Below are positions 1 to 64,000 of a stretch of 64,000 bases of DNA, piece by piece. A program made the translations under genes and the position numbers. This stretch comes from Clostridioides sp. ES-S-0054-01 (GTDB lineage: Bacteria; Bacillota; Clostridia; Peptostreptococcales; Peptostreptococcaceae): the NCBI GenBank assembly GCA_021561035.1, contig CP067346.1, forward strand, positions 279,001 to 343,000, read 5' to 3'. The notes under the pieces are model-generated. The model worked only from the letters and a program-made list of their open reading frames with translations, was not told where the DNA came from and made no database searches. Numbering within the stretch: position 1 is the stretch's first letter; each line of letters starts with the position of its first letter.

Positions 1-634
1 TTATTATAAAGATGATGCAACAGCATTTAATGGAGAGAAAAAAGCAGAAATATCTTCAAAAGGTATACTAAATAATAAGATATCAACAATAATCTTTGAA
101 ATGTTAAAAGAAAATAATATAAATACTCACTTTATAAAAAGTTTATCAGATAGAGAAATGTTAGTTAAAAAAGTAGAGATTTTACCATTAGAAGTAATAG
201 TAAGAAATATTGCTGCTGGTTCTATCTGTAAAAGAGTTGGTCTTGAAGAAGGTGTAGTTTTTGATGAGCCAATCTTTGAAATAAGTTATAAAAATGATGA
301 TTATGGTGACCCAATGTTAAATGACGATTATGCAGTAGCAATGAAATTAGCAACTAGAGAAGAATTAAAGTTCTTAAGAGAAGAAACTTTAAAAATAAAT
401 GAGTTACTAAAAGCATTTTTCTTAAAATTAAACCTAAAGTTAGTTGACTTTAAAATAGAATTTGGTAAAGATTCTGAAGGAAATATAATATTGGCAGATG
501 AAGTGTCACCAGACACTTGTAGACTTTGGGATGTAAATACAAATGAAAAGTTAGATAAGGACAGATTTAGAAGAGACCTTGGAGACCTTGTAGAAGGTTA
601 TACAGAAGTACTTTCAAGAATGAATAATAAATAG
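1..634 (+). CDS. purC: Phosphoribosylaminoimidazole-succinocarboxamide synthase (5' end cut by window)
   Basis: PurC joins aspartate to CAIR using ATP to give SAICAR, a middle step of de novo purine synthesis in the cytosol. The reading frame is already open at base 2 and runs without a stop, encoding [16 protein letters not shown] near the window edge, a typical early segment of PurC, so the ATG at 101 is internal. About 211 residues are present against a usual length near 235, so some 25 N-terminal residues lie outside. VRNIAAGS and the later [12 protein letters not shown] are PurC signatures. It is followed 11 bases later by purF and is part of the pur operon. Confidence 0.95.
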
Positions 635-645
635 GAGGCAAATGT

Positions 646-2013
646 ATGTGTGGAGTTTTAGGGATTTACTCTAATAAAGATGTAACTAAAGAACTGTATT
701 ATTCTTTATATTCTATGCAACACAGGGGGCAAGAAAGCTGTGGTTTAGCTCTTTTAGATGATGGAGAAATTAAGTACAAAAAAGATATGGGATTAGTTGG
801 AGATGTTTTTAAGGAAAGTGAATTGTCTAAGTTAAAAGGAAACATAGGGATTGGACATGTTAGATATTCAACAGCTGGAGGAAGTCATGTTTCTAACTGT
901 CAACCTTTAGTTGGAAGCTGTAGAAAAAGACAATTAGCCATAGCTCATAATGGAAATCTAGTTAATGCAAATTATTTAAAAGACATGCTAGAAGAAGATG
1001 GATATATGTTCCAAACTAATTCAGATACAGAAGTAATTTTATATATACTTGCGAGATATTATAAAGGGGATATAGTAGAAAGTTTAAAAGTGACAATGGA
1101 TTATATAAAAGGTGCATATGCTCTTGTAATAATGAGTCAAGAAGAATTGGTTGCAGTTAGAGACCCACATGGATTTAGACCCCTTGTACTTGGTAAAAAG
1201 GGTGACGAATATATATTTGCATCAGAGAATTGTGCAATAGATATACTTGGTGGAGAAGTTATAAGAGATGTAGAGCCAGGAGAAATAATAGTAGTTAAAG
1301 ATGGAGAATTAAAATCATACTTTTATTCAGAAAATTACAAGCCAGTTAAGAAGAGTTGTATATTTGAACACATATACTTTGCAAGAAATGATGCAACTAT
1401 AGACAATGTAAATGCATATGAATTCAGAATTAAATGTGGTGAAAGATTAGCTCAAAATGAAAATGTAAATGCAGATATGGTAGTTCCAGTTCCAGATTCA
1501 GGTTGGCCAGGAGCTATTGGTTATGCAAATGCTAGTGGATTAAAAATAAGTGAAGGTTTAGTTAAAAATAGATACGTAGGAAGAACATTTATAAAACCTA
1601 CACAAGAAGAAAGAGAAATAGCTGTAAAAATAAAATTAAATCCTCTTTCAACAATAATAAAAGGAAAATCTATAATTTTAGTAGATGATTCAATTGTAAG
1701 AGGAACTACATCTAAACAATTAGTAAAATCTTTAAGAGAAGCAGGAGCAAAAGAAATTCATCTTAGAATAACATCTCCTCCAGTAGCTTACTCTTGTTAC
1801 TATGGAATAGATACTCCAAATCGTTCTAAATTAATTGCATCAAGTAACAACGTGGAAGAAATGAGAGAATATATTGGATGTGATAGTTTAAAATTCCTAG
1901 ATATAGAAGGAATGTTAGATGCAACAGAAAATAAGTCTACTTTCTGTAAAGCTTGTTTTGATGGAGAATACCCAGTTAAGAAAATTGATAAGGAGGAACT
2001 ACTTTCATGTTAA
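646..2013 (+). CDS. purF: Amidophosphoribosyltransferase
   Basis: PurF makes phosphoribosylamine from PRPP and glutamine, the committed step of purine synthesis. The protein (455 residues) starts MCGVLGIYS, so the N-terminal nucleophile Cys2 is present once Met is removed. This is the Ntn-type glutaminase domain (about 1-235). The C-terminal phosphoribosyltransferase domain carries the PRPP loop ILVDDSIVRGTT near residues 344-355. Cysteines at the C-terminus (FCKACF) and earlier fit the iron-sulfur class seen in Bacillus. A GGAGG ribosome site precedes the ATG. The end overlaps purM by 7 bases. Confidence 0.97.
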   Translation: MCGVLGIYSNKDVTKELYYSLYSMQHRGQESCGLALLDDGEIKYKKDMGLVGDVFKESELSKLKGNIGIGHVRYSTAGGSHVSNCQPLVGSCRKRQLAIAHNGNLVNANYLKDMLEEDGYMFQTNSDTEVILYILARYYKGDIVESLKVTMDYIKGAYALVIMSQEELVAVRDPHGFRPLVLGKKGDEYIFASENCAIDILGGEVIRDVEPGEIIVVKDGELKSYFYSENYKPVKKSCIFEHIYFARNDATIDNVNAYEFRIKCGERLAQNENVNADMVVPVPDSGWPGAIGYANASGLKISEGLVKNRYVGRTFIKPTQEEREIAVKIKLNPLSTIIKGKSIILVDDSIVRGTTSKQLVKSLREAGAKEIHLRITSPPVAYSCYYGIDTPNRSKLIASSNNVEEMREYIGCDSLKFLDIEGMLDATENKSTFCKACFDGEYPVKKIDKEELLSC

Positions 2014-3083
2014 CATATAAAGAATCAGGTGTAGATATAGACGAAGGAAATAGAGCAGTAGACCTTATAAAAAGTAAAATAAAAGGAACTTATGATGGAA
2101 ATGTAGTTGGAGATTTAGGTAACTTCAGTGGATTATACAGTTTAAAAGATTTTGTGGGAATGAAAGAACCAGTTTTGCTTGCATCTACAGATGGTGTTGG
2201 GACTAAGTTAAAAATAGCTCAAATGATGGACAAGCATGATACTGTTGGAATAGATTTAGTTGCAATGTGTGTAAATGATTTAATTTGTCAAGGAGCAAAG
2301 CCATTATTCTTCCTTGATTATATAGCTCTTGGGAAATTAGTTCCTGAGCATATAGAAAAAATAGTTGGTGGAATTGCAGATGGCTGTAAAATGTCTGGTT
2401 GTGCATTAATTGGTGGAGAAACTGCTGAAATGCCTGGAATGTATGGAGAAGATGATTATGATTTAGCAGGATTTTCTGTAGGAATAGCAGACAAAGAAAA
2501 GATTGTTTCTGGAAACAATGTTAAATCAGGAGATGTATTAGTTGGTATATCTTCAAGTGGAGTACACAGTAATGGATTTTCTTTTATAAGAAAGATATTT
2601 TTGGAAACTTACAATTATAAAATGGAACAATATGTTGAAGAACTAGGAATGACAGTTGGGGAAGCGCTTTTAACACCAACTAAAATATATGTTAAATTAG
2701 CTTTAGATGTATTAGCTAAACATGACATAAAAGCTATAGCTCACATAACTGGTGGAGGGCTTATAGAGAATATAACAAGAGTTATACCTAAAGGGTTAGG
2801 GCTAGATATCAATAAAAAATCTTGGGAGAAGCCTCCTATATTTAAAATGATAGAAGGTTTTAATGCTGTTGATGAGAGAGAACTTCATAAGAGTTTCAAC
2901 ATGGGTATTGGACTAGTTTTAATAGTAAATAAAGAAGATGCTAAAAATGTTGTAGACTTTATAAATAATAGAGAAAATGACAATGCTGCTTATGTAGATA
3001 AAAAATACAGTGAATTATTAGAAGATAAAGCGTATATAATTGGTGAAGTAGTAGATAGTCATGAAGGTGTAGAATTATGCTAA
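2007..3083 (+). CDS. purM: Phosphoribosylformylglycinamidine cyclo-ligase (AIR synthetase)
   Basis: PurM closes the imidazole ring: ATP-dependent conversion of FGAM to AIR. The 358-residue product is full length for the family. It shows the PurM-type ATP-binding segment STDGVGTKLKIA (about residue 61), GGETAEMPGMY, and the C-terminal ITGGGLIENI. The ATG at 2007 lies inside the end of purF and is preceded by AGGAGG. It ends overlapping the purN start, so translation is probably coupled along purF-purM-purN-purH. Confidence 0.97.
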   Translation: MLTYKESGVDIDEGNRAVDLIKSKIKGTYDGNVVGDLGNFSGLYSLKDFVGMKEPVLLASTDGVGTKLKIAQMMDKHDTVGIDLVAMCVNDLICQGAKPLFFLDYIALGKLVPEHIEKIVGGIADGCKMSGCALIGGETAEMPGMYGEDDYDLAGFSVGIADKEKIVSGNNVKSGDVLVGISSSGVHSNGFSFIRKIFLETYNYKMEQYVEELGMTVGEALLTPTKIYVKLALDVLAKHDIKAIAHITGGGLIENITRVIPKGLGLDINKKSWEKPPIFKMIEGFNAVDERELHKSFNMGIGLVLIVNKEDAKNVVDFINNRENDNAAYVDKKYSELLEDKAYIIGEVVDSHEGVELC

Positions 3084-3670
3084 ATATAGGAGTTTTAATA
3101 TCTGGTGGAGGAACAAATTTACAAGCAGTTATAGATGGCACTGAGTCTGGAGAAATAAAAGGCCAGGTTAAAGTAGTTATCTCAAGTAAGCAAGATGCTT
3201 ATGGCTTAGAGAGAGCTAAAAATCATAACATAAAGGCAATTTGTGAAACTAATGAAGACAAGATAATAGAAATTCTTAAAGAAAATAAAATAGATTTAGT
3301 AGTTTTGGCTGGTTATTTAAAAATAATCAGCCCAAAGCTGGTTAATGAGTTTAGAAACAAAATGATAAACATACATCCATCATTAATTCCTTCATTCTGT
3401 GGAGCTGGATTCTACGGAGAAAGGGTTCATCAAGGTGTGATAGATTATGGAGCTAAAGTAACTGGTGCTACAGTTCATTTTGTTGATGAAGGTGCTGATA
3501 CTGGACCAATCATAATGCAAGATGTAGTTAAGGTAAATCAAGATGATGATGCAAAGACACTTGCAAAAAGAGTGTTAGAAGTTGAACATAGGATTTTAAA
3601 AGAAAGTATAAGTATTTTTTGTGAAAATAAATTAAAACTTCAAGGTAGGAGAGTGTTTATAAATGAGTAA
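3077..3670 (+). CDS. purN: Phosphoribosylglycinamide formyltransferase
   Basis: PurN transfers a formyl group from 10-formyl-tetrahydrofolate to GAR. The 197-residue protein begins with the nucleotide-binding IGVLISGGGTNLQAVID. It carries the catalytic Asn-His segment INIHPSLIPSF (around residues 95-106) and the Asp loop VDEGADTGPI. These are the three hallmarks of folate-dependent GAR transformylases. It overlaps both purM (upstream) and purH (downstream) by a few bases. Confidence 0.97.
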   Translation: MLNIGVLISGGGTNLQAVIDGTESGEIKGQVKVVISSKQDAYGLERAKNHNIKAICETNEDKIIEILKENKIDLVVLAGYLKIISPKLVNEFRNKMINIHPSLIPSFCGAGFYGERVHQGVIDYGAKVTGATVHFVDEGADTGPIIMQDVVKVNQDDDAKTLAKRVLEVEHRILKESISIFCENKLKLQGRRVFINE

Positions 3671-5195
3671 GAGAGCTTTAATAAGTGTAACTGACAAAAC
3701 TGGTGTAGTGGAATTTGCTAAAGAGTTAAATAAGCTAGATTATGAAATTATATCTACAGGAAATACTTTTAAGACATTAAAAGAAAATGGAGTTAATGTA
3801 ATACAAGTTGAAGATGTTACAAACTTTCCAGAGATATTAGATGGAAGAGTAAAAACATTAAATCCATATATACATGGTGGGATACTTTACAAAAGAGATA
3901 AAGAATCTCATGTAGAAACTGTAAATGAACACAAAATACATTCAATAGATTTAGTAGCTGTAAATTTATATGATTTTGAAGGAACTTTAAAAGCTGGAAA
4001 AAGCCATGATGAAATGATAGAAAACATAGACATTGGTGGTCCATCTATGATACGTTCTGCTGCTAAAAACTACAAAGATGTAATAGTAGTAGTAGATATA
4101 AAGGATTATGATTCTATAATAGAAAAATTAAAAACAGACACAATGACATTAGAAGACAGAAAAAAATTATCATATAAAGCTTTCTCAACTACAGGAAGAT
4201 ATGATGCGTTAATATCTAGTTATTTTGCTGGAGAAGTTGGAGATACGTATCCTGACATATTAAATTTAACTTTCCAAAAAGAACAAACTTTAAGATATGG
4301 AGAAAATCCACATCAAAGTGGTTTCTTATATTCACAATCAAATGCAAAAAATCCAATCTTAAATTATGAGCAATTAGGCGGTAAAGAACTTTCTTTTAAC
4401 AACTTAAACGATTTACATGGATGTTTAGAAGTAATGAGGGAATTTAAAGATAGCGAAGAAGTAGTTTCAGTAGCTATAAAACATGCTAATTCATGTGGAG
4501 TAGGATTAGGAAAAGATGCTTTTGAAGCATATACAAAATGTTATGAAGCAGATAAAGTTTCAATATTTGGTGGAATAGTAGGAATAACTTCTACTATAGA
4601 CAAAGCTACAGCAGAAAAATTAAATGAAATATTCTTAGAAATAGTAGTAGCATATGATTTTGAACCAGAAGCTTTAGAGATACTTAAGCAAAAGAAAAAT
4701 CTAAGAATATTAAAATTAGCTAAGATAGAAAATAGTTTACAACCATATGAAATGAAATATTTAGATGGAAAATTATTAATACAAGATAGAAATAATATAC
4801 TAGCAGAAAAAAGTGAAAATGTAACAAAAGCAAAACCAACAGATGAACAGCTTAAGGACATGGAGTTTGGCATGAGAGTAGTAAAAAATATGAAATCAAA
4901 TGCAATTGCAATAGTTAAAAATGGGCAAACTCTAGCTTTAGGTTGTGGACAAACATCAAGAATTTGGGCATTAAAAAATGCTCTTGAAAATAACAAAGAC
5001 AAAGATTTTACAGGGGCTGTTTTAGCATCAGATGCATTTTTCCCATTTGATGATTGTGTAACATTAGCTCATGAATATGGAATATCAGCAGTAGTTCAAC
5101 CAGGAGGTTCTATAAAGGATAAGGATTCAATAGAAGCTTGTGATAAGTATGATATGGTTATGGTATTTACAGGAATAAGACACTTCAAACACTAA
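3663..5195 (+). CDS. purH: Bifunctional AICAR transformylase / IMP cyclohydrolase
   Basis: PurH performs the last two steps to IMP. The N-terminal MGS-like cyclohydrolase domain (about 1-190) begins with KRALISVTDKTGVVEFA. The C-terminal AICAR transformylase domain contains LRYGENPHQSG and the KHANSCGVG segment with its conserved Lys-His. The protein ends in the usual GIRHFKH. At 510 residues it is full length. It starts 8 bases before purN ends and is followed by purD after 10 bases. Confidence 0.97.
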   Translation: MSKRALISVTDKTGVVEFAKELNKLDYEIISTGNTFKTLKENGVNVIQVEDVTNFPEILDGRVKTLNPYIHGGILYKRDKESHVETVNEHKIHSIDLVAVNLYDFEGTLKAGKSHDEMIENIDIGGPSMIRSAAKNYKDVIVVVDIKDYDSIIEKLKTDTMTLEDRKKLSYKAFSTTGRYDALISSYFAGEVGDTYPDILNLTFQKEQTLRYGENPHQSGFLYSQSNAKNPILNYEQLGGKELSFNNLNDLHGCLEVMREFKDSEEVVSVAIKHANSCGVGLGKDAFEAYTKCYEADKVSIFGGIVGITSTIDKATAEKLNEIFLEIVVAYDFEPEALEILKQKKNLRILKLAKIENSLQPYEMKYLDGKLLIQDRNNILAEKSENVTKAKPTDEQLKDMEFGMRVVKNMKSNAIAIVKNGQTLALGCGQTSRIWALKNALENNKDKDFTGAVLASDAFFPFDDCVTLAHEYGISAVVQPGGSIKDKDSIEACDKYDMVMVFTGIRHFKH

Positions 5196-5205
5196 GGAGG
5201 ATATT

Positions 5206-6456
5206 ATGAAGATATTGGTTGTAGGCGGTGGCGGAAGAGAGCATGCTATATGCTGGAAACTAAGCAAAGAAAAGAATGTAGAAAAAATTTATTGCGCACC
5301 AGGTAATGCAGGGATTGCAAATGTAGCAGAATGTGTAAATATAGGTGATACTAATATAGAAGAACTTTTAAAATTTGCAAAAGAAAACGAAATAGGTCTG
5401 ACAATAGTAGGACCAGAAGTACCACTAGTTATGGGAATAGTAGACGAGTTTGAAAAAGAAGGGTTGAGAGTTTTTGGACCTAATAAAAAATGTGCTCAAC
5501 TTGAAGGAAGCAAAGCTTTTTCAAAAGATTTTATGATAAAACATAACATACCTACTGCAAAATATAAAGAATATACAAACTTAGAAGAAGCTATATCGGA
5601 AATAGATAGCTTTGGATATCCAGTAGTAATAAAAGCGGACGGATTAGCTGCTGGAAAAGGTGTTGTAATACCTGAAAATAGAGAAGATGCTATAGCAACT
5701 TTAAAAGAAATGATGTCAGATAAGAAGTTTGGAGATGCTGGAGATAAAATAGTAATTGAAGAGTTTTTAAAAGGAATAGAAACTTCAATTTTGGCATTTG
5801 TAGATAATGATACAATAGTTCCTATGGCAAGTGCAAAAGACCATAAGAAAGTAAACAATTATGAACAAGGGCCAAACACTGGGGGAATGGGAACTTTTTC
5901 ACCTAGTGAAATATATACAGAAGAATTAGCAAATAAAGTAAAAGAGACAGTATTAGAAAAAACTTTAGAAGGCTTCAAAAAAGACGGACTTAATTTTAAG
6001 GGTATTTTATTTGTTGGTCTTATGATAACTGAAGATGGAGAGAAAGTACTTGAATATAATGTAAGATTTGGAGACCCTGAAACACAATCTGTTTTATTTA
6101 GATTAGAAACAGATTTACATGAAATAATGGAAGCTATATTGGATAATAAATTAAAAGATATAGAAATAAATTATAGTGATGATGAAGCAGTATGTGTTAT
6201 GCTTACATCAGGAGGGTATCCAGACAGTTATGAAAAAGGAAAAATTATAACTGGTCTTGAAAACTTGGATGATGATATAGTAGTATTCCACAGTGGTACT
6301 AAGATGCTTGACGGTAATTTAGTTACTAATGGAGGAAGAGTAATTGGTATAACTGCAAAATCAGCTACTGTTAAGGATGCAGCAGAAAAAGTTTATGAAA
6401 ATATAAAAAAAGTAAACTTTGAAGGAATGCACTATAGAACAGACATAGGAAGATAA
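5206..6456 (+). CDS. purD: Phosphoribosylamine-glycine ligase (GAR synthetase)
   Basis: PurD links glycine to phosphoribosylamine, an ATP-grasp reaction. The 416-residue protein opens with the Rossmann-like MKILVVGGGGREHAICWKL. It carries the ATP-grasp region VVIKADGLAAGKGVVI near residues 140-156, GPNTGGMGTFSP, and the metal-binding YNVRFGDPETQ. AAGGAGG sits just upstream of the ATG. It is part of the pur operon, 24 bases before purL. Confidence 0.97.
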   Translation: MKILVVGGGGREHAICWKLSKEKNVEKIYCAPGNAGIANVAECVNIGDTNIEELLKFAKENEIGLTIVGPEVPLVMGIVDEFEKEGLRVFGPNKKCAQLEGSKAFSKDFMIKHNIPTAKYKEYTNLEEAISEIDSFGYPVVIKADGLAAGKGVVIPENREDAIATLKEMMSDKKFGDAGDKIVIEEFLKGIETSILAFVDNDTIVPMASAKDHKKVNNYEQGPNTGGMGTFSPSEIYTEELANKVKETVLEKTLEGFKKDGLNFKGILFVGLMITEDGEKVLEYNVRFGDPETQSVLFRLETDLHEIMEAILDNKLKDIEINYSDDEAVCVMLTSGGYPDSYEKGKIITGLENLDDDIVVFHSGTKMLDGNLVTNGGRVIGITAKSATVKDAAEKVYENIKKVNFEGMHYRTDIGR

Positions 6457-6480
6457 TTTTTCTAAAATGGAGGATAAGGT

Positions 6481-9400
6481 ATGTTGAATACTGAAAATAA
6501 AGACTCAATGGTTAGAAGAGTACTAGTTGAAAAAAGAGAAGGTTTTGACCTTGAGGCTAAAGCTTTAAAAAAAGACTTGATGGAAAGTTTACACATAGAT
6601 AATATAGAAAATTTAAGAATATTAAATAGATATGATGTAGAAGGAATATCAGAAGAAGTTTATGAAAATGCAGCAAAGACAATATTTTCTGAACCAAATC
6701 TAGATGTAGTATATTATGAAGAAATACCAGAGTTAAATGGCGAAAGAGTATTTGCAATAGAATTTCTTCCTGGTCAATATGACCAAAGAGGTGATTGGGC
6801 AGCTCAATGTGTCCAAATAGTAAATCAAGGGATAAGACCTGCTATTAATACAGCAAAAGTTTATATATTATCAGGTAAAATAACTGATGAAGAGTTTTCT
6901 AAAATAAAAGATTACTGTATAAATCCAGTAGATAGTAGAGAAGCATCTTTAGAAAAGCCAGAAACGTTAAAAATGGAAACTGAAATACCAACAACAGTTG
7001 AAGTATTAGATGGATTTATAGATTTAGATGAAGATGGATTAAGAACGTTTGTAAGTGAAAAAGGGTTGGCAATGACTTTAGGAGATTTACAACACGTTCA
7101 AAAATACTTTAAAGATACAGAAAAGAGAAATCCAACTATAACAGAAATAAAAGTTCTAGATACTTATTGGTCTGATCATTGTAGACACACTACTTTTATG
7201 ACTGAAATAGAAAATGTAAAAATAGAAGATGGTAAGTTTAATGATATCGTAAAAGAAGCGTATCAAATGTATCTTAACTCAAGAGACAATGTATATGTAA
7301 ACAAACATAAAGATATATGTTTAATGGATATAGCCACTGTTGCAGTAAAAGAATTAAAGAAAAATGGAAAATTAAATGACCTAGATGAAAGTGAAGAAAT
7401 AAATGCATGTAGTATAAATGTAGATGTTGAAGTTGATGGTAAGATAGAAAAATATTTAGTAATGTTTAAAAATGAAACTCACAACCATCCAACTGAAATA
7501 GAACCATTTGGTGGGGCAGCTACTTGTTTAGGTGGAGCTATAAGAGACCCATTATCAGGAAGAAGTTATGTTTATCAAGCAATGCGTGTTACAGGAAGTG
7601 CTGACCCAAGAACAACTTTGGAGAATACTTTGCCTGGAAAACTTATGCAGAGAAAAATAACTACAGAAGCTGCTCATGGTTATAGTTCATATGGCAACCA
7701 AATAGGTCTTACAACTGGACAAGTTGCAGAAGTATATGATGAAAACTTTGTTGCAAAGAGGATGGAAATAGGTGCAGTTATAGCAGCAGCACCAAAAGAA
7801 AATGTAGTAAGAGAAAGACCTGAAGCAGGAGATGTAATAGTTCTTCTTGGAGGAAAAACAGGAAGAGATGGTTGTGGAGGAGCAACTGGTTCATCTAAAG
7901 AACATAGTGAAGAATCAATCTTAACTTGTAGTGCAGAAGTTCAAAAAGGAGATGCTCCTAATGAAAGAAAAATACAAAGATTCTTTAGAAATAAAGAAGT
8001 TGCTCAAATGATAAAAAGATGTAATGATTTTGGAGCAGGCGGAGTTTGTGTTGCTATAGGAGAGATTGCTGATAGCTTAGATATAAACTTAGATTTAGTT
8101 CCTAAAAAATACGATGGACTTGATGGAACTGAACTTGCAATTTCAGAGTCACAAGAGCGTATGGCAGTAGCTATAAAAAAAGAAGATAAAGATAAATTTA
8201 TACAATTAGCAGTAGAAGAAAACTTAGAAGCTACACATGTAGCTACAGTAACAGATACAGGATATTTAAGAATGTTCTGGAATGGAAAAGCAATTGTAGA
8301 TATAAATAGAGAGTTTTTGGATACAAATGGAGTAAAACAAACTACTGATGTCCATGTTACTAAAGTAGATGAAGAAAACACATTTTTTAGCTCTAATGAA
8401 ATAGTAAAAGACGTTAAGTGTGCAAGTATGAAAGATAAATTTACAAAAGTATTGTCTGACCTCAATGTTTGTTCTCAAAAAGGATTAGTTGATATGTTTG
8501 ATAATACAATTGGTGGTAATACAGTGCTTATGCCATTTGGTGGAAAGTACCAAGCTACTCCAACTCAAGGTATGGTTGCTAAGATACCAGTACTTGGTGG
8601 AGAAACTAATACTTCTACAATCATGACTTATGGATACAATCCAAAGGTAGGAAAATGGAGCCCATTCCATGGTGCTTTATATGCAGTAGTAGAATCTGTT
8701 TGTAAATTAGTTGCTATTGGAGGAAATTACAGTACAACAAGACTTACATTCCAAGAGTATTTTGAGAAACTTGGTAACAATCCAGAAAAATGGGGTAAAC
8801 CATTCTCAGCACTTTTAGGGGCATTTTATGCACAAAGTAAATTTGAGATACCTGCTATAGGTGGAAAAGACAGCATGTCTGGTACATTTAAAGATATTGA
8901 AGTTCCACCAACATTAGTTTCATTTGCTGTTGATACAGTAGACGCTAAGAAAGTAGTATCTCCAGAATTTAAAAAAGCAGACTCAAAAATAGTAATGTTA
9001 TGTGTAAATAAATCAGAAAATGATGTTATAGACTTTGAAGAGTTAAAGAAAAACTTAGATAAAGTAAGAGAACTTATACATGGAAATAAAGTTTTATCAA
9101 CATATGCATTAGGATTTGCAGGTGTGGGTGAAGCAATAAGTAAAATGGCTTTTGGTAATAAAATAGGATTTAAGTTTAGTGAAGAAGCTGAAAAAGCATT
9201 TACAGATGGTAAATTATTTGAAGCTAGTTATGGAAATATAATACTTGAATTAGCAAATGATGATTTAAGTGTACTAGATGGATATAATTACATCGTGCTT
9301 GGAAGTACAGTTAAAGAAGCTAGTCTATTCATCAAAGGTGAAGAAATTTCATTAGATGAATTATATAAAGCACATTGTAGTACTTTAGAGCCTATATTCC

Positions 9401-10287
9401 CAACTAAAGCAGAAGAAGTAAAATCAAAGATAGAAACTATAAGTTATATATCACAAGGAGAGGCTAAAAAATCATCATTAAGTATAGCTACTCCAAGAGT
9501 ATTTATACCAGCATTCCCTGGAACAAACTGTGAATATGACTCTGCAAGAGCATTTGAAAGAGCAGGAGCTAATGCAAATATAAGAGTATTTAAGAATTTA
9601 ACTTATAAAGATATAGAAGATTCTATAGATACAATAGTAAATGAAATAAAATCTTCTCAAATAATAATGTTACCAGGTGGATTTAGTGCAGGTGATGAGC
9701 CAGATGGTTCTGGGAAATTTATAGCTACTGTATTTAGAAATCCTAGAGTACAAGAAGCTATAAATGAGTTTTTAACTAAAAAAGATGGTTTAATGCTAGG
9801 TATTTGTAATGGATTCCAAGTACTAATCAAATTAGGATTAGTTCCTTATGGAGAAATAAGAGTTCAAAGTGAAAATGCACCAACACTTACTTACAACAAT
9901 ATTGGTCGTCATCAAGCTAAGATTGCTAGAACTAGAATTTCTTCTAATAAATCTCCTTGGTTGGCTCAAACTAATGTTGGTGATATTCACAATATAGCAG
10001 TTTCTCATGGAGAAGGTAAGTTTGTTGCTAGTGAAGAGGTTATGAGAGAATTAATTGCTAATGGACAAGTAGCAACTCAATACGTTGATTTTAATAATGA
10101 AGCTACTTATGATATTGAATTTAATCCAAATGGTTCATTCTATGCTGTTGAAGGTATAACTAGTGCTGATGGTAGAGTATTTGGTAAAATGGGACATTCT
10201 GAGAGAATTGGTGAGGCAGTGTATAAGAATATCATAGGTGAAAAAGACCAAAAAATATTTGAATCTGGAGTTAAGTATTTTAGATAA
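6481..10287 (+). CDS. purL: Phosphoribosylformylglycinamidine synthase, single-chain form
   Basis: This enzyme converts FGAR and glutamine to FGAM. At 1268 residues it is the large single-chain form, like the proteobacterial enzyme, rather than the split PurS-PurL-PurQ of Bacillus. The synthetase body has TYWSDHCRHTTF, FKNETHNHPTEI and KDSMSGTFKD. The C-terminal glutaminase domain starts near residue 1010 with VFIPAFPGTNCEYD. It has the nucleophile Cys1109 in GICNGFQV and a GHSERIGE end that supplies His and Glu. SD TGGAGGA precedes the ATG. It is the last gene of the operon before a terminator. Confidence 0.96.
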   Translation: MLNTENKDSMVRRVLVEKREGFDLEAKALKKDLMESLHIDNIENLRILNRYDVEGISEEVYENAAKTIFSEPNLDVVYYEEIPELNGERVFAIEFLPGQYDQRGDWAAQCVQIVNQGIRPAINTAKVYILSGKITDEEFSKIKDYCINPVDSREASLEKPETLKMETEIPTTVEVLDGFIDLDEDGLRTFVSEKGLAMTLGDLQHVQKYFKDTEKRNPTITEIKVLDTYWSDHCRHTTFMTEIENVKIEDGKFNDIVKEAYQMYLNSRDNVYVNKHKDICLMDIATVAVKELKKNGKLNDLDESEEINACSINVDVEVDGKIEKYLVMFKNETHNHPTEIEPFGGAATCLGGAIRDPLSGRSYVYQAMRVTGSADPRTTLENTLPGKLMQRKITTEAAHGYSSYGNQIGLTTGQVAEVYDENFVAKRMEIGAVIAAAPKENVVRERPEAGDVIVLLGGKTGRDGCGGATGSSKEHSEESILTCSAEVQKGDAPNERKIQRFFRNKEVAQMIKRCNDFGAGGVCVAIGEIADSLDINLDLVPKKYDGLDGTELAISESQERMAVAIKKEDKDKFIQLAVEENLEATHVATVTDTGYLRMFWNGKAIVDINREFLDTNGVKQTTDVHVTKVDEENTFFSSNEIVKDVKCASMKDKFTKVLSDLNVCSQKGLVDMFDNTIGGNTVLMPFGGKYQATPTQGMVAKIPVLGGETNTSTIMTYGYNPKVGKWSPFHGALYAVVESVCKLVAIGGNYSTTRLTFQEYFEKLGNNPEKWGKPFSALLGAFYAQSKFEIPAIGGKDSMSGTFKDIEVPPTLVSFAVDTVDAKKVVSPEFKKADSKIVMLCVNKSENDVIDFEELKKNLDKVRELIHGNKVLSTYALGFAGVGEAISKMAFGNKIGFKFSEEAEKAFTDGKLFEASYGNIILELANDDLSVLDGYNYIVLGSTVKEASLFIKGEEISLDELYKAHCSTLEPIFPTKAEEVKSKIETISYISQGEAKKSSLSIATPRVFIPAFPGTNCEYDSARAFERAGANANIRVFKNLTYKDIEDSIDTIVNEIKSSQIIMLPGGFSAGDEPDGSGKFIATVFRNPRVQEAINEFLTKKDGLMLGICNGFQVLIKLGLVPYGEIRVQSENAPTLTYNNIGRHQAKIARTRISSNKSPWLAQTNVGDIHNIAVSHGEGKFVASEEVMRELIANGQVATQYVDFNNEATYDIEFNPNGSFYAVEGITSADGRVFGKMGHSERIGEAVYKNIIGEKDQKIFESGVKYFR

Positions 10288-10339
10288 GGTTTTTATATTT
10301 AATTGGTAATTACAATTTATATTTTGGATATTTAAACTT

Positions 10340-10391
10340 AGAGAGGTGTAATAATATTATGATAAGCATTTAATATTACATCTCTTTTTTA
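10340..10391 (+). terminator. Rho-independent terminator after purL
   Basis: AGAGGTGTAAT... pairs with ...ATTACATCTCT across a short loop (one bulge, one G-T pair) and is followed by TTTTTT. It closes the pur operon about 50 bases after purL. Confidence 0.8.
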
Positions 10392-10491
10392 TTTATATAA
10401 GAATAATATATTCTACTCAAGTTGAAATATAAGCTATGTTATAATTAATTGTTAAGAGAAATTGAATATTTATTGGAGGGAAATACAATTA

Positions 10492-10569
10492 ATGAAAATA
10501 TTAATAACAGGGTCTAATGGTCAATTGGGAAAAGAACGTTTATATGTTGGTGGAATATATTACCTATAG
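10492..10569 (+). pseudogene. N-terminal fragment resembling dTDP-4-dehydrorhamnose reductase (RmlD)
   Basis: A good ribosome site (GGAGGG) precedes an ATG encoding MKILITGSNGQLGKE. This is the typical start of RmlD-type reductases, including the GxxGxxG-like NAD(P)-binding turn. After this the frame encodes ten unrelated-looking residues and stops at TAG 10567-10569, only 25 codons in total. The rest of the gene (about 260 residues) is missing. I read it as the stump of a deleted nucleotide-sugar gene. A short functional peptide cannot be excluded but seems unlikely. Confidence 0.6.
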
Positions 10570-10597
10570 AAAATAAAATAAGATATTATGTAAAATA

Positions 10598-10625
10598 TAA
10601 ATATTTCTTTTGTTTATCCGATAAT
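10598..10625 (+). promoter_or_regulatory. Sigma-D (sigma-28 type) promoter of the late flagellar block
   Basis: TAAATATT (10598-10605), a 12-base spacer, and CCGATAAT (10618-10625) match the flagellar sigma-28 consensus (TAAA... / CCGATAA). The same layout recurs before flgM and fliC. Transcription would start near 10632, giving a leader of about 250 bases before the transglycosylase gene. Confidence 0.72.
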
Positions 10626-10881
10626 GATAGTATGATTAAATTAAATTTAAGGACTTAATAAATTTTATATAAAACTAGGAGGAGGAGGATTTTGTGTAGT
10701 ATAGTCTTTACATATGTTTTGTTTAAGCTAATAGGTTTAGGTTAAGAAAATGAATACTATGTAACTAGGCTAATAATAAATTATGATTATTTGTAAAATA
10801 AATATTATAGGAACTCAAGGAATTTGAATTTTATGAGTTTAGCTTTTAAGTCTATAAAATTTAGAAAGGGGGAGTTTTATA

Positions 10882-11550
10882 TTGAACGAAATAAGTTCAC
10901 TAATTAATATACTGGCATTGACACAACTATCTGGTAGTAATACCACAAATCAGTGTAACTGTGGATATAATAATTCATCTGGATTTGATATGATTATGAT
11001 GACTTTGTTAAAAGCATTATCACAGAATAATCAACAAACTTCTAATGGGTATAATTTATCATCTAATTCTGAAAAATTATTTAATGAACTTGATAGTGTG
11101 GCAAATAATGCAGTTGGTAAATTTATTGAAGTTGATACAAAAGATAAAAGTGTAAAGTCAAGAATTGAAAATGCTGTAGAGCAAGCATCAAAGAAATATA
11201 ATGTGGATGCAAATCTTATAAAAGCAATAATTAAAGTTGAGTCGGATTTTAATCCAAACACTGTATCTTCTGCTGGTGCTAAGGGTCTTATGCAACTTAT
11301 GCCAGAAAATTGCAGAGATTTGGGAGTAACAGACCCTTTTAACATAGAACAAAACATAGATGCTGGAACTAGACATATTAAGGAATATATAGATATGTTT
11401 GGAGGTAGCATAGAAATGGGATTGATGGCATATAATGGTGGACCTGGTAGAATGAGAAGCAGAGGAGTAGAATCAATTTCTGACTTGTATAAAATGCCGA
11501 AAGAGACACAAAATTATATTCCTAAAGTCATGAAATATTATAGAGGGTAG
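10882..11550 (+). CDS. Lytic transglycosylase (SLT family), flagellar block
   Basis: This is a probable peptidoglycan-cutting enzyme that opens the wall for the growing flagellum. The 222-residue protein has a C-terminal SLT domain (about 100-222) with IKVESDFNP carrying the catalytic Glu120. It also has GAKGLMQLMP and the late MAYNGGPGRM. The N-terminal 100 residues are Asn/Ser-rich linker with no clear signal peptide, so it may leave by the flagellar export route; this is inference. The start is TTG, chosen because AAAGGGGGAG lies 9 bases upstream. It is the first gene after the sigma-D promoter and corresponds in position to CD0226 of strain 630. Confidence 0.85.
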   Translation: MNEISSLINILALTQLSGSNTTNQCNCGYNNSSGFDMIMMTLLKALSQNNQQTSNGYNLSSNSEKLFNELDSVANNAVGKFIEVDTKDKSVKSRIENAVEQASKKYNVDANLIKAIIKVESDFNPNTVSSAGAKGLMQLMPENCRDLGVTDPFNIEQNIDAGTRHIKEYIDMFGGSIEMGLMAYNGGPGRMRSRGVESISDLYKMPKETQNYIPKVMKYYRG

Positions 11551-11558
11551 GATTTATT

Positions 11559-11987
11559 ATGGGTATAAACATAGACAAGCTAAATATAAGTCCAAGTAGA
11601 AGTATCGAAGTTAAAAAAACAAAGGAAAATAATAAATTCTCTGATAGCTTGAACTTTGTAAAACAATCTTCTTCACTAGAAGATATAAAAAGGAATTTAG
11701 AAAGTGTAAAAAAAGCTGGGGAAAGGCTTGTACTTACACAAAATTATGGTGATATTAGTAGGTATAAAAATGCAGTAAAAGAATACCTAAAATCTGTTGT
11801 GGATAATATGTATTCACTTGATAAAAATGGTAGTTTTTGGGAACATCAATATTATAAGAATGTAAAGGTTATTGATAATAAACTTGAGGATATGACTAGT
11901 AAGTTACTTAGTGAAGAAAAAGAAAATATAGATATTGTTTCTACTGTTGATATGATACAAGGCTTATTGATAGATATGTATAGGTGA
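11559..11987 (+). CDS. YaaR-family (DUF327) flagellar-locus protein
   Basis: A 142-residue, mostly helical cytosolic protein. The segment GERLVLTQNYGDISRYKNAVKEY and the end DMIQGLLIDMYR fit the YaaR/DUF327 family, often found next to flagellar genes in Firmicutes. The function is not established. It lies 8 bases after the transglycosylase gene and touches the next gene, so the three are probably co-transcribed from the sigma-D promoter. Confidence 0.7.
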   Translation: MGINIDKLNISPSRSIEVKKTKENNKFSDSLNFVKQSSSLEDIKRNLESVKKAGERLVLTQNYGDISRYKNAVKEYLKSVVDNMYSLDKNGSFWEHQYYKNVKVIDNKLEDMTSKLLSEEKENIDIVSTVDMIQGLLIDMYR

Positions 11988-12010
11988 AATTACACGAGGA
12001 GAAAAGTTTT

Positions 12011-12325
12011 ATGAATAGCAAAAAAGAAGATATATATGAATTGAATTTTGGTCAATTAATAGAAGAAAAGACTGGGGTTATAGAGGAAAATCAAAATGTT
12101 TTTAATGCAAAAGTAAATGTGGCCGTTTCTATAGGAAACACAACAGAAACAATAAAAAATATATTAGATTTAAAAGAAGGTTCTATAATAAAATTAAATA
12201 AGAATGTAGATGAAAAATTAGATATATATGCAAATGATAGATTATTTGCTTATGGAGAAAGTATTATTACAAATGAAAAGTTATCTGTAAGATTATCTAA
12301 AATAGAAGATTCAGACATAAATTAA
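12011..12325 (+). CDS. fliN: FliN-like C-ring (SpoA domain) protein, late-operon copy
   Basis: A 104-residue SpoA-domain protein of the FliN type, the building block of the flagellar C-ring and a partner of FliH. FNAKVNVAVSIGNTTETIKNILDLKEG and the later DRLFAYGE are typical. I place the start at ATG 12011 because GAGGAGA ends 8 bases upstream. An earlier GTG at 11984 overlaps YaaR but has no ribosome site. A second FliN lies in the early operon at 58466, so this copy may be an alternative or additional ring subunit made only after sigma-D is active. Confidence 0.78.
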   Translation: MNSKKEDIYELNFGQLIEEKTGVIEENQNVFNAKVNVAVSIGNTTETIKNILDLKEGSIIKLNKNVDEKLDIYANDRLFAYGESIITNEKLSVRLSKIEDSDIN

Positions 12326-12331
12326 TAATAA

Positions 12332-12379
12332 AAAAATCCCCTTAGGTTATTCTATATTAGTTTAACTAAGGGGATTTTT
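12332..12379 (+). terminator. Rho-independent terminator after the late FliN
   Basis: AAAATCCCCTTAG (about 12333-12345) pairs perfectly with CTAAGGGGATTTT (12366-12378) over a 20-base loop, with flanking A and T runs. It separates the three-gene unit from the flgM unit. Confidence 0.85.
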
Positions 12380-12409
12380 ATAAAAAATCTAAAATCTATT
12401 TGGATTGTA

Positions 12410-12437
12410 TAAATATTTTTCTTTTTTGAGCGATAAC
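12410..12437 (+). promoter_or_regulatory. Sigma-D promoter upstream of flgM
   Basis: TAAATATT (12410-12417), 12-base spacer, GCGATAAC (12430-12437). The -35 and the spacing are identical to the promoter at 10598, with a -10 differing from CCGATAAT at the two ends. It follows directly after a terminator and lies 34 bases before flgM. Confidence 0.65.
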
Positions 12438-12471
12438 TAAAATATAGGGATGTGATTTTGGAGGTGAAGCT

Positions 12472-12747
12472 ATGGATATTAAAAGTGTAAGTTCAAATAT
12501 TGTAATAAATAATTATTTAAAGAATAAATCAGATACAAAGAAGGTGCAACAAGTTCAAAAAACTGGTAAAACGGACAAGATAGAACTATCTAAATTTGCA
12601 AAGGAAATGGCAAGCGTATCAAATATGAATGATGAAGCGACTAGAAATAAAAAAATAGAAGAAATAAAAAGCGCATTGGAAAGTGGAACTTACAAAATAA
12701 AGCCAGAAGAAATTGCTAAAAAAATGATAGAGGAGATGCGAGGATAA
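12472..12747 (+). CDS. flgM: Anti-sigma-28 factor FlgM
   Basis: A 91-residue protein that binds and inhibits sigma-D until the hook-basal body is finished, then is exported. The length, polar disordered N-terminus, and C-terminal helices with KIEEIKSALESGTYKIKPEEIAKKM match the FlgM family. That family usually ends in a GxY-x-V/I segment followed by IA..ML. GGAGGTGAA precedes the ATG. It heads the flgM-flgN-flgK-flgL unit. Confidence 0.88.
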   Translation: MDIKSVSSNIVINNYLKNKSDTKKVQQVQKTGKTDKIELSKFAKEMASVSNMNDEATRNKKIEEIKSALESGTYKIKPEEIAKKMIEEMRG

Positions 12748-12751
12748 AGTC

Positions 12752-13168
12752 ATGATTACAGACTTAAAAGTCATAATATATGAAGAAAAAAAGATACTTA
12801 GTAATATGATGGAATTACTAAAAGAACAATTTGATTATATAATTGAAAAAGACTTGGAAAACTTAAATAGGTTGAACCCGAAATTAGAAGATATTAGTAG
12901 AGAACTTGCATCTATAGAAATAAAGAGAAGACAACTTTTTGGAGATGATGTTTCAATGAGTGAAGTTGTTGAAAATAGTAATGATGAATATTTAAAAGAA
13001 ATATATATAGACTTAAAGCACATTATTGCTTTAGCTAGGAATCAACAAGAATCAAATGACTCTTTAATAAAGAAAGAACTTATTTTTACGAAAAAAATGA
13101 TTAATTTCATAAAACCAGTTGATAAACAAACTACAACTTATAATTCTTATGGAAACATTAGAAAATAG
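12752..13168 (+). CDS. flgN: Flagellar export chaperone FlgN
   Basis: A 138-residue helical protein, in the cytosol, expected to escort the hook-junction proteins FlgK and FlgL to the export gate. The heptad-rich sequence and its position between flgM and flgK identify it; FlgN family members have low sequence identity. It ends 17 bases before flgK. The start is 4 bases after flgM, with AGAGGAG in the end of flgM as ribosome site. Confidence 0.82.
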   Translation: MITDLKVIIYEEKKILSNMMELLKEQFDYIIEKDLENLNRLNPKLEDISRELASIEIKRRQLFGDDVSMSEVVENSNDEYLKEIYIDLKHIIALARNQQESNDSLIKKELIFTKKMINFIKPVDKQTTTYNSYGNIRK

Positions 13169-13185
13169 ATATTGGGAGGAGAAAT

Positions 13186-14496
13186 ATGGCAGGATTATTT
13201 TCCATTTTAAATACAGCTAATTCAGGAATGAATTCACATCAAAAAGCAATACAGACAATTACTCATAATATAAGTAATCTAGATACAGATGGTTATTCTA
13301 GGCAAAGGACTGAATTTGCTACAAACAGTCCAATGTATATGCCTAGTTTGAGTAATTCAATTTCAAGAGGACAATTAGGTACTGGAGTACATGTAACAGA
13401 TGTAACAAGAGCTAGAAATAGTTTTTATGATTACCAATTTAGAGCAGAAGCTCATAAATATGGGAATACAGTTTCAAAATATGATTATTATAATACTATA
13501 GAAACTATACTAAATGAACCATCAGAATATGGAATATCTGCAGGTATAGATGATTTTTTTAAAGGATGGGAGTCATTATCAAAGGATGTAAATAGTGACA
13601 GTAAAAAAAGTCTAGTGGTAGAAAATGCATCGAATTTAGCAACTTTAATAAGCGAAAGTTATAAGAAGCTTGATAAGTTAAAAGGAGAGATAGATTCTAA
13701 TATAGACACTGAGATAAAACAAATAAATGACATGTTAAAGAGTCTTGAAGATTTAAACAAATCTATTGATATTATATCTGGTTCTGGCTCTATGCCAAAT
13801 GATTTGCTTGATGAAAGAGATAGAATTTTAGATGATTTGAGTTTTAAGCTAGACCTTGAAAATAGTGACGTTAAAAATATGCTTGCAGATGGTAAATTAG
13901 AACTTAATGAATTGAAAAATGCAGATGGAACCTGGAAAACAGGTGTATCAGGAACTTTACAAGGTTTATTTGAAATGCATGGTAAAATTGATACATATAA
14001 AAGTGACTTAAAAGATGTATCTGATGGATTAGCTAAACAGATAAATGATGTTTATAATACATCTGCTGGAATAACTGTAAAAGATTTTTTTATAACTTCA
14101 AATGTAGATGGTGAAGATATCATAAAAGTAAATCCAGCGATAAAAAGTAACCCAAATGAATTGAAGCTTACTACTGAAGAAGCTTCAAAGATTGCTAAGT
14201 TAAAGGATGAAAAAATAGATATTGGGGCAGTTGGTGGAAAAGTAAGCACAATAAGTGACCACTATAAAGCTTTTGCAGAATCAGTAGGTTTAGATTCTCA
14301 AAAAGTTAATCAAGATGAATTGAATCAACGTAAAATTATGAATAATATTGATAACTCACGAATGAGTGTTTCAGGTGTATCTTTAGATGAAGAAATGACA
14401 GAACTCATAAAAGTACAACGCTCTTATCAAGCTAGTGCAAAAGTTATGTCAACAGCAGTACAGTTATTGGATGTTGTAATAAATGGGATAATCTAA
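13186..14496 (+). CDS. flgK: Hook-associated protein 1 FlgK
   Basis: FlgK joins hook and filament outside the cell. The N-terminal rod/hook motif FSILNTANSGMNSHQKAIQ with HNISNLDTDGYSRQR, and the C-terminal EEMTELIKVQRSYQASAKV, are the two halves that pair in the assembled protein. At 436 residues it is short for FlgK because the central exposed region is reduced. GGGAGGAG sits before the ATG. It lies between flgN and flgL. Confidence 0.95.
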   Translation: MAGLFSILNTANSGMNSHQKAIQTITHNISNLDTDGYSRQRTEFATNSPMYMPSLSNSISRGQLGTGVHVTDVTRARNSFYDYQFRAEAHKYGNTVSKYDYYNTIETILNEPSEYGISAGIDDFFKGWESLSKDVNSDSKKSLVVENASNLATLISESYKKLDKLKGEIDSNIDTEIKQINDMLKSLEDLNKSIDIISGSGSMPNDLLDERDRILDDLSFKLDLENSDVKNMLADGKLELNELKNADGTWKTGVSGTLQGLFEMHGKIDTYKSDLKDVSDGLAKQINDVYNTSAGITVKDFFITSNVDGEDIIKVNPAIKSNPNELKLTTEEASKIAKLKDEKIDIGAVGGKVSTISDHYKAFAESVGLDSQKVNQDELNQRKIMNNIDNSRMSVSGVSLDEEMTELIKVQRSYQASAKVMSTAVQLLDVVINGII

Positions 14497-14514
14497 TAAA
14501 AGGGGGAATTCATA

Positions 14515-15447
14515 ATGAGAGTTAGTACAGGTATGATGTCTAGTAATTATCTAAATTCATTACAAGATAATTTACAAAGATTAGACAAGGTTAATAAACA
14601 AGTTATCACAACGAAAGAGATAAATAAGCTATCTGATAATCCATATAAGGCAATAAAGATATTGAATTCAAAAAGTGAAATAAAAACTATGGAAACTTAT
14701 ATCGAAAATTGTAAAGATACAGCAGATTGGTTAGAAGCGACTGATACTTCATTAGACCAGCTTGGTAATTTATTAGCAGATATAAAGAAGGGGCTGGTAT
14801 CAAGTGGTAATGGTTCATATTCAGATGACGAAATAAAAACTATTAGCAATTCAATCAATGGAAAAATGAAAGAAATAGCAAATGCTTTAAATGCAACACA
14901 TGAAGGTAAGTACATATTTTCAGGTTCAGATACAGGTACACCACCTGTTGAGTGTATAGAGAATGCTGATGGCTCAGTAAGTTTGAAGTTTAATTCTAGC
15001 CTAAATCTTAATAAACTAAATGATTCTTTGAGTATGGATGTAGCTCAAGGAATAAGAGTAGATTATAATGTTAAGCTGAGTAGTCTTGGATTTGACCCAA
15101 CAAAAACTGACCCGTTTGAAAAACTAAATAATATATCAAAAAAACTAGCAAATCCAGATGATGCAGCTATAAAAGAGTTGACAACAACTTGCTTAGGTGA
15201 CATGGAGAATCTAATAGATAATACAGTAAATGTTAGGTCTATATATGGTACAAAAGCTAATACAGTAGATGCTATGAAGGAAAAAAATGATGAAAGTTTG
15301 ATACAGTTAAAAGATGTTCTGTCACAAAATGAAGAGATAGATTATGGAGAAAAACTTGTTCAATTAAAGGCTGCGGAATTAACTTATCAAGCCTCACTAC
15401 AAACAGGAGGAAAGTTATTTAATGTATCTATATTAGATTACATATAG
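14515..15447 (+). CDS. flgL: Hook-associated protein 3 FlgL
   Basis: The second hook-filament junction protein. The flagellin-like N-terminus RVSTGMMSSNYLNSLQDNLQ and a C-terminal region with AAELTYQASLQTGGKLF match FlgL (310 residues, normal length). GGGGGAA upstream serves as ribosome site. It is part of the flgM operon and the FlgN client set. Confidence 0.93.
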   Translation: MRVSTGMMSSNYLNSLQDNLQRLDKVNKQVITTKEINKLSDNPYKAIKILNSKSEIKTMETYIENCKDTADWLEATDTSLDQLGNLLADIKKGLVSSGNGSYSDDEIKTISNSINGKMKEIANALNATHEGKYIFSGSDTGTPPVECIENADGSVSLKFNSSLNLNKLNDSLSMDVAQGIRVDYNVKLSSLGFDPTKTDPFEKLNNISKKLANPDDAAIKELTTTCLGDMENLIDNTVNVRSIYGTKANTVDAMKEKNDESLIQLKDVLSQNEEIDYGEKLVQLKAAELTYQASLQTGGKLFNVSILDYI

Positions 15448-15462
15448 TAAAATAACGCAGAT

Positions 15463-15855
15463 ATGATGAAGGTTACATTAAAAAAAGGAATACTAGGGTT
15501 TGAAAACTTAAGAGAATACGAGCTTTTAGATATAGAAGATAACGACATTTTAAAAGAATTTAATTCTACTGAAGAAGATGGTATAGGATTTATTGTTGTA
15601 TCACCATTTGAAATTATTAAGGAGTATGAAATAGTCTTAAATCAAGAAACAATAGAAAAACTTGAAGTAAAATCTCCAAATGATATTATGTTACTTAATA
15701 TAATCACTATTGGGAAAACACTTGAAGAATCAACTGTGAACATGAAAGCTCCTATAGTAATAAATGTAAGAAATAATTGTGGAATGCAAATAATTTTACA
15801 GGATGAGGAATATTCAATATGGCATCCATTATTGAGAGGTGATAGTGGATGCTAG
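15463..15855 (+). CDS. fliW: Flagellar assembly factor FliW
   Basis: FliW is a small cytosolic protein (130 residues) that binds flagellin and, when free, blocks CsrA by an allosteric contact, so that flagellin level feeds back on its own translation. The segments KGILGFENLREYELL and DIMLLNIITIG are FliW family marks. It overlaps csrA by 7 bases, the classic fliW-csrA pair. The ATG at 15463 and that at 15466 are both possible; no strong ribosome site is seen. Confidence 0.93.
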   Translation: MMKVTLKKGILGFENLREYELLDIEDNDILKEFNSTEEDGIGFIVVSPFEIIKEYEIVLNQETIEKLEVKSPNDIMLLNIITIGKTLEESTVNMKAPIVINVRNNCGMQIILQDEEYSIWHPLLRGDSGC

Positions 15856-16061
15856 TAATTTCAAGAAAAAAAGATGAAGCAGTACTTATAGGAGAAAATA
15901 TAGAAGTAAAAGTTGTAGGAGTAGATGGAAATAACATAAAGTTAGCCATATCTGCTCCTAATAATATAAGCATATTAAGAAAAGAAATATATGAAAAAGT
16001 AAAAAATGAAAATATAAAAGCTACAAATAAAAATATAAAAATTTTAAAATATTTAAAATAA
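15849..16061 (+). CDS. csrA: Translational regulator CsrA
   Basis: CsrA is an RNA-binding dimer (70 residues) that recognises GGA in hairpin loops and represses translation, here most likely that of fliC. MLVISRKKDEAVLIGENIEVKVV is nearly a consensus N-terminus, and the later APNNISILRKEIYEK carries the conserved RNA-contact arginine. A matching binding hairpin is visible in the fliC leader at 18781-18794. It overlaps fliW. Confidence 0.95.
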   Translation: MLVISRKKDEAVLIGENIEVKVVGVDGNNIKLAISAPNNISILRKEIYEKVKNENIKATNKNIKILKYLK

Positions 16062-16081
16062 ACACTTGGAGGAAGCAATAT

Positions 16082-16477
16082 ATGTATGGAGAGAATCCTT
16101 ATAATTCTTATAAGCAAAATGCTGTTTTTATGGCGTCAAAAGAACAGCTGTTGCTTATGCTTGTTGATGGGGCAGTAAAATACACAAAAATAGCCAGAGG
16201 AGCCATTATAGATAAAAATACACGAAGAGCACATAGAGAGCTTATAAGAGTTCAAGATATATTTACAGAACTAATGGTTACATTAGACCAAAATGCAGGA
16301 CAATGGGCGAAAGATATGTATAGAGTTTATGATTTTGTAAGATATGAACTTTCAAAAGCAAATATCAGAAAGGATATACAAATAATAGATAATGTATTAC
16401 CTGTAATAGAGCAGATTAAAGATACATGGCACGAAGCTGATAAAAAGAGTAAAGAAGAAAGAAGTAGGTATAAATAA
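16082..16477 (+). CDS. fliS1: Flagellin export chaperone FliS, first copy
   Basis: FliS binds the C-terminal helix of flagellin in the cytosol and keeps it unfolded for export. The 131-residue protein has the family start NPYNSYKQNAV followed by SKEQLLLMLVDGAVKY. TGGAGGAAGC precedes the ATG. It ends directly on the start of a second, clearly related fliS. Its 15-residue charged tail (KKSKEERSRYK) is absent from the second copy. Confidence 0.93.
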   Translation: MYGENPYNSYKQNAVFMASKEQLLLMLVDGAVKYTKIARGAIIDKNTRRAHRELIRVQDIFTELMVTLDQNAGQWAKDMYRVYDFVRYELSKANIRKDIQIIDNVLPVIEQIKDTWHEADKKSKEERSRYK

Positions 16478-16827
16478 TGGAGTTAAATTTAACTGAATTA
16501 AATGGGTTATCAAAAGAAGAATTACTATTGATGCTTGTCGATGGTACAGTCAAATATATTAATGTATCAAAAGTTGCACTTTTAAATAAGGACTATTTAA
16601 AAGCACATAATGAACTTGTTAGAGTTCAAAACATATTTGCAGAATTAATGGCTACATTAGACCAAAATGTAGGACAATGGGCAAAGGACATGTATAAAGT
16701 TTATGAGTTCATAAAACATGAATTAGTAAGGGCTGATGTAAATAAAGATATTAAAGTGATTGATGATATATTGCCAATAGTAGAACAAATAAGAGATACA
16801 TGGCATGAAGTATATAATAAACTATAA
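16477..16827 (+). CDS. fliS2: FliS paralogue, second copy
   Basis: A 116-residue FliS homologue, very similar to its upstream neighbour from SKEELLLMLVDGTVKY through DQNVGQWAKDMYKVYEF to the end, so a tandem duplication. It lacks the typical NPYxxY start of FliS (it begins MELNLTELNGL). Since that N-terminal segment caps the flagellin-binding groove in known FliS, this copy may have a different client or regulate the first one; this is inference. It starts at the last base of fliS1. Confidence 0.87.
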   Translation: MELNLTELNGLSKEELLLMLVDGTVKYINVSKVALLNKDYLKAHNELVRVQNIFAELMATLDQNVGQWAKDMYKVYEFIKHELVRADVNKDIKVIDDILPIVEQIRDTWHEVYNKL

Positions 16828-16854
16828 ATATAATCATGATGGGGGGATAAATAT

Positions 16855-18378
16855 ATGTCAAGTATAAGTCCAATAAGAGTTACAGGCCTTTCAGGAAATT
16901 TTGATATGGAAGGTATAATAGAAGCTAGTATGACACGAGATAAGGAAAAAGTTAATAAAGCGAAACAAGATCAACAAATAGTTAAATGGAAGCAAGAAAT
17001 ATATAGAGATATTATAAAAGAGTCAAAGAATCTTTATGATAAGTATTTAAATGTAGATTCTCCTAATAGTATAACAAGCAAAAAAGTATACTCTGCTACA
17101 AGCATAACTAGTTCTGATGAAAGTATTATAGTAGCAAAAGGTTCAGCTGGTGCAGAAAAAATAAATTATCAATTTGCAGTCTCTCAAATGGCTGAACCAG
17201 CAAAAGTGACTATTAAATTGAATTCAAGTGATCCTGTTGTTCAACAATTTCCTCCAAATGCTAGTGGAGCTAGTTCTCTAAATATAGGTGGTGTAAATAT
17301 ACCAATATCTGAACAGGATACTACAAGCACTATCGTAAGCAAAATAAATTCACTTTGTGCAGATAATGATATAAAAGCTTCTTATAGTGAAATGACAGGT
17401 GAATTGATTATTTCAAGAAAACAGACTGGTTCATCATCAAACATTGATCTGGAGGTAGTAGGAAATGATAAGTTAGCTGATCAAATTGCTAATGATAATG
17501 GTATTACCTTTGCGACTGATGCTAGTGGAAAGAAATCTGCAGTAGTGCAGGGAAAAAATTTAGAAGCTGATGTAACTGATGAATATGGAAGAGTAATACA
17601 CATAAGCCAAGAACATAATTCATTTAGTATAGACAACATTGATTATAATGTAAATTCAAAAGGAAGTGCTAAATTAGTTTCTGTTACTGACACTGAAGAA
17701 GCTACTAAAAATATGAAGGCATTTGTAGATGATTATAATGCATTAATGGATAAGGTATATGGACTAGTCACTACCAAAAAGCCAAAAGATTATCCACCTC
17801 TTACAGATGAGCAAAAAGAAGATATGACAACTGAAGAAATAGAAAAATGGGAAAAGAAGGCTAAAGAGGGTATACTTAGAAATGATGATGAATTAAGAGC
17901 TTTTGTTGAAGATATACAATCTATGTTCTTTGGAGATGCAGATACTATTCTTGCTTTAAGAAAAATGGGTATTAATGAATCTAAGAATTATAATAAAAAA
18001 GGGCAAATATCATTTGATAAAGATACTTTTTCAAATGCCCTTATAGATGATAGCGACAAGGTATATAAAGCTTTAGCTGGATATTCTTCAAATCATGATG
18101 ATAAGGGAATGTTTGAAAAATTAAAAGATATTGTATCTGAGTATTCTGTGTATTCAACCTCTAAACTTGCTAAAAAATCAGGCATAGAAAATACTGCTTC
18201 TGCTACTAAAAATGTATATTCAGAACAAATTGCAGAACAAGAAAAAAACATAAGTAGGCTAGTTGAAAAGATGAATGATAAGGAAAAAAGACTTTATGCT
18301 AAATATTCAGCTTTGGAGTCTTTATTGAATCAGTATTCTTCACAAATGAGCTACTTCTCACAAGCACAAGGTAATTAA
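16855..18378 (+). CDS. fliD: Filament cap protein FliD (HAP2)
   Basis: FliD caps the growing filament and folds flagellin monomers; in C. difficile it is also surface exposed and implicated in adhesion. The N-terminal RVTGLSGNFDMEGIIEASM and the C-terminal coiled coil EQIAEQEKNISRLVEKMNDKEKRLYAKYSALES ending with MSYFSQAQGN are standard. At 507 residues it has normal length. GGGGGGA precedes the ATG. Confidence 0.95.
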   Translation: MSSISPIRVTGLSGNFDMEGIIEASMTRDKEKVNKAKQDQQIVKWKQEIYRDIIKESKNLYDKYLNVDSPNSITSKKVYSATSITSSDESIIVAKGSAGAEKINYQFAVSQMAEPAKVTIKLNSSDPVVQQFPPNASGASSLNIGGVNIPISEQDTTSTIVSKINSLCADNDIKASYSEMTGELIISRKQTGSSSNIDLEVVGNDKLADQIANDNGITFATDASGKKSAVVQGKNLEADVTDEYGRVIHISQEHNSFSIDNIDYNVNSKGSAKLVSVTDTEEATKNMKAFVDDYNALMDKVYGLVTTKKPKDYPPLTDEQKEDMTTEEIEKWEKKAKEGILRNDDELRAFVEDIQSMFFGDADTILALRKMGINESKNYNKKGQISFDKDTFSNALIDDSDKVYKALAGYSSNHDDKGMFEKLKDIVSEYSVYSTSKLAKKSGIENTASATKNVYSEQIAEQEKNISRLVEKMNDKEKRLYAKYSALESLLNQYSSQMSYFSQAQGN

Positions 18379-18380
18379 TT

Positions 18381-18716
18381 ATGGACAAATTAGAAGAAAA
18401 AATAAATTTATATAAAGATATATCTTTAAAAATTATAAATTTGATTGAAAAAGAAGAATATAAAAATATAAGTAATCGTTTAAATGAAAGACAAAATATT
18501 ATAAATAGTATAAGTGAATTTGATAGAAATGAATTTATACATCTTTATAATAGTATGGAACTAATTGAAATTGATGATAAAATAAAGGATGCTTTACAGG
18601 AGCAATTATCAGAAGTAAAAAAAGAATTACATGAATACAAGCTTACTAAACAGGTAAATACAATGTATTATAGTTTAAATAGAGAAAAAGTAAATCTTTT
18701 TAGTAAAAAAGTATAA
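18381..18716 (+). CDS. FliT-like small helical flagellar protein
   Basis: An all-helical 111-residue cytosolic protein, starting 2 bases after fliD. Size, helical content, and position after fliD suggest a FliT-type chaperone for FliD, but sequence similarity to FliT is not obvious to me. It corresponds in position to CD0238 of strain 630. Its stop codon lies within the -35 element of the fliC promoter. Confidence 0.62.
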   Translation: MDKLEEKINLYKDISLKIINLIEKEEYKNISNRLNERQNIINSISEFDRNEFIHLYNSMELIEIDDKIKDALQEQLSEVKKELHEYKLTKQVNTMYYSLNREKVNLFSKKV

Positions 18717-18742
18717 AGTTATAGATTAACTTGTCCGATAAT
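18714..18742 (+). promoter_or_regulatory. Sigma-D promoter of fliC
   Basis: TAAAGTTA (18714-18721), 13-base spacer, CCGATAAT (18735-18742). This is the best sigma-28-type promoter in the window. The transcript would start near 18749, leaving a leader of about 70 bases with the CsrA hairpin. Confidence 0.85.
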
Positions 18743-18780
18743 ATAAATGAACAAGTAATATAAAAAGTTAAGAGTAGAAA

Positions 18781-18809
18781 TGACAAGGATGTCAACTATA
18801 CTAAGGAGG
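18781..18809 (+). promoter_or_regulatory. CsrA-binding hairpin and ribosome site in the fliC leader
   Basis: TGACA-AGGA-TGTCA (18781-18794) is a 5-base-pair stem presenting AGGA in the loop. Ten of eleven bases match the high-affinity CsrA consensus core (UACARGGAUGU). A second GGA lies in the ribosome site AAGGAGG (18803-18809), 8 bases before the fliC ATG. The spacing would let one CsrA dimer bridge both and block translation. Confidence 0.8.
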
Positions 18810-18817
18810 GTAAAATA

Positions 18818-19690
18818 ATGAGAGTTAATACAAATGTAAGTGCTTTGATAGCAAATAACCAAATGGGAAGAAACGTAAGTGGACAAAGTAAGTCTATGGA
18901 AAAGTTATCTTCTGGTGTTAGAATTAAGAGAGCTGCTGATGATGCTGCTGGACTTGCAATATCTGAGAAAATGAGAGCTCAAATAAAAGGTTTAGACCAA
19001 GCGGGGAGAAACGTTCAAGATGGTATATCTGTTGTACAAACAGCAGAGGGTGCATTAGAAGAGACTGGAAACATATTACAAAGAATGAGAACTTTATCAT
19101 TACAAGCTGCAAATGAAGTTAATAAGGCAGAAGAAAGAGAAAAGATAGCTGATGAGTTAAAGCAGTTAAAAGACGAAATTGAAAGAATATCAAGTTCAAT
19201 AGAGTTCAATGGAAAGCAACTGCTTGACGGATCTTCTTCATCAATAAGATTACAAGTTGGAGCAAACTATGGAACTAATGTTTCAGGTACATCTAATAAT
19301 AACAATGAGATAACAATCGAGTTAGTAAATACTTCAGGTATAATGAGTGCAGCTGGGATAACTAGTGATTCAATAGGAAAGATGAATGCAGATGGAGCTT
19401 CTGGAACAAATGCATCTAAAGATATGGTATCTAGCTTAGACGCAGCTCTTAAGTCATTAAACTCATCAAGAGCAAAATTAGGAGCGCAACAAAATAGATT
19501 AGAATCAACACAAAATAACTTAAATAATACTCTAGAGAATGTTACAGCAGCTGAATCAAGAATAAGAGATACAGATGTTGCTTCAGAAATGGTTAACTTA
19601 TCTAAAATGAATATATTAGTTCAAGCATCACAATCAATGCTTGCTCAAGCTAATCAACAACCACAAGGAGTTTTACAATTATTAGGATAA
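18818..19690 (+). CDS. fliC: Flagellin FliC
   Basis: The filament subunit, 290 residues, secreted through the flagellar export gate. The conserved N-terminal D0/D1 part begins MRVNTNVSALIANNQMGRN, and the C-terminal part ends in MLAQANQQPQGVLQLLG. The variable middle is short, as in other C. difficile flagellins. L135-R144 (LLDGSSSSIR) occupies the place of LLDGSSTEIR, a glycosylated peptide reported for type B flagellin, and the central VSGTSNNNNE is also Ser/Thr/Asn rich. It is followed by the modification island, which presumably acts on it. Confidence 0.97.
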   Translation: MRVNTNVSALIANNQMGRNVSGQSKSMEKLSSGVRIKRAADDAAGLAISEKMRAQIKGLDQAGRNVQDGISVVQTAEGALEETGNILQRMRTLSLQAANEVNKAEEREKIADELKQLKDEIERISSSIEFNGKQLLDGSSSSIRLQVGANYGTNVSGTSNNNNEITIELVNTSGIMSAAGITSDSIGKMNADGASGTNASKDMVSSLDAALKSLNSSRAKLGAQQNRLESTQNNLNNTLENVTAAESRIRDTDVASEMVNLSKMNILVQASQSMLAQANQQPQGVLQLLG

Positions 19691-19710
19691 ATCTTATTAT
19701 TAATATTATG

Positions 19711-19737
19711 AAGAGTAAAGCATTGCTTTACTCTTTA
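19711..19737 (+). terminator. Hairpin after fliC, likely partial terminator
   Basis: AAGAGTAAAGC (19711-19721) pairs perfectly with GCTTTACTCTT (19725-19735) over a 3-base loop. The following T run is poor (TAATTTTT), so it may let part of transcription into the island. Confidence 0.7.
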
Positions 19738-19773
19738 ATTTTTCTAATAAATATGCATTGGAAGGAAAAATTT

Positions 19774-21912
19774 ATGTTATTAAGTATAGTAATGATGGTA
19801 AAAAATGAAGAAAAAATGTTAAATAAAACATTAGAAGCATTAAAACAACTAAGAGATTCCATAGATAGTGAACTTATAATAATGGATACTGGGTCAACTG
19901 ATAATACTGTTAAGATAGCCAAAGAACATACTGAGAAAGTTTATTTTCATAAATGGGATAATGATTTTTCTAGTATGAGAAATAAGGCGATTTCATATTC
20001 TAAAGGCCAATGGGTATTTATACTAGATGCTGATGAAGTATTAACAGATTGTACCAAAATGATAGAATTTTTTAATAGTGATTTGTGTAAGAAATTTAAG
20101 TCAGCATCAATACAGTTAAAAAATATCTATTCTTTAGAAAAAAGCTCTTATGGCTATTCTTCTGTATTAAGGTTATTTAGAAATGACAACTTTAAATTTG
20201 TAGGTAGAGTTCATGAACAACCATTATATAAAGATCCTGTATTTCATAATATTGCAGAGTTTGACCACTATGGATATATATTTGAAGATGAAGAATTTAG
20301 GATACAAAAAGTTAAAAGAAACGAAGAACTTCTATTACAACAGTTAGAAGAAGATAAAGATAATCCATATGTTAATTATCAACTTGGAAAGAATTTTATT
20401 ATATTAGAAAAATATCATGATGCACTATTTTATTTGGAAAGAAGTAACAATTTGTATAAAAGTTATGACTTTGTTCCAGGATATGTGCTTACTAGTTTAG
20501 CAAAAATATATTTATATTTAGGAAAACATAAAAAGTGTGAGAAATTATGTTTAAAGTATATAAATAAAGATATGAATAATATTGATATATATTATTATTT
20601 GGCACAAGCAGAAGTTAGTTTAGGGAAATATGAAAATAGTATAGATTCATATAAAAGATTTATTTATTTAGTTGATAATTATGAAGTAAGTACTCAAGCA
20701 AATAGTTTATTTTCAGATACTGATGCAGTAAGTTTTAAAGATATTGCAACTATTACATTAATAAAAATTTATTATAAGTTAGAAAAATATGATTTAGTAA
20801 TAAAAGAGTTTAAAAATATTGAGGATAAAAAGAAAATGAAAGATGTGTACTTTAGTCTTTTTATGTCCCTATATAAGCTTGATATATTTGAAAATATTCT
20901 TGATTACTATAATGATTTACCAATATCTCCAGTAGAAAAAAAATACTTTTATGAAAGTATAGAAATATTTATACAAAATATTCGAGAATGTGAAAAAAAT
21001 AGTATATATAAAATTTTGTGCTCAATGGATGGAAACTATGGGAGATTTAACAAAATAAGGTTAGATAGGAATCTATCTTTAGATGAATGCAAAAACATAC
21101 TTGAGAGTGAGAATACATTTATTTATGCTCCACTTATAATTATAGCTCATGAAAATGATATAAATTTGTTAGATATATTTTATAATATGGACTATGTTTG
21201 GATAGAGAGATATATGCAATATAGTGTTAATTATGATAAACGTTTCATATTGAAATTATATAAATATGTACTAAAACAACCAAATACTTTTGATATTAAT
21301 AAAATAAAAGTATATAGAGTATTTGTAAAGGTCGTTTTAGAAAATAATATTTTAGATGAAAAGAAATATAAAGAACTATTTTATATTTATATGATGTATT
21401 CTTATCAATATATAAAAAATATATACACTAACTTTAATAATTATGAGATAATAAAATATATAAATGGAGATGTTGAAAGATTTGTTTTAAAACTAAAAAT
21501 TTTACAAGATATAAAAAATGATAATAAAATAAGTTACATAGGAGATTTGAAACAGTTATTATATGAATATCCATACTGTAATAAAATAATTGAATTACTT
21601 ATAAAAGATTTTGAAAAGGAGCTCAACACAACAAAAGAATTTAATGTTTTAAAAAAAGATTTTCTTATAAATATAGAAAATATAATAAATTGTGGAGATA
21701 TAAAAAATGCAAAATCTATGATTGGTGAGTATTTAGAACTTTTTGATGAGGAGTCTGAAATTTTAAATATGAATGGAATAATTAATATGATGGAAGGCAA
21801 TTATGAAGAGGCAGATTTTATGTTTAAAAAAGCATATTCACTAAGCCTAGATAATGAGGACATCATATTTAACATTAAATATCTTAGAGAACTCAACTTA
21901 AACTATAAATAG
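19774..21912 (+). CDS. GT2 glycosyltransferase with TPR region, probable flagellin glycosyltransferase
   Basis: A large cytosolic enzyme of 712 residues. Its N-terminal GT-A domain (about 1-230) starts LSIVMMVKNEEKMLNKTLEALK and has GSTDNT and the metal-binding DADE (about residues 90-93). From about 230 to 370 lie TPR-like helical pairs; the rest is helical with no family I recognise. Position right after fliC matches the enzyme that adds the first sugar to flagellin Ser/Thr in other C. difficile strains, so that role is inferred. I chose ATG 19774 because GGAAGGA lies 8 bases upstream. An upstream in-frame ATG near 19708 lies at the fliC hairpin. Confidence 0.82.
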   Translation: MLLSIVMMVKNEEKMLNKTLEALKQLRDSIDSELIIMDTGSTDNTVKIAKEHTEKVYFHKWDNDFSSMRNKAISYSKGQWVFILDADEVLTDCTKMIEFFNSDLCKKFKSASIQLKNIYSLEKSSYGYSSVLRLFRNDNFKFVGRVHEQPLYKDPVFHNIAEFDHYGYIFEDEEFRIQKVKRNEELLLQQLEEDKDNPYVNYQLGKNFIILEKYHDALFYLERSNNLYKSYDFVPGYVLTSLAKIYLYLGKHKKCEKLCLKYINKDMNNIDIYYYLAQAEVSLGKYENSIDSYKRFIYLVDNYEVSTQANSLFSDTDAVSFKDIATITLIKIYYKLEKYDLVIKEFKNIEDKKKMKDVYFSLFMSLYKLDIFENILDYYNDLPISPVEKKYFYESIEIFIQNIRECEKNSIYKILCSMDGNYGRFNKIRLDRNLSLDECKNILESENTFIYAPLIIIAHENDINLLDIFYNMDYVWIERYMQYSVNYDKRFILKLYKYVLKQPNTFDINKIKVYRVFVKVVLENNILDEKKYKELFYIYMMYSYQYIKNIYTNFNNYEIIKYINGDVERFVLKLKILQDIKNDNKISYIGDLKQLLYEYPYCNKIIELLIKDFEKELNTTKEFNVLKKDFLINIENIINCGDIKNAKSMIGEYLELFDEESEILNMNGIINMMEGNYEEADFMFKKAYSLSLDNEDIIFNIKYLRELNLNYK

Positions 21913-22137
21913 ATTTTTTAATGATAAAAGTAAGATACCTTTAGTATACTATCAAGGCCTATGTAAGTTGAAAGATGTAATAAGTTATTGCTTAATCATA
22001 GACTCCTTATAAAGTAAAATATTATGGAGTATATGAATTATTAAAATATAGTTATGCTTATTAAGTAATATCTCATACTGTATGAAATATAATAAATAAC
22101 TATATTTAAGATAAAAGTAGTATAAGATTACAGTACT

Positions 22138-22167
22138 TTGAGGTAGTTAAATTAATTAAGTTATAAA
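22138..22167 (+). promoter_or_regulatory. Candidate sigma-A promoter before the second glycosyltransferase
   Basis: TTGAGG (22138-22143), 18-base spacer, TATAAA (22162-22167). Only a sequence match; in this AT-rich DNA such matches arise by chance. Confidence 0.3.
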
Positions 22168-22367
22168 TACTATATGGAGGCAAAGGTGGATATAATGGAT
22201 ATTTAGCAGATTTACGAAATGTGGATTCATTTAAGGGAAAGATAGAAATTATATCAAAACTATCTGCTTATGAATTGGAGCGTTTAAAATTAAATGCTAC
22301 AAAATCAGTGGATGATTTTTCTATTGAAAAAGTTATAGAGAGAATGAGATTAACCTTGGATACTTAA
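22167..22367 (+). pseudogene. C-terminal remnant, probably of a GT4-type glycosyltransferase
   Basis: An open frame without a start codon begins after a stop at 22164 and ends at TAA 22365. It encodes about 66 residues, including ELERLKLNATKSVDDFSIEKV near its end. This ending, alanine followed by FS-x-EKV about 10-15 residues before the terminus, is what many GT4 glycosyltransferases show. The upstream part contains stops in this frame. I read it as what is left of a deleted glycosyltransferase gene, with moderate certainty. Confidence 0.5.
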
Positions 22368-22394
22368 TTAATAATAAAAGTAGGTGTAAATAAT

Positions 22395-24854
22395 ATGATT
22401 ATAGATATAGTTCTATCATATGTAGAACATATTGGTAAGTTGGAAGAAAATATAGCTGTTCTAAGTAAAATTCTAACAAGTAGAGGTCATAAAACTCGTA
22501 TATTCTTGGAATCTGAAATAAAATATCTAGAATGGTCAAAGAACTTTCAAGAATGTCATTTTTTTTCTTCAGATAGACTTGGTGAATTTGAGAAAGCTTT
22601 AGAATATACAAAATTAGTTGATATTTTAGGGATACCAGATATTATACTTGCTACTGGAACAGCATTACAAAGTTTAATTTGTAGGTTAGCTATAATGCAC
22701 TTAGAGGAAGATAAACCTTCAATTATATCACTTATATATGATAAATCAGGACAATATGCTGATATAAAATATATAAAATACAGTGATGCTCATATTGCTA
22801 TATCAAATGATGTTAGAAGAGTAATAAATAGTATAGACAAAGATTCTCCTACATATTTTATTGAAAAGTTAACCGAGCTTGGTGAAGAAAGCAAGATTGA
22901 TAATTTTGAGAATATGTTTTTAAGGTATTATGGAACTCCAAATAAAATAATGAATAGTATAGAGGAGTATTTAATTTCTAATAATCTAGAAGAAGCTTTA
23001 AATGCTGTTTGTTTTTATGACAGTAGATTTTATAGAAATGTAGATTTTATTAATTTAAAATCTATTTTAGCTATACAAATGGAAGAGTATGAAATAGCTA
23101 TAAGGAATTTGGAACAAGCAGTAATATTACTAAAAGAAGAAAATTTAGATATATATTATAATTTAGCATATGCATATGAAAAAAATAAAGATTTTGATAA
23201 ATCTATAGATATGTACAAGCAGATAATGAAGAGTGTAGATGAAGATGAACAAGCACAGCTTTTTAATATACTTGAGGATATATATAAGAAAAGAGAATTA
23301 GAATTTGATAACTACTATAAGAATGAAAATTTAATATATAAAAATAAATATGGAACTACACTTATAGAAGATACTTTTTATAAGGATACACCAAATTACC
23401 CAGAAAATATATATGAAGGAAGAAATACTTTAAGTAAACTAATGACAGAAGAGTATCCATTAGTAAGTATTTATGTTTTGGCATATAACAATTTAGAGAA
23501 ATATACCAAAGGATGTATTGAAAGTATTTTAAGATACACAGAAGATATAAATTATGAACTAATACTAGTTGATAATGGATCAAGTGATGGAACATATGAA
23601 TATTTTAAATCAATAAAACATTCAAATAAAAAAATAATAAGAATAACTAAAAATCTTGGTGCAGCATATTCAGGTCCACTTATATTTAAAGAAGCTATGG
23701 GAAAATATTTAGTTGCTATTGCAAATGATATATTAGTTACAAAAAATTGGCTTTCAAATATGTTAAAATGTGCTGAATCTGATATTAGAATAGGAATGGT
23801 TAATCCAGTATTAGATTTTGTGAGCAATTTACAATCAATTGATTTAAAATATGATAATTTAGAAGATATGCAAAAAAAAGCAGAAAAGTATAACATATCA
23901 GATCCAACTAAGTGGCATGAAAGGCTAAGATTAATTACATTAGGAACTTTATTTAGAAAAGAATGTTTAGATATTATGGGTTATGTAGACTATGGATTTA
24001 TTCATCATTATACAGATGATGATTTAACATTTAGAGTAAGAAGAGCAGGTTATAAAGCAATACTTTGTAAAGATACATTTATAAGTCATAGAGGTGGAGA
24101 ATCAGATAAAGGTATAGAAGTTGAATTCAATGGAATATACAAAGGCAAAAACTTTTTTGAAGATAAATACTATGGAATAAGCACAGAAGATGCTTCAAAT
24201 TATGAACCAACTATGATCTCATTTATAGAAGCTGATAAATTAGATAACAAAATATATAATGTTTTAGGTATAGATACTCTTTGTGGAACTCCTATATTAG
24301 AAGTAAAGAACAAGTTAAGAGAAGGTAATATTTTCAAAACTAAACTATCTGCATTTTCTCAGGAAGCTAAATATTGGATAGATTTAAAAACTATATGTGA
24401 TGATGTAATAGTTGATAGAGTAGAATATATTGATGAATATTACGAAAATAAAAAATTTGATTATGTTATAGTTGGGAGAGAATTGAATTTATATAAAGAT
24501 CCATATAAATTATTATCTTCATTAAGTAAATTTATTGATGAAAACGGAAGTATAATCTTAAAGTTAAAAAATAATTATGATATAAAGTCGCTATTACATA
24601 TTTTAAATATTGAACTTGATTTTGAAAAACAAAATATACAAGCTATGGATTTGAACATCTTAAATAATAAATTAAAAGACATAGATTTATGTATAAAAAA
24701 TATAAAAGCAGAAATGCATTATATTGAAAAAGAAGGTATGGAGCTGATAGATTCGGTTTTAGAAAAGTTTAAAATACAAGAAGAAAATTTTAGTCAGATG
24801 TATATAAATAACTATGTAATGGAGTTAAAAAAATCTAAGCAGGTTCTGCAATAA
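22395..24854 (+). CDS. Multidomain glycosyltransferase: GT-B-like N-terminus, TPR, GT2 domain, methyltransferase-like C-terminus
   Basis: An 819-residue cytosolic protein. Residues 1-180 resemble the N-terminal half of a GT-B enzyme (HIGKLEENIAVLSKILTSRG, then a PDIILATGTALQS strand-loop). About 215-310 are TPR-like (two clear repeats: ..ILAIQMEEYEIAIRNLEQA.. and ..LAYAYEKNKDFDKSIDMYKQ..). About 355-590 form a complete GT2 domain with SIYVLAYNNLEKY, VDNGSSDGTYEY and a later HHYTDDDLTFRVRRAGY. The last 200 residues look like a methyltransferase fold with FDYVIVGRELNLYKDP but no clear AdoMet-binding glycine motif. It probably extends the flagellin glycan. Confidence 0.8.
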   Translation: MIIDIVLSYVEHIGKLEENIAVLSKILTSRGHKTRIFLESEIKYLEWSKNFQECHFFSSDRLGEFEKALEYTKLVDILGIPDIILATGTALQSLICRLAIMHLEEDKPSIISLIYDKSGQYADIKYIKYSDAHIAISNDVRRVINSIDKDSPTYFIEKLTELGEESKIDNFENMFLRYYGTPNKIMNSIEEYLISNNLEEALNAVCFYDSRFYRNVDFINLKSILAIQMEEYEIAIRNLEQAVILLKEENLDIYYNLAYAYEKNKDFDKSIDMYKQIMKSVDEDEQAQLFNILEDIYKKRELEFDNYYKNENLIYKNKYGTTLIEDTFYKDTPNYPENIYEGRNTLSKLMTEEYPLVSIYVLAYNNLEKYTKGCIESILRYTEDINYELILVDNGSSDGTYEYFKSIKHSNKKIIRITKNLGAAYSGPLIFKEAMGKYLVAIANDILVTKNWLSNMLKCAESDIRIGMVNPVLDFVSNLQSIDLKYDNLEDMQKKAEKYNISDPTKWHERLRLITLGTLFRKECLDIMGYVDYGFIHHYTDDDLTFRVRRAGYKAILCKDTFISHRGGESDKGIEVEFNGIYKGKNFFEDKYYGISTEDASNYEPTMISFIEADKLDNKIYNVLGIDTLCGTPILEVKNKLREGNIFKTKLSAFSQEAKYWIDLKTICDDVIVDRVEYIDEYYENKKFDYVIVGRELNLYKDPYKLLSSLSKFIDENGSIILKLKNNYDIKSLLHILNIELDFEKQNIQAMDLNILNNKLKDIDLCIKNIKAEMHYIEKEGMELIDSVLEKFKIQEENFSQMYINNYVMELKKSKQVLQ

Positions 24855-24941
24855 ATAGATTAGTTAGATATTTTATATTCTATTATAATTGAGTTTTAAT
24901 AATGAATTAAGAAAATATATAAACAAATGGAGGTATTATTT

Positions 24942-26057
24942 ATGAATAAAATACTAAAAGGTGAAGAATTTTCAACAGAATGGATAAAATTTATTGATTT
25001 AAATATAAATATGAATTATTTATGTAGTAAAAACATTGTTTTATTTGGTACTGGGTTTTATGGTAACATGGTTTTTAAATATTTAAAAAGTAAAGGTATT
25101 TCTGTATCTTACTATTGTGATAATGATGTAAATAAACAAGGAAAATATGTTGATGAAATCTTAGTAATCTCTCCAAATAAACTATATGAAATAAAAGAAA
25201 AAGTTATTTTTATTACAGCTAGACATTGCGTAAAAGAAATAAAAAAGCAGCTTGAAGATATGGATTTATATTCTATTTCATTTGATAATTTTATTTTAGG
25301 AGATAGATATGAAGAATATAAAAAAATATATGAAGAATATTTGGAAGATATAAAATCAAAAAAAACATATAAAAATATAATGAAGTGCATGGCTACTGGT
25401 GATACTAAATATTGTCAAGAAATTATGGAAAAGGATGCATTTTATTCATTACCAATATTTACTAATAATGTAAGTGATATTTTTGTAGATGCAGGTGCTT
25501 TTGTTGGAGATACTATTGAACAGTTTATTTGGAGTAATATTGGTCAATTTAAAAAGATATATGCATTTGAGCCAGGAGAGAGACAATTTAAAGCAATGAA
25601 ATTTAGAGTAGAAAGATTAATTCAAGAGTGGGGATTAGAAAATAACAAAATTGAATGTATAAATGCTGGATTAGGAGAGTTTAACAATAAAGTACAATAT
25701 CATATAAATGAAGACGTACCATCTAGTAATAATTTTTTACAAGCAAGTTCCAATAAAGTAGATAAAATGGTAGATGAAATAGTAGATGTTTATAGTTTAG
25801 ATAAATATTTGGATAAAGGAGAAGTAAACTTTATAAAAGCAGATATAGAAGGTTATGAATTAGAAATGTTAAAGGGAGGTGAATATATAATAAAACAATA
25901 TAAACCTAAATTAGCTATAAGTGTTTACCACAAACCAGATGATATTCTTGAAATAATTACATATTTGAAAAAAATAGTCCCTGAATATAAAATTGCTATC
26001 AGACAACATGCACCAACGTTAGTAGAGACTGTTTTATATTGTTGGATAGACAAATAA
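24942..26057 (+). CDS. FkbM-family methyltransferase with N-terminal Rossmann-like domain, first copy
   Basis: A 371-residue protein. N-terminal about 20-120: NIVLFGTGFYGNMVFKYLKSKG, a nucleotide-binding-like fold often fused to sugar-modifying enzymes. C-terminal about 175-370: FkbM-type AdoMet-dependent methyltransferase, with FVDAGAFVGDT (AdoMet loop), AFEPGERQF and FIKADIEGYELEMLKGG. FkbM enzymes methylate hydroxyl groups, commonly on sugars, so an O-methyl sugar in the glycan is likely. I chose ATG 24942 because GGAGG ends 8 bases upstream. It is 16 bases before a paralogue. Confidence 0.82.
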   Translation: MNKILKGEEFSTEWIKFIDLNINMNYLCSKNIVLFGTGFYGNMVFKYLKSKGISVSYYCDNDVNKQGKYVDEILVISPNKLYEIKEKVIFITARHCVKEIKKQLEDMDLYSISFDNFILGDRYEEYKKIYEEYLEDIKSKKTYKNIMKCMATGDTKYCQEIMEKDAFYSLPIFTNNVSDIFVDAGAFVGDTIEQFIWSNIGQFKKIYAFEPGERQFKAMKFRVERLIQEWGLENNKIECINAGLGEFNNKVQYHINEDVPSSNNFLQASSNKVDKMVDEIVDVYSLDKYLDKGEVNFIKADIEGYELEMLKGGEYIIKQYKPKLAISVYHKPDDILEIITYLKKIVPEYKIAIRQHAPTLVETVLYCWIDK

Positions 26058-26073
26058 TAAGAGGAGTATTTAT

Positions 26074-27258
26074 ATGTTAGATATTTTAGAAAATTTGAAT
26101 AATATAGATTTAATAGTTAATGAATTGTTAAATCATAAGCATTATAATAATGATTTAGAACATACCTTAAATAAAAGTGAGATTATATTATATGGGGCAG
26201 GGAATTTAGGCAATATGGCAAGTGAAGTATTAAGTAGCATAAATATTACACCAAGATATATTGTTGATAAAAATATTGATTTACATGGAAAGAAAATAAA
26301 TGGAATAAATATTATTAATCCAGATTATCTGAGTAGAGAAGATAAGGAAAATAGTATATTTGCTATATGTATTGTCAAGATTCAATATAATGAAATTAAA
26401 GAATATTTAGAAGAAATAGGATGTAAGAATATCTGTCACTTTTATGACATTACAGAAATGCTAAAAGATAAAGTGGGAGTTAGTAATGGATGGATTTTAG
26501 AAGACTTATCAGAAGTAGAAAAGAAGAAAATATCAAAAATTTATAACAAATTTGAAGATATCGAGTCAAAATTATATTATATACAATGGTTATGTTGGCG
26601 AATCTGTAAGAAAGAAATCAAATTTAAGAATTTAGATATAAATACAGAAAATAAGTTTTTTATAGATGAAATTATGAGTGTTTTGAATGAAAATGAAGTT
26701 TACATAGATTGTGGAGCTTATACGGGAAATACATTGAGTCAATTTATAGAAAAAGTAAATGGCAAATTTAATAAGATAATTGCTTTTGAACCAAATTTAG
26801 AAAGTTATCAAAATTTACAAGAAATAACTAGAGACCTTAATACTATTTATAATAATAAAATAAACATTTTTAAATATGGAGTTGGAGAAACAAAGTATAT
26901 TGGATTATTGAGAAATAATCTAGGATTAGCAAGTAAATTTGTTAATCTAGCAAGTGAAAATTTTCAAGAGGAAGTTGAGATTGTTAACTTAGATGAATTT
27001 CTAATAAATTTGGATCCTACATTTATAAAAGTACATGTAGAAGGAATGGAACTAGATGTTTTAAAAGGGAGCATGGAAATAATATGTAAAATGAGACCAA
27101 TACTAGTAATTACAACATATCATAATAGTGATGGTGTATATAAAATTCCAGATTTATTAATAAATAACTTAAATGACTATTCGTTTTATTTTAGATTACA
27201 TGGATACTGTGGTACACAAAGTGTATTATATGCTATCCCTAATGAAAGAAAAAAGTAA
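26074..27258 (+). CDS. FkbM-family methyltransferase with N-terminal Rossmann-like domain, second copy
   Basis: A 394-residue paralogue of the preceding gene with the same architecture. N-terminal EIILYGAGNLGNMASEVLSS, C-terminal FkbM domain with YIDCGAYTGNTLSQF, AFEPNLESYQN and FIKVHVEGMELDVLKG. In the last motif D/E-IEG is replaced by HVEG; the Glu-Gly is kept. The two copies have diverged widely, so they probably act on different positions or sugars. It ends 16 bases before the radical SAM gene; AAGGAGAAG for that gene overlaps its stop. Confidence 0.8.
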   Translation: MLDILENLNNIDLIVNELLNHKHYNNDLEHTLNKSEIILYGAGNLGNMASEVLSSINITPRYIVDKNIDLHGKKINGINIINPDYLSREDKENSIFAICIVKIQYNEIKEYLEEIGCKNICHFYDITEMLKDKVGVSNGWILEDLSEVEKKKISKIYNKFEDIESKLYYIQWLCWRICKKEIKFKNLDINTENKFFIDEIMSVLNENEVYIDCGAYTGNTLSQFIEKVNGKFNKIIAFEPNLESYQNLQEITRDLNTIYNNKINIFKYGVGETKYIGLLRNNLGLASKFVNLASENFQEEVEIVNLDEFLINLDPTFIKVHVEGMELDVLKGSMEIICKMRPILVITTYHNSDGVYKIPDLLINNLNDYSFYFRLHGYCGTQSVLYAIPNERKK

Positions 27259-27274
27259 AGGAGAAGTTTATAAA

Positions 27275-28300
27275 ATGAAAGCAAAAAAAGTTTCAAGAAT
27301 CAGAACAGAAAATAGAACAGCTTTACAAGATGTGATTCCACTAGAAACTCCATTTCATATTTTTTTAGATCCTTCAGCAGCTTGCAATTTTAAGTGTAAA
27401 TTTTGTTTTAATAGAGATAAAAGCAAAACATTTCATAAAATAATGGAATATGAATTATTTGAAAAAATTATAAGTGATTTAAAATTATTTCCAGATAAGT
27501 TAAAAGTTTTAAGATTATATAAAGAAGGAGAGCCTTTACTTAATAAAAATCTACCTAAAATGATATATTATGCAAAGAAAAATGATGTATGTGAAAAAGT
27601 AGATTTTACAACAAATGGTTCATTATTAAGTATTGGGAAAAATAAAGAACTAATAGACTCAGGATTAGATGCTATTATCATATCTGTACAAGGAATTAAT
27701 GAAAAACAATATTATGAAACGTCTGGAATAAAAATAGATTTTGATGAGTATGTAAAAAATATAAAAAATTTATATAAAAATAAAGAAAATTGTAGAGTAC
27801 ATATAAAAACAACAGATACTAATGTATCAGGATTAAATGAAAAAAAGTTTTATGATATATTTGGGGATATTTGTGATGAAATATCAATTGACAAAGTTAC
27901 ACCAATATGGCCAGATTTAGAAATAGACAATTCTAAGGAAGATTTTGAGTATGGTATATATGGTAATAAAATAGATAATATCCATATCTGCCCATATATA
28001 TTTTATTCTTTAACAATAAATTCTGATGGTAGTGTTAGTTCTTGTTTTTTAGATTGGAAACATTCAAATATATTAGGCGATGTAAATAAAGATTCTTTTT
28101 TCAAAATTTGGAATAGTGAAGAAGTTTTTAATATTAGAAAAGCCCATTTAAAGGGAAATATAGATAATTATTCTATATGTAAAAATTGTGGTCAATTAAA
28201 ATATGGAATGGCAGATAATATAGATGACTATTCTGAAGAAATACTTTTAAATCTGGAGAAAACATCATATAAGTTTAAACTGGAGAATTTAAATGTATAA
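27275..28300 (+). CDS. Radical SAM/SPASM-type enzyme, first copy
   Basis: A 341-residue iron-sulfur enzyme. The radical SAM cluster motif is Cys37-x3-Cys41-x2-Cys44 (CNFKCKFC), followed by a TIM-barrel-like body (LYKEGEPLLN, VDFTTNGSLLS). The C-terminal part has the SPASM-like cysteines CFLDWKHSN and CKNCG. The reaction cannot be told from sequence; relatives in surface-polysaccharide loci may dehydrogenate, epimerise or otherwise modify a sugar or an attached amino acid. ATG 27275 is chosen because AAAGGAGAAG precedes it; an upstream frame extends into the FkbM gene without a ribosome site. It overlaps the next gene by 8 bases. Confidence 0.82.
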   Translation: MKAKKVSRIRTENRTALQDVIPLETPFHIFLDPSAACNFKCKFCFNRDKSKTFHKIMEYELFEKIISDLKLFPDKLKVLRLYKEGEPLLNKNLPKMIYYAKKNDVCEKVDFTTNGSLLSIGKNKELIDSGLDAIIISVQGINEKQYYETSGIKIDFDEYVKNIKNLYKNKENCRVHIKTTDTNVSGLNEKKFYDIFGDICDEISIDKVTPIWPDLEIDNSKEDFEYGIYGNKIDNIHICPYIFYSLTINSDGSVSSCFLDWKHSNILGDVNKDSFFKIWNSEEVFNIRKAHLKGNIDNYSICKNCGQLKYGMADNIDDYSEEILLNLEKTSYKFKLENLNV

Positions 28301-29618
28301 TATTTTGCATATAACAACGCATTTAGGGGGTGGTGTTGGAAAAGTTTTAGCAAATGTTTGTAAATATTCTGCCACTAACACTAAAGGAAATATTTATAAA
28401 CATAAAATAATTCTATTAGAAGAGCCACAAAAAAAAAGTTTTTTGAATATATGTATTGAAAAGGGTATTGAAGTAATTGTTTCAGATAGATTATCTATAA
28501 TATCAAATGAAATAAAAAAATCTGATATAGTTCAATTAGAATGGTGGCATCATCCTAAATTTGCAGGTTTTTTAAATAATTTTCCTAATATTGATACACG
28601 GTTAGTAATTTGGAGTCATATATCAGGTTGTAATTATCCTAATATACCTTTTGAATTTATAAAAATACCTGATAAATTTATATTTACATCTGAGTATTCT
28701 TATGAAAATCCTCAATGGTCTGAAACTGAAAAAAAATATGCAAGAAAAAATACGACAGTTATAAACAGTTCTGGAGGATTTGATGACTTTAATAACATAG
28801 AAAAAAGTAAACATGATGGATTTAATATTGGATATATAGGAACTCTAAATTATAGTAAATTAAATCCGAAATTTGCTAATTATTATAATAGTATAGATGT
28901 TGATGTTTCCAAATTTATAATGATTGGTGATAGTGAATATGTTAGTGAAATTAGGAAAAATATATCTAAATTAAAAGTATATAAAAAAATTGAATTTAAA
29001 AATTATACTGATAATGTTGCAGAAGAAATGTCTAAATTTGATATATTTTCATACTTATTAAATAAAAATCATTTTGGAACTACAGAAAACGTATTATTAG
29101 AAGCAATGTATATGGGTTTACCCGTAATTTCATTAAATCAATGTGCTGAAAAATATCTAATAAAAAATATGGAGACTGGCATATTAGTAAATAATTTAGA
29201 TGAGTATAAAAATTCTGTAAAATATATTTTTGAAAATCCTAGCGAAAGAAAAAGACTTGGAGAAAATGCCAAAAGATATGTTCAAAATGAATTTAGCGTA
29301 GATAATACAGTAAATAAATTAAATTGTGTATATGATGAAGTTATGAAAAATTCTAAAAGAAAATATAGCTTTAATGATGTTTTTGGTAAATATCCATATG
29401 AGTGGTTCTTATCATGTTTAGGAGATAAGAAAAGACTATTTTATGGGTATGAAAATTTAAATGATTATATAAAAGAAATAGAAGAGGAGATGTATATTTT
29501 AAAAGAAAAAAATAAAAGTTCTATAAGACAATTTATTAAATATTATCCAAATGATAGATATTTAAACTATTTGAATAAGTTTGTAGATAAAATTATTTGT
29601 TTAAGTAAACTTGTATGA
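28293..29618 (+). CDS. GT4-type glycosyltransferase
   Basis: A 441-residue GT-B enzyme. It starts NILHITTHLGGGVGKVLANVC with a glycine-rich acceptor-side loop. The C-terminal half has NIGYIGTLNYSKL, then FGTTENVLLEAMYMGLPVISL, the donor-binding E-x7-E-like region of family GT4. The GTs between two radical SAM genes suggests these three act on the same residue. The last 100 residues (after about 340) are an unusual Tyr/Lys-rich helical tail not needed for GT4 function. It overlaps the gene before it, with coupled translation. Confidence 0.82.
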   Translation: MYNILHITTHLGGGVGKVLANVCKYSATNTKGNIYKHKIILLEEPQKKSFLNICIEKGIEVIVSDRLSIISNEIKKSDIVQLEWWHHPKFAGFLNNFPNIDTRLVIWSHISGCNYPNIPFEFIKIPDKFIFTSEYSYENPQWSETEKKYARKNTTVINSSGGFDDFNNIEKSKHDGFNIGYIGTLNYSKLNPKFANYYNSIDVDVSKFIMIGDSEYVSEIRKNISKLKVYKKIEFKNYTDNVAEEMSKFDIFSYLLNKNHFGTTENVLLEAMYMGLPVISLNQCAEKYLIKNMETGILVNNLDEYKNSVKYIFENPSERKRLGENAKRYVQNEFSVDNTVNKLNCVYDEVMKNSKRKYSFNDVFGKYPYEWFLSCLGDKKRLFYGYENLNDYIKEIEEEMYILKEKNKSSIRQFIKYYPNDRYLNYLNKFVDKIICLSKLV

Positions 29619-29637
29619 AGGGAGTAAAAGTTTAATT

Positions 29638-30642
29638 ATGATAGCAAAAATTGAACCAGGTTATGGTCTAGAAAGAGTGAAATTGAGTGAAGTTATTCCT
29701 TTAGATGCACCATTTACATTAATCATATCTCCATCAACAGTATGTAACTTTAAATGTATATACTGTGCACATTCATTAAGTAATGGAGAACTTGAGAAGA
29801 AGGGTTTTAAAGCATCAATTATGAAATGGGATACATTTATAGAAATAATTAATCAAGCTAAAGAGTTTAAGAGGAAATTTAAAGTAGTAAGTTTTATAGG
29901 TACTGGAGAACCAACATGTAATAAAAGATTACCTGATATGATTAAATATGTTAAAGAAAGTGGAATAGCAGAAAGAGTAGAAATTATAACAAATGGAGCA
30001 TTATTGGATGAAAAATTAATACTATCAATTATAAATTCTGGTTTAGATAAAATAAGAATTTCTATCCAAGGTTTATCTGAAGAAATGTATAAAAAAACTT
30101 GTAATACAAGGATAAATTTCAATGATTTTGTAAAGAATATGAAATTTTTATATGATAATAAAAAGGATTGCGAAATATGTATTAAAATAGCTGATTTAGC
30201 ATTGGATAAATATGAAGAAAAAAACTTCTATAATATTTTTGGCGATATTTGCGATAAAATATTTGTCGAAAATATTAGACCTGTTTTTGATGGAGTAAAT
30301 TATAGTATGATTTTGAGAGATACTGAAGATATTAATGCATATGGAGAAAAACATGATAAAATAACAGTTTGCTCTCAAGGATTTTTTACTTTTGTTGTTT
30401 GGCCAAATGGAGATGTCTATCCATGTTGTTCATTAGAAAATCCATCTGATTTAGGAAATATACATAAAAACACCCTTTTAGAAATTTGGAATGGAGAGAA
30501 AAGGAGAAATTTTTTATTGATGCAACTCAATGGAAACAGATTTTTTAATAATGTATGTAAAAAATGTGGAGCAATAGATTGTGTTTCAAAACCAGAAGAT
30601 GAGTTAGATAAATATGCAGAAAAAATAAAAAAAAGGATATAA
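29638..30642 (+). CDS. Radical SAM/SPASM-type enzyme, second copy
   Basis: A 334-residue paralogue of the enzyme at 27275. Cluster motif Cys36-x3-Cys40-x2-Cys43 (CNFKCIYC), the barrel segments FIGTGEPTCNKRLPDM and EIITNGALLDEKL, and SPASM-type cysteines in VYPCCSLENPSDLGN and CKKCGAIDC. Both copies share a leading V/I-IPL-[ED]-x-PF segment before the motif, showing common origin. I chose ATG 29638; GAAGGGAG lies 13 bases upstream, a little far, and a TTG at 29611 in frame is an alternative. The substrate is unknown. Confidence 0.82.
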   Translation: MIAKIEPGYGLERVKLSEVIPLDAPFTLIISPSTVCNFKCIYCAHSLSNGELEKKGFKASIMKWDTFIEIINQAKEFKRKFKVVSFIGTGEPTCNKRLPDMIKYVKESGIAERVEIITNGALLDEKLILSIINSGLDKIRISIQGLSEEMYKKTCNTRINFNDFVKNMKFLYDNKKDCEICIKIADLALDKYEEKNFYNIFGDICDKIFVENIRPVFDGVNYSMILRDTEDINAYGEKHDKITVCSQGFFTFVVWPNGDVYPCCSLENPSDLGNIHKNTLLEIWNGEKRRNFLLMQLNGNRFFNNVCKKCGAIDCVSKPEDELDKYAEKIKKRI

Positions 30643-30648
30643 TTGCAT

Positions 30649-31572
30649 ATGTATAAAGAAAAAATTTTATTAACAGGAGCAACTGGGTATATAGGATCAT
30701 TTTTAGCAAAAAAACTTTATATGTTAAATTATGATGTTCATATTCTCGTTAGAGAAAGTTCTAAATTAGATTCAATATCAGAGATAGAAAAAAATATAAG
30801 TCTATATGTATTTAATGGAGATACAATAGAATTGAATAATATATTAAAAAATATTAAACCTGATATTGTTATAAATTTAGCTTCTTTGTATTTAGGAAGC
30901 CATGCTTCAAACCAACTTATAGATTTAATTAATAGTAATGTAGTATTTCCTACACAATTAATAGAAGCTTCTATCAATGCAAAAGTTAATTGTTTTATAA
31001 ACACAGGCACTCATTGGCAAAATTATAATGATTGTAATTATAATCCTGTTAACTTATATGCAGCTACTAAAGAAGCATTTGAATCAATTTCAAAGTATTA
31101 TATTGAGGTATCAAATATGAGAATGATAACTTTGAAATTGATAGATACATATGGTCCATATGATTTTAGACCTAAAGTTATTAATTTATTAAAAAAAATT
31201 GCAATAAGTGGAGAAAATTTGGAAATGTCAGGCGGAGAACAAGAATTAGGATTAGTTTATATTGATGATGTAATAAAAGCCTATTTAATTGCAATTGAGA
31301 CTATACAAAAACTAAAATCTAAAGAATACAAACAATTTTTAGTGTTGCCTAAAAAAATATATAAATTGAAAGAAGTTATAGAAATATTTCAATCTGTCAT
31401 TGGAAAGAAATTAAATATTGAATTGGGAAAATTACCTTATAAAGATAGAGAAATGATGAAAGTGTATACGAATGGAGAAAACATATTGAAAAATGTATCT
31501 ACAATGGATTTGTATGAAGGAATAAGTCTTATGATGAATATTGAAAAAAATTCTGATGTGAAGAGAGGATAG
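30649..31572 (+). CDS. NAD-dependent epimerase/reductase, RfbJ/AltB-like
   Basis: An extended short-chain dehydrogenase of 307 residues. NAD(P) loop LLTGATGYIGSFLAKKL, then the active-site region TGTHWQNY and Tyr-x3-Lys in NLYAATKEAFE. This pattern resembles enzymes that finish CDP-linked deoxyhexoses (abequose or 6-deoxyaltrose type reductases), which fits the nearby CDP-glucose synthase; this assignment is inference. AAGGATAT lies upstream of ATG 30649. It is 2 bases before the RmlC-like gene. Confidence 0.72.
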   Translation: MYKEKILLTGATGYIGSFLAKKLYMLNYDVHILVRESSKLDSISEIEKNISLYVFNGDTIELNNILKNIKPDIVINLASLYLGSHASNQLIDLINSNVVFPTQLIEASINAKVNCFINTGTHWQNYNDCNYNPVNLYAATKEAFESISKYYIEVSNMRMITLKLIDTYGPYDFRPKVINLLKKIAISGENLEMSGGEQELGLVYIDDVIKAYLIAIETIQKLKSKEYKQFLVLPKKIYKLKEVIEIFQSVIGKKLNIELGKLPYKDREMMKVYTNGENILKNVSTMDLYEGISLMMNIEKNSDVKRG

Positions 31573-31574
31573 AT

Positions 31575-32120
31575 ATGTATAGGATAAAAAAAACTAATAT
31601 AGAAAATTGTATAGAAATTTTCCCAAATGTATTTGAAGATAATAGAGGTATAACAATTAAACCATATCATAGAAAATCTTTTGAAGATTTAGGAATTTTG
31701 GAAGAGTTTAAAGAAGATCTATTTGTAACCTCTAGTAAAGGAGTAATAAGAGGTTTACATTTTCAGAATGAACCATTTGAACAAAGTAAACTAATTTACT
31801 GTTTGAAAGGAAGCATACTAGATGTTGCTATTGATATCCGAAAAGGATCAAAAACATATGGACAAACTGTTAACTTTCATATAGATTCAAAAAAAAGAAA
31901 TATGGCATATATTCCCGCTGGATTTGCTCATGGATATGAAGTTTTAGAAGACGATACAATGGTTGTTTATAAATTATCTTCTATGTATGCGCCAGAATAT
32001 GAGGAAGGTATAAGATGGGATTCTGTAAATATAGATTGGAATACAAGTAATCCTATTTTATCAGATAAAGATAAAAAATGGCAGACTTTTCTTGAATATA
32101 CAAATAGTAGCTTAGAATAA
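31575..32120 (+). CDS. RmlC-like nucleotide-sugar 3(5)-epimerase
   Basis: A 181-residue cupin of the dTDP-4-dehydrorhamnose 3,5-epimerase family. It shows VIRGLHFQNEPFEQSKLIYCLKGSILDVAIDIRKGS with the catalytic His in the RGLH motif, then IPAGFAHGYEVLEDD. In pathways with RfbF such enzymes epimerise CDP-4-keto-6-deoxyglucose (AltA, Yersinia 6-deoxy-L-altrose). No rmlA or rmlB is in the window, so rhamnose synthesis here is not supported. It is co-located with the reductase and RfbF. Confidence 0.83.
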   Translation: MYRIKKTNIENCIEIFPNVFEDNRGITIKPYHRKSFEDLGILEEFKEDLFVTSSKGVIRGLHFQNEPFEQSKLIYCLKGSILDVAIDIRKGSKTYGQTVNFHIDSKKRNMAYIPAGFAHGYEVLEDDTMVVYKLSSMYAPEYEEGIRWDSVNIDWNTSNPILSDKDKKWQTFLEYTNSSLE

Positions 32121-32130
32121 GGAGTTTAAT

Positions 32131-32904
32131 ATGAAAGCAATAATTTTGGCAGGTGGATATGGTAGTAGGTTAGGAGATATAACAAATGTTGTTCCTAAAC
32201 CTATGATAGATATTGGTGGAAAACCAATATTATGGCATATAATGAAAATTTATTCATATTATGGCATAAATGATTTTATAATATGTTTAGGTTATAAAGC
32301 AGATGTCATAAAAGATTATTTTTTACATTATGATTTTAAAAATAATGACTTTACTATTGAAATTGGTAATGGAAATATTGAGTTTCTTAATACTAATGAT
32401 GAAAAAAATTGGAAAGTGACATTAATTGATACTGGTATAAGTTCAGAAAAAGGAGCAAGGCTTAAAAAGATTGAAAAATACTTAGAAGATGACATAAATC
32501 TATTGACTTATGGAGATGGTTTAGCAAATATAAATGTAAAAGAATTGATAGGTTTTCATAATAGTATGGGAAAATTGTTGACCATATCAGGTGTAAGACC
32601 TCCAGCTAGATTTGGAGAATTAGTAGCTGATGGAAATGTACTAGAATCATTTGAAGAAAAATCACAGACATCAAAAGGATTGATAAATGGGGGTTTTATG
32701 GTGTTTAATAAAAAACTGTTAGAATTTCTTACAGAAGATGATAATTGTGATTTAGAATATGGATTATTTGAAGATTTAGCTAAAAATAAAGAAATAGCAG
32801 TATATAAGCATGAAGGATTATGGGCATGTATGGATAATGAAAGAGACATGAACAATCTCAATATGCTTTGGAAGAATAATAATGCATTTTGGAGACTATG
32901 GTGA
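32131..32904 (+). CDS. rfbF: Glucose-1-phosphate cytidylyltransferase
   Basis: RfbF makes CDP-glucose from CTP and glucose-1-phosphate. The 257-residue protein starts MKAIILAGGYGSRLGDITN and continues PKPMIDIGGKPILWHIMKIYS, a nearly exact RfbF signature. It also has INGGFMVFNKKLLEFL and the Trp/Asp-rich C-terminal region. CDP-glucose normally goes to a 4,6-dehydratase (RfbG), but no gene with that enzyme's typical motifs is found next to it. AAGGAG precedes the ATG. Confidence 0.92.
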   Translation: MKAIILAGGYGSRLGDITNVVPKPMIDIGGKPILWHIMKIYSYYGINDFIICLGYKADVIKDYFLHYDFKNNDFTIEIGNGNIEFLNTNDEKNWKVTLIDTGISSEKGARLKKIEKYLEDDINLLTYGDGLANINVKELIGFHNSMGKLLTISGVRPPARFGELVADGNVLESFEEKSQTSKGLINGGFMVFNKKLLEFLTEDDNCDLEYGLFEDLAKNKEIAVYKHEGLWACMDNERDMNNLNMLWKNNNAFWRLW

Positions 32905-32952
32905 CAAATTTTGATTGTCTTTAAAGGATATATTAATAAAGGAGAGAATGAT

Positions 32953-34047
32953 ATGATATGTAAAACACTAAGGTATGATTTAGATTATACGTTCAATAAA
33001 TTATCTAGTGATGAAAAAGAAAAACTATGCAATTCTACAATCCTAATAACAGGTTTTGCTGGTTTTATAGGATATTATTTTATGAGGTTTTTTCAACATA
33101 ATAAAATGAAATTAAATCTAAAGAAAGTTATTGCAATTGATAACTTTATGTTAGGATGCCCAAAATGGGTAGAAGATTTTAAGGAAGATTCCATTTTTCA
33201 GATTGAGAAATTTGACATATCAAAAGATAATATTTCAGATATTAAAGATGCTGAAAATGTGGATTATGTTATTCATATGGCTTCAATTGCTTCTCCTACA
33301 TTTTATCGTAAGTTTCCAATTGAAACAATAGATGCAAATATTTGGGGATTAAGGTCTTTATTAGAATTTTATAAAGAAAAATTAATAAAGGGATTTTTAT
33401 TTTACTCTTCAAGTGAAGTTTATGGAAATCCTGATTCTAATAATATACCAACAACTGAAAATTACAATGGGAATGTTTCTATAACTGGACCAAGATCTTG
33501 TTATGATGAGTCAAAACGATTTGGAGAAACTATTTGTATGTTATTTAGTGAAAAATATAATATGCCAATCGGAGTTGTGAGACCATTTAATAATTATGGT
33601 CCAGGTATGAGAATTAGTGATAAACGTGTACCAGCTGATTTTGCAAAAGCAGTAAAAGAAAATAGAAACATTGAAATATTATCAAATGGATTACCAACGA
33701 GAACTTTTTGCTATATAGCTGATGCTGTAAATGGTTATCTGAAGATATTGCTTTATGGAAAATATGATTTTTTTAATATAGGAATTTCAAATCCAGAAAT
33801 ATCTATAGAAGAACTTGCAAATATTTATAAAGAAAATGGAGAAGAAGTATTTAAATATACAGGGAATATTACATATAATAAATCTAATGAGAAACACTAT
33901 TTGACTCATAATCCTCAACATAGATGTCCGAATATAGACAAAGCTAAAGTCCTACTAAATTATAATCCAGAAATAGATGTAAATATGGGTGTCAAGAGAT
34001 TTTTAAAATTTATTAAAGAAAGTGAGGAGTATGAATATTTATGGTAA
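32953..34047 (+). CDS. UDP-glucuronate decarboxylase-like epimerase/dehydratase family protein
   Basis: An extended short-chain dehydrogenase of 364 residues. NAD loop LITGFAGFIGYYFMRF; active site SSSEVYG (S152-S154, E155) and Y184-x3-K188 in RSCYDESKRFGE; NNYGPGMRISDKRV and TRTFCYIAD follow. RSCYDE-x-KR, the TSE-like site without Asp, and the R-V loop are UDP-xylose synthase features; 4,6-dehydratases would have TDE or TSDKCY. So it more likely makes a UDP-pentose from UDP-glucuronate, which the next gene would supply. ATG 32953 is chosen because GGAGAG lies 6 bases upstream. It overlaps ugd by 7 bases. Confidence 0.72.
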   Translation: MICKTLRYDLDYTFNKLSSDEKEKLCNSTILITGFAGFIGYYFMRFFQHNKMKLNLKKVIAIDNFMLGCPKWVEDFKEDSIFQIEKFDISKDNISDIKDAENVDYVIHMASIASPTFYRKFPIETIDANIWGLRSLLEFYKEKLIKGFLFYSSSEVYGNPDSNNIPTTENYNGNVSITGPRSCYDESKRFGETICMLFSEKYNMPIGVVRPFNNYGPGMRISDKRVPADFAKAVKENRNIEILSNGLPTRTFCYIADAVNGYLKILLYGKYDFFNIGISNPEISIEELANIYKENGEEVFKYTGNITYNKSNEKHYLTHNPQHRCPNIDKAKVLLNYNPEIDVNMGVKRFLKFIKESEEYEYLW

Positions 34048-35291
34048 CAGTTTTTGGTCTTGGTTTTGTTGGATTAACAACAGCATTAGGTTTTTCACAA
34101 ATGGGACATAAAGTTTATGGTATTGACATAAATTATGATCACAAAGAAATTATAAGAAGTGGGAAAGTGCCATTTATGGAACCTAATCTAGAGGACGTGT
34201 TAAAACAAACTCTCAATAAAAATTTTTTTGTTTCTGATAATTTAAAAATAGCTATGAAAAAAAGTGAGTATATATTTTTTTGTGTAGGAACACCTTATGG
34301 CAAAAATGGAGAGGCAGATTTAACTTACTTATATAATGCTTTAGAAGAGGCAATACTTTCAATAGATGATGATAAGTTTAGGACATTTATTATTAAGTCA
34401 ACTGTTCCACCATCTACGACATTAACAGAAATCAAACCATTCATTGAAAAAAAGAATCTAAATAATAATTGCAAAATTGGTGTTGCTAATAATCCTGAGT
34501 TTTTGAGGGAAGGTCACTGTTGGGAAGATTTTATTAAGGCAGATCGTATTGTTATTGGAGTTGATGATAAAAAGGTAGAGAAAAAGTTGTATAATTTATA
34601 TAAGACTGCAAATATTCCATTATATTTTGTTTCTTTGAATACAAGTGAATTTATTAAGTATTTGTCAAATTCATTTTTAGCTACTATGATTAGCTTCTCA
34701 AATGAAATGTCTATGATTGCAGATTATATTGGAGATATAGATATATCTAAGGCTTTTAATATATTTCATAAAGATAAGCGTTGGGATGGTTGTGAAATAG
34801 TTTCATATATGTATCCTGGCTGTGGATATGGTGGTTATTGTTTACCAAAGGATACAAATGCTCTTTATTCAATATCAAAGAAAAATGAATTTGATGCAAA
34901 TATACTATACAATGTTATTAAAATTAATGATGAGATGCCTAAATATATAGTAGATAAAATTGAAAAATCATTAACAAATAATAAGACTAAAATTGGTGTA
35001 TTAGGCTTATCTTTCAAACCAAATTCTAATGATGTCCGTGACACATCAAGTGCAAAAATAATTGATATTTTAATAAAAAGAGGGTATAAAGATATTTTAG
35101 TATATGATCCAGTGGCAAATGAAGAATTTCACAAACATTATAAATTTAATATAAATTATGCTAAATCAACGAAAGATTTGTTAGGATATGTTGATGTTAT
35201 AGTAATAGTAACTGCATGGGAAGAATTTAAAAATATTAATTTATATACTAAAAAACCTATTGTAGATTGTCGTTATATATTAAATAAATAA
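34041..35291 (+). CDS. ugd: UDP-glucose 6-dehydrogenase
   Basis: A 416-residue nucleotide-sugar dehydrogenase that oxidises UDP-glucose to UDP-glucuronate. NAD domain VFGLGFVGLTTALGF; the middle has VGTPYGKNGEADL, KSTVPPSTT and NPEFLREGHCWEDF. The catalytic Cys267 lies in GYGGYCLPKD, where Tyr replaces the usual Ser; the UDP-binding domain has GLSFKPNSNDVRDT. It overlaps the UXS-like gene, supporting a UDP-glucose to UDP-glucuronate to UDP-pentose route. It is the last gene before the early flagellar operon's control region. Confidence 0.83.
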   Translation: MVTVFGLGFVGLTTALGFSQMGHKVYGIDINYDHKEIIRSGKVPFMEPNLEDVLKQTLNKNFFVSDNLKIAMKKSEYIFFCVGTPYGKNGEADLTYLYNALEEAILSIDDDKFRTFIIKSTVPPSTTLTEIKPFIEKKNLNNNCKIGVANNPEFLREGHCWEDFIKADRIVIGVDDKKVEKKLYNLYKTANIPLYFVSLNTSEFIKYLSNSFLATMISFSNEMSMIADYIGDIDISKAFNIFHKDKRWDGCEIVSYMYPGCGYGGYCLPKDTNALYSISKKNEFDANILYNVIKINDEMPKYIVDKIEKSLTNNKTKIGVLGLSFKPNSNDVRDTSSAKIIDILIKRGYKDILVYDPVANEEFHKHYKFNINYAKSTKDLLGYVDVIVIVTAWEEFKNINLYTKKPIVDCRYILNK

Positions 35292-35324
35292 TTTAGTATA
35301 TTTTTAACTTTATGAATAATTAAG

Positions 35325-35397
35325 AATAATCCAACAAGATAAAGCTCTATTTATTTTAGAGATTTTGGGATATATTCTCGATTGTTGGCTTATTTTT
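35325..35397 (+). terminator. Terminator at the end of the glycan island
   Basis: AATAATCCAACAA (35325-35337) pairs with TTGTTGGCTTATT (35382-35394), one mismatch, around an inner hairpin (CTCTA...TAGAG), followed by TTT. It separates the island from the early operon's promoter. Confidence 0.7.
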
Positions 35398-35729
35398 GAT
35401 TGGAATAATATTTGATGATAGATATATTATTTAGTAGAAATAAGTAAATATTTGAATTATATAAGTTTAAAACTAATTATTGGATATATGCTACCTACTA
35501 ATCAAAATTAAAGTGTCTATATATTAAAACAATAACATATAGATATGTTAAAAAACTAAGTATATTGTATATGTAATTTTAATCGAAAAATATTGATTTT
35601 TTAATGCTGTATGTTATAAAAAGTAATTTTATTTAATAAAATTGAAATAAATATACAATTATATAGATTAATTAATATATCAAGAAATAAATATTAATAC
35701 ATTAATATAATAAAATACTTAAAAAAATG
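35398..35729 (+). other. AT-rich intergenic stretch before the early flagellar promoter
   Basis: About 330 bases with no open frame, hairpin or recognised binding site. Nothing further is seen in it. Confidence 0.5.
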
Positions 35730-35758
35730 TTTAAAAAATTTGTTATTTATTGTATACT
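35730..35758 (+). promoter_or_regulatory. Sigma-A promoter of the early flagellar (flgB) operon
   Basis: A clear -10 TATACT (35753-35758), with a weak -35 TTTAAA (35730-35735) at 17-base spacing. Transcription would start near 35765-35767. That gives a leader of about 496 bases to the flgB GTG at 36263, which agrees with the long leader I recall for this operon in C. difficile. Confidence 0.68.
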
Positions 35759-35775
35759 TAGATTAAAACTAAACA

Positions 35776-35853
35776 GGCAAAACTAGAGAAATCTAGTTAC
35801 GCAAAGCTATAGGGACTAAAGTTTGTGTACACAAACTATGTCAGCCAGTTGCC
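35776..35853 (+). ncRNA. c-di-GMP-I (GEMM) riboswitch, off-type
   Basis: The closing stem GGCAA (35776-35780)/TTGCC (35849-35853), the GAAA tetraloop on CTAGA/TCTAG, the conserved ACGCAAAGC, the GGGACTAAAG segment, and GTCAGCC before the closing stem are the hallmarks of the c-di-GMP-I aptamer. C-di-GMP binding should stabilise the closing stem. The 3' strand GCCAAAAAG (35851-35859) is perfectly complementary to CTTTTTGGC (35905-35913) of the downstream terminator. Without ligand, that pairing acts as antiterminator; with ligand, it is lost and transcription stops. This is the Cd1 type switch that turns motility off at high c-di-GMP. Confidence 0.95.
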
Positions 35854-35896
35854 AAAAAGAATCCTAAGTATGCTGTATACGTAGGATGAGTCTAGG

Positions 35897-35925
35897 ATGA
35901 CTGCCTTTTTGGCGGTCATTTTGTT
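35897..35925 (+). terminator. Expression-platform terminator of the c-di-GMP riboswitch
   Basis: ATGACTGCC (35897-35905), TTTTT loop, GGCGGTCAT (35911-35919; one G-T pair) and then TTT. An extra hairpin ATCCTA...TAGGAT (35861-35887) sits between the aptamer and this terminator. Confidence 0.9.
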
Positions 35926-36013
35926 ATGGAGAAAGTACTTTATTACAGTAGAAGTACATATAATAACATATTTTACCAATTTATAACTTAAAATAAAGAT
36001 AAATTATCTAAAA

Positions 36014-36209
36014 AAGTTACTATTTTACAAAAAAAGGCAACTTTCTGAAGAAATATTTAAATACATATTAAAATTTTTTTATATTTTCATGGGGCTTCAC
36101 TGAAAAAATATTGGTTTTCTTACTAAAATGATACATTATTGTATTAATGTAATAGAAATGTAATTAATTTGGATGAATAAAGAAGTCATTTTTTGTAGTA
36201 TAGCAACTT
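36014..36209 (+). repeat. Flagellar switch: 154-bp invertible element with 21-bp inverted repeats
   Basis: The left repeat (36014-36034) reads AAGTTACTATTTTACAAAAA+A; the right repeat (36189-36209) is its reverse complement with three mismatches (AAGTTGCTATACTACAAAAA+A). Exactly 154 bases lie between them. This matches the known C. difficile element in the flgB leader, inverted by the recombinase RecV, which switches flagella and toxin expression on or off; in the off state Rho is reported to stop transcription. Which orientation this window has cannot be decided from the sequence alone. Confidence 0.93.
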
Positions 36210-36262
36210 AATTCTTTATTAATAAACAAAATAGATAAAATATATTTGAAGGAGGAGTGAGT

Positions 36263-36580
36263 GTGAATACATATGACATTATAAAAATGGGATTAGATGC
36301 AACTAATCTAAGAAGTCAGACAATAGCAAATAATATAGCAAATATAAATACTGAAGGCTATAAAAGACATTATGTAACTTTTGAAGAAACATTAAATGAC
36401 AAAATGCCAAAAATAGAGGAAAAAACAGATAATTCGAAAGGATTAAGGGTAGATGGCAATAATGTAGACATAGAAGAGGAAAAAGTAAACCAAGCAATGG
36501 CAACATTACAATATAATGCTTTGATAAGTTTTGCAAATGGGAAAATAGCAATGACAAAATCAATAATAAGTGGGAGGTAA
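36263..36580 (+). CDS. flgB: Flagellar basal-body rod protein FlgB
   Basis: A proximal rod subunit exported through the flagellar gate. The 105-residue protein has IANNIANINTEGYKRHYVTFEETL, the rod-family signature. Three in-frame GTG/AGT codons lie at 36257-36263; GTG 36263 is preferred because GGAGG ends 7 bases upstream, while GTG 36257 is only one base away. First gene of the early operon, behind a long riboswitch- and inversion-controlled leader. Confidence 0.93.
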   Translation: MNTYDIIKMGLDATNLRSQTIANNIANINTEGYKRHYVTFEETLNDKMPKIEEKTDNSKGLRVDGNNVDIEEEKVNQAMATLQYNALISFANGKIAMTKSIISGR

Positions 36581-36587
36581 TTAGAAG

Positions 36588-36992
36588 ATGAGTGTATTCA
36601 GTGGAATGAGAATATCTGCTAGTGGGCTAACAGCAGAAAGTTTGAAAATGGATATCATATCATCAAATGTAGCTAATATAAATGCTACAAGAGGTCCAAA
36701 TGGAGAAGCATATAGAAGAAAAGTTGTTTCATTTGAAGAAAACTATGATAATAAATTAGGTATGCTAGGAGTAAAAGTTACATCTGTCGAAGATGATAAA
36801 TCGCCTCTTAAAGAAGTATATGATCCATCTCATCCAGATGCAAAGCCAAATGGATATGTAGAATATCCAAATGTAAATATATTGGTTGAAATGACAGATT
36901 TAATAGCAGCTTCACGAGCATATGATTCTAACGTAGATACATTGAATGCTCAGAAGTCTATGATATCTAAAGCTTTAGAAATAGGAAAGTAG
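36588..36992 (+). CDS. flgC: Flagellar basal-body rod protein FlgC
   Basis: A 134-residue rod subunit, secreted. FSGMRISASGLTAESLKMDIISSNVANINAT and the C-terminal VEMTDLIAASRAYDSNVDTLN are conserved in FlgC. The gene starts 7 bases after flgB with GGGAGG lying at the end of flgB. Confidence 0.95.
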   Translation: MSVFSGMRISASGLTAESLKMDIISSNVANINATRGPNGEAYRRKVVSFEENYDNKLGMLGVKVTSVEDDKSPLKEVYDPSHPDAKPNGYVEYPNVNILVEMTDLIAASRAYDSNVDTLNAQKSMISKALEIGK

Positions 36993-37001
36993 GGATAAAT
37001 T

Positions 37002-37319
37002 ATGCCAATTACACAGATTAACAATATAGTGCAAGGAGCACAGTTAGATAATTTAATTGGAGAAACAAAACTATTAAATATTAATAATAAAGAAGAAAAA
37101 AAGAACTTTGAAGATGTAATAATAGATACTATAGATAAAGTTAATTTTCAACAAGTAACAGCAGATGATATGAAAGAAAAATTTATAAAAGGCGAAGATG
37201 TCTCTATGCATGAAGTTATGTTAATAGGTCAAGAAGCACAACTATCTATGCAATATTTAATAGAAGTTAGAAATAAGATTCATGATGCATATCAAGAAAT
37301 GAATAAGGTACAAATTTAG
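37002..37319 (+). CDS. fliE: Hook-basal body complex protein FliE
   Basis: A 105-residue adaptor that anchors the rod to the MS ring. The C-terminal half FIKGEDVSMHEVMLIGQEAQLSMQYLIEVRNKIHDAYQEM matches the FliE consensus (VxxAE..L..Q..V.VRNK...AY.EI). The gene is 9 bases after flgC. Confidence 0.93.
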   Translation: MPITQINNIVQGAQLDNLIGETKLLNINNKEEKKNFEDVIIDTIDKVNFQQVTADDMKEKFIKGEDVSMHEVMLIGQEAQLSMQYLIEVRNKIHDAYQEMNKVQI

Positions 37320-37343
37320 TCTTTTGAACAGGAGTAATAATAA

Positions 37344-38894
37344 ATGATAGCCAGTTTTAAAAATAAGATTAAGGAGCAAGTTGCTAAATCTAGGACAAAG
37401 ATAAGTTCTCTAAAAAAGGGAACTAAAGTAGCATTAGGTATAGGGATTGTTGCTATATGTTTAGCGCTAGTATTTACAGCAATATCTGCGAGCAAAAATA
37501 AGTATGCAGTCTTATTTTCAGAACTAGATGCTCAAGATGCTGCAGATATATCAGCAGAATTAGAGTCTAAAAAGATAGATACTAAGGTAAAGGGAAGTAC
37601 AATCTATGTACCTAGAACAGAAGTTGATAAGTTAAGATTGGAGTTAGCACCAAGTCTTACAGGTGGTTCTAAAGGATTTGCACTAATGGATGATAAGTCA
37701 TCAATAGGACTTACTGATGAAGAGTTTCAGATTAAAAAACAAAGAATGATACAAGGTGAAATAGAAAAAACAATTAAGAGTTTTCCACAAGTGGAAGATA
37801 CTAGAGTACATATAACATTTGGAGAGTCATCAGTATTTGAAAAGGAGGCTGTTCCAGGAAGTGCAGCAGTTTATTTGATGTTAAAGCCAGGAACAACTTT
37901 AGAGAAAAATCAGATAAAATCTGTTATGGCACTTATATCAGGAAGTGTTACAAATATACCAGAAAAAAATGTTCAGGTCATTGATAACAAAATGAATTTA
38001 TTATCTGAAGGTATTTTAGACGATGAAGAAGTTGATGAAAATAATCAACCAATAAATGGTGGTATTAGTGTTGATAAAAATAAGGCATCTGAACAAGCAT
38101 TGAATAAACAATTAGAAAAGTCTATTTTAGAAATGTTAGAACCAATATTTGGTACAGGAAAAGTAAAGGCTACAGTAAATGCTGATTTAAGTTTTGATAC
38201 AGCTGAAAAAACTGAAATAAAGATTGACCCTGATAAAGTTGCAATAAAGGAGACAAGGTCGAAAAATTCATCTAAATCTGCTACAAATAATGTTCAAGGT
38301 GTAGATGCTAACATGAACAACCAAGGAAATAACAATGGTACTAATACAGAAGATAGTTTAGATGAGAGTTTTGAGTATGAAACAGGTAAGATTGAAACTC
38401 ATACTATAGTTGCGCCTGGAGAACTTAAAAGATTGACAGCTTCTGTCGCTATAGATGGAAAAATAGCTAAAGGTGTTCAAGCTGATGTAGAGGATATTGT
38501 TAATAATGCTATAGGTATGGATGGAGCGAGGGGAGATACTCTTAGTGTTGTTTCAATGGTATTTGACCCTGAAGGGAAGAAAGAAGCTAAACAAGAGCTA
38601 GAAGATATTAAAAAAGAAGGATTTAAAAAGAATATAATAAAAGCAGTTATTGGAGTAGTAGCAGTAGTAGCAGTTGGTGCTATTGGATACTTAATATATA
38701 AGAAGAGAAGTGAACAAGAAGATATGGATTATGAAGATGAAGATTATAGCCCTAAATCTGATTCTATTGATAGGAAAGATAATCCTCTATTAGGAGATGA
38801 TCCAGAACTGACATTAGAGGAAGCTGTTAAAATGTATGCAGAAGAAAAGCCAGACCAAGTAACAGAGATAATAAAAACTTGGTTAAATGAGTAA
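37344..38894 (+). CDS. fliF: MS-ring protein FliF
   Basis: FliF forms the membrane-embedded MS ring. The 516-residue protein has an N-terminal membrane segment (about 29-48, VALGIGIVAICLALVFTAIS), the ring-building domains with YAVLFSELDAQDAADI and GSAAVYLMLKPG, and a second membrane segment (about 431-453, IIKAVIGVVAVVAVGAIGYLIY). The acidic C-terminal tail ending TEIIKTWLNE binds FliG. GGAGTAA precedes the ATG. Confidence 0.95.
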   Translation: MIASFKNKIKEQVAKSRTKISSLKKGTKVALGIGIVAICLALVFTAISASKNKYAVLFSELDAQDAADISAELESKKIDTKVKGSTIYVPRTEVDKLRLELAPSLTGGSKGFALMDDKSSIGLTDEEFQIKKQRMIQGEIEKTIKSFPQVEDTRVHITFGESSVFEKEAVPGSAAVYLMLKPGTTLEKNQIKSVMALISGSVTNIPEKNVQVIDNKMNLLSEGILDDEEVDENNQPINGGISVDKNKASEQALNKQLEKSILEMLEPIFGTGKVKATVNADLSFDTAEKTEIKIDPDKVAIKETRSKNSSKSATNNVQGVDANMNNQGNNNGTNTEDSLDESFEYETGKIETHTIVAPGELKRLTASVAIDGKIAKGVQADVEDIVNNAIGMDGARGDTLSVVSMVFDPEGKKEAKQELEDIKKEGFKKNIIKAVIGVVAVVAVGAIGYLIYKKRSEQEDMDYEDEDYSPKSDSIDRKDNPLLGDDPELTLEEAVKMYAEEKPDQVTEIIKTWLNE

Positions 38895-38906
38895 GGGGGA
38901 TAGAAA

Positions 38907-39977
38907 GTGTCCACGGAAATTACAAATGTTAATGCGTTTGACTTAAGTGATATAAGTGAAAGTGATAAGAATGAAAAGATAGAAGGTGAGGGTTTAAAAA
39001 AAGCTGCTGTACTATTAATGACATTAGGCCCAAGTGTGTCTAGTGATATAATAAAAAGCCTGCCTGATAAACAAGTTCAAAAAATAGGTTTGGAAATTGC
39101 AAATATTTCTTCAATAGCTTCAAAAGAAAGAAGAGAAATCTTAAAAGAGTTTGTAGAAATAAATAGAGCAAAAGATTATGTTATAGAAGGTGGGCTTGAA
39201 TATGCAAGAGAGCTGTTAAGTAATGCTTTGGGAAACGCTAAAGCAAATAAATTACTTGAAGGTATATCAATAAATACGAGTACAAAGCCTTTTAAACATA
39301 TTATAAAACTAGATGTAAAGAAGATATTAGAAATAATTAGAAATGAAAGTGCACAGACTATAGCCATTTTACTTGCACATATGGAACCTGAAAATGGGGC
39401 AGAGGTTTTAGCATATTTAGATCTTGATTTACAAAATGAGGTAGCTATGAGAATAAGTTCAATGGGTTCAATATCTCCAGAAGTGATAAAAGTAATTGAA
39501 CATTCATTAGAAGCTAAATTACATTCAATGGGTAGTGATGATTTTAAGGATTATGGAGGGGTATCTACTTTAGTACAAATATTGATTAACTCTGATAGAA
39601 AAACAGAAAAGAATATTTTGAGAACTATTGAAGAAAAAGACCCAGCTTTAGCAGCACAAATTAAATCTCATATATTTATCTTTGAAGATATTGTCAAGCT
39701 GGATGATATAAGTATACAAAAAGTGCTAAAAGAAGTAACTATGAAAGATTTAGTATATGCCTTAAAAGGTGTGGATGATGCGATTTCAGATGCTATATAT
39801 AGAAATCAATCTTCTAGGGCAGCAGATGCACTTAAAGAAGAGATGGAAATGGTTGGTGTTATAAAGGTTACACAGATTGAGGCTGCTCAACAAAAGATAG
39901 TAAATAGCGTAAGAAAACTTGAAAAAGAAGGTGCCATAACTATTGTAAGGAATTTTGGTGATGACTTTGTTGAATAA
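38907..39977 (+). CDS. fliG: Flagellar motor switch protein FliG
   Basis: FliG couples the stator to the rotor; its C-terminal domain carries the torque helix. The 356-residue protein has KAAVLLMTLGP near the start, ARELLSNALGNAKANKLLEGI in the middle with AHMEPENGAEVLAYL, and the C-terminal MKDLVYALKGVDDAISDAIYRNQSSRAADALKEEME. The start is GTG with AAGGGGGA 6 bases upstream. It overlaps fliH by 17 bases. Confidence 0.96.
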   Translation: MSTEITNVNAFDLSDISESDKNEKIEGEGLKKAAVLLMTLGPSVSSDIIKSLPDKQVQKIGLEIANISSIASKERREILKEFVEINRAKDYVIEGGLEYARELLSNALGNAKANKLLEGISINTSTKPFKHIIKLDVKKILEIIRNESAQTIAILLAHMEPENGAEVLAYLDLDLQNEVAMRISSMGSISPEVIKVIEHSLEAKLHSMGSDDFKDYGGVSTLVQILINSDRKTEKNILRTIEEKDPALAAQIKSHIFIFEDIVKLDDISIQKVLKEVTMKDLVYALKGVDDAISDAIYRNQSSRAADALKEEMEMVGVIKVTQIEAAQQKIVNSVRKLEKEGAITIVRNFGDDFVE

Positions 39978-40701
39978 TAAAATTATTAAAAGTAAAAAAG
40001 CATCGTATAAAGGAGTACTAGATTTAACCATAATAGATAAAGTTAGAGTGGGAGAATCAAACGTAAACAAAGATAATGACTGTAGATTTAGAGATGAGGT
40101 AATAAAAGAAGCTATAGAATCTGCTGAGATAAAAAAGAATGAGATATTAGAAGAAGCAAGAATAAATGCACAAAATATAGAAAAACAAGCGTATGAAAAA
40201 GGGTATAGTCAAGGTCAAAAAAATGGATATGAGGATGGATATAAAGAGTCATACAATGAATATACCCAAAAAGCTAAAGATGAAGCAGATTTTATAAAAA
40301 ATCAGGCAAATTTAATCTTATTACAAGCTAATGAGAAGATGACTGATTACATAAAAGAGAAAAATAAAGAGATTATAAGACTTGCTATTAATATAGCTAG
40401 TTCTGTTCTAAAAAAGCACTTTGAAGATGAAGAATCTATGAGTGATTTATTAAAGCAAATCATTCAAGATTATGAAGGGAGTAGTTCATTCATAGTAAGA
40501 TGTAATTCTTTCTATAAAGATAATATAGAGAAAGAATTTGAATTATTCAAAGAAGAAACATCATTAAAGTCAAGTGTATTTGTTATTGCAGATGATAGTA
40601 TAGATAAAGGAAATGCTATCATCCAAAAGGAAAATGGAAGAATAATAGTTGGTATCGATTGTGCTATGGAAAAACTAAAAGAAGAATTGCTTGGTGAATA
40701 A
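39961..40701 (+). CDS. fliH: Flagellar export ATPase regulator FliH
   Basis: FliH tethers the ATPase FliI to the C-ring and controls it. The 246-residue protein has the long helical, Gly-spaced central stretch typical of the family (QAYEKGYSQGQKNGYEDGYKE) and a C-terminal V/F1-delta-like region. ATG 39961 is chosen over TTG 39955; AAGG lies upstream and translation may be coupled to fliG. Confidence 0.9.
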   Translation: MTLLNNKIIKSKKASYKGVLDLTIIDKVRVGESNVNKDNDCRFRDEVIKEAIESAEIKKNEILEEARINAQNIEKQAYEKGYSQGQKNGYEDGYKESYNEYTQKAKDEADFIKNQANLILLQANEKMTDYIKEKNKEIIRLAINIASSVLKKHFEDEESMSDLLKQIIQDYEGSSSFIVRCNSFYKDNIEKEFELFKEETSLKSSVFVIADDSIDKGNAIIQKENGRIIVGIDCAMEKLKEELLGE

Positions 40702-40704
40702 AGT

Positions 40705-42024
40705 ATGTATAAAACTGATATATATATAGACTTTGATAAAATAAATAAGAAAATAGAAAATTTAGAACTCACTATATCAGAAGGTAGAGTTAAAAAGATA
40801 ATAGGGCTTACTGTAGAAGTTGAAGGGATAAAAGCTTTTGTTGGGGAGCTATGTGTTATATATAATCAAGTTAATAAACCGGTGAATTGTGAAGTAGTGG
40901 GTTTTAAAGATAAAGAAGTCATATTAATGGCGTTGGGAGAATTAACATTGATAGCGCCTGGTTGTAAAGTTATTTCTAAGGGGATACCTTTAAGTGTTAT
41001 GTGTAGTGATAATTTACTAGGTAAAGTACTTGATGGTCTTGGAAATCCTATAGACAACTCAGACGTTGTTTTAGGAGATAGATACAACTTGAACAATGAA
41101 CCTCCTGACCCAATGAAGAGAAAAAAGATACGAAATATAATGGAAACAGGTGTAAGAGCAATAGATGCATTTACTACTTGTGGTGAAGGGCAGAGAATAG
41201 GCATATTTGCAGGAAGTGGAGTAGGTAAGAGTACGACTCTAGGTATGATTGCTAGAAATGCAAAAGCAGATGTAAATGTAATTGCCCTTATTGGAGAAAG
41301 AGGGAGAGAAGTACTAGATTTTATTGATAAAGATTTAGGTGAAGAGGGAATGAAAAAATCTGTTGTTGTATGTGCAACATCAGATAAAGCCCCTTTGGTT
41401 AGGTTAAAAGGTGCTCTTACTGCTACTGCAATAGCAGAGTATTTTAGAGACCAGGATAAAAAAGTAATACTTATGATGGATTCAGTAACTAGATTTGCTA
41501 TGGCACAAAGAGAAGTTGGTATAGCAATAGGAGAGCCACCAGCTCAAAAAGGATATACACCATCTGTATTTGCCATTTTGCCAAAACTTATGGAGAGAAC
41601 CGGGACATCAGATAAAGGTTCTATAACTGCATTTTATACAGTACTAGTTGATGGAGATGACTTTAATGAGCCAATAGCAGATACCACAAGAGGGATACTT
41701 GATGGTCATATAGTTTTATCTAGAGATTTGGCAAATAAGAATCATTATCCGTCTATAGATGTATTGAATAGTTTAAGTAGGCTTATGAATGAGATTGCCT
41801 CAAAAGAAGATATAAAAATAGCATCACTTGCAAGAGATATGCTTGCTGAGTATAGAGAAGCAGAAGATTTGATAAATATAGGTGCATATGCTTCAGGTAC
41901 AAATAAAAAAATAGATGAGGCAATTTATTATCATGAGCATATTATTAATTTTTTAAAACAAGGGATAAATGAAAAGAGTTCTTTTAATGAAACTATAAGT
42001 AGTTTGAGAAGCATCTTTGAATAA
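40705..42024 (+). CDS. fliI: Flagellum-specific ATP synthase FliI
   Basis: The export ATPase, a hexamer under the export gate, similar to F1-beta. The 439-residue protein has Walker A GIFAGSGVGKST (about 166-177), GERGREVLDFI, Walker B VILMMDSVTRFA and the catalytic Glu in the GERGRE loop. It lies 3 bases after fliH and is followed by fliJ. Confidence 0.97.
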   Translation: MYKTDIYIDFDKINKKIENLELTISEGRVKKIIGLTVEVEGIKAFVGELCVIYNQVNKPVNCEVVGFKDKEVILMALGELTLIAPGCKVISKGIPLSVMCSDNLLGKVLDGLGNPIDNSDVVLGDRYNLNNEPPDPMKRKKIRNIMETGVRAIDAFTTCGEGQRIGIFAGSGVGKSTTLGMIARNAKADVNVIALIGERGREVLDFIDKDLGEEGMKKSVVVCATSDKAPLVRLKGALTATAIAEYFRDQDKKVILMMDSVTRFAMAQREVGIAIGEPPAQKGYTPSVFAILPKLMERTGTSDKGSITAFYTVLVDGDDFNEPIADTTRGILDGHIVLSRDLANKNHYPSIDVLNSLSRLMNEIASKEDIKIASLARDMLAEYREAEDLINIGAYASGTNKKIDEAIYYHEHIINFLKQGINEKSSFNETISSLRSIFE

Positions 42025-42055
42025 ATAATTTAAAAAAATATTTGAATAGGTTGTG

Positions 42056-42502
42056 ATGGAATTGGATAAAAATTTTAAGTTTAGATTACAGAAAGTTTTA
42101 GACTTAAAAATGAAAGACGAAGAAGAGATAAAAATGGAATTTGCTAAGATTCAACAAAAAAAAATAGATATAGAGACTAATTTAGAAAACTTAGAAAGTA
42201 ATTATAGCAAATATTCTATAAGTAAAAATAACGATAGTATTCAAAATCAAAAAATAACTATTAACTATTTGTTAGCTTTAAATAACTCTATAATGGATTT
42301 ATCAGAGGAGTTGGATAAGTCAACAAATGAACTTGAAAAAGCTAGAAAGCAGCTTATAGACAAACAGATAGAAAGAAAATCATTAGAAAAATTAAAAGAA
42401 AAAAAGTATGGACAGTACTATAAAGAAGCAAATTTAAAAGAACAAAACACTAATGATGAGTTTGCAAGTATGAGTTATTTGAGAAATAGACAAGTTCTAT
42501 AA
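42056..42502 (+). CDS. fliJ: Flagellar export protein FliJ
   Basis: A 148-residue coiled-coil protein, the central stalk of the FliI hexamer. Almost wholly helical, with F-K-F-R-L-Q-K-V-L-D-L-K near the start, the FliJ family opening. ATG 42056 is preferred over GTG 42053; no strong ribosome site is visible for either. Confidence 0.85.
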   Translation: MELDKNFKFRLQKVLDLKMKDEEEIKMEFAKIQQKKIDIETNLENLESNYSKYSISKNNDSIQNQKITINYLLALNNSIMDLSEELDKSTNELEKARKQLIDKQIERKSLEKLKEKKYGQYYKEANLKEQNTNDEFASMSYLRNRQVL

Positions 42503-42530
42503 GAATGGTAGGAAGTGAGGATATTATTGT

Positions 42531-43736
42531 ATGAAGATACAAGCAGATTCTTATAATATTATTAAAGATATTGGGGATAAAAAAAGTTCATCTAAGAATA
42601 AAAATATAAAAAATAATAAATTTGAAGATAATCTATATAAGGCAACAGACAATAAAAACGTTAAAGATAGAAGAGAAACAAGCAAGCAAAATGTCAGTTC
42701 AAATAAACCGGAAAATAGTGATAATGAATGTCATTTAGATGAAGATAAAAGTAATCACTTAGAGGATGAAAGTACATATGAAAAAGATTGCAGTAAGAAT
42801 AATGATATTTTACAACAATTATTGAATCTTTTAAAAAATAATGATAAAAAAGATAAAGATATAAACTCTATATTGGATAATATAGAAAAACTAAACATAT
42901 CAGATGAATTAAAACAAGAACTTAAACTTTATAAGAATATATTGAATAAGATTGCAAATCAAAATTCAGAGCTAAATAAGGCTAATATGAATAATTCTGA
43001 TGACATGCAAAATTTAGACATAATGAAGTTGAGAGAACTTTTAGATAATAATGCTAACGAAAATTTTGAAGTAATTAGTAAAACTACAGAAAATGATACT
43101 AAAAGTATAGATTTGTATAATTTTGATAGCAATAGAATGGACAATCTTAACTCAAATAAGCAAAGAGATGATAGTTCTAATATTTTGGAAAAACTAGCAG
43201 GAGTCAATGGAAATAAGAGCGGGAATTTTGGTCAAGCAATAAATAAAAGTGTTGATATTAATAAAATTAAAAATGATAATGTCAATTTAAAACAGATAGA
43301 ATCAAATGTAATGGACGATTCTATAAGAGCCATTAAACATATGAAAACAAATGATATACAAGAATTGACAATTAAATTAAGACCAAAAGAATTAGGAGAT
43401 ATGAACATACAATTGCTAAAAGATGGTGAAAGTATGAGAGCTGTTGTGACTGTTTTCAACAAAGATGTATTTGACTCTATAAATAAGAATATAACAGATT
43501 TAAAGCAACACCTTGAACTTACAAATGTAAATATAAAGGATGTATCAGTGCAAATGCATAGTGATAATAGAAGTACATCTGATACTTTTGATAAAGCATT
43601 TGAACAACAGAATAGACAAAATAAGCAAGAAAATATGAATAAGCAAGGTACAAATAATAAGCATAACAATATCGTTATAGAAGATGAGATTAAAGAAAAT
43701 ATTATTGATGATGATAGAGTAGATTTATTAGCTTAA
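42531..43736 (+). CDS. fliK: Flagellar hook-length control protein FliK
   Basis: FliK is the exported hook ruler and specificity switch. The 401-residue protein has a long low-complexity, Asn/Asp/Lys-rich N-terminal part (about 1-260) and the compact C-terminal hook-control domain (about 270-345) with ELTIKLRPKELGDMNIQL. The polar tail is Gln/Asn-rich. It lies between fliJ and flgD, as in other Firmicutes. Confidence 0.9.
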   Translation: MKIQADSYNIIKDIGDKKSSSKNKNIKNNKFEDNLYKATDNKNVKDRRETSKQNVSSNKPENSDNECHLDEDKSNHLEDESTYEKDCSKNNDILQQLLNLLKNNDKKDKDINSILDNIEKLNISDELKQELKLYKNILNKIANQNSELNKANMNNSDDMQNLDIMKLRELLDNNANENFEVISKTTENDTKSIDLYNFDSNRMDNLNSNKQRDDSSNILEKLAGVNGNKSGNFGQAINKSVDINKIKNDNVNLKQIESNVMDDSIRAIKHMKTNDIQELTIKLRPKELGDMNIQLLKDGESMRAVVTVFNKDVFDSINKNITDLKQHLELTNVNIKDVSVQMHSDNRSTSDTFDKAFEQQNRQNKQENMNKQGTNNKHNNIVIEDEIKENIIDDDRVDLLA

Positions 43737-43754
43737 GTAAGGAGGAAATATTGT

Positions 43755-44348
43755 ATGTACGGAGTAGCAACAGCATTCGCAGGTACTCAAGGAAACTATA
43801 GGTCAAATAACTTAAGTCAACTTGAAAGAAATATTAATGATATTGCTAATAAACAAGTTAGAAGTAAAGGGAATCAGACAGTAACAGATAATGGGACTCC
43901 AATTATTGGACAAGGTGATGATGCTGATAAAGACTTGTTTATGAAGATACTTGTAGCACAGATGGGTAATCAAGACCCAATGAATCCACAAGACCCAACA
44001 GAGTATGTATCACAATTAGCACAGTTTGCAACTTTAGAAAAGATGTCAGCTATAAATGATAAGCTAGATGTACTTTTAGCCTTAAGTAACTCCACTCTAA
44101 TAAACTCCACTTTGAGTATGGCAACATCACTAATTGGCAAAGAAGTAGAAGTATCTGGAGAAGAGGAAGAAGATGAAAACATTGTAGGTGTAGTAAAGTC
44201 TACATACATAAAAGATGGAGAGGTACACTTAGAATTAAAGGTAGATGGAAATGATGAAACTGTAGATGTTAAATATGAAAAATTACTTAAAATAGGAGAA
44301 GTAAACACAACTTCAGATGAAGAAGAAAGTTCTCCAGAAGAAGCATAA
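43755..44348 (+). CDS. flgD: Hook-capping protein FlgD
   Basis: A hook cap scaffold, 197 residues. The conserved N-terminal block MKILVAQMGNQDPMNPQDP is followed by YVSQLAQFATLEKM (about residues 62-98). The short C-terminal region carries the GKEVEVSGEEEE beta domain and an acidic tail. AAGGAGGAA precedes the ATG. It sits before flgE. Confidence 0.95.
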   Translation: MYGVATAFAGTQGNYRSNNLSQLERNINDIANKQVRSKGNQTVTDNGTPIIGQGDDADKDLFMKILVAQMGNQDPMNPQDPTEYVSQLAQFATLEKMSAINDKLDVLLALSNSTLINSTLSMATSLIGKEVEVSGEEEEDENIVGVVKSTYIKDGEVHLELKVDGNDETVDVKYEKLLKIGEVNTTSDEEESSPEEA

Positions 44349-44374
44349 TATTAAACTAGAAAAGAGGTATATTT

Positions 44375-45352
44375 ATGATAAAAGCAATGTATTCAGGTGT
44401 AAGTGGCATGAAAGCAAATCAAACAAAGCTAGATGTAATAGGTAACAATGTAGCAAATGCAGGGACTACTTCTTTTAAGAAAAGTTCTGCTAGAATATCA
44501 GATTCATTTTATCAAACTATGCTATATGCAAGTGCCCCAACAGCTGCATTAGGGGGAACAAACTTAGGACAAGTAGGTGTAGGTAGTAAGATATCAAGCA
44601 TAAATAAAGACATGACACAAGGAAATGTACAAGCAACTAATAGACGATCAGATTTAATGATAGATGGAGATGGGTATTTTCCAGTGGTAAGGCAAGGTAC
44701 AGTTATGTATACAAGAGATGGGTCTTTTAACTTAGATACAGGATTTACAGCAAAAGATGGTGCTTTGAAGGATATTAAGGGTGGAAGACTTACAAATGGT
44801 GAGGGGTATATGTTACAAGGTGAGATTTATGATGGTAAGTATGATGATGCTACAGGTAACTTTACTCCGGTTGGTGATGCAAAAGGAAAAGAACCTATTG
44901 TAATACCACTTCAAAATATAGCTCCAGATGGTACTGTTCAAAACGTCTTAGAATACACTATCTCGAAAGATGGTACTGTAGAGTTTTTATTAAGTAATGG
45001 TCAGAGAACTCAGTTTATATATGAAGTTCCTGATGATGCTAAAGTAGGAGATAAACCTGGAACAGATACATCAAAAGGAACTATTCAAAAAGTACAAATA
45101 TATGCATTCCAAAATCCAGCAGGGTTAGATGCAGCTGGAGGAAACTTATTCAAACCGTCAGCAAACTCAGGAGACCCACAAATAGCAGGAGCTACAGGAA
45201 CAATAGTACAAGGAGCTATAGAAGCTTCAAATGTAGATATAGCAGAAGAATTTACAGAAATGATAATAGCAAGTAGGTCTTTCCAAGCAAACAGTAAAGT
45301 AATATCGACGTCAGATGAGATACTTCAAGAAATAATAAATCTTAAGAGATAG
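44375..45352 (+). CDS. flgE: Flagellar hook protein FlgE
   Basis: The hook subunit, secreted, 325 residues. N-terminal AMYSGVSGMKANQTKLDVIGNNVANAGT and C-terminal ASNVDIAEEFTEMIIASRSFQANSKVIS are the rod/hook family halves; central NLDTGFTAKDGALKDI is the exposed domain. AAGAGGT precedes the ATG. Shorter than the Salmonella hook protein, as usual for Clostridia. Confidence 0.95.
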   Translation: MIKAMYSGVSGMKANQTKLDVIGNNVANAGTTSFKKSSARISDSFYQTMLYASAPTAALGGTNLGQVGVGSKISSINKDMTQGNVQATNRRSDLMIDGDGYFPVVRQGTVMYTRDGSFNLDTGFTAKDGALKDIKGGRLTNGEGYMLQGEIYDGKYDDATGNFTPVGDAKGKEPIVIPLQNIAPDGTVQNVLEYTISKDGTVEFLLSNGQRTQFIYEVPDDAKVGDKPGTDTSKGTIQKVQIYAFQNPAGLDAAGGNLFKPSANSGDPQIAGATGTIVQGAIEASNVDIAEEFTEMIIASRSFQANSKVISTSDEILQEIINLKR

Positions 45353-45364
45353 TAGGTACATATT

Positions 45365-45568
45365 ATGATAAGAGTAACAGATTTAAACGGAAGAAGCTAC
45401 ATATTAAATTCAGATCTTATTGTGAGAATTGACTCTGTGCCAGAAAGTAGAATCCTCCTTACAACAGGAGAAAAAAATCTTGTAAAAGAGTCAGTAGATG
45501 AGATAGTAGATAAAGTAATAAAATATAAAAGAAAAATAAATGTAGGTTATATTAGGAGCGAAAAATAA
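45365..45568 (+). CDS. flbD: FlbD-family small flagellar protein
   Basis: A 67-residue protein of the FlbD/YlzI type with IRVTDLNGRSYILNSDLIVRID and LTTGEKNLVKESVDEIVDKV. The function is not settled. The position between flgE and motA is conserved in Firmicutes. It ends exactly at the first base of the motA ATG. Confidence 0.88.
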   Translation: MIRVTDLNGRSYILNSDLIVRIDSVPESRILLTTGEKNLVKESVDEIVDKVIKYKRKINVGYIRSEK

Positions 45569-46386
45569 TGAAAAAAACAGATTCACTGACATTTATTGGA
45601 CTAATATTATCTACAGTATTAGTTCTAGTTGGTGCCGCAAAAGGAAGTAGTTCAGGTTTAAAGAATTTTTATGATTTTTCATCAATATTAATTACAGTGC
45701 TTGGGTCATTTGGAGCGCTAATGATTACATTTACTATAGATGATATAAAACTTATGAAAAATGCATTACAGTACTCATTTAAAACAATGAGTATATCAAA
45801 ATTAGATTTATTGGAACAATTTAAAACACTTTCTAAAAAAGCTAGAAAAGAAGGTCTTTTATCAATAGAAAACGATGTAATGGAAATAGAAGACCCATTT
45901 ATGAAGAAAGGATTAGAGTTATGTATTGATGGTCTGGAAATCAATGAGATAAGGTCCATCTTAGAACTAGAAATAGACTCTGTTGAAGATACAAATAACA
46001 GATACTCTAAACTATTTAAAACTTGGGGTACTTTTGCACCTGCATTTGGGATGTTGGGTACGCTAATAGGTCTTATACAAATGCTAGCTGACCTTACATC
46101 TCCAGATTTAATAGCATCTGGTATGGGAAAGGCATTAATTACGACATTTTATGGTTCTTTACTTGCCAATATCGCTTTAAACCCAATTGCATATAATATA
46201 GATGCAAAGAGCGAAAAAGAAATTTACGTAAAGGAAATGATGCTAGAAGGCATAATAAGCATACAATCTGGAGAAAGCAGTATAGTAGTTGAGGAGCGTT
46301 TAGCAACATACCTTTCAAGCAACGAGAGACTAGAAATTATGACATCCAATAAAAATACAGAAAGAGCAATGAGCAATGGCGCGTAA
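45568..46386 (+). CDS. motA: Motor stator protein MotA
   Basis: A stator subunit forming the ion channel with MotB. The 272-residue protein has four membrane segments (about 8-24, 34-52, 154-175, 187-207) and the charged cytoplasmic loop with ARKEGLLSIENDVMEIEDPFMKKGL. The segment APAFGMLGTLIGLIQML is the conserved third helix. It overlaps the start of motB by 11 bases. Confidence 0.96.
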   Translation: MKKTDSLTFIGLILSTVLVLVGAAKGSSSGLKNFYDFSSILITVLGSFGALMITFTIDDIKLMKNALQYSFKTMSISKLDLLEQFKTLSKKARKEGLLSIENDVMEIEDPFMKKGLELCIDGLEINEIRSILELEIDSVEDTNNRYSKLFKTWGTFAPAFGMLGTLIGLIQMLADLTSPDLIASGMGKALITTFYGSLLANIALNPIAYNIDAKSEKEIYVKEMMLEGIISIQSGESSIVVEERLATYLSSNERLEIMTSNKNTERAMSNGA

Positions 46387-47071
46387 AAAAAATAAGAAAA
46401 AGGATGAGATAAATCCAGATGCATGGTTAGCTACTTATTCAGATACAATAACACTAATTCTTACATTTTTCGTATTATTGTATGCAACATCAGTTGTAGA
46501 TATGGAAAAATTCAAAAATATAGCAGATGCGTTAAAAGGTCAATTTTCTGGGATGAGTATGTTTAGTACAGGTTCAAGTACAAGTGAAAAATCTCCAATA
46601 GATAGTGTTTTGGTAGATAAAAATGATAAGTCAAATTTAGAACAGGATTTAAAAGATAAGGTTAATAATTCTAACTTACAAAATAGTGTAACAGTTAAAG
46701 ATGATAGTAGAGGGGTTTTACTAGAGCTAGATGATTCAATTTTATTTGACTCTGGGATTTCTGAGTTAAAAGTCAATAGTAAAGCTACTCTCAATAAAGT
46801 ATATGACATGATAAAAATGATGAAAAATAAGATAGTTATAGAAGGCCATACTGATAATGTACCTGTAAAATCAAGTACACATGAATCCAATTGGGATTTA
46901 TCTTCTAGTAGAGCAGTAAGTGTTGTAAGATACTTTGTAGAAGAAAAGGGCATGGACCCTAAGCTATTTTCGGCAACAGGATGTGGAGAGTATCAACCTT
47001 TGGTATCAAATGAAACAGCAAAGGGAAGAGCTGAGAATAGAAGAGTTAATATACTTATAACTATTGACTAG
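46376..47071 (+). CDS. motB: Motor stator protein MotB
   Basis: MotB anchors the stator to peptidoglycan. The 231-residue protein has a single N-terminal membrane segment with the ion-binding Asp in ATYSDTITLILTFFVLLYATS (about residue 22), a linker, and a C-terminal OmpA-like peptidoglycan-binding domain with EGHTDNVPVK and the SRA-x-SVVRYF segment. The start overlaps motA. Confidence 0.96.
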   Translation: MARKKNKKKDEINPDAWLATYSDTITLILTFFVLLYATSVVDMEKFKNIADALKGQFSGMSMFSTGSSTSEKSPIDSVLVDKNDKSNLEQDLKDKVNNSNLQNSVTVKDDSRGVLLELDDSILFDSGISELKVNSKATLNKVYDMIKMMKNKIVIEGHTDNVPVKSSTHESNWDLSSSRAVSVVRYFVEEKGMDPKLFSATGCGEYQPLVSNETAKGRAENRRVNILITID

Positions 47072-47082
47072 GAGGAAGAGGT

Positions 47083-47526
47083 TTGTTCAAAAATAAAAAA
47101 ATTATTATAATTATTTTGATACTGATTATTCTCTCAGCAGGAGCAGGGTTTTTTATATTAGGTGAAGGTGGAAATAAACAAGTTAACAAGATTATGAGTT
47201 TGTTTATTCCAACAGGAAAAGTTAAAGATGAAGTAAAGACAGAAAATCTTGACTTAGAAGAAATGATACTTAAACTAGCTGATGAAGGTGTAAGATATCT
47301 AAAAGTATCAATAACTGTATCTTATGATTCTTCATATAAAGATATAGAAAAAAATACACCTTTAATTAGGGATAATATCATAAATTGCTTTATGGCAAAA
47401 AGAGCAGATGATTTTACTGCTGAAAATTTAAATAACATAAAAGAAGAAATAAAAAATATATTAAATACACGCCTAGGTGAAAATGTAATTCAAAGTATAT
47501 ATTTCACAAATATAGTAGTGCAATAA
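47083..47526 (+). CDS. fliL: Flagellar basal-body associated protein FliL
   Basis: FliL helps the stators in the membrane around the rod. The 147-residue protein starts with a membrane segment (about 5-23) and continues with a periplasm-side domain with YLKVSITVSYDSSYKDIEKNTPLIRDNIIN, a FliL feature. The start is TTG with GGAGGAAG about 6 bases upstream. Confidence 0.9.
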   Translation: MFKNKKIIIIILILIILSAGAGFFILGEGGNKQVNKIMSLFIPTGKVKDEVKTENLDLEEMILKLADEGVRYLKVSITVSYDSSYKDIEKNTPLIRDNIINCFMAKRADDFTAENLNNIKEEIKNILNTRLGENVIQSIYFTNIVVQ

Positions 47527-47540
47527 AAGGATGGTAAGAC

Positions 47541-47915
47541 ATGGTACTTTATTTATTAAAGATATTAATATGTATCCCAATAATTTTAATATTGATAGTC
47601 TTATCTTTAAAAATTAGCCAAGGAACTTTATTAAAAAAATACAATGATAAGTATGTAAAAATATTAGATATTGTAAGTATAAGTAAAAACAATAGCATAA
47701 TAATTTTAAAAATGGGTGAAGAAGGATGCATTATGGCATCTTCTTCCTCTAGTATGAATAAAATAAAAGACTTAACCAAAGAAGAAATATCAAAAATAGA
47801 AGACGACATTAAAGAAAGAAATTTTAAAATTCAAGATTTTAAAATGGAAAGAATCAAAATGAAATATGATTTCAGTAGATATATTGGAAAATTTACAAAA
47901 AAGGAAGATAAGTAA
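47541..47915 (+). CDS. fliZ: Flagellar export protein, FliO/FliZ type
   Basis: A 124-residue single-membrane-span protein (about 5-24) with a cytoplasmic domain beginning VKILDIVSISKNNSIIILKMGEE. This size, topology and position before fliP is the FliO role, called FliZ in Firmicutes. FliO sequences vary much, so the call rests partly on context. It ends just before the fliP ATG. Confidence 0.8.
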   Translation: MVLYLLKILICIPIILILIVLSLKISQGTLLKKYNDKYVKILDIVSISKNNSIIILKMGEEGCIMASSSSSMNKIKDLTKEEISKIEDDIKERNFKIQDFKMERIKMKYDFSRYIGKFTKKEDK

Positions 47916-48581
47916 ATGGAACTATTATCAGAATTACCTTTGGCTGATGTACCATATACAAGTTCAATGCAATTGTTTTTATTTCTAACTGCATTAATGT
48001 TTTTACCATTTGTAATGTTCATGATGACAAGCTTTGTCAGAATAGTTATAAGTTTATCGTTTTTAAAATCAGCATTAGGAGCACAGCAAGCAATTCCAAG
48101 TCAAATTTTGGTAGGGCTTGCAATAGTATTGACAATATTTATAATGAGACCAGTATTAAATGAGATAAACGAAAAGGCATTACAACCATATATGAAAGAA
48201 GAAGTCACTATGGAAGAAGCTATGAAGGAAGCAGAAGGACCTATTAAAGAGTTTTTATTAAAGCAAACTAGACAGACAGACTTAGATTTATTTGTAGAGC
48301 AAGCTGGTTTAAAAGAAAAGAAACTAACTCGTGAAAATATACCATTATCTGTTGTAGTTCCAGCATTTGCTATAAGTGAACTAAAAACTGCTTTTCAAAT
48401 AGGATTTTTAATATATATACCATTTTTGATAATAGACCTTGTTGTGGCAAGTGTTTTGATGTCTATGGGTATGTTTATGTTGCCTCCAGTCATGATATCA
48501 TTACCATTTAAGTTATTATTATTTGTAATGGTAGATGGATGGAACTTGATAGTAAAAACATTGATATTGGGGTTTAGATAG
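47916..48581 (+). CDS. fliP: Flagellar export gate protein FliP
   Basis: FliP makes the export channel with FliQ and FliR. At 221 residues it has four membrane segments and the motifs MTSFVRIVISLSFLKSALGAQQ and PSQILVGLAIVLTIF. The end carries MGMFMLPPVMISLPFKLLLFVMVDGWNLIV. It lacks a long cleavable signal peptide at this start. The start codon follows the fliZ stop directly. Confidence 0.96.
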   Translation: MELLSELPLADVPYTSSMQLFLFLTALMFLPFVMFMMTSFVRIVISLSFLKSALGAQQAIPSQILVGLAIVLTIFIMRPVLNEINEKALQPYMKEEVTMEEAMKEAEGPIKEFLLKQTRQTDLDLFVEQAGLKEKKLTRENIPLSVVVPAFAISELKTAFQIGFLIYIPFLIIDLVVASVLMSMGMFMLPPVMISLPFKLLLFVMVDGWNLIVKTLILGFR

Positions 48582-48593
48582 GAGAAAAATAGC

Positions 48594-48863
48594 ATGAGTG
48601 AATTTATGATAATGAGTGTTCTTAAAAATGGTATGTTTACAGGGGCTATGATTGCAGCTCCAGTACTCATTGTTTCTCTTGTAGTTGGGCTTTTAATAAG
48701 CGTGTTTCAAGCTACAACTCAAATTCAAGAGCAAACATTGACATTTGTACCAAAGCTAATAGCAATTCTCTTAGTAGTAGCTATCGGTGGAAGCTGGATG
48801 TTACATACTCTTACTGGCTTTACTTCTGAGATATTCAATATGATATCTCTTATAACTAAATAA
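48594..48863 (+). CDS. fliQ: Flagellar export gate protein FliQ
   Basis: An 89-residue, two-helix membrane protein with AAPVLIVSLVVGLLISVFQATTQIQEQTLTFVPKL, the FliQ consensus. It lies between fliP and the FliR-FlhB fusion. GGAGAAAAATA precedes the ATG. Confidence 0.95.
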   Translation: MSEFMIMSVLKNGMFTGAMIAAPVLIVSLVVGLLISVFQATTQIQEQTLTFVPKLIAILLVVAIGGSWMLHTLTGFTSEIFNMISLITK

Positions 48864-48874
48864 GTAGGATATAT

Positions 48875-50689
48875 ATGATTTTTGTATTTATTAGAATAGT
48901 AGCATTCTTTGGAACACTAAGAATACTATTTCCAGCTGGAACACCTGCTTTATTTAAGTCACTCTTTGCAATCATTATATCAATATTGATTTCAAGTACT
49001 ATGCAAATTGAATATGCAACAAATATAGACAACATTATATTGTTTACGTTATATGGTATAAACGAGACTATAACAGGGATTATACTTGGATATATAACCA
49101 ATCTATGTTTTTATAGTATCAGAATGGCAGGTTCTATGATGGACCAACAGATGGGATTATCAATGATTAATATGTTTGACCCAAACTCACTAACTCAAAC
49201 GACTTTAATTGATAATCTTATGAACTGGACAGCACTTATGATATTTTTTAGCATGGATGGTCATCATGTTTTAATTCGAGGTATAAGGTATAGTTTTGAG
49301 TTAATTCCAATAGGAAAATCATTTGTAGATAATAATATAGATTATATAATAAACATATTTGTACAGTGCTTTTTAACTGGATTTAAAATAGCAATACCTA
49401 TTGTACTTTGTCTACTTATGGCAGATTTTATCTTAGGGCTTATATCGAGAAGTGTGCCTCAACTAAATGTAATGATAGTTGGTATGCCATTAAAAATATT
49501 GGTTGGTATTGCACTATTTATCATATCAATACCTTTAATTGTCAACCAAATAAGCCATTTATTAAGTCAAATACCAAAGATGTATGAAGGAACTTTTGCA
49601 CTAGCTCCTATGTTTTTTATGGGCTCAACAGATAAAACAGAAGAAGCTACTCCAAAGAAAAAAGGAGAACAAAGAAAGAAAGGTAATATAGCAAAGAGTA
49701 GAGAATTACCCGTTGCAATGACTCTACTTGCATTCACCTTATTAGTACCTACATTATTTTCATATGTAGTAGATACACTTAAATCTTCACTTAATTATTT
49801 TTTGAGTCTGGATTTTTATATGAACATAAATTATTCAAATCTAGAAAACTTAGTTATAGTAGGATTAATGGATTTTTTTAAGATATTTTTGCCAATAGCT
49901 ATTCCATTCTTAGTTTTAGGTATAGCAGCTAACCTATTTCAAGTGGGAATATTGTTTACTGGCGAAACTTTGAAGCCAAATATATCAAAATTAAATCCAG
50001 TTAGCGGATTCAAAAACATGTTTTCTATGAGAAGTTTATCAACTTTAATAAAGGATACAGCGATTATATCTATTTTAGCTTATATAGGATATAGATTCTT
50101 TCAAGATAATTATTTGGACATATTAAAACTAGGTAATATATATCTGCCAAGTTTAATGTACACAGTCAAAGACTTAGTATATTCCATATTGAGTAAGATT
50201 TGTGTAGCTATGATAGTTATAGCAGTTGCAGATTATTTTTATCAAAGATATAGTCATAAAAAGCAACTGAGAATGACAAAACAAGAAGTTAAAGATGAAT
50301 ATAAAAACTCAGAAGGAGACCCAGAAATAAAAGCTAAGATAAAACAAAAACAAAGACAAATTTCATCTCAAAGGACTATGCAAGCAGTGCCAAGTGCTAC
50401 TGTAATAGTAACCAATCCAACCCACTTATCTATAGCAGTAAGATATGAAAAAGGGAAGGACCAAGCTCCAGTAGTAGTGGCAAAAGGTGCAGATTATTTA
50501 GCTTTTAAGATAAGGGAAATTGCAAAGGGAAATGACATCCCTATAATAGAAAATAAACCTATTGCTAGGTTATTATATAAACAAGTAGAAATAGACCAAG
50601 AAATTCCAGAAGACATGTATCAAGCTTTTGCAGAGATATTAGTAGCAGTATATAAAATCAAAAATAGATACAAAGTCTCAAAAAGGTAG
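48875..50689 (+). CDS. fliR-flhB: Fused export gate proteins FliR-FlhB
   Basis: One 604-residue protein combining FliR (about 1-250; RIVAFFGTLRILFPAGTPALF, DQQMGLSMINMFDP) and FlhB (about 255-604; DKTEEATPKKKGEQRKKGNIAKSRELP, four membrane segments). The autocleavage motif Asn-Pro-Thr-His is at 514-517. FlhB switches export from hook to filament proteins after cleavage. The fusion is known in Clostridia. It fixes FliR:FlhB at 1:1. It starts 11 bases after fliQ. Confidence 0.95.
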   Translation: MIFVFIRIVAFFGTLRILFPAGTPALFKSLFAIIISILISSTMQIEYATNIDNIILFTLYGINETITGIILGYITNLCFYSIRMAGSMMDQQMGLSMINMFDPNSLTQTTLIDNLMNWTALMIFFSMDGHHVLIRGIRYSFELIPIGKSFVDNNIDYIINIFVQCFLTGFKIAIPIVLCLLMADFILGLISRSVPQLNVMIVGMPLKILVGIALFIISIPLIVNQISHLLSQIPKMYEGTFALAPMFFMGSTDKTEEATPKKKGEQRKKGNIAKSRELPVAMTLLAFTLLVPTLFSYVVDTLKSSLNYFLSLDFYMNINYSNLENLVIVGLMDFFKIFLPIAIPFLVLGIAANLFQVGILFTGETLKPNISKLNPVSGFKNMFSMRSLSTLIKDTAIISILAYIGYRFFQDNYLDILKLGNIYLPSLMYTVKDLVYSILSKICVAMIVIAVADYFYQRYSHKKQLRMTKQEVKDEYKNSEGDPEIKAKIKQKQRQISSQRTMQAVPSATVIVTNPTHLSIAVRYEKGKDQAPVVVAKGADYLAFKIREIAKGNDIPIIENKPIARLLYKQVEIDQEIPEDMYQAFAEILVAVYKIKNRYKVSKR

Positions 50690-50697
50690 GATAAGTA

Positions 50698-52773
50698 ATG
50701 AATAAGTTTAATCTAAAGGAAAATATGGACGTAATAGTGGCTTTTGGTGTTGTAGGAATTGTTCTTATGATGATAGTGCCATTACCTACATTTGTATTAG
50801 ATATTTTACTGGCAATTAACATAAGTTTATCTGTGCTAATTTTATTAATGACATTGTTTACAACAAATGTACTTGATTTATCTATATTTCCAACAGTGTT
50901 ACTTGTAACGACACTATTTAGATTGGGATTAAATCTTTCGTCAACTAGATTGATTTTAACTCAGGGTTATGCAGGTGAAGTTATAGAAGCATTTGGAAGT
51001 TTTGTTGTAGGAGGAAATTACGTAGTAGGAATAATTATATTCCTAATTATATTAATTGTTCAGTTTGTTGTTATAACCAATGGTTCTGGAAGAGTATCTG
51101 AAGTAACAGCTAGATTTACGTTAGATGCAATGCCAGGTAAGCAGATGAGTATAGATGCAGATTTAAATGCAGGAGTTATAGATGACAAAACTGCTAGAAA
51201 AAGAAGAAAAGAACTCCAACAAGAAGCAGACTTTTATGGTTCTATGGACGGAGCAAATAAGTTTGTAAAGGGAGATGCCATAGCAGGTCTTATAGTAACA
51301 GCAATAAACATAATAGGTGGAATTGTAATAGGAGCTGTAATGCTAAATATGACTCTTATGGATGCAGCACAGACATATGTAAGACTTACCATAGGAGATG
51401 GTCTTGTAAGTCAGATACCAGCTCTATTAATATCCACATCAGCAGGTATAATCGTAACAAGAGCTTCTACAGATGAAAACTTTGGTGGATTAGTAGGTAG
51501 ACAATTAACAGCAATACCAAAGGCAATAATGATGACTGGATGTGTTTTAATTGTACTTGGTATGATGCCTGGATTACCTAAACCAGCATTTTTTTCACTG
51601 GGTATAGGTGCTATAGCAGCAGGTTACTTTTTAGGAAGAGAAAAGAAAGATACTTTAGAAGATTTGGATTTTGAAAAACCTGATATGGTAAATCCAGATA
51701 AAAATGAAGTGGAAGATGTGACAAACTTAATAAATGTAGAATCAATAGAAGTAGAAATTGGATATGGTTTAATATCTTTAGCAGATGAATCAGCAGGAGG
51801 AGATTTACTTCAGAGAATAGCATCAATAAGAAGACAATGTGCAATAGACATGGGTATAGTTGTACAACCTATAAGAATAAGAGATAATTTACAACTAAAT
51901 CCAAACCAATACAATATAAAAATAAAAGGAAATGTAGTTGGTGGGTATGAGATAATGCCTAATATGGTTTTATGTATGGACCCTATGAATCAAGGTTTTA
52001 ATATATTTGGAATAAAGACAATTGAGCCTACTTTTGGAATAGAGGCACTCTGGATAGAAAGTAACAAGGTAGAAGATGCAGAGTTAAAAGGTTATACAGT
52101 TGTAGATTCATCCACAATACTTATAACCCACTTACTAGATATAATAAAATCCAATGCACATGAATTGCTGGGAAGACAAGAAGTTAAGACTATTATAGAT
52201 GCAGCCAGAGAAAATTATAGTGCTGTAGTAGATGAATTGATACCAGATTTAATGACACTTGGTGAAATTCAAAAAGTGCTTAAAAATCTGTTAAGAGAAA
52301 AAGTGAATATAAAGGATAGGGTTACAATCCTTGAAACACTTGCAGACCAGTCTCGAAATACAAAAGATATAGAGTTACTTACTGAATATGTAAGAATAGC
52401 TCTGGCTAGAAGTATTTGCACTAATTTAGTAGATGAAGATAAGGCAATTGTAGTGGCTACATTATCTCCAGAAACTGAGGAACTGGTATCTAATAATTTA
52501 CAAAGGTCTGTAAATGGAACTTATCCAGCAGTTGACCCAGAAAACACAAATAAAATATTTGAGAGTATACAAGAAGTAATGAACAATGTATATTTCAATC
52601 ATAATATACCAGTAATAGTAGTATCACCAAAGATAAGAGCTCCTTTTAGAAAATTAGTTGAAATTGTATATCCTAATTTGACTGTACTATCATTAAATGA
52701 AATACCTAACGATATTAAAATCAAAGCAGAAGGTGTGGTGAGCATATATGATGACGAAAAAGTATACAGCTAA
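50698..52773 (+). CDS. flhA: Flagellar export gate protein FlhA
   Basis: FlhA forms the nine-fold cytoplasmic ring of the export gate. The 691-residue protein has about eight membrane segments in the first 310 residues, with the FHIPEP-type region ARFTLDAMPGKQMSIDADLNAG, and a large cytoplasmic domain ending in SLNEIPNDIKIKAEGVV. It lies after FliR-FlhB and overlaps flhF by 26 bases. Confidence 0.97.
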   Translation: MNKFNLKENMDVIVAFGVVGIVLMMIVPLPTFVLDILLAINISLSVLILLMTLFTTNVLDLSIFPTVLLVTTLFRLGLNLSSTRLILTQGYAGEVIEAFGSFVVGGNYVVGIIIFLIILIVQFVVITNGSGRVSEVTARFTLDAMPGKQMSIDADLNAGVIDDKTARKRRKELQQEADFYGSMDGANKFVKGDAIAGLIVTAINIIGGIVIGAVMLNMTLMDAAQTYVRLTIGDGLVSQIPALLISTSAGIIVTRASTDENFGGLVGRQLTAIPKAIMMTGCVLIVLGMMPGLPKPAFFSLGIGAIAAGYFLGREKKDTLEDLDFEKPDMVNPDKNEVEDVTNLINVESIEVEIGYGLISLADESAGGDLLQRIASIRRQCAIDMGIVVQPIRIRDNLQLNPNQYNIKIKGNVVGGYEIMPNMVLCMDPMNQGFNIFGIKTIEPTFGIEALWIESNKVEDAELKGYTVVDSSTILITHLLDIIKSNAHELLGRQEVKTIIDAARENYSAVVDELIPDLMTLGEIQKVLKNLLREKVNIKDRVTILETLADQSRNTKDIELLTEYVRIALARSICTNLVDEDKAIVVATLSPETEELVSNNLQRSVNGTYPAVDPENTNKIFESIQEVMNNVYFNHNIPVIVVSPKIRAPFRKLVEIVYPNLTVLSLNEIPNDIKIKAEGVVSIYDDEKVYS

Positions 52774-53764
52774 CACAATTCAGGATGCTATGAATCTAGC
52801 CAAAATGGAATTGGGCGATAATATTACATTAATAGATAAAAAAGAAGTAAGAAAATCTGGAATACAAGGTATTTTTGCCAAGAAAGATATTGAACTAACA
52901 ATTGGATGGGAAAAGAGAGAAAACGTAGAACAAAAAGATTTAAAACGAGAGATAGAACAATTAAAGTCAATTATAAGTAATATGGGGTTTGATGATAAGA
53001 GAGATGATGATATAGATAAAATATGTAAGAATCTACTAAGCCTAGAATTAAATGAAGAGATTGTGGAATCTATAAGAATTGATTTGCAAGAAATGAAGTT
53101 AAATGGGATTGATACAAGTAAGAATTTAGTAGAAAGTCTAAAAAAAAGAGTTAAAATAGAAAATCAAGAGATAAATGGGAAAATTGCTCTAGTTGGTCCA
53201 CCAGGCGTGGGTAAAACAACTACAATAGCAAAGCTAGCTGCAAAATTAGTTTTTGGGGAAAATAAAAAAGTAGGAGTAATTACTATAGATACATATAGAA
53301 TTGGTGCTGTAGAACAGTTAAAGATATATACGGACATAATGAATATTCCTTTTAAAGGAGTAATAAGCCCTGATGAGATGGAGTTGGCACTTGATGAGAT
53401 GAAAGATTGTGATATTGTATTAATAGATACAACAGGTAGAGGGTATAAAAACTCTATGCAAATACTAGAAATCAAAAATCTCATAGATAAAGCTGAAATT
53501 GATAATATATATTTAGTTTTGAATTGTACAACAAGAGAAAGTGATACAAAAGCAATTATAGATTCATATAGAAATGTGAATTTTAAAAGCTTAATAATTA
53601 CAAAGCTAGATGAAACAAACACATATGGCTCAATATTTAATATAATGAATTATGCACAAAAACCAATATCATATATTACAACAGGACAAAATGTTCCTGA
53701 TGATATTATAAAACCTAATGAAGATAAGATTATAAGATTATTATTAGGAGTTGAAAGTATATGA
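52748..53764 (+). CDS. flhF: Flagellar placement GTPase FlhF
   Basis: An SRP-type GTPase that controls number and placement of flagella. The 338-residue protein has an N-terminal basic region KYTANTIQDAMNLAKMELGDNITLIDKKEV, helical linker, and G domain with VGPPGVGKTTTIAKLAAKL (G1 near 150-158), then DTTGRG and TKLDETNTYG. The start is ATG 52748 (or 52751), inside flhA. It overlaps flhG by 4 bases, consistent with the FlhF/FlhG regulator pair. Confidence 0.95.
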   Translation: MMTKKYTANTIQDAMNLAKMELGDNITLIDKKEVRKSGIQGIFAKKDIELTIGWEKRENVEQKDLKREIEQLKSIISNMGFDDKRDDDIDKICKNLLSLELNEEIVESIRIDLQEMKLNGIDTSKNLVESLKKRVKIENQEINGKIALVGPPGVGKTTTIAKLAAKLVFGENKKVGVITIDTYRIGAVEQLKIYTDIMNIPFKGVISPDEMELALDEMKDCDIVLIDTTGRGYKNSMQILEIKNLIDKAEIDNIYLVLNCTTRESDTKAIIDSYRNVNFKSLIITKLDETNTYGSIFNIMNYAQKPISYITTGQNVPDDIIKPNEDKIIRLLLGVESI

Positions 53765-54639
53765 TAGACCAAGCTCAAATTTTGAGAAAAATGGCAATAG
53801 AAAAAAGAGGACTTAATGAATTTATAGTAGAGAATGACAATACACCTAAGATAATTACAATAGCTTCTGGTAAAGGTGGAGTTGGAAAGAGTAATCTCGC
53901 TACAAATTTGTCTATATGTTTGACCAAACTTAATAAAAAAGTTCTTATACTAGATGCAGATATAGGTATGTCTAATATAGATATAATAATGGGGGTGAAT
54001 GTAAAGGGGACTATAATTGATGTAATTAATGGTGAGAAAAACATAGAAGATATAATTTCACAGACTAAGTATGGTGTAAATATAATATCTGGAGGTTCTG
54101 CCCTTAATCATATAGAAGACTTTACAGAAGTCCAAAGAAATAAGTTTATACATATCATAGAACAGATTCATGATGTGGATTTTATAATAATTGATACAGG
54201 AGCTGGTATGAGTAAAAGCCTATTGTCATTTATATATTGTAGTACTGAATTTTTCTTAATAACAACTCCAGAACCGACGGCATTGACTGACGCATATAGT
54301 TTATTGAAAGCTATAAGTAATTTTGGTATAAAGAGAAGTGCAAACATAATAATCAATAGGGTAATTAATTTAGAAGAAGCAAAATCCACATATAATAAAA
54401 TAAATACAGTTGTGGATAAATTTCTAAATCTTAATTTAGAATTGTATGGATATATAATAGATGATAAAAAAGTAGGCGTATGTGTAAAAAAACAGATACC
54501 ATTCATTTTAGAATATCCTACAAGCATTGCATCAAAATGTATTATAACTATAGCAAAGAGAATAGTAGGTCAGTCAAGAGAAGATATTGTTGATAATAAA
54601 GGTTTACTAAGAAAGATGTTTAGTATATTTAAAAGCTAA
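53761..54639 (+). CDS. flhG: FlhF-regulating ATPase FlhG (FleN/YlxH)
   Basis: A MinD-like ATPase that limits flagellar number. The 292-residue protein starts with IDQAQILRKMA, the DQA-xx-LR motif that stimulates FlhF GTPase. It then carries the deviant Walker A ASGKGGVGKSN near residue 36 and LILDADIGMSNIDI. Switch-like IIDTGAGMS is present. It lies between flhF and sigD. Confidence 0.94.
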   Translation: MIDQAQILRKMAIEKRGLNEFIVENDNTPKIITIASGKGGVGKSNLATNLSICLTKLNKKVLILDADIGMSNIDIIMGVNVKGTIIDVINGEKNIEDIISQTKYGVNIISGGSALNHIEDFTEVQRNKFIHIIEQIHDVDFIIIDTGAGMSKSLLSFIYCSTEFFLITTPEPTALTDAYSLLKAISNFGIKRSANIIINRVINLEEAKSTYNKINTVVDKFLNLNLELYGYIIDDKKVGVCVKKQIPFILEYPTSIASKCIITIAKRIVGQSREDIVDNKGLLRKMFSIFKS

Positions 54640-54652
54640 GGAGGCGTAGTTA

Positions 54653-55354
54653 ATGAATAGAGAAGAATTAATAAAAGAGAATATGCCTCTTGTAAAGAGT
54701 ATAGCAAAAAAATTTTTTATACCAGGGAAAGGTTTTGAATATCAAGATTTAGTAAATAGTGGAGTCATTGGATTGATTGATGCAATAAATAAATTTGATG
54801 CTGAAAAGGGAGCAAAATTTTCTAGTTATTCTTATATAAAGATAAAATCTGCCATATTAGATGAAATCAGAAATCAAAGTCCGATTTCTAAACATAATTT
54901 AACTAAAGTAAATAAGTATAATAGAGTGGTAGAAAAGTTGCAATCTGAATTATTAAGAGAGCCAACTTCACATGAAATTGTAAACGAATTAAATGTTTCA
55001 GAAAAAGAACTTCATGATATCGAAAGTAATATAGACATGCTAAACATTGTGTCATTAAACTATGTAGTCTTTGAAGATACAAATGAAACTGTACAAGATG
55101 TAATAAGTGATAGAGAAGAAGAGATTCCAGAAAATGTAATAGAAGAAGAAGAAAAGTTAGAGATTCTATCTAAAGCAATTAGTAATTTAAAGGAAAGGGA
55201 AAAATTAATACTTTCACTGTACTATTATGAAGATTTAAATCTAAAGGAGATAGGGAAAGTGCTAGGTGTTTCAGAATCAAGAGTTTCACAACTCCACAGA
55301 AAATCGATAAGAAACCTAAGAAATAAAATAAAAGAACTTAAATATTCTATATAG
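54653..55354 (+). CDS. sigD: Flagellar sigma factor sigma-D (FliA, sigma-28)
   Basis: A 233-residue sigma factor. Region 2: YQDLVNSGVIGLIDAINKFDAEKGAKFSSYSYIKIKSAILDEIR; region 3 in the middle; region 4: LKEIGKVLGVSESRVSQLHRKSIRNLRNK. It directs the CCGATAA promoters of the late flagellar genes and, from published work, activates tcdR and thereby toxin genes. FlgM (12472) is its inhibitor. AAGGAGGCG precedes the ATG. Confidence 0.96.
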   Translation: MNREELIKENMPLVKSIAKKFFIPGKGFEYQDLVNSGVIGLIDAINKFDAEKGAKFSSYSYIKIKSAILDEIRNQSPISKHNLTKVNKYNRVVEKLQSELLREPTSHEIVNELNVSEKELHDIESNIDMLNIVSLNYVVFEDTNETVQDVISDREEEIPENVIEEEEKLEILSKAISNLKEREKLILSLYYYEDLNLKEIGKVLGVSESRVSQLHRKSIRNLRNKIKELKYSI

Positions 55355-55792
55355 ATGGTGATTGATGAGATGATACAAATTATATTAATAGTAGTGTCTA
55401 TTTTAATAATAGTAACTATAGTTATAAATTTACATAAGGAACCAAAAAATAAGGATAATAAATACTTTGACAAAATATTTGAGCAAGAATATGAATCAGA
55501 TGATAGATTAATAGTTGCAGAAAAAAGAAGATTCTTTTTAGATAAAGTACTTGCTGAAATAAGAAGTAATAATAATATAAAAGTTTATGAAAATTATAAC
55601 TTAATAAAGACTAATGAAGAAATAAAGGAAAGCATATTTATAGAATCAAAAAAGGAAGTAAAACAAGAAAATGAGCTATCTCTTAAAGTGAAACATCTTA
55701 TAAATTCCGGCTATGATGATGTAGAAATATGTAAGGTGCTGGATATTGGAAAGGGGGAGCTGTTATTAATAAGGAGTTGTTACAAAATATAA
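55355..55792 (+). CDS. SwrB/YlxL-like protein with one membrane segment
   Basis: A 145-residue protein downstream of sigD, at the place of ylxL/swrB in Bacillus. It has an N-terminal membrane helix (about 6-24, IILIVVSILIIVTIVINL), a charged middle, and a C-terminal DNA-binding-like or helical segment (HLINSGYDDVEICKVLDIGKGELLLI). SwrB assists export-gate assembly; the role here is inferred only from position. The ATG at 55355 follows the sigD stop directly; 55370 is an alternative. Confidence 0.65.
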   Translation: MVIDEMIQIILIVVSILIIVTIVINLHKEPKNKDNKYFDKIFEQEYESDDRLIVAEKRRFFLDKVLAEIRSNNNIKVYENYNLIKTNEEIKESIFIESKKEVKQENELSLKVKHLINSGYDDVEICKVLDIGKGELLLIRSCYKI

Positions 55793-55962
55793 GAATATTA
55801 TTATTTGATAAAAAAGTATTATTGGGAATAGGGATTGGTATATTAATATCAACTTTATGTATAATGCTTTTTAGTAATAATGATATGAGTAAGGCAGAGA
55901 TAGAAAAAAAAGCCAGAACATTAGGTATGAAATATGAAAGTGAGATGAAAGTTTTAGAATAG
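55777..55962 (+). CDS. Small single-span membrane protein
   Basis: A 61-residue protein counted from TTG 55777: short N-terminal region, membrane segment (about 14-32, VLLGIGIGILISTLCIMLF) and a tail AEIEKKARTLGMKYESEMKVL. That tail resembles the beginning of Clostridial MltG-like proteins, but not enough for a call. The strong ribosome site AAGGGGGAG (55751-55759) is 17 bases before TTG but 5 bases before an in-frame ATT at 55765, so an AUU start giving 65 residues is possible. It overlaps the gene before it. Confidence 0.5.
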   Translation: MLQNIRILLFDKKVLLGIGIGILISTLCIMLFSNNDMSKAEIEKKARTLGMKYESEMKVLE

Positions 55963-56003
55963 ATAATACTGTATAAGTACTTACAAAAGAAGGAGGTCAT
56001 AAC

Positions 56004-56777
56004 GTGATAAGAGGATTATATACAGCAGTTTCTGCTATGATAACTAATCAACAAAAGCAAAATGTTGTTGTCAATAACCTAGCTAATATGGATACAAATG
56101 GATATAAAAGTAAACAACTTTTAACTAAAAGTTTTGATGAATTAAAACTAGAAGGTTATAATAATTATGCAAATGGAACTAAACAAAAGCAAGCTATAGG
56201 CGATATAAGTCCAGGTGTTTCTATGGATGAAACTATCACAAATTTTAATCAAGGTCCTATAAAAACTACTGATAATAAAATGGATGTAGCTATTCAAGGT
56301 AAGGGATTTTTTCTAGTTAGTGATGTAGCTGGAAATCAATTTTATACTAGAAATGGAAATTTCAGAACAGATAATCAAGGTGACCTTATAACAAGTGAAG
56401 GGTATTATGTACTTGGGACGAATACTGCAACTGGTGCTGTAGGTCATATAAATGTAGGAAATCAAAAGTTTGAAGTAGCAAAAGATAATACAATATCACT
56501 GGACGGAAATGCTATGTACAAATTTAATATTGTAGATTTTAATGACTATAATAAATTAAAAAAAGAGGGAGATAACTTGTATTCTGGAGGAGGAGCTATA
56601 AAAGTAAATGATGCACTTACAATACAAAGTTCAATAGAGTCTTCTAATGTAGATATGGTGTCTGAAATTAATAATATGATGACAATATCAAGAGAGTATG
56701 AGGCAAATCAAAAAATAATTCAAGCTATGGATTCTAAATTAGCAAAAATAGCAAGTGAGATTGGTTCAGTAAGATAG
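56004..56777 (+). CDS. flgG1: Flagellar basal-body rod protein, FlgF/FlgG type
   Basis: A distal rod subunit, 257 residues, secreted. It has RGLYTAVSAMITNQQKQNVVVNNLANMDTNGYKSKQ at the start and VESSNVDMVSEINNMMTISREYEANQK-like C-terminal region, typical of rod/hook proteins. The start is GTG with AAGGAGG about 8 bases upstream. A close relative follows 20 bases later. Confidence 0.9.
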   Translation: MIRGLYTAVSAMITNQQKQNVVVNNLANMDTNGYKSKQLLTKSFDELKLEGYNNYANGTKQKQAIGDISPGVSMDETITNFNQGPIKTTDNKMDVAIQGKGFFLVSDVAGNQFYTRNGNFRTDNQGDLITSEGYYVLGTNTATGAVGHINVGNQKFEVAKDNTISLDGNAMYKFNIVDFNDYNKLKKEGDNLYSGGGAIKVNDALTIQSSIESSNVDMVSEINNMMTISREYEANQKIIQAMDSKLAKIASEIGSVR

Positions 56778-56797
56778 GTAATAGGAGGTGAATTTTT

Positions 56798-57559
56798 ATG
56801 TACACAATGTTTTATACTAGTAAAACAGCTTTATCAGCAAATCAAAGTAAACTTGATATAATATCTAACAATATAGCAAATACTGATTCAACAGGATATA
56901 AAAAAATAAATATGGGATATTCTGATTTAGTGGATGAAGTACTAAACAGACCATCATATCCTACAAATGGTAAAGATATATCGACTGGAACAGGAGCTAA
57001 GGCATCAGCTCCCATGAGAATTTATGAACAAGGTGCATTAGTTCCTACAGGTAGTAAGAGTGATTTGGCGATAGATGGAGAAGGATTCTTTAGAGTGATA
57101 AGAAAAGATGGTACATATGCATATACAAGAAATGGTGGATTTAATGTAGATGCTTTAGGTAAGATTGTAGATGACAATGGAAATACATTAGATGTTCAAT
57201 TTGATGCAGGATATAACTATAATAATACGAATATAGATAGTACAAACTTAACAGTTTCAAGAAATGGAGATTTATTCGTAGATAATAAGAAAATAGGCAA
57301 AATAAATTTATATCAACCTATAGGAACTCAAAATTTTATATCTGAAGGAGATAGTCTGTTCGTTGCAACTGATGCAGCACAGATTAAACAAGTTGAGAAA
57401 GTAGATATAGTTCAAGGATATAGGGAGAGGTCAAATGTTTCTTTACAAGAAGAATTTGTCGATTTAATAGTCACTCAAAGAGCATTTCAAATGAATTCAA
57501 AAGGAATAAGGACAGCAGATGAAATGTGGCAAATAGCTAATAATTTAAGAGCTAAATAA
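56798..57559 (+). CDS. flgG: Flagellar basal-body rod protein FlgG
   Basis: A second distal rod subunit, 253 residues. N-terminal TSKTALSANQSKLDIISNNIANTDSTGYKK and the C-terminal SNVSLQEEFVDLIVTQRAFQMNSKGIRTADEM are FlgG-like. The two rod genes in a row correspond to flhO/flhP in Bacillus. AGGAGGTG precedes the ATG. Confidence 0.92.
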   Translation: MYTMFYTSKTALSANQSKLDIISNNIANTDSTGYKKINMGYSDLVDEVLNRPSYPTNGKDISTGTGAKASAPMRIYEQGALVPTGSKSDLAIDGEGFFRVIRKDGTYAYTRNGGFNVDALGKIVDDNGNTLDVQFDAGYNYNNTNIDSTNLTVSRNGDLFVDNKKIGKINLYQPIGTQNFISEGDSLFVATDAAQIKQVEKVDIVQGYRERSNVSLQEEFVDLIVTQRAFQMNSKGIRTADEMWQIANNLRAK

Positions 57560-57581
57560 TTATGTAAGGTGAGGAATATTC

Positions 57582-58463
57582 ATGTATGATATGAAAGAGT
57601 ATGATTTCGGCAAACCTCAGAGTTATTCAAGAGAAAATTTAACTAGTTTAAATTTTTTATTAGCTGAATTCTGTAAAAAATATAAAAATTATATAGTTTA
57701 TGAACTTAAGTGTAATTCTAACATGGTTGTTGATAGTATAGACCAAGTAAATTATCAAACTTTTTTAGATAGAGTGACAGCTTCATGTGTAGTAGTACAA
57801 AATGCAATGGAACCTATTATGAAAAACTTTTCTTTTAGAATAGATAGAAGTGTAGCTGATATGTGGATTGATATAACTGCTGGAGGGAATGGAGTCGTAA
57901 AAGATAGTGATAGAGATTTTACAGAACTTGATAAGAAAGTGCTTTTACATCTTATGGAGGATTTAGTAAGAAATATGCATTTATTTGAAGGCTTTGAAAA
58001 TATACAAGTATTGGATACACATACACATATTAATTTACCACAATTGTGTTCTCCAACTGCACCTGTATGCGTTGTAGATTTAAAAGTCTTAAATGATAAT
58101 AAGTATATTGGTACTGTTTCTCTTTGTTTCCCGTACAATGGTTTAGAGGCTCTCTTAGAAGGTATCTCTGTAGTAGAATTTTTAGATAATGATGCAGGGG
58201 ATAATTCAGAAGAATTTACCCAAAAAATTTACAATAGTATATCTAATATAGAATTACCAGTTATTGCAGAGGTAGGTAAAGTATCAATTAATGTTGAAGA
58301 TTTACTTAAACTAGAGGTTGGAGATGTAATAGTAACAAATAAAAAAATAAATGATTATATAGATGTATTTATAGAAAATTCAAAATCATACACAGCAACA
58401 CCAGGATTTATATCAAGTAAAAAAGGTGTAAAAATAAATGATGCTGTTGGAAAAGAGGTGTAG
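57582..58463 (+). CDS. fliM: Flagellar motor switch protein FliM (lacking the N-terminal CheY motif)
   Basis: A C-ring protein, 293 residues. It begins with EYDFGKPQSYSRENLTSLNFL, the FliM middle-domain start, and contains the CheC-like centre with GLEALLEGI and the SpoA end VSINVEDLLKLEVGDVIVTN. The usual FliM N-terminus with LSQ-x-EIDALL, which binds CheY-phosphate, is absent, making it about 35 residues shorter than the common form. The next gene carries a similar motif. It overlaps nothing and lies 22 bases after flgG. Confidence 0.9.
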   Translation: MYDMKEYDFGKPQSYSRENLTSLNFLLAEFCKKYKNYIVYELKCNSNMVVDSIDQVNYQTFLDRVTASCVVVQNAMEPIMKNFSFRIDRSVADMWIDITAGGNGVVKDSDRDFTELDKKVLLHLMEDLVRNMHLFEGFENIQVLDTHTHINLPQLCSPTAPVCVVDLKVLNDNKYIGTVSLCFPYNGLEALLEGISVVEFLDNDAGDNSEEFTQKIYNSISNIELPVIAEVGKVSINVEDLLKLEVGDVIVTNKKINDYIDVFIENSKSYTATPGFISSKKGVKINDAVGKEV

Positions 58464-58465
58464 TT

Positions 58466-58840
58466 ATGGACAATAGTAATCTTATTTCAGATGAAGAAGC
58501 AAAGATGTTGTTAAATGATAAAGTCGGAAGTGAAATTGATGGAGATGATGAATTAGCTTTAGATGTCTCTGAAGCTAACCGAAATAATATACAGAGGATA
58601 CTTGACCTTAAGTTGGAATTATCTGTAGTTATAGGAAGAACTAAAATGAGCCTAAAAGATATTTTGAATTTACATAAAGGTTCTCTTATTGAACTGGACA
58701 CTTTAGCAGATCAAGACGTAGAAATACTAATAGATAATAAAGTCTTGGCTTATGGAAAAGTAGTGGTAGTAGATTTGAACTTTGGTGTAAAAGTAACAAG
58801 TATAGTAAGTGAGGAAGATATGGTAAAATCTCTTGTTTAG
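58466..58840 (+). CDS. fliN: Flagellar motor switch protein FliN
   Basis: A C-ring protein, 124 residues, early-operon copy. The SpoA domain spans about 45-118 (LDLKLELSVVIGRTKMSLKDILNLHKGSLIELD, then VLAYGKVVVVD). The N-terminal NLISDEEAKMLL resembles the CheY-phosphate-binding peptide normally found on FliM/FliY. It starts 2 bases after fliM. A second, shorter FliN is at 12011. Confidence 0.92.
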   Translation: MDNSNLISDEEAKMLLNDKVGSEIDGDDELALDVSEANRNNIQRILDLKLELSVVIGRTKMSLKDILNLHKGSLIELDTLADQDVEILIDNKVLAYGKVVVVDLNFGVKVTSIVSEEDMVKSLV

Positions 58841-58862
58841 AAATAACATTAACTAATACTTA

Positions 58863-60254
58863 ATGCATGAGGTGGTATTTATTTTAAACTTAAATGATAT
58901 AAAAAAAGATATATTAAAATTCAATAAAAAAGACTCATGTTTTCTATATAATGAATCTATTAATAATATAAATAATAATTGTATATCAAGTGGATTGAAA
59001 TTTTTAAAAGAAGCAAGAGATTTAAACCCAGATGATGTTGATATATTAAATCTCATAGGTCTTGTAAACTTACTAAAATGTAATTTTGATGAGGCTGTAG
59101 AAAGTTTCTATAAGAGTTTAATTTGTGAAAAAACTGCTCTGTGTGAAAAGTATATAAACATGCTTACATCTGAGGAGTTTTTAATTTTCTTTGAAAAGTA
59201 CAATCAACTTATAAGGTTAATAAACAAAGGAATGTATAAAGAAGCTATACAAGGTTTTAAACTTATAACTGAACAATACTGTGATTTAATAGAACCTTAT
59301 GAGTTGCTTGCTTTACTTTATGATAAGGAAGAAGAATATATAAAATTTGATGAATGTTTAGAAATCTTGAAGACTATTGATAAAGAAAATTATTTATTAA
59401 ATCAAGAAAATAGTACGTTAGATATATATAATAGTGCTAACATACAAATTAAGAGTAATGCAAATGTAGATACTTATAAGAATGAGTTTTTGCATAAAAG
59501 TAGTAATAGCCATAAAATTGATGCTACTAAAAATGTAGCTAAAGAAAAGAGTTCAAGCAAAAATCAGAAAAGTTCAGATTCTAATAAGAAAAAAAGTATT
59601 AAAAAAAATAAGTACCTATATATAGCAATAATATTAGGAATATTATTAATAGGACAAAATATATATAGTTCTTATAAGATGAATAATTTAACTGATAAAA
59701 TATCTAAAAATAATGGAACTAAGGATGAGGAGTCAATAGATTCTAGTTTAGGTAATAAAGAAAATGATATAGAAGAAAATGAGGATGTCAATAAGAGTAA
59801 TAAAAAACTCAATAAAGAGGATGTAAAATCTAAAAAAAATATTGTAGAAAATGAAGATGATAAAGATTCTGACTTATTTACAGAGGATGAATTGATGTCT
59901 AAGGCAAATAATTTAAAGTCAGAAAAGAAAACTAAATCTTCTATAAAACTATATAAGAAAGTTGCAGATATAGGTAAAAATAAGGGAAACACATCAGAAG
60001 CAACTTATCAAGTTGCTCTTCTTAGTGAAAAGTTAAAAGATTATGAAACAGCTGAAGAATATTATAAAATGTATGTAGAAAATTACTCAGAAAAAGATGC
60101 TTATTTTGATGAGTCTTATTATAACTTAGGTATGATGTATTATAACAATGGCGATTTAAAAAGTTCTAAATTGACATTAAAGAAGTTGGTTAATAAGGTA
60201 CCTAATAGCATGTATAATAACTCAAAAGTGAAAGAAATTTTAAAAGAAGAATAA
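58863..60254 (+). CDS. TPR-containing membrane-anchored protein of unknown function
   Basis: A 463-residue protein at the end of the early operon. N-terminal about 30-190 are helical repeats, a Ser/Lys-rich linker follows, one membrane segment (about 250-267, YLYIAIILGILLIGQNIY), a highly charged linker, and C-terminal TPR-like repeats (about 345-460) with YETAEEYYKMYVENY. The ATG at 58863 has no ribosome site, while GAGGTGG (58869-58875) lies 5 bases before an in-frame ATT at 58881. A real start there would give 457 residues. Its role in flagella is unknown; it corresponds to CD0272 by position. Confidence 0.65.
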   Translation: MHEVVFILNLNDIKKDILKFNKKDSCFLYNESINNINNNCISSGLKFLKEARDLNPDDVDILNLIGLVNLLKCNFDEAVESFYKSLICEKTALCEKYINMLTSEEFLIFFEKYNQLIRLINKGMYKEAIQGFKLITEQYCDLIEPYELLALLYDKEEEYIKFDECLEILKTIDKENYLLNQENSTLDIYNSANIQIKSNANVDTYKNEFLHKSSNSHKIDATKNVAKEKSSSKNQKSSDSNKKKSIKKNKYLYIAIILGILLIGQNIYSSYKMNNLTDKISKNNGTKDEESIDSSLGNKENDIEENEDVNKSNKKLNKEDVKSKKNIVENEDDKDSDLFTEDELMSKANNLKSEKKTKSSIKLYKKVADIGKNKGNTSEATYQVALLSEKLKDYETAEEYYKMYVENYSEKDAYFDESYYNLGMMYYNNGDLKSSKLTLKKLVNKVPNSMYNNSKVKEILKEE

Positions 60255-60311
60255 TTAAATTAAATAAGAAAAATAAATTATTTCATTTTAAAATAATTTG
60301 CTTATAATATA

Positions 60312-60343
60312 TTGACATACTATTTTAAAAAAATTAAAATAGT
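60312..60343 (+). promoter_or_regulatory. htpG promoter overlapping a perfect inverted repeat
   Basis: TTGACA (60312-60317), 17-base spacer, TAAAAT (60335-60340), about 30 bases before the htpG ATG. A perfect 10-base inverted repeat, ACTATTTTAA-N5-TTAAAATAGT (60319-60343), covers the spacer and -10, looking like an operator for a dimeric repressor. It does not match the HrcA (CIRCE) or CtsR sites. Confidence 0.7.
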
Positions 60344-60369
60344 AATTATAAAATGAGGAGGGATAAAAA

Positions 60370-62310
60370 ATGGAGTTTGAAAAAGGGAGTATTTCAATTC
60401 ATACAGAAAATATTTTTCCTATAATTAAAAAATGGTTATATTCTGATAAAGACATATTTATAAGAGAACTTATAAGTAATGGATGTGATGCAGTAAGTAA
60501 ACACAAAAGACTTGTATCATTAGGAGAAATATCAGAAAATAAGTCACCAGATTATAAAATTACAGTATCTGTAAATAAAGGAGAAGGTACACTTAAATTT
60601 ATCGACAATGGAATTGGTATGACTGAAGAAGAAATAAAAAAATACATAAATCAAGTTGCTTTTTCAGGTGCTGAAGATTTCTTTAATAAATATAAGGATA
60701 AAATGGAAGAGTCAAATGATATAATAGGTCATTTTGGATTAGGATTTTATTCTGCATTCATGGTGTCTAAAAAGGTACAAATAGACACACTTTCATATAC
60801 AGAAGGAGCAACTCCTGTAAGATGGATATCTGAAGGTGGTACAGAATATGAAATATCTGAATCAGATACTAGAAATGATAGAGGAACTACTATAACACTA
60901 TTTATTGATGATGATAGTAAGGAGTTTTTAGATGAATTTACTGTAAGAGGGATAATAGATAAATACTGTTCTTTCCTACCAGTAGAAATATATTTAGAAG
61001 ATGTTGAAAGATTGGAAAGAGAAGCTAAGGAAGCAGAAGAAAAAGCTAAAAAACAAAAGGAAGATGGAAAAGAAGAAGAAGTTGTAGATGCAAAAGTAAT
61101 TGAACCTTTAAATGACACTAACCCTCTATGGTTAAAATCTCCAAAAGACTGTACTGATGAGGAATATAAAGAGTTTTATAGAAAAGTATTCCATGTATTT
61201 GATGAACCGTTATTTTGGATACATCTAAATGTAGATTATCCTTTTAACTTAAAGGGTATACTTTACTTCCCTAAATTAAAAAATGAATTTGAATTGACTG
61301 AGGGAAAAGTAAAGTTATACAACAATCAAGTGTTTGTGGCTGACAATATAAAAGAAGTTATACCAGAATTTTTACTTTTATTAAAAGGTGTTATAGACTG
61401 CCCAGATTTACCATTAAATGTATCAAGAAGTTTCTTACAAAATGACAGAGATGTAAGTAAAATTTCTAAACATATAATTAAAAAAGTAGCTGATAAGTTA
61501 AAATCTCTTTGTAAAAATGAAAGAGAAGAATACAATAAATTCTGGGATGATATACAAATATTTATTAAATATGGTTGCTTAAAAGATGAAAGTTTCTATG
61601 AGAAAGTAAAAGAATGTATATTATTTAAAACTATTGATGATGAATATATAACATTACAAGATTATCTAGAAAAATGTAAGGATAAACATGAAAATAAAGT
61701 ATTTTATGTAAGTGATAAGGAGCAACAATCGCAATACATTAAATTATTTAAAGAATACGACTTAAATGCTGTTGTGTTAAACTCATCAATAGATACTCAT
61801 TTTATTTCATTTATGGAATATAAAGAAAATGGTGTGAAGTTTAATAGAATAGATGCAGACCTTTCTGATGTATTAAAAGATAAGAATGAAAATAAAGATG
61901 GTGAAGAAAACAAAGAAGAGATAGCCAAGATAGAAGACTTATTTAAAGAAGCTGTTGGAGAAAGAGTTAAGAATTATTCTGTAGAAGGATTGAAAAATGA
62001 AGACACTCCAGCTATGGTGTTAGTATCGGAACAATCTATTAGAATGGCAGAAATGCAATCAAGATTTGCTGGAATGGATTTAGGAATGAACTTTGAGGAA
62101 GAAAAGACTCTTGTTATAAATGAAAACAGTCCAATAATCAAAAAATTAGTTTCTCTTAAAGATGATGATGAAAAGAAAGATAAGATTACACTTATCTGTA
62201 ATCAGATAGCAGATTTAGCTTTACTTTCTAATAAAGAATTAAAACCAGATGAATTAGATTCATTCGTTCAAAGAAGTAATAAACTTATGAACATGTTAAT
62301 AGAGTTATAA
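60370..62310 (+). CDS. htpG: Molecular chaperone HtpG (bacterial Hsp90)
   Basis: A cytosolic ATP-dependent chaperone, 646 residues. N-terminal ATPase domain with ELISNGCDAVSK (Glu and Asn for ATP), DNGIGMTEEEI and GHFGLGFYSAFMV; middle domain with LNVSRSFLQNDRDV; charged insert EAEEKAKKQKEDGKEEE near residues 218-236; C-terminal dimerisation region. Full length. GAGGAGGGA precedes the ATG. It stands alone behind its own promoter and terminator, not tied to the flagellar operon. Confidence 0.97.
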   Translation: MEFEKGSISIHTENIFPIIKKWLYSDKDIFIRELISNGCDAVSKHKRLVSLGEISENKSPDYKITVSVNKGEGTLKFIDNGIGMTEEEIKKYINQVAFSGAEDFFNKYKDKMEESNDIIGHFGLGFYSAFMVSKKVQIDTLSYTEGATPVRWISEGGTEYEISESDTRNDRGTTITLFIDDDSKEFLDEFTVRGIIDKYCSFLPVEIYLEDVERLEREAKEAEEKAKKQKEDGKEEEVVDAKVIEPLNDTNPLWLKSPKDCTDEEYKEFYRKVFHVFDEPLFWIHLNVDYPFNLKGILYFPKLKNEFELTEGKVKLYNNQVFVADNIKEVIPEFLLLLKGVIDCPDLPLNVSRSFLQNDRDVSKISKHIIKKVADKLKSLCKNEREEYNKFWDDIQIFIKYGCLKDESFYEKVKECILFKTIDDEYITLQDYLEKCKDKHENKVFYVSDKEQQSQYIKLFKEYDLNAVVLNSSIDTHFISFMEYKENGVKFNRIDADLSDVLKDKNENKDGEENKEEIAKIEDLFKEAVGERVKNYSVEGLKNEDTPAMVLVSEQSIRMAEMQSRFAGMDLGMNFEEEKTLVINENSPIIKKLVSLKDDDEKKDKITLICNQIADLALLSNKELKPDELDSFVQRSNKLMNMLIEL

Positions 62311-62357
62311 GATTAAATATATTAAAGTAAATTTGAAAAAAGTATCTAATATTATGA

Positions 62358-62414
62358 GAAGAGTTATTTTAAGATAATTGAAATTATCTTTGTTTAATTC
62401 TTCTTTATTTTTTA
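62358..62414 (+). terminator. Terminator after htpG
   Basis: Outer arms GAAGAGTTA (62358-62366) and TAATTCTTC (62395-62403), inner perfect arms AAGATAATT/AATTATCTT, followed by TTTATTTTTT. Confidence 0.75.
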
Positions 62415-62888
62415 TCATTGATTAAGTTTTAAATATTTAAATAGATTATCATTAAAATTTGTATTTGGTTAAATAGAGTTAACTTTATATAGGATAAAAT
62501 AATACATATAATTAAGTAAAAGATTGTTTTGTAATTTATGTTTTAATACATAATTACGCTGTGTTGAAAAATCAGATATAGATTGGTTAACTGATAATTG
62601 TATGAAAATATCAGTTGCAAATATTAAGAGATATCCAAAAACTTTTAATAAGGAACAAATAAGGGAAATATACTACAAATCTCTATAACTTAATATTATA
62701 TATTTAATTTTAGATAAAAACATTTATTATCAGTAAGAAATTTGTAACTAATAAGGCATATATAGTAAATTTATCTTAAACTTTTATTTTACTTTATAAT
62801 AAATAAAGGAGTTTAAAAAAGGGAAGATTAACTAAGTAATATTTTATAAAAATCTTTAATTTAAAAACTTTAAGTAGAGGTGAAATAA
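62415..62888 (+). other. Intergenic stretch htpG-splB
   Basis: AT-rich and without an intact gene. It holds a decayed coding fragment (62554-62688) and the splB ribosome site at the end. No other signal is seen. Confidence 0.5.
62554..62688 (+). pseudogene. C-terminal remnant resembling an iron-containing alcohol dehydrogenase
   Basis: An open frame with no start codon follows a stop at 62551 and ends with TAA at 62686, encoding about 44 residues. It includes DIDWLTDNCMKISVANIKRYP and KEQIREIYYKSL. Such a tail (EDI-x-x-L...A.NI/NP...T-x-EDI-x-x-I/LY) is typical of Fe-dependent alcohol dehydrogenases. The rest of the gene is gone. The identification is from memory of the family and is moderate. 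Confidence 0.5.
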
Positions 62889-63911
62889 ATGTTTAATCCC
62901 AAAAGAATAATATTCGAAAAAGATGCCTTAGATACTGATGTCGGCAAAAGTATATATAATAAATTTAAAGATAAAAAAGATGTAGAGATAATTAATATAT
63001 CGTCAAATAGAATTAAGGAACATATTCCAGGTGAAAATCTATATGAGCAATATAGAAGTGGAAAACAGACCATGGTAGTTGGGATTAGGAAAAGTATGAA
63101 GTTTCAAACATGTAAACCTTCTGCTAATTATCAACTACCACTTGTTAGTGGATGTATGGGAAGATGTGAATATTGCTATTTAAATACACAATTAGGAGAT
63201 AAACCATTTATAAGGGTGTTTGTGAATGTAGATGAAATACTTGAACAAACAAAGAAATATATTGAAGATAGAAAACCACAAGTTACTATATTTGAAGGTG
63301 CAGCTACATCAGACCCAGTTCCAGTAGAACCGTATACTAATTCATTGAAAAAAACAATAGAGTTTTTTGGGAGAGAAGAAAAGGGAAGATTTAGATTTGT
63401 TACTAAATACAGTGATGTAGATAGCTTATTGGATGTCGAACATAATAATCATACAGAAATACGATTCAGTATAAACACTCCTAGAATTATAGAAGGACAT
63501 GAACATTATACAGCGTCTTCTAATAAAAGAATAGAATCAGCTGTAAAACTTGCTAAAGCTGGTTATCAGATTGGTTTTATAATAGCACCTGTTTTTCTAT
63601 ATGAAGGTTGGAAAGAAGAATATAGAAGTCTTATTAGAAACATAAAAGAAGCTTTGCCAAAGGATTTTGATAAAAAAATTATATTTGAAGTTATATCTCA
63701 TAGATATACAACTAAAGCAAAAAATAGAATATTAGAAATTTATCCAGATACACTATTACCAATGGAAAATGAAGATAGAAAGTTTAAATATGGTCAATTT
63801 GGATATGGTAAGTATGTATATGATAAAGAACAAATAGACGATATGAAAGATTTTTTTCATAAGGAAATAAATGAAGTATTTAAAAATAGCTTAATAAAAT
63901 ATATAATATAG
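62889..63911 (+). CDS. splB: Spore photoproduct lyase
   Basis: A radical SAM enzyme, 340 residues, that repairs the thymine dimer 'spore photoproduct' during germination. Cluster motif Cys89-x3-Cys93-x2-Cys96 (CMGRCEYC). VSGCMGRCEYCYLNTQLGDKP and later EIRFSINTPRIIEGHEHYTASSNKRIESA are SplB signatures, and the substrate-binding region near the C-terminus is complete. AGAGGTGAA precedes the ATG. It has its own terminator and indicates a spore former. Confidence 0.96.
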   Translation: MFNPKRIIFEKDALDTDVGKSIYNKFKDKKDVEIINISSNRIKEHIPGENLYEQYRSGKQTMVVGIRKSMKFQTCKPSANYQLPLVSGCMGRCEYCYLNTQLGDKPFIRVFVNVDEILEQTKKYIEDRKPQVTIFEGAATSDPVPVEPYTNSLKKTIEFFGREEKGRFRFVTKYSDVDSLLDVEHNNHTEIRFSINTPRIIEGHEHYTASSNKRIESAVKLAKAGYQIGFIIAPVFLYEGWKEEYRSLIRNIKEALPKDFDKKIIFEVISHRYTTKAKNRILEIYPDTLLPMENEDRKFKYGQFGYGKYVYDKEQIDDMKDFFHKEINEVFKNSLIKYII

Positions 63912-63942
63912 CAAATCTTTAGATGAGATTTGCTATATTTTA
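63908..63942 (+). terminator. Terminator overlapping the splB stop codon
   Basis: ATAGCAAATCT (63908-63918) pairs with AGATTTGCTAT (63926-63936) over a 7-base loop, followed by ATTTTA. The stop codon of splB lies within the first arm. The remaining bases to 64000 hold nothing recognisable. Confidence 0.8.
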
Positions 63943-64000
63943 TGTTCATATGTATTTTATATTTGCTTAAAAAGTAATAAAACTCAGTATTATTAGATAA

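What the first reader, a model, noticed from the sequence alone, without database searches (positions are those of the whole stretch)
27275..30642. Two SPASM-type radical SAM enzymes around a GT4 glycosyltransferase in a flagellin-modification island
Seen: two paralogous radical SAM proteins (CNFKCKFC and CNFKCIYC clusters, extra cysteine clusters near the ends) with a GT4 gene overlapping the first. Known: the C. difficile flagellin pathways I am aware of (GlcNAc with methyl-phosphothreonine, type A; GlcNAc, rhamnoses and a taurine-containing peptidyl cap, type B) do not, as I recall, use such a pair. Inference: radical chemistry on a sugar, or on an amino acid linked to it, may be a new step of flagellin decoration. 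The GT would attach the modified residue. This is the best candidate for an undescribed system here.
Basis: partly seen in the sequence, partly recalled or inferred. Interest (0 to 1): 0.82.

Follow-up and report, generated by a model that had tools for sequence, protein, structure and literature searches.

The report
Radical-SAM enzymes in a flagellin-sugar island
A Clostridioides bacterium carries, inside the gene block that probably decorates its flagella with sugars, two related radical enzymes that may rewrite carbon-hydrogen bonds on those sugars; relatives of these enzymes recur, often three in a fixed order, in similar sugar gene blocks of other bacteria.

Summary
rSAM1 (27275-28300), a GT4 glycosyltransferase (28293-29618) and rSAM2 (29638-30642) lie in a co-directional island between fliC and flgB of a Clostridioides genome. 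Seven congeners carry type A-like (1), type B-like (4) or other (2) islands there. Both rSAMs belong to one family (81 full-length members in hand) with three SAM-cluster Cys and four Cys for one auxiliary cluster: twitch (BtrN-like), not full SPASM. BtrN is the best solved relative of the family profile (E 1e-26). In 38 family loci the neighbours are CDP-glucose synthase, RmlC-type epimerase, an SDR, FkbM methyltransferases, GT4 and, in 14, flagellar genes; these are nearly absent from 48 control loci. Clades A-B-C stand in that direct order in 17 of 38 loci, in four phyla, though outside Bacillota from metagenome bins only. rSAM2 is clade B, rSAM1 clade D. The GT4 occurs in 22 of 27 loci with A or D and in 0 of 11 without. 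Best reading: sugar-directed radical oxidoreductases or epimerases of flagellin glycan assembly, rSAM1 paired with the GT4. The reaction is inferred, not shown. Four searches of the held library found no description of it.

The parts
18818..19690 (+). fliC flagellin, likely acceptor of the glycan
   Evidence: 87-94% identical to FliC of 7 congeners
19774..21912 (+). GT1: family 2 glycosyltransferase with TPRs, first gene of the island (ORF opens at 19708; ATG 19774 fits the relative in L057)
   Evidence: Pfam Glycos_transf_2 8.1e-21; 59-67% identical protein after fliC in 7 of 7 congeners; start
22395..24854 (+). GT2: family 2 glycosyltransferase with TPR
24927..26057 (+). FkbM-family methyltransferase 1
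   Evidence: PF05050 and TIGR01444 above cut-off
26074..27258 (+). FkbM-family methyltransferase 2
   Evidence: PF05050 and TIGR01444 above cut-off
27275..28300 (+). rSAM1, twitch radical SAM protein, clade D
   Evidence: 73% identical to the L057 member
28293..29618 (+). GT4-type glycosyltransferase
   Evidence: PF00534 4.1e-18
29638..30642 (+). rSAM2, twitch radical SAM protein, clade B
30649..31572 (+). SDR1, NAD-dependent epimerase/dehydratase or reductase
   Evidence: PF01370 2.3e-31; no NCBIfam cut-off reached
31575..32120 (+). RmlC-type NDP-4-keto-sugar 3,5-epimerase
   Evidence: TIGR01221 179.3 bits, cut-off 155.75
32131..32904 (+). RfbF, glucose-1-phosphate cytidylyltransferase (CDP-glucose synthase)
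   Evidence: TIGR02623 318.3 bits, cut-off 300.25
32953..34047 (+). SDR2, UDP-glucuronate-decarboxylase-like SDR (ORF opens at 32911)
   Evidence: best solved relative UDP-glucuronate decarboxylase 1, 1.7e-41, residues 42-375 of 378; start
34041..35291 (+). nucleotide-sugar 6-dehydrogenase, UDP-glucose type likely
   Evidence: TIGR03026 375.2 bits, cut-off 189.8

Best explanation
rSAM1 and rSAM2 are BtrN-like twitch radical SAM enzymes that act on a sugar (free as NDP-sugar, or already attached to flagellin) during cytoplasmic assembly of a flagellin O-glycan. SAM is cleaved at the CxxxCxxC cluster; the 5'-deoxyadenosyl radical takes one H from a ring C-H; then either the four-Cys auxiliary cluster removes an electron, giving a ketone (BtrN type), or the radical is re-quenched from the other face, giving an epimer (HygY/NeoN type). 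GT1 and GT2 start and extend the chain; the GT4 transfers the sugar that rSAM1 makes or edits; the FkbM enzymes O-methylate it. rSAM2 acts on a second position or residue, perhaps in the CDP-glucose branch. SHOWN here: gene content, family membership, cysteine pattern, co-occurrence, clade structure. INFERRED: substrate class, that the reaction is oxidation or epimerisation, the pairing with GT4, flagellin as the target.
For: BtrN, which oxidises an aminocyclitol alcohol, is the best solved relative of the family profile (1.1e-26; radical core and twitch both aligned, four auxiliary Cys matched). PMC9012708 passages: the BtrN auxiliary cluster has four Cys ligands and BtrN does a two-electron oxidation. 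Seven Cys invariant in 81 of 81 (80 of 81 for one of them in a second alignment). Neighbours in 38 family loci / 48 control loci: FkbM 33/0, RfbF 26/1, RmlC 25/0, SDR1 25/0, RfbG 23/0, GT4 22/0, RfbH 16/1, any of fliC/fliD/fliS 14/0 (the window is one of the 38 and seeded most profiles). GT4 in 22 of 27 loci with clade A or D and 0 of 11 without (Fisher 3.6e-6, not corrected for kinship); clade D alone: 2 of 3. A-B-C directly in order in 17 of 38 loci, all three present in 21 of 38. Island order equals that of L057 gene by gene except rSAM2 and the last two genes.
Against: BtrN aligns in two pieces; the stretch between (profile 145-239), where substrate contacts may lie, does not align. The only non-ligand Cys found in over half of members (C164 of the 343-aa ORF) is Cys in 42 of 81 and not clade-true, so no epimerase H-donor can be named. 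One family member (L061, in-frame stop) has neighbours that do not read as a sugar locus (by eye), and L064 has neither RfbF nor a flagellar gene in view. 24 of 38 loci show no flagellar gene in view, and outside Bacillota only L079 does. All loci outside Bacillota are metagenome bins, where wrong binning is possible (titles).
Confidence: 0.55

Rival explanations
1. The rSAMs act on an amino acid or short peptide that caps the glycan (as the type B glycan carries a taurine-containing cap), and the GT4 or another enzyme joins it to the sugar.
For: PqqE and SuiB, two of the four SPASM/twitch enzymes treated in PMC9012708 (passages), work on peptides (substrates partly recalled). Clade-B members in L059, L083 and L085 lie beside AMP-binding ligases.
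Against: The 12 island ORFs, each scanned against Pfam or NCBIfam, hold no AMP ligase, ATP-grasp, FemAB or aminotransferase, whereas the type B-like island scanned (G006) has the last three. About 35 residues precede the SAM motif, too few for a RiPP recognition domain (domain size recalled).
Confidence: 0.15
2. rSAM-made keto sugar replaces the missing dehydratase: with no CDP-glucose 4,6-dehydratase found in the genome, rSAM2 oxidises CDP-glucose (or a product of it) and RmlC and SDR1 then epimerise and reduce it.
For: No close RfbG homologue in 8 of 8 genus genomes (best 31% identity, E 2.8e-24). Loci with clade B but neither A nor C lack RfbG in 6 of 6 and have RfbF in 5 of 6; among RfbF-positive loci RfbG is absent in 5 of 5 of these against 3 of 21 others (Fisher 8.5e-4). 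RmlC-type enzymes need a 4-keto sugar (recalled).
Against: Four of the six loci are one tree clade, so the count is close to one event. Only the window among the six has RmlC and SDR1. SDR2, a UDP-glucuronate-decarboxylase-like enzyme, would pass through a 4-keto pentose (recalled) and could be the source instead.
Confidence: 0.12
3. The rSAMs modify the flagellin polypeptide itself (for example Ser, Thr or Lys side chains).
For: 14 of 38 loci hold fliC, fliD or fliS.
Against: 24 of 38 family loci show no flagellar gene in view, including L064, which reads as a teichoic-acid-like locus (by eye). FkbM, RfbF, RmlC, SDR1 and GT4 accompany the family more often than flagellar genes do, though the view is only about 10 kb each way.
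Confidence: 0.08
4. The pair is a decayed or accidental passenger with no role in glycosylation.
For: Rare and patchy: close hits (E below 1e-50) in 5 of 297 genomes of the order and 6 of 391 of the class, own genome counted in both; none in 7 congeners.
Against: All seven Cys kept, tight gene packing with ribosome-binding-site-like sequences, and the company described above.
Confidence: 0.05

Closest known systems
BtrN, 2-deoxy-scyllo-inosamine dehydrogenase (PDB 4m7s, 4m7t)
   Same: Radical SAM core plus twitch domain; the four auxiliary Cys align with those of the family
   Different: Butirosin pathway; solved chains of 269-270 residues; the middle region does not align; not claimed as an orthologue
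HygY and NeoN radical SAM epimerases of aminoglycosides
   Same: Radical SAM enzymes acting on sugars of antibiotics; HygY is called a twitch epimerase in its title (seen in the reference list of PMC10991966; the paper is not held)
   Different: No sequence comparison could be made; a Cys H-donor (Cys249 in NeoN, PMC10991966 passages) has no invariant counterpart in this family
C. difficile flagellin locus type A
   Same: Same site after fliC and a 60% identical first GT in the type A-like congener G005
   Different: HAD protein, nucleotidyltransferase, methyltransferase and Glyphos_transf genes, no rSAM. CD0241 as phosphatase-like is from PMC10714395 passages; the other type A gene names are recalled
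C. difficile flagellin locus type B (CDR20291_0241-0247)
   Same: Same site, several family 2 GTs
   Different: FemAB, ATP-grasp, ornithine cyclodeaminase-like and FdtB-like genes (section 7 of PMC5207246; congener G006); no rSAM
CDP-3,6-dideoxyhexose (RfbF-RfbG-RfbH) pathways
   Same: RfbF above cut-off in the window; the related locus L057 has RfbG and RfbH above cut-off and an RfbF 75% identical to the window's
   Different: No RfbG or RfbH in the island, and only weak hits elsewhere in the genome; a 6-dehydrogenase and a decarboxylase-like SDR stand in their place
Radical SAM gene in the C. jejuni HS:19 capsule/methylation cluster (CjjRM3420_1449)
   Same: An rSAM gene listed beside a methyltransferase and near a putative glycosyltransferase (PMC8743553 passages)
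   Different: Capsule, not flagellin; sequence not compared here

Membership tests
Radical SAM superfamily | CxxxCxxC motif and Radical_SAM domain | tested here: met
   PF04055 1.2e-16 and 5.2e-21, above cut-off; three Cys invariant in 81 of 81
SPASM (two auxiliary clusters) | Full set of auxiliary Cys for two clusters | tested here: not met
   The Pfam SPASM profile matches, but only four auxiliary Cys are conserved
Twitch radical SAM, BtrN-like | Four Cys for one fully ligated auxiliary [4Fe-4S] cluster | tested here: met
   C254, C272, C316, C319 (343-aa ORF numbering) in 81 of 81 (C272 in 80 of 81 in a second alignment); aligned with BtrN. Met at sequence level only
Twitch radical SAM, BtrN-like | Oxidation of a sugar-like secondary alcohol | not testable with these tools
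   needs anaerobic enzymology
Named NCBIfam radical SAM families | Score above curated cut-off | tested here: not met
   Best: TIGR04317 93.6 and 82.8 bits against 380; NF033640 70.8 and 74.4 against 170 (best 25 families shown for each)
Cobalamin-dependent radical SAM methylases | B12-binding domain | tested here: not met
   No B12-binding hit in rSAM1 or rSAM2; separate B12-rSAM genes occur in relatives' loci
C. difficile type A flagellin island | CD0241-CD0244 type genes after the first GT | tested here: not met
   Absent in window; such genes present in congener G005
C. difficile type B flagellin island | FemAB, ATP-grasp, ornithine cyclodeaminase-like and DegT genes | tested here: not met
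   Absent in window; present in the one type B-like congener scanned (G006); same layout in four congeners
CDP-6-deoxyhexose pathway (RfbF + RfbG) | CDP-glucose 4,6-dehydratase | tested here: not met
   RfbF present; no close RfbG homologue in own genome nor in 8 of 8 genus genomes

The most novel reading that the evidence does not exclude
A radical SAM glycan-editing system: up to four kinds of paralogous twitch enzymes (A, B, C, D), often kept as an ordered cassette across phyla, each edit one C-H position of protein-bound or nucleotide-bound sugars (stereochemistry or oxidation state), so that flagellin and other surface glycans are rewritten by radical chemistry rather than only built from preformed NDP-sugars.
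Probability: 0.3. Interest if true: 0.85.

Novelty: new variant of a known kind. Interest (0 to 1): 0.62.

Why it matters
The radical SAM sugar enzymes that I know of come mostly from antibiotic pathways (recalled). A family kept as an ordered three-gene cassette in flagellin and surface-glycan islands of Bacillota, and by metagenome bins also of Pseudomonadota, Melainabacteria and Lentisphaerota, would place radical C-H editing in bacterial protein glycosylation, and would give Clostridioides a flagellin glycan type beyond A and B. It yields clear tests: a change of the flagellin glycan for each deleted rSAM, and a GT4-dependent substrate for rSAM1.

Tried and rejected
Rejected: full SPASM enzymes (only four auxiliary Cys); B12-dependent C-methylases (no B12 domain); the named NCBIfam rSAM families shown (all far under cut-off); the idea that an extra Cys marks epimerases by clade (C164 is Cys in 13 of 20 A, 22 of 28 B, 5 of 24 C, 0 of 4 D, 2 of 5 unplaced). 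A/C/D presence did not go with RfbG (Fisher 0.22). Promoter-like and terminator-like sites are no more than in shuffles (152 against 159; 2 against 2.1), so operon limits are not settled. A first census with a greedy ORF caller missed genes, for example a clade A gene in L077; a six-frame census replaced it.

Left out of the tree only: pieces under 320 aa or under 300 bits, among them one 326-aa protein of L091 at 212 bits, which is the one in-between score. Five tree rows on long branches are not placed in a clade but enter the census by best-scoring clade profile. The output was cut, so part of L077 to L079 was first seen.

Literature: joined flagellin or flagell with radical SAM and glycosylation terms; by their listings none treats rSAMs in flagellin islands (1, 9, 3 and 9 papers listed). 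Searches looked for Selenomonas flagellin glycans; the primary paper is not held. The Selenomonas relatives L077 and L078 hold A-B-C, but no glycan data could be read.
Full report
WHAT IS THERE. The window is part of a 3.93-Mb one-contig genome. A co-directional block from 19774 to 35291 lies between fliC and the flgB operon: GT1, GT2, two FkbM methyltransferases, rSAM1, GT4, rSAM2, SDR1, RmlC, RfbF, SDR2 and a nucleotide-sugar 6-dehydrogenase. The ORF block 19708-35291 is 24.7% G+C against 29.6% for flanking flagellar stretches. rSAM1 and rSAM2 are 38% identical. Starts at 27275 and 29638 fit ribosome-binding-site-like sequence.

THE GENUS. Eight genus genomes, own included, were searched with FliC and 8 of 8 have it. 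In 7 of 7 congeners a GT1 homologue follows fliC (59-67% identity), but the rest differs. G005 has a HAD protein, a nucleotidyltransferase, a methyltransferase and a Glyphos_transf protein, which fits the type A locus (CD0241 as phosphatase-like from PMC10714395 passages; the other type A names recalled). G001, G003, G006 and G007 share one layout by ORF order and size; the one scanned, G006, has FemAB, ATP-grasp, ornithine cyclodeaminase-like and DegT proteins, as section 7 of PMC5207246 describes for type B. G002, G004 and the window have other contents. So the genus is taken to be Clostridioides, and this island is neither type A nor type B. The species was not identified. No congener has a close homologue of rSAM2 (best 37% over about half the length, E 1.1e-12, in G004). 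That G004 gene lies in its own flagellin island with RfbF (82% identical), RmlC and SDR1, but it is a different rSAM: 62 bits against the family profile.

THE FAMILY. Searches of 297 genomes of the order with rSAM2 and of 391 of the class with rSAM1 gave close relatives (E below 1e-50) in 5 and 6 genomes, own genome counted in both. A pattern scan of named genome contigs gave 268 relatives, of which the best 80 were kept (79 loci): 31 are family loci (L067-L095, L099, L129), one of them, L082, a duplicate of L058; the other 48 hold distant rSAMs. Against a profile of 14 members, full-length members score 300 bits or more and other full-length rSAMs 155 or less, with one in between (L091 at 1717, 212 bits). 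Seven Cys are invariant in 81 of 81 full-length members, as are R22, P30, N46, G99, N128, S151 and W293 (343-aa ORF numbering); in a second alignment of the same 81 one auxiliary Cys is 80 of 81. Four auxiliary Cys mean one twitch cluster. Against solved structures the 81-member profile finds BtrN first (1.1e-26), then MoaA (4.8e-21); in BtrN the radical core and the twitch align, the four auxiliary Cys included, while the stretch between does not. PMC9012708 passages say that BtrN oxidises 2-deoxy-scyllo-inosamine, that its auxiliary cluster has four Cys ligands, and that MoaA's has an open iron site.

CLADES AND ORDER. A maximum-likelihood tree of the 81 rows, rooted at the midpoint for drawing only, gives groups I call A (20 rows, 99/90), B (28, 97/95), C (24, 99/95) and D (4, 100/99), with five rows on long branches left unplaced. 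rSAM2 is in B, rSAM1 in D with its 72%-identical relative in L057. A-B-C stand directly in that order in 17 of 38 loci; all three are present in 21 of 38. The 17 include isolates (Fusibacter as L058, Desulfosporosinus, two Selenomonas, Sporanaerobium, and Caloramator with broken reading frames) and metagenome bins; those of Lentisphaerota (1), Melainabacteria (2) and Pseudomonadota (4) are all bins (titles), so the reach across phyla rests on bins. Three paralogues that each stay in their own clade argue for three non-redundant steps.

COMPANY. A six-frame census with profiles compared 38 family loci with the 48 distant-rSAM loci of the same scan. Counts, family/control: FkbM 33/0, GT2-like 27/1, RfbF 26/1, RmlC 25/0, SDR1 25/0, RfbG 23/0, GT4 22/0, RfbH 16/1, any of fliC, fliD, fliS 14/0. 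Limits: the window is one of the 38 and seeded most profiles; the control is mostly marine Gammaproteobacteria by title and a weak match for taxonomy; loci reach about 10 kb each way or to contig ends, so family counts are lower bounds; several family loci are near relatives (two Sporomusa, two Ruminiclostridium bins, two pairs of Selenomonas). Of the 14 loci with flagellar genes, 13 are Bacillota or unnamed class-mates of the window and one is L079, an Azonexus bin. GT4 occurs in 22 of 27 loci with A or D and in 0 of 11 without (Fisher 3.6e-6, kinship not corrected); the five exceptions are L060 and L091 and three loci cut by contig ends (L080, L081, L084). For D alone it is 2 of 3 loci. This is the firmest functional hint: the rSAM1 kind and the GT4 work together. 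The rSAM-GT4-rSAM trio as such is in the window only (1 of 38).

COMPARISON WITH L057. In the same family, G086 has fliC-GT1-GT2-FkbM-FkbM-rSAM(D)-GT4-SDR1-RmlC-RfbF in the window's order at 47-75% protein identity, followed by RfbG and RfbH, both far above their cut-offs (511.3 against 278.45; 718.3 against 423). The window differs at two places: rSAM2 is present, and RfbG-RfbH are replaced by the decarboxylase-like SDR2 and the 6-dehydrogenase. Its genome shows only weak hits to RfbG (E 6.7e-13, part of another protein) and RfbH (E 2.7e-4). The five RfbF-positive loci with B but no A or C, the window among them, all lack RfbG, against 3 of 21 others; four of the five are one tree clade, so this is a lead only.

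HOW IT PROBABLY WORKS. GT1 and GT2 begin and extend an O-glycan on FliC (in type B, GT1 adds GlcNAc and GT2 extends; PMC5207246 passages). RfbF supplies CDP-glucose; the 6-dehydrogenase and SDR2 supply a uronate or pentose; RmlC and SDR1 epimerise and reduce a keto sugar; GT4 adds a residue; FkbM enzymes methylate; rSAM1 edits the GT4 residue or its donor, and rSAM2 edits a second position. The radical start and the single four-Cys cluster fit dehydrogenation as in BtrN or epimerisation as in HygY and NeoN (HygY known here by title only, NeoN from passages of PMC10991966). Which of the two, and on what, is not decided.

NOVELTY. Twitch rSAM sugar enzymes and flagellin glycan islands are both known kinds; their union in an ordered A-B-C cassette was not found in the held library by searches (listings read; passages of PMC8743553 read, which tell of an rSAM in a Campylobacter capsule cluster). 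The word 'radical' occurs 0 times in the main texts of PMC5207246 (type B), PMC6254364 (S-layer glycan) and PMC13317340 (Clostridium flagellar islands), and once, as 'radically', in PMC10714395 (type A). Most subscription papers are not held.

Noticed in passing
window 36014-36034 and 36189-36209: Two copies of the published C. difficile flagellar-switch repeat (0 and 1 mismatch, opposite strands, 154 nt apart; 0.17 matches expected by chance) between the c-di-GMP riboswitch and flgB, the layout of the invertible switch in PMC5386303 (passages).
   Followed up: partly
window 35766-35856: c-di-GMP-I riboswitch (77.7 bits) upstream of the flgB operon, as known in C. difficile (passages).
   Followed up: no
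L157 5998-7125 (congener G004): A different radical SAM/SPASM-profile protein in another congener's flagellin island, with RfbF, RmlC, SDR1 and a C-methyltransferase-like gene: a second recruitment of an rSAM to the same kind of island, again without a close RfbG homologue in the genome.
   Followed up: partly
L155 (congener G002): A further flagellin island with two DegT aminotransferases and several GT-like genes, unlike types A and B.
   Followed up: no
L067 17297-19072, L071 14855-16621, L072 12157-13956, L084 5271-7094: B12-binding radical SAM proteins (Pfam B12-binding plus Radical_SAM) near the family rSAMs, suggesting C-methylation of the glycan there.
   Followed up: partly
L059, L083, L085: A side branch of clade B sits with RfbF and AMP-binding ligases, without RfbG or GT4 in view: a different variant that may join an acid or amino acid to the sugar.
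   Followed up: partly
window 19709-19737: A 13-pair hairpin followed by T-rich sequence just after fliC, before GT1: possible attenuation between flagellin and the glycan genes; the scan total is no more than chance.
   Followed up: no
window 21913-22394: A long gap (482 nt) between GT1 and GT2 without an ORF of 70 aa or more lying inside it.
   Followed up: no
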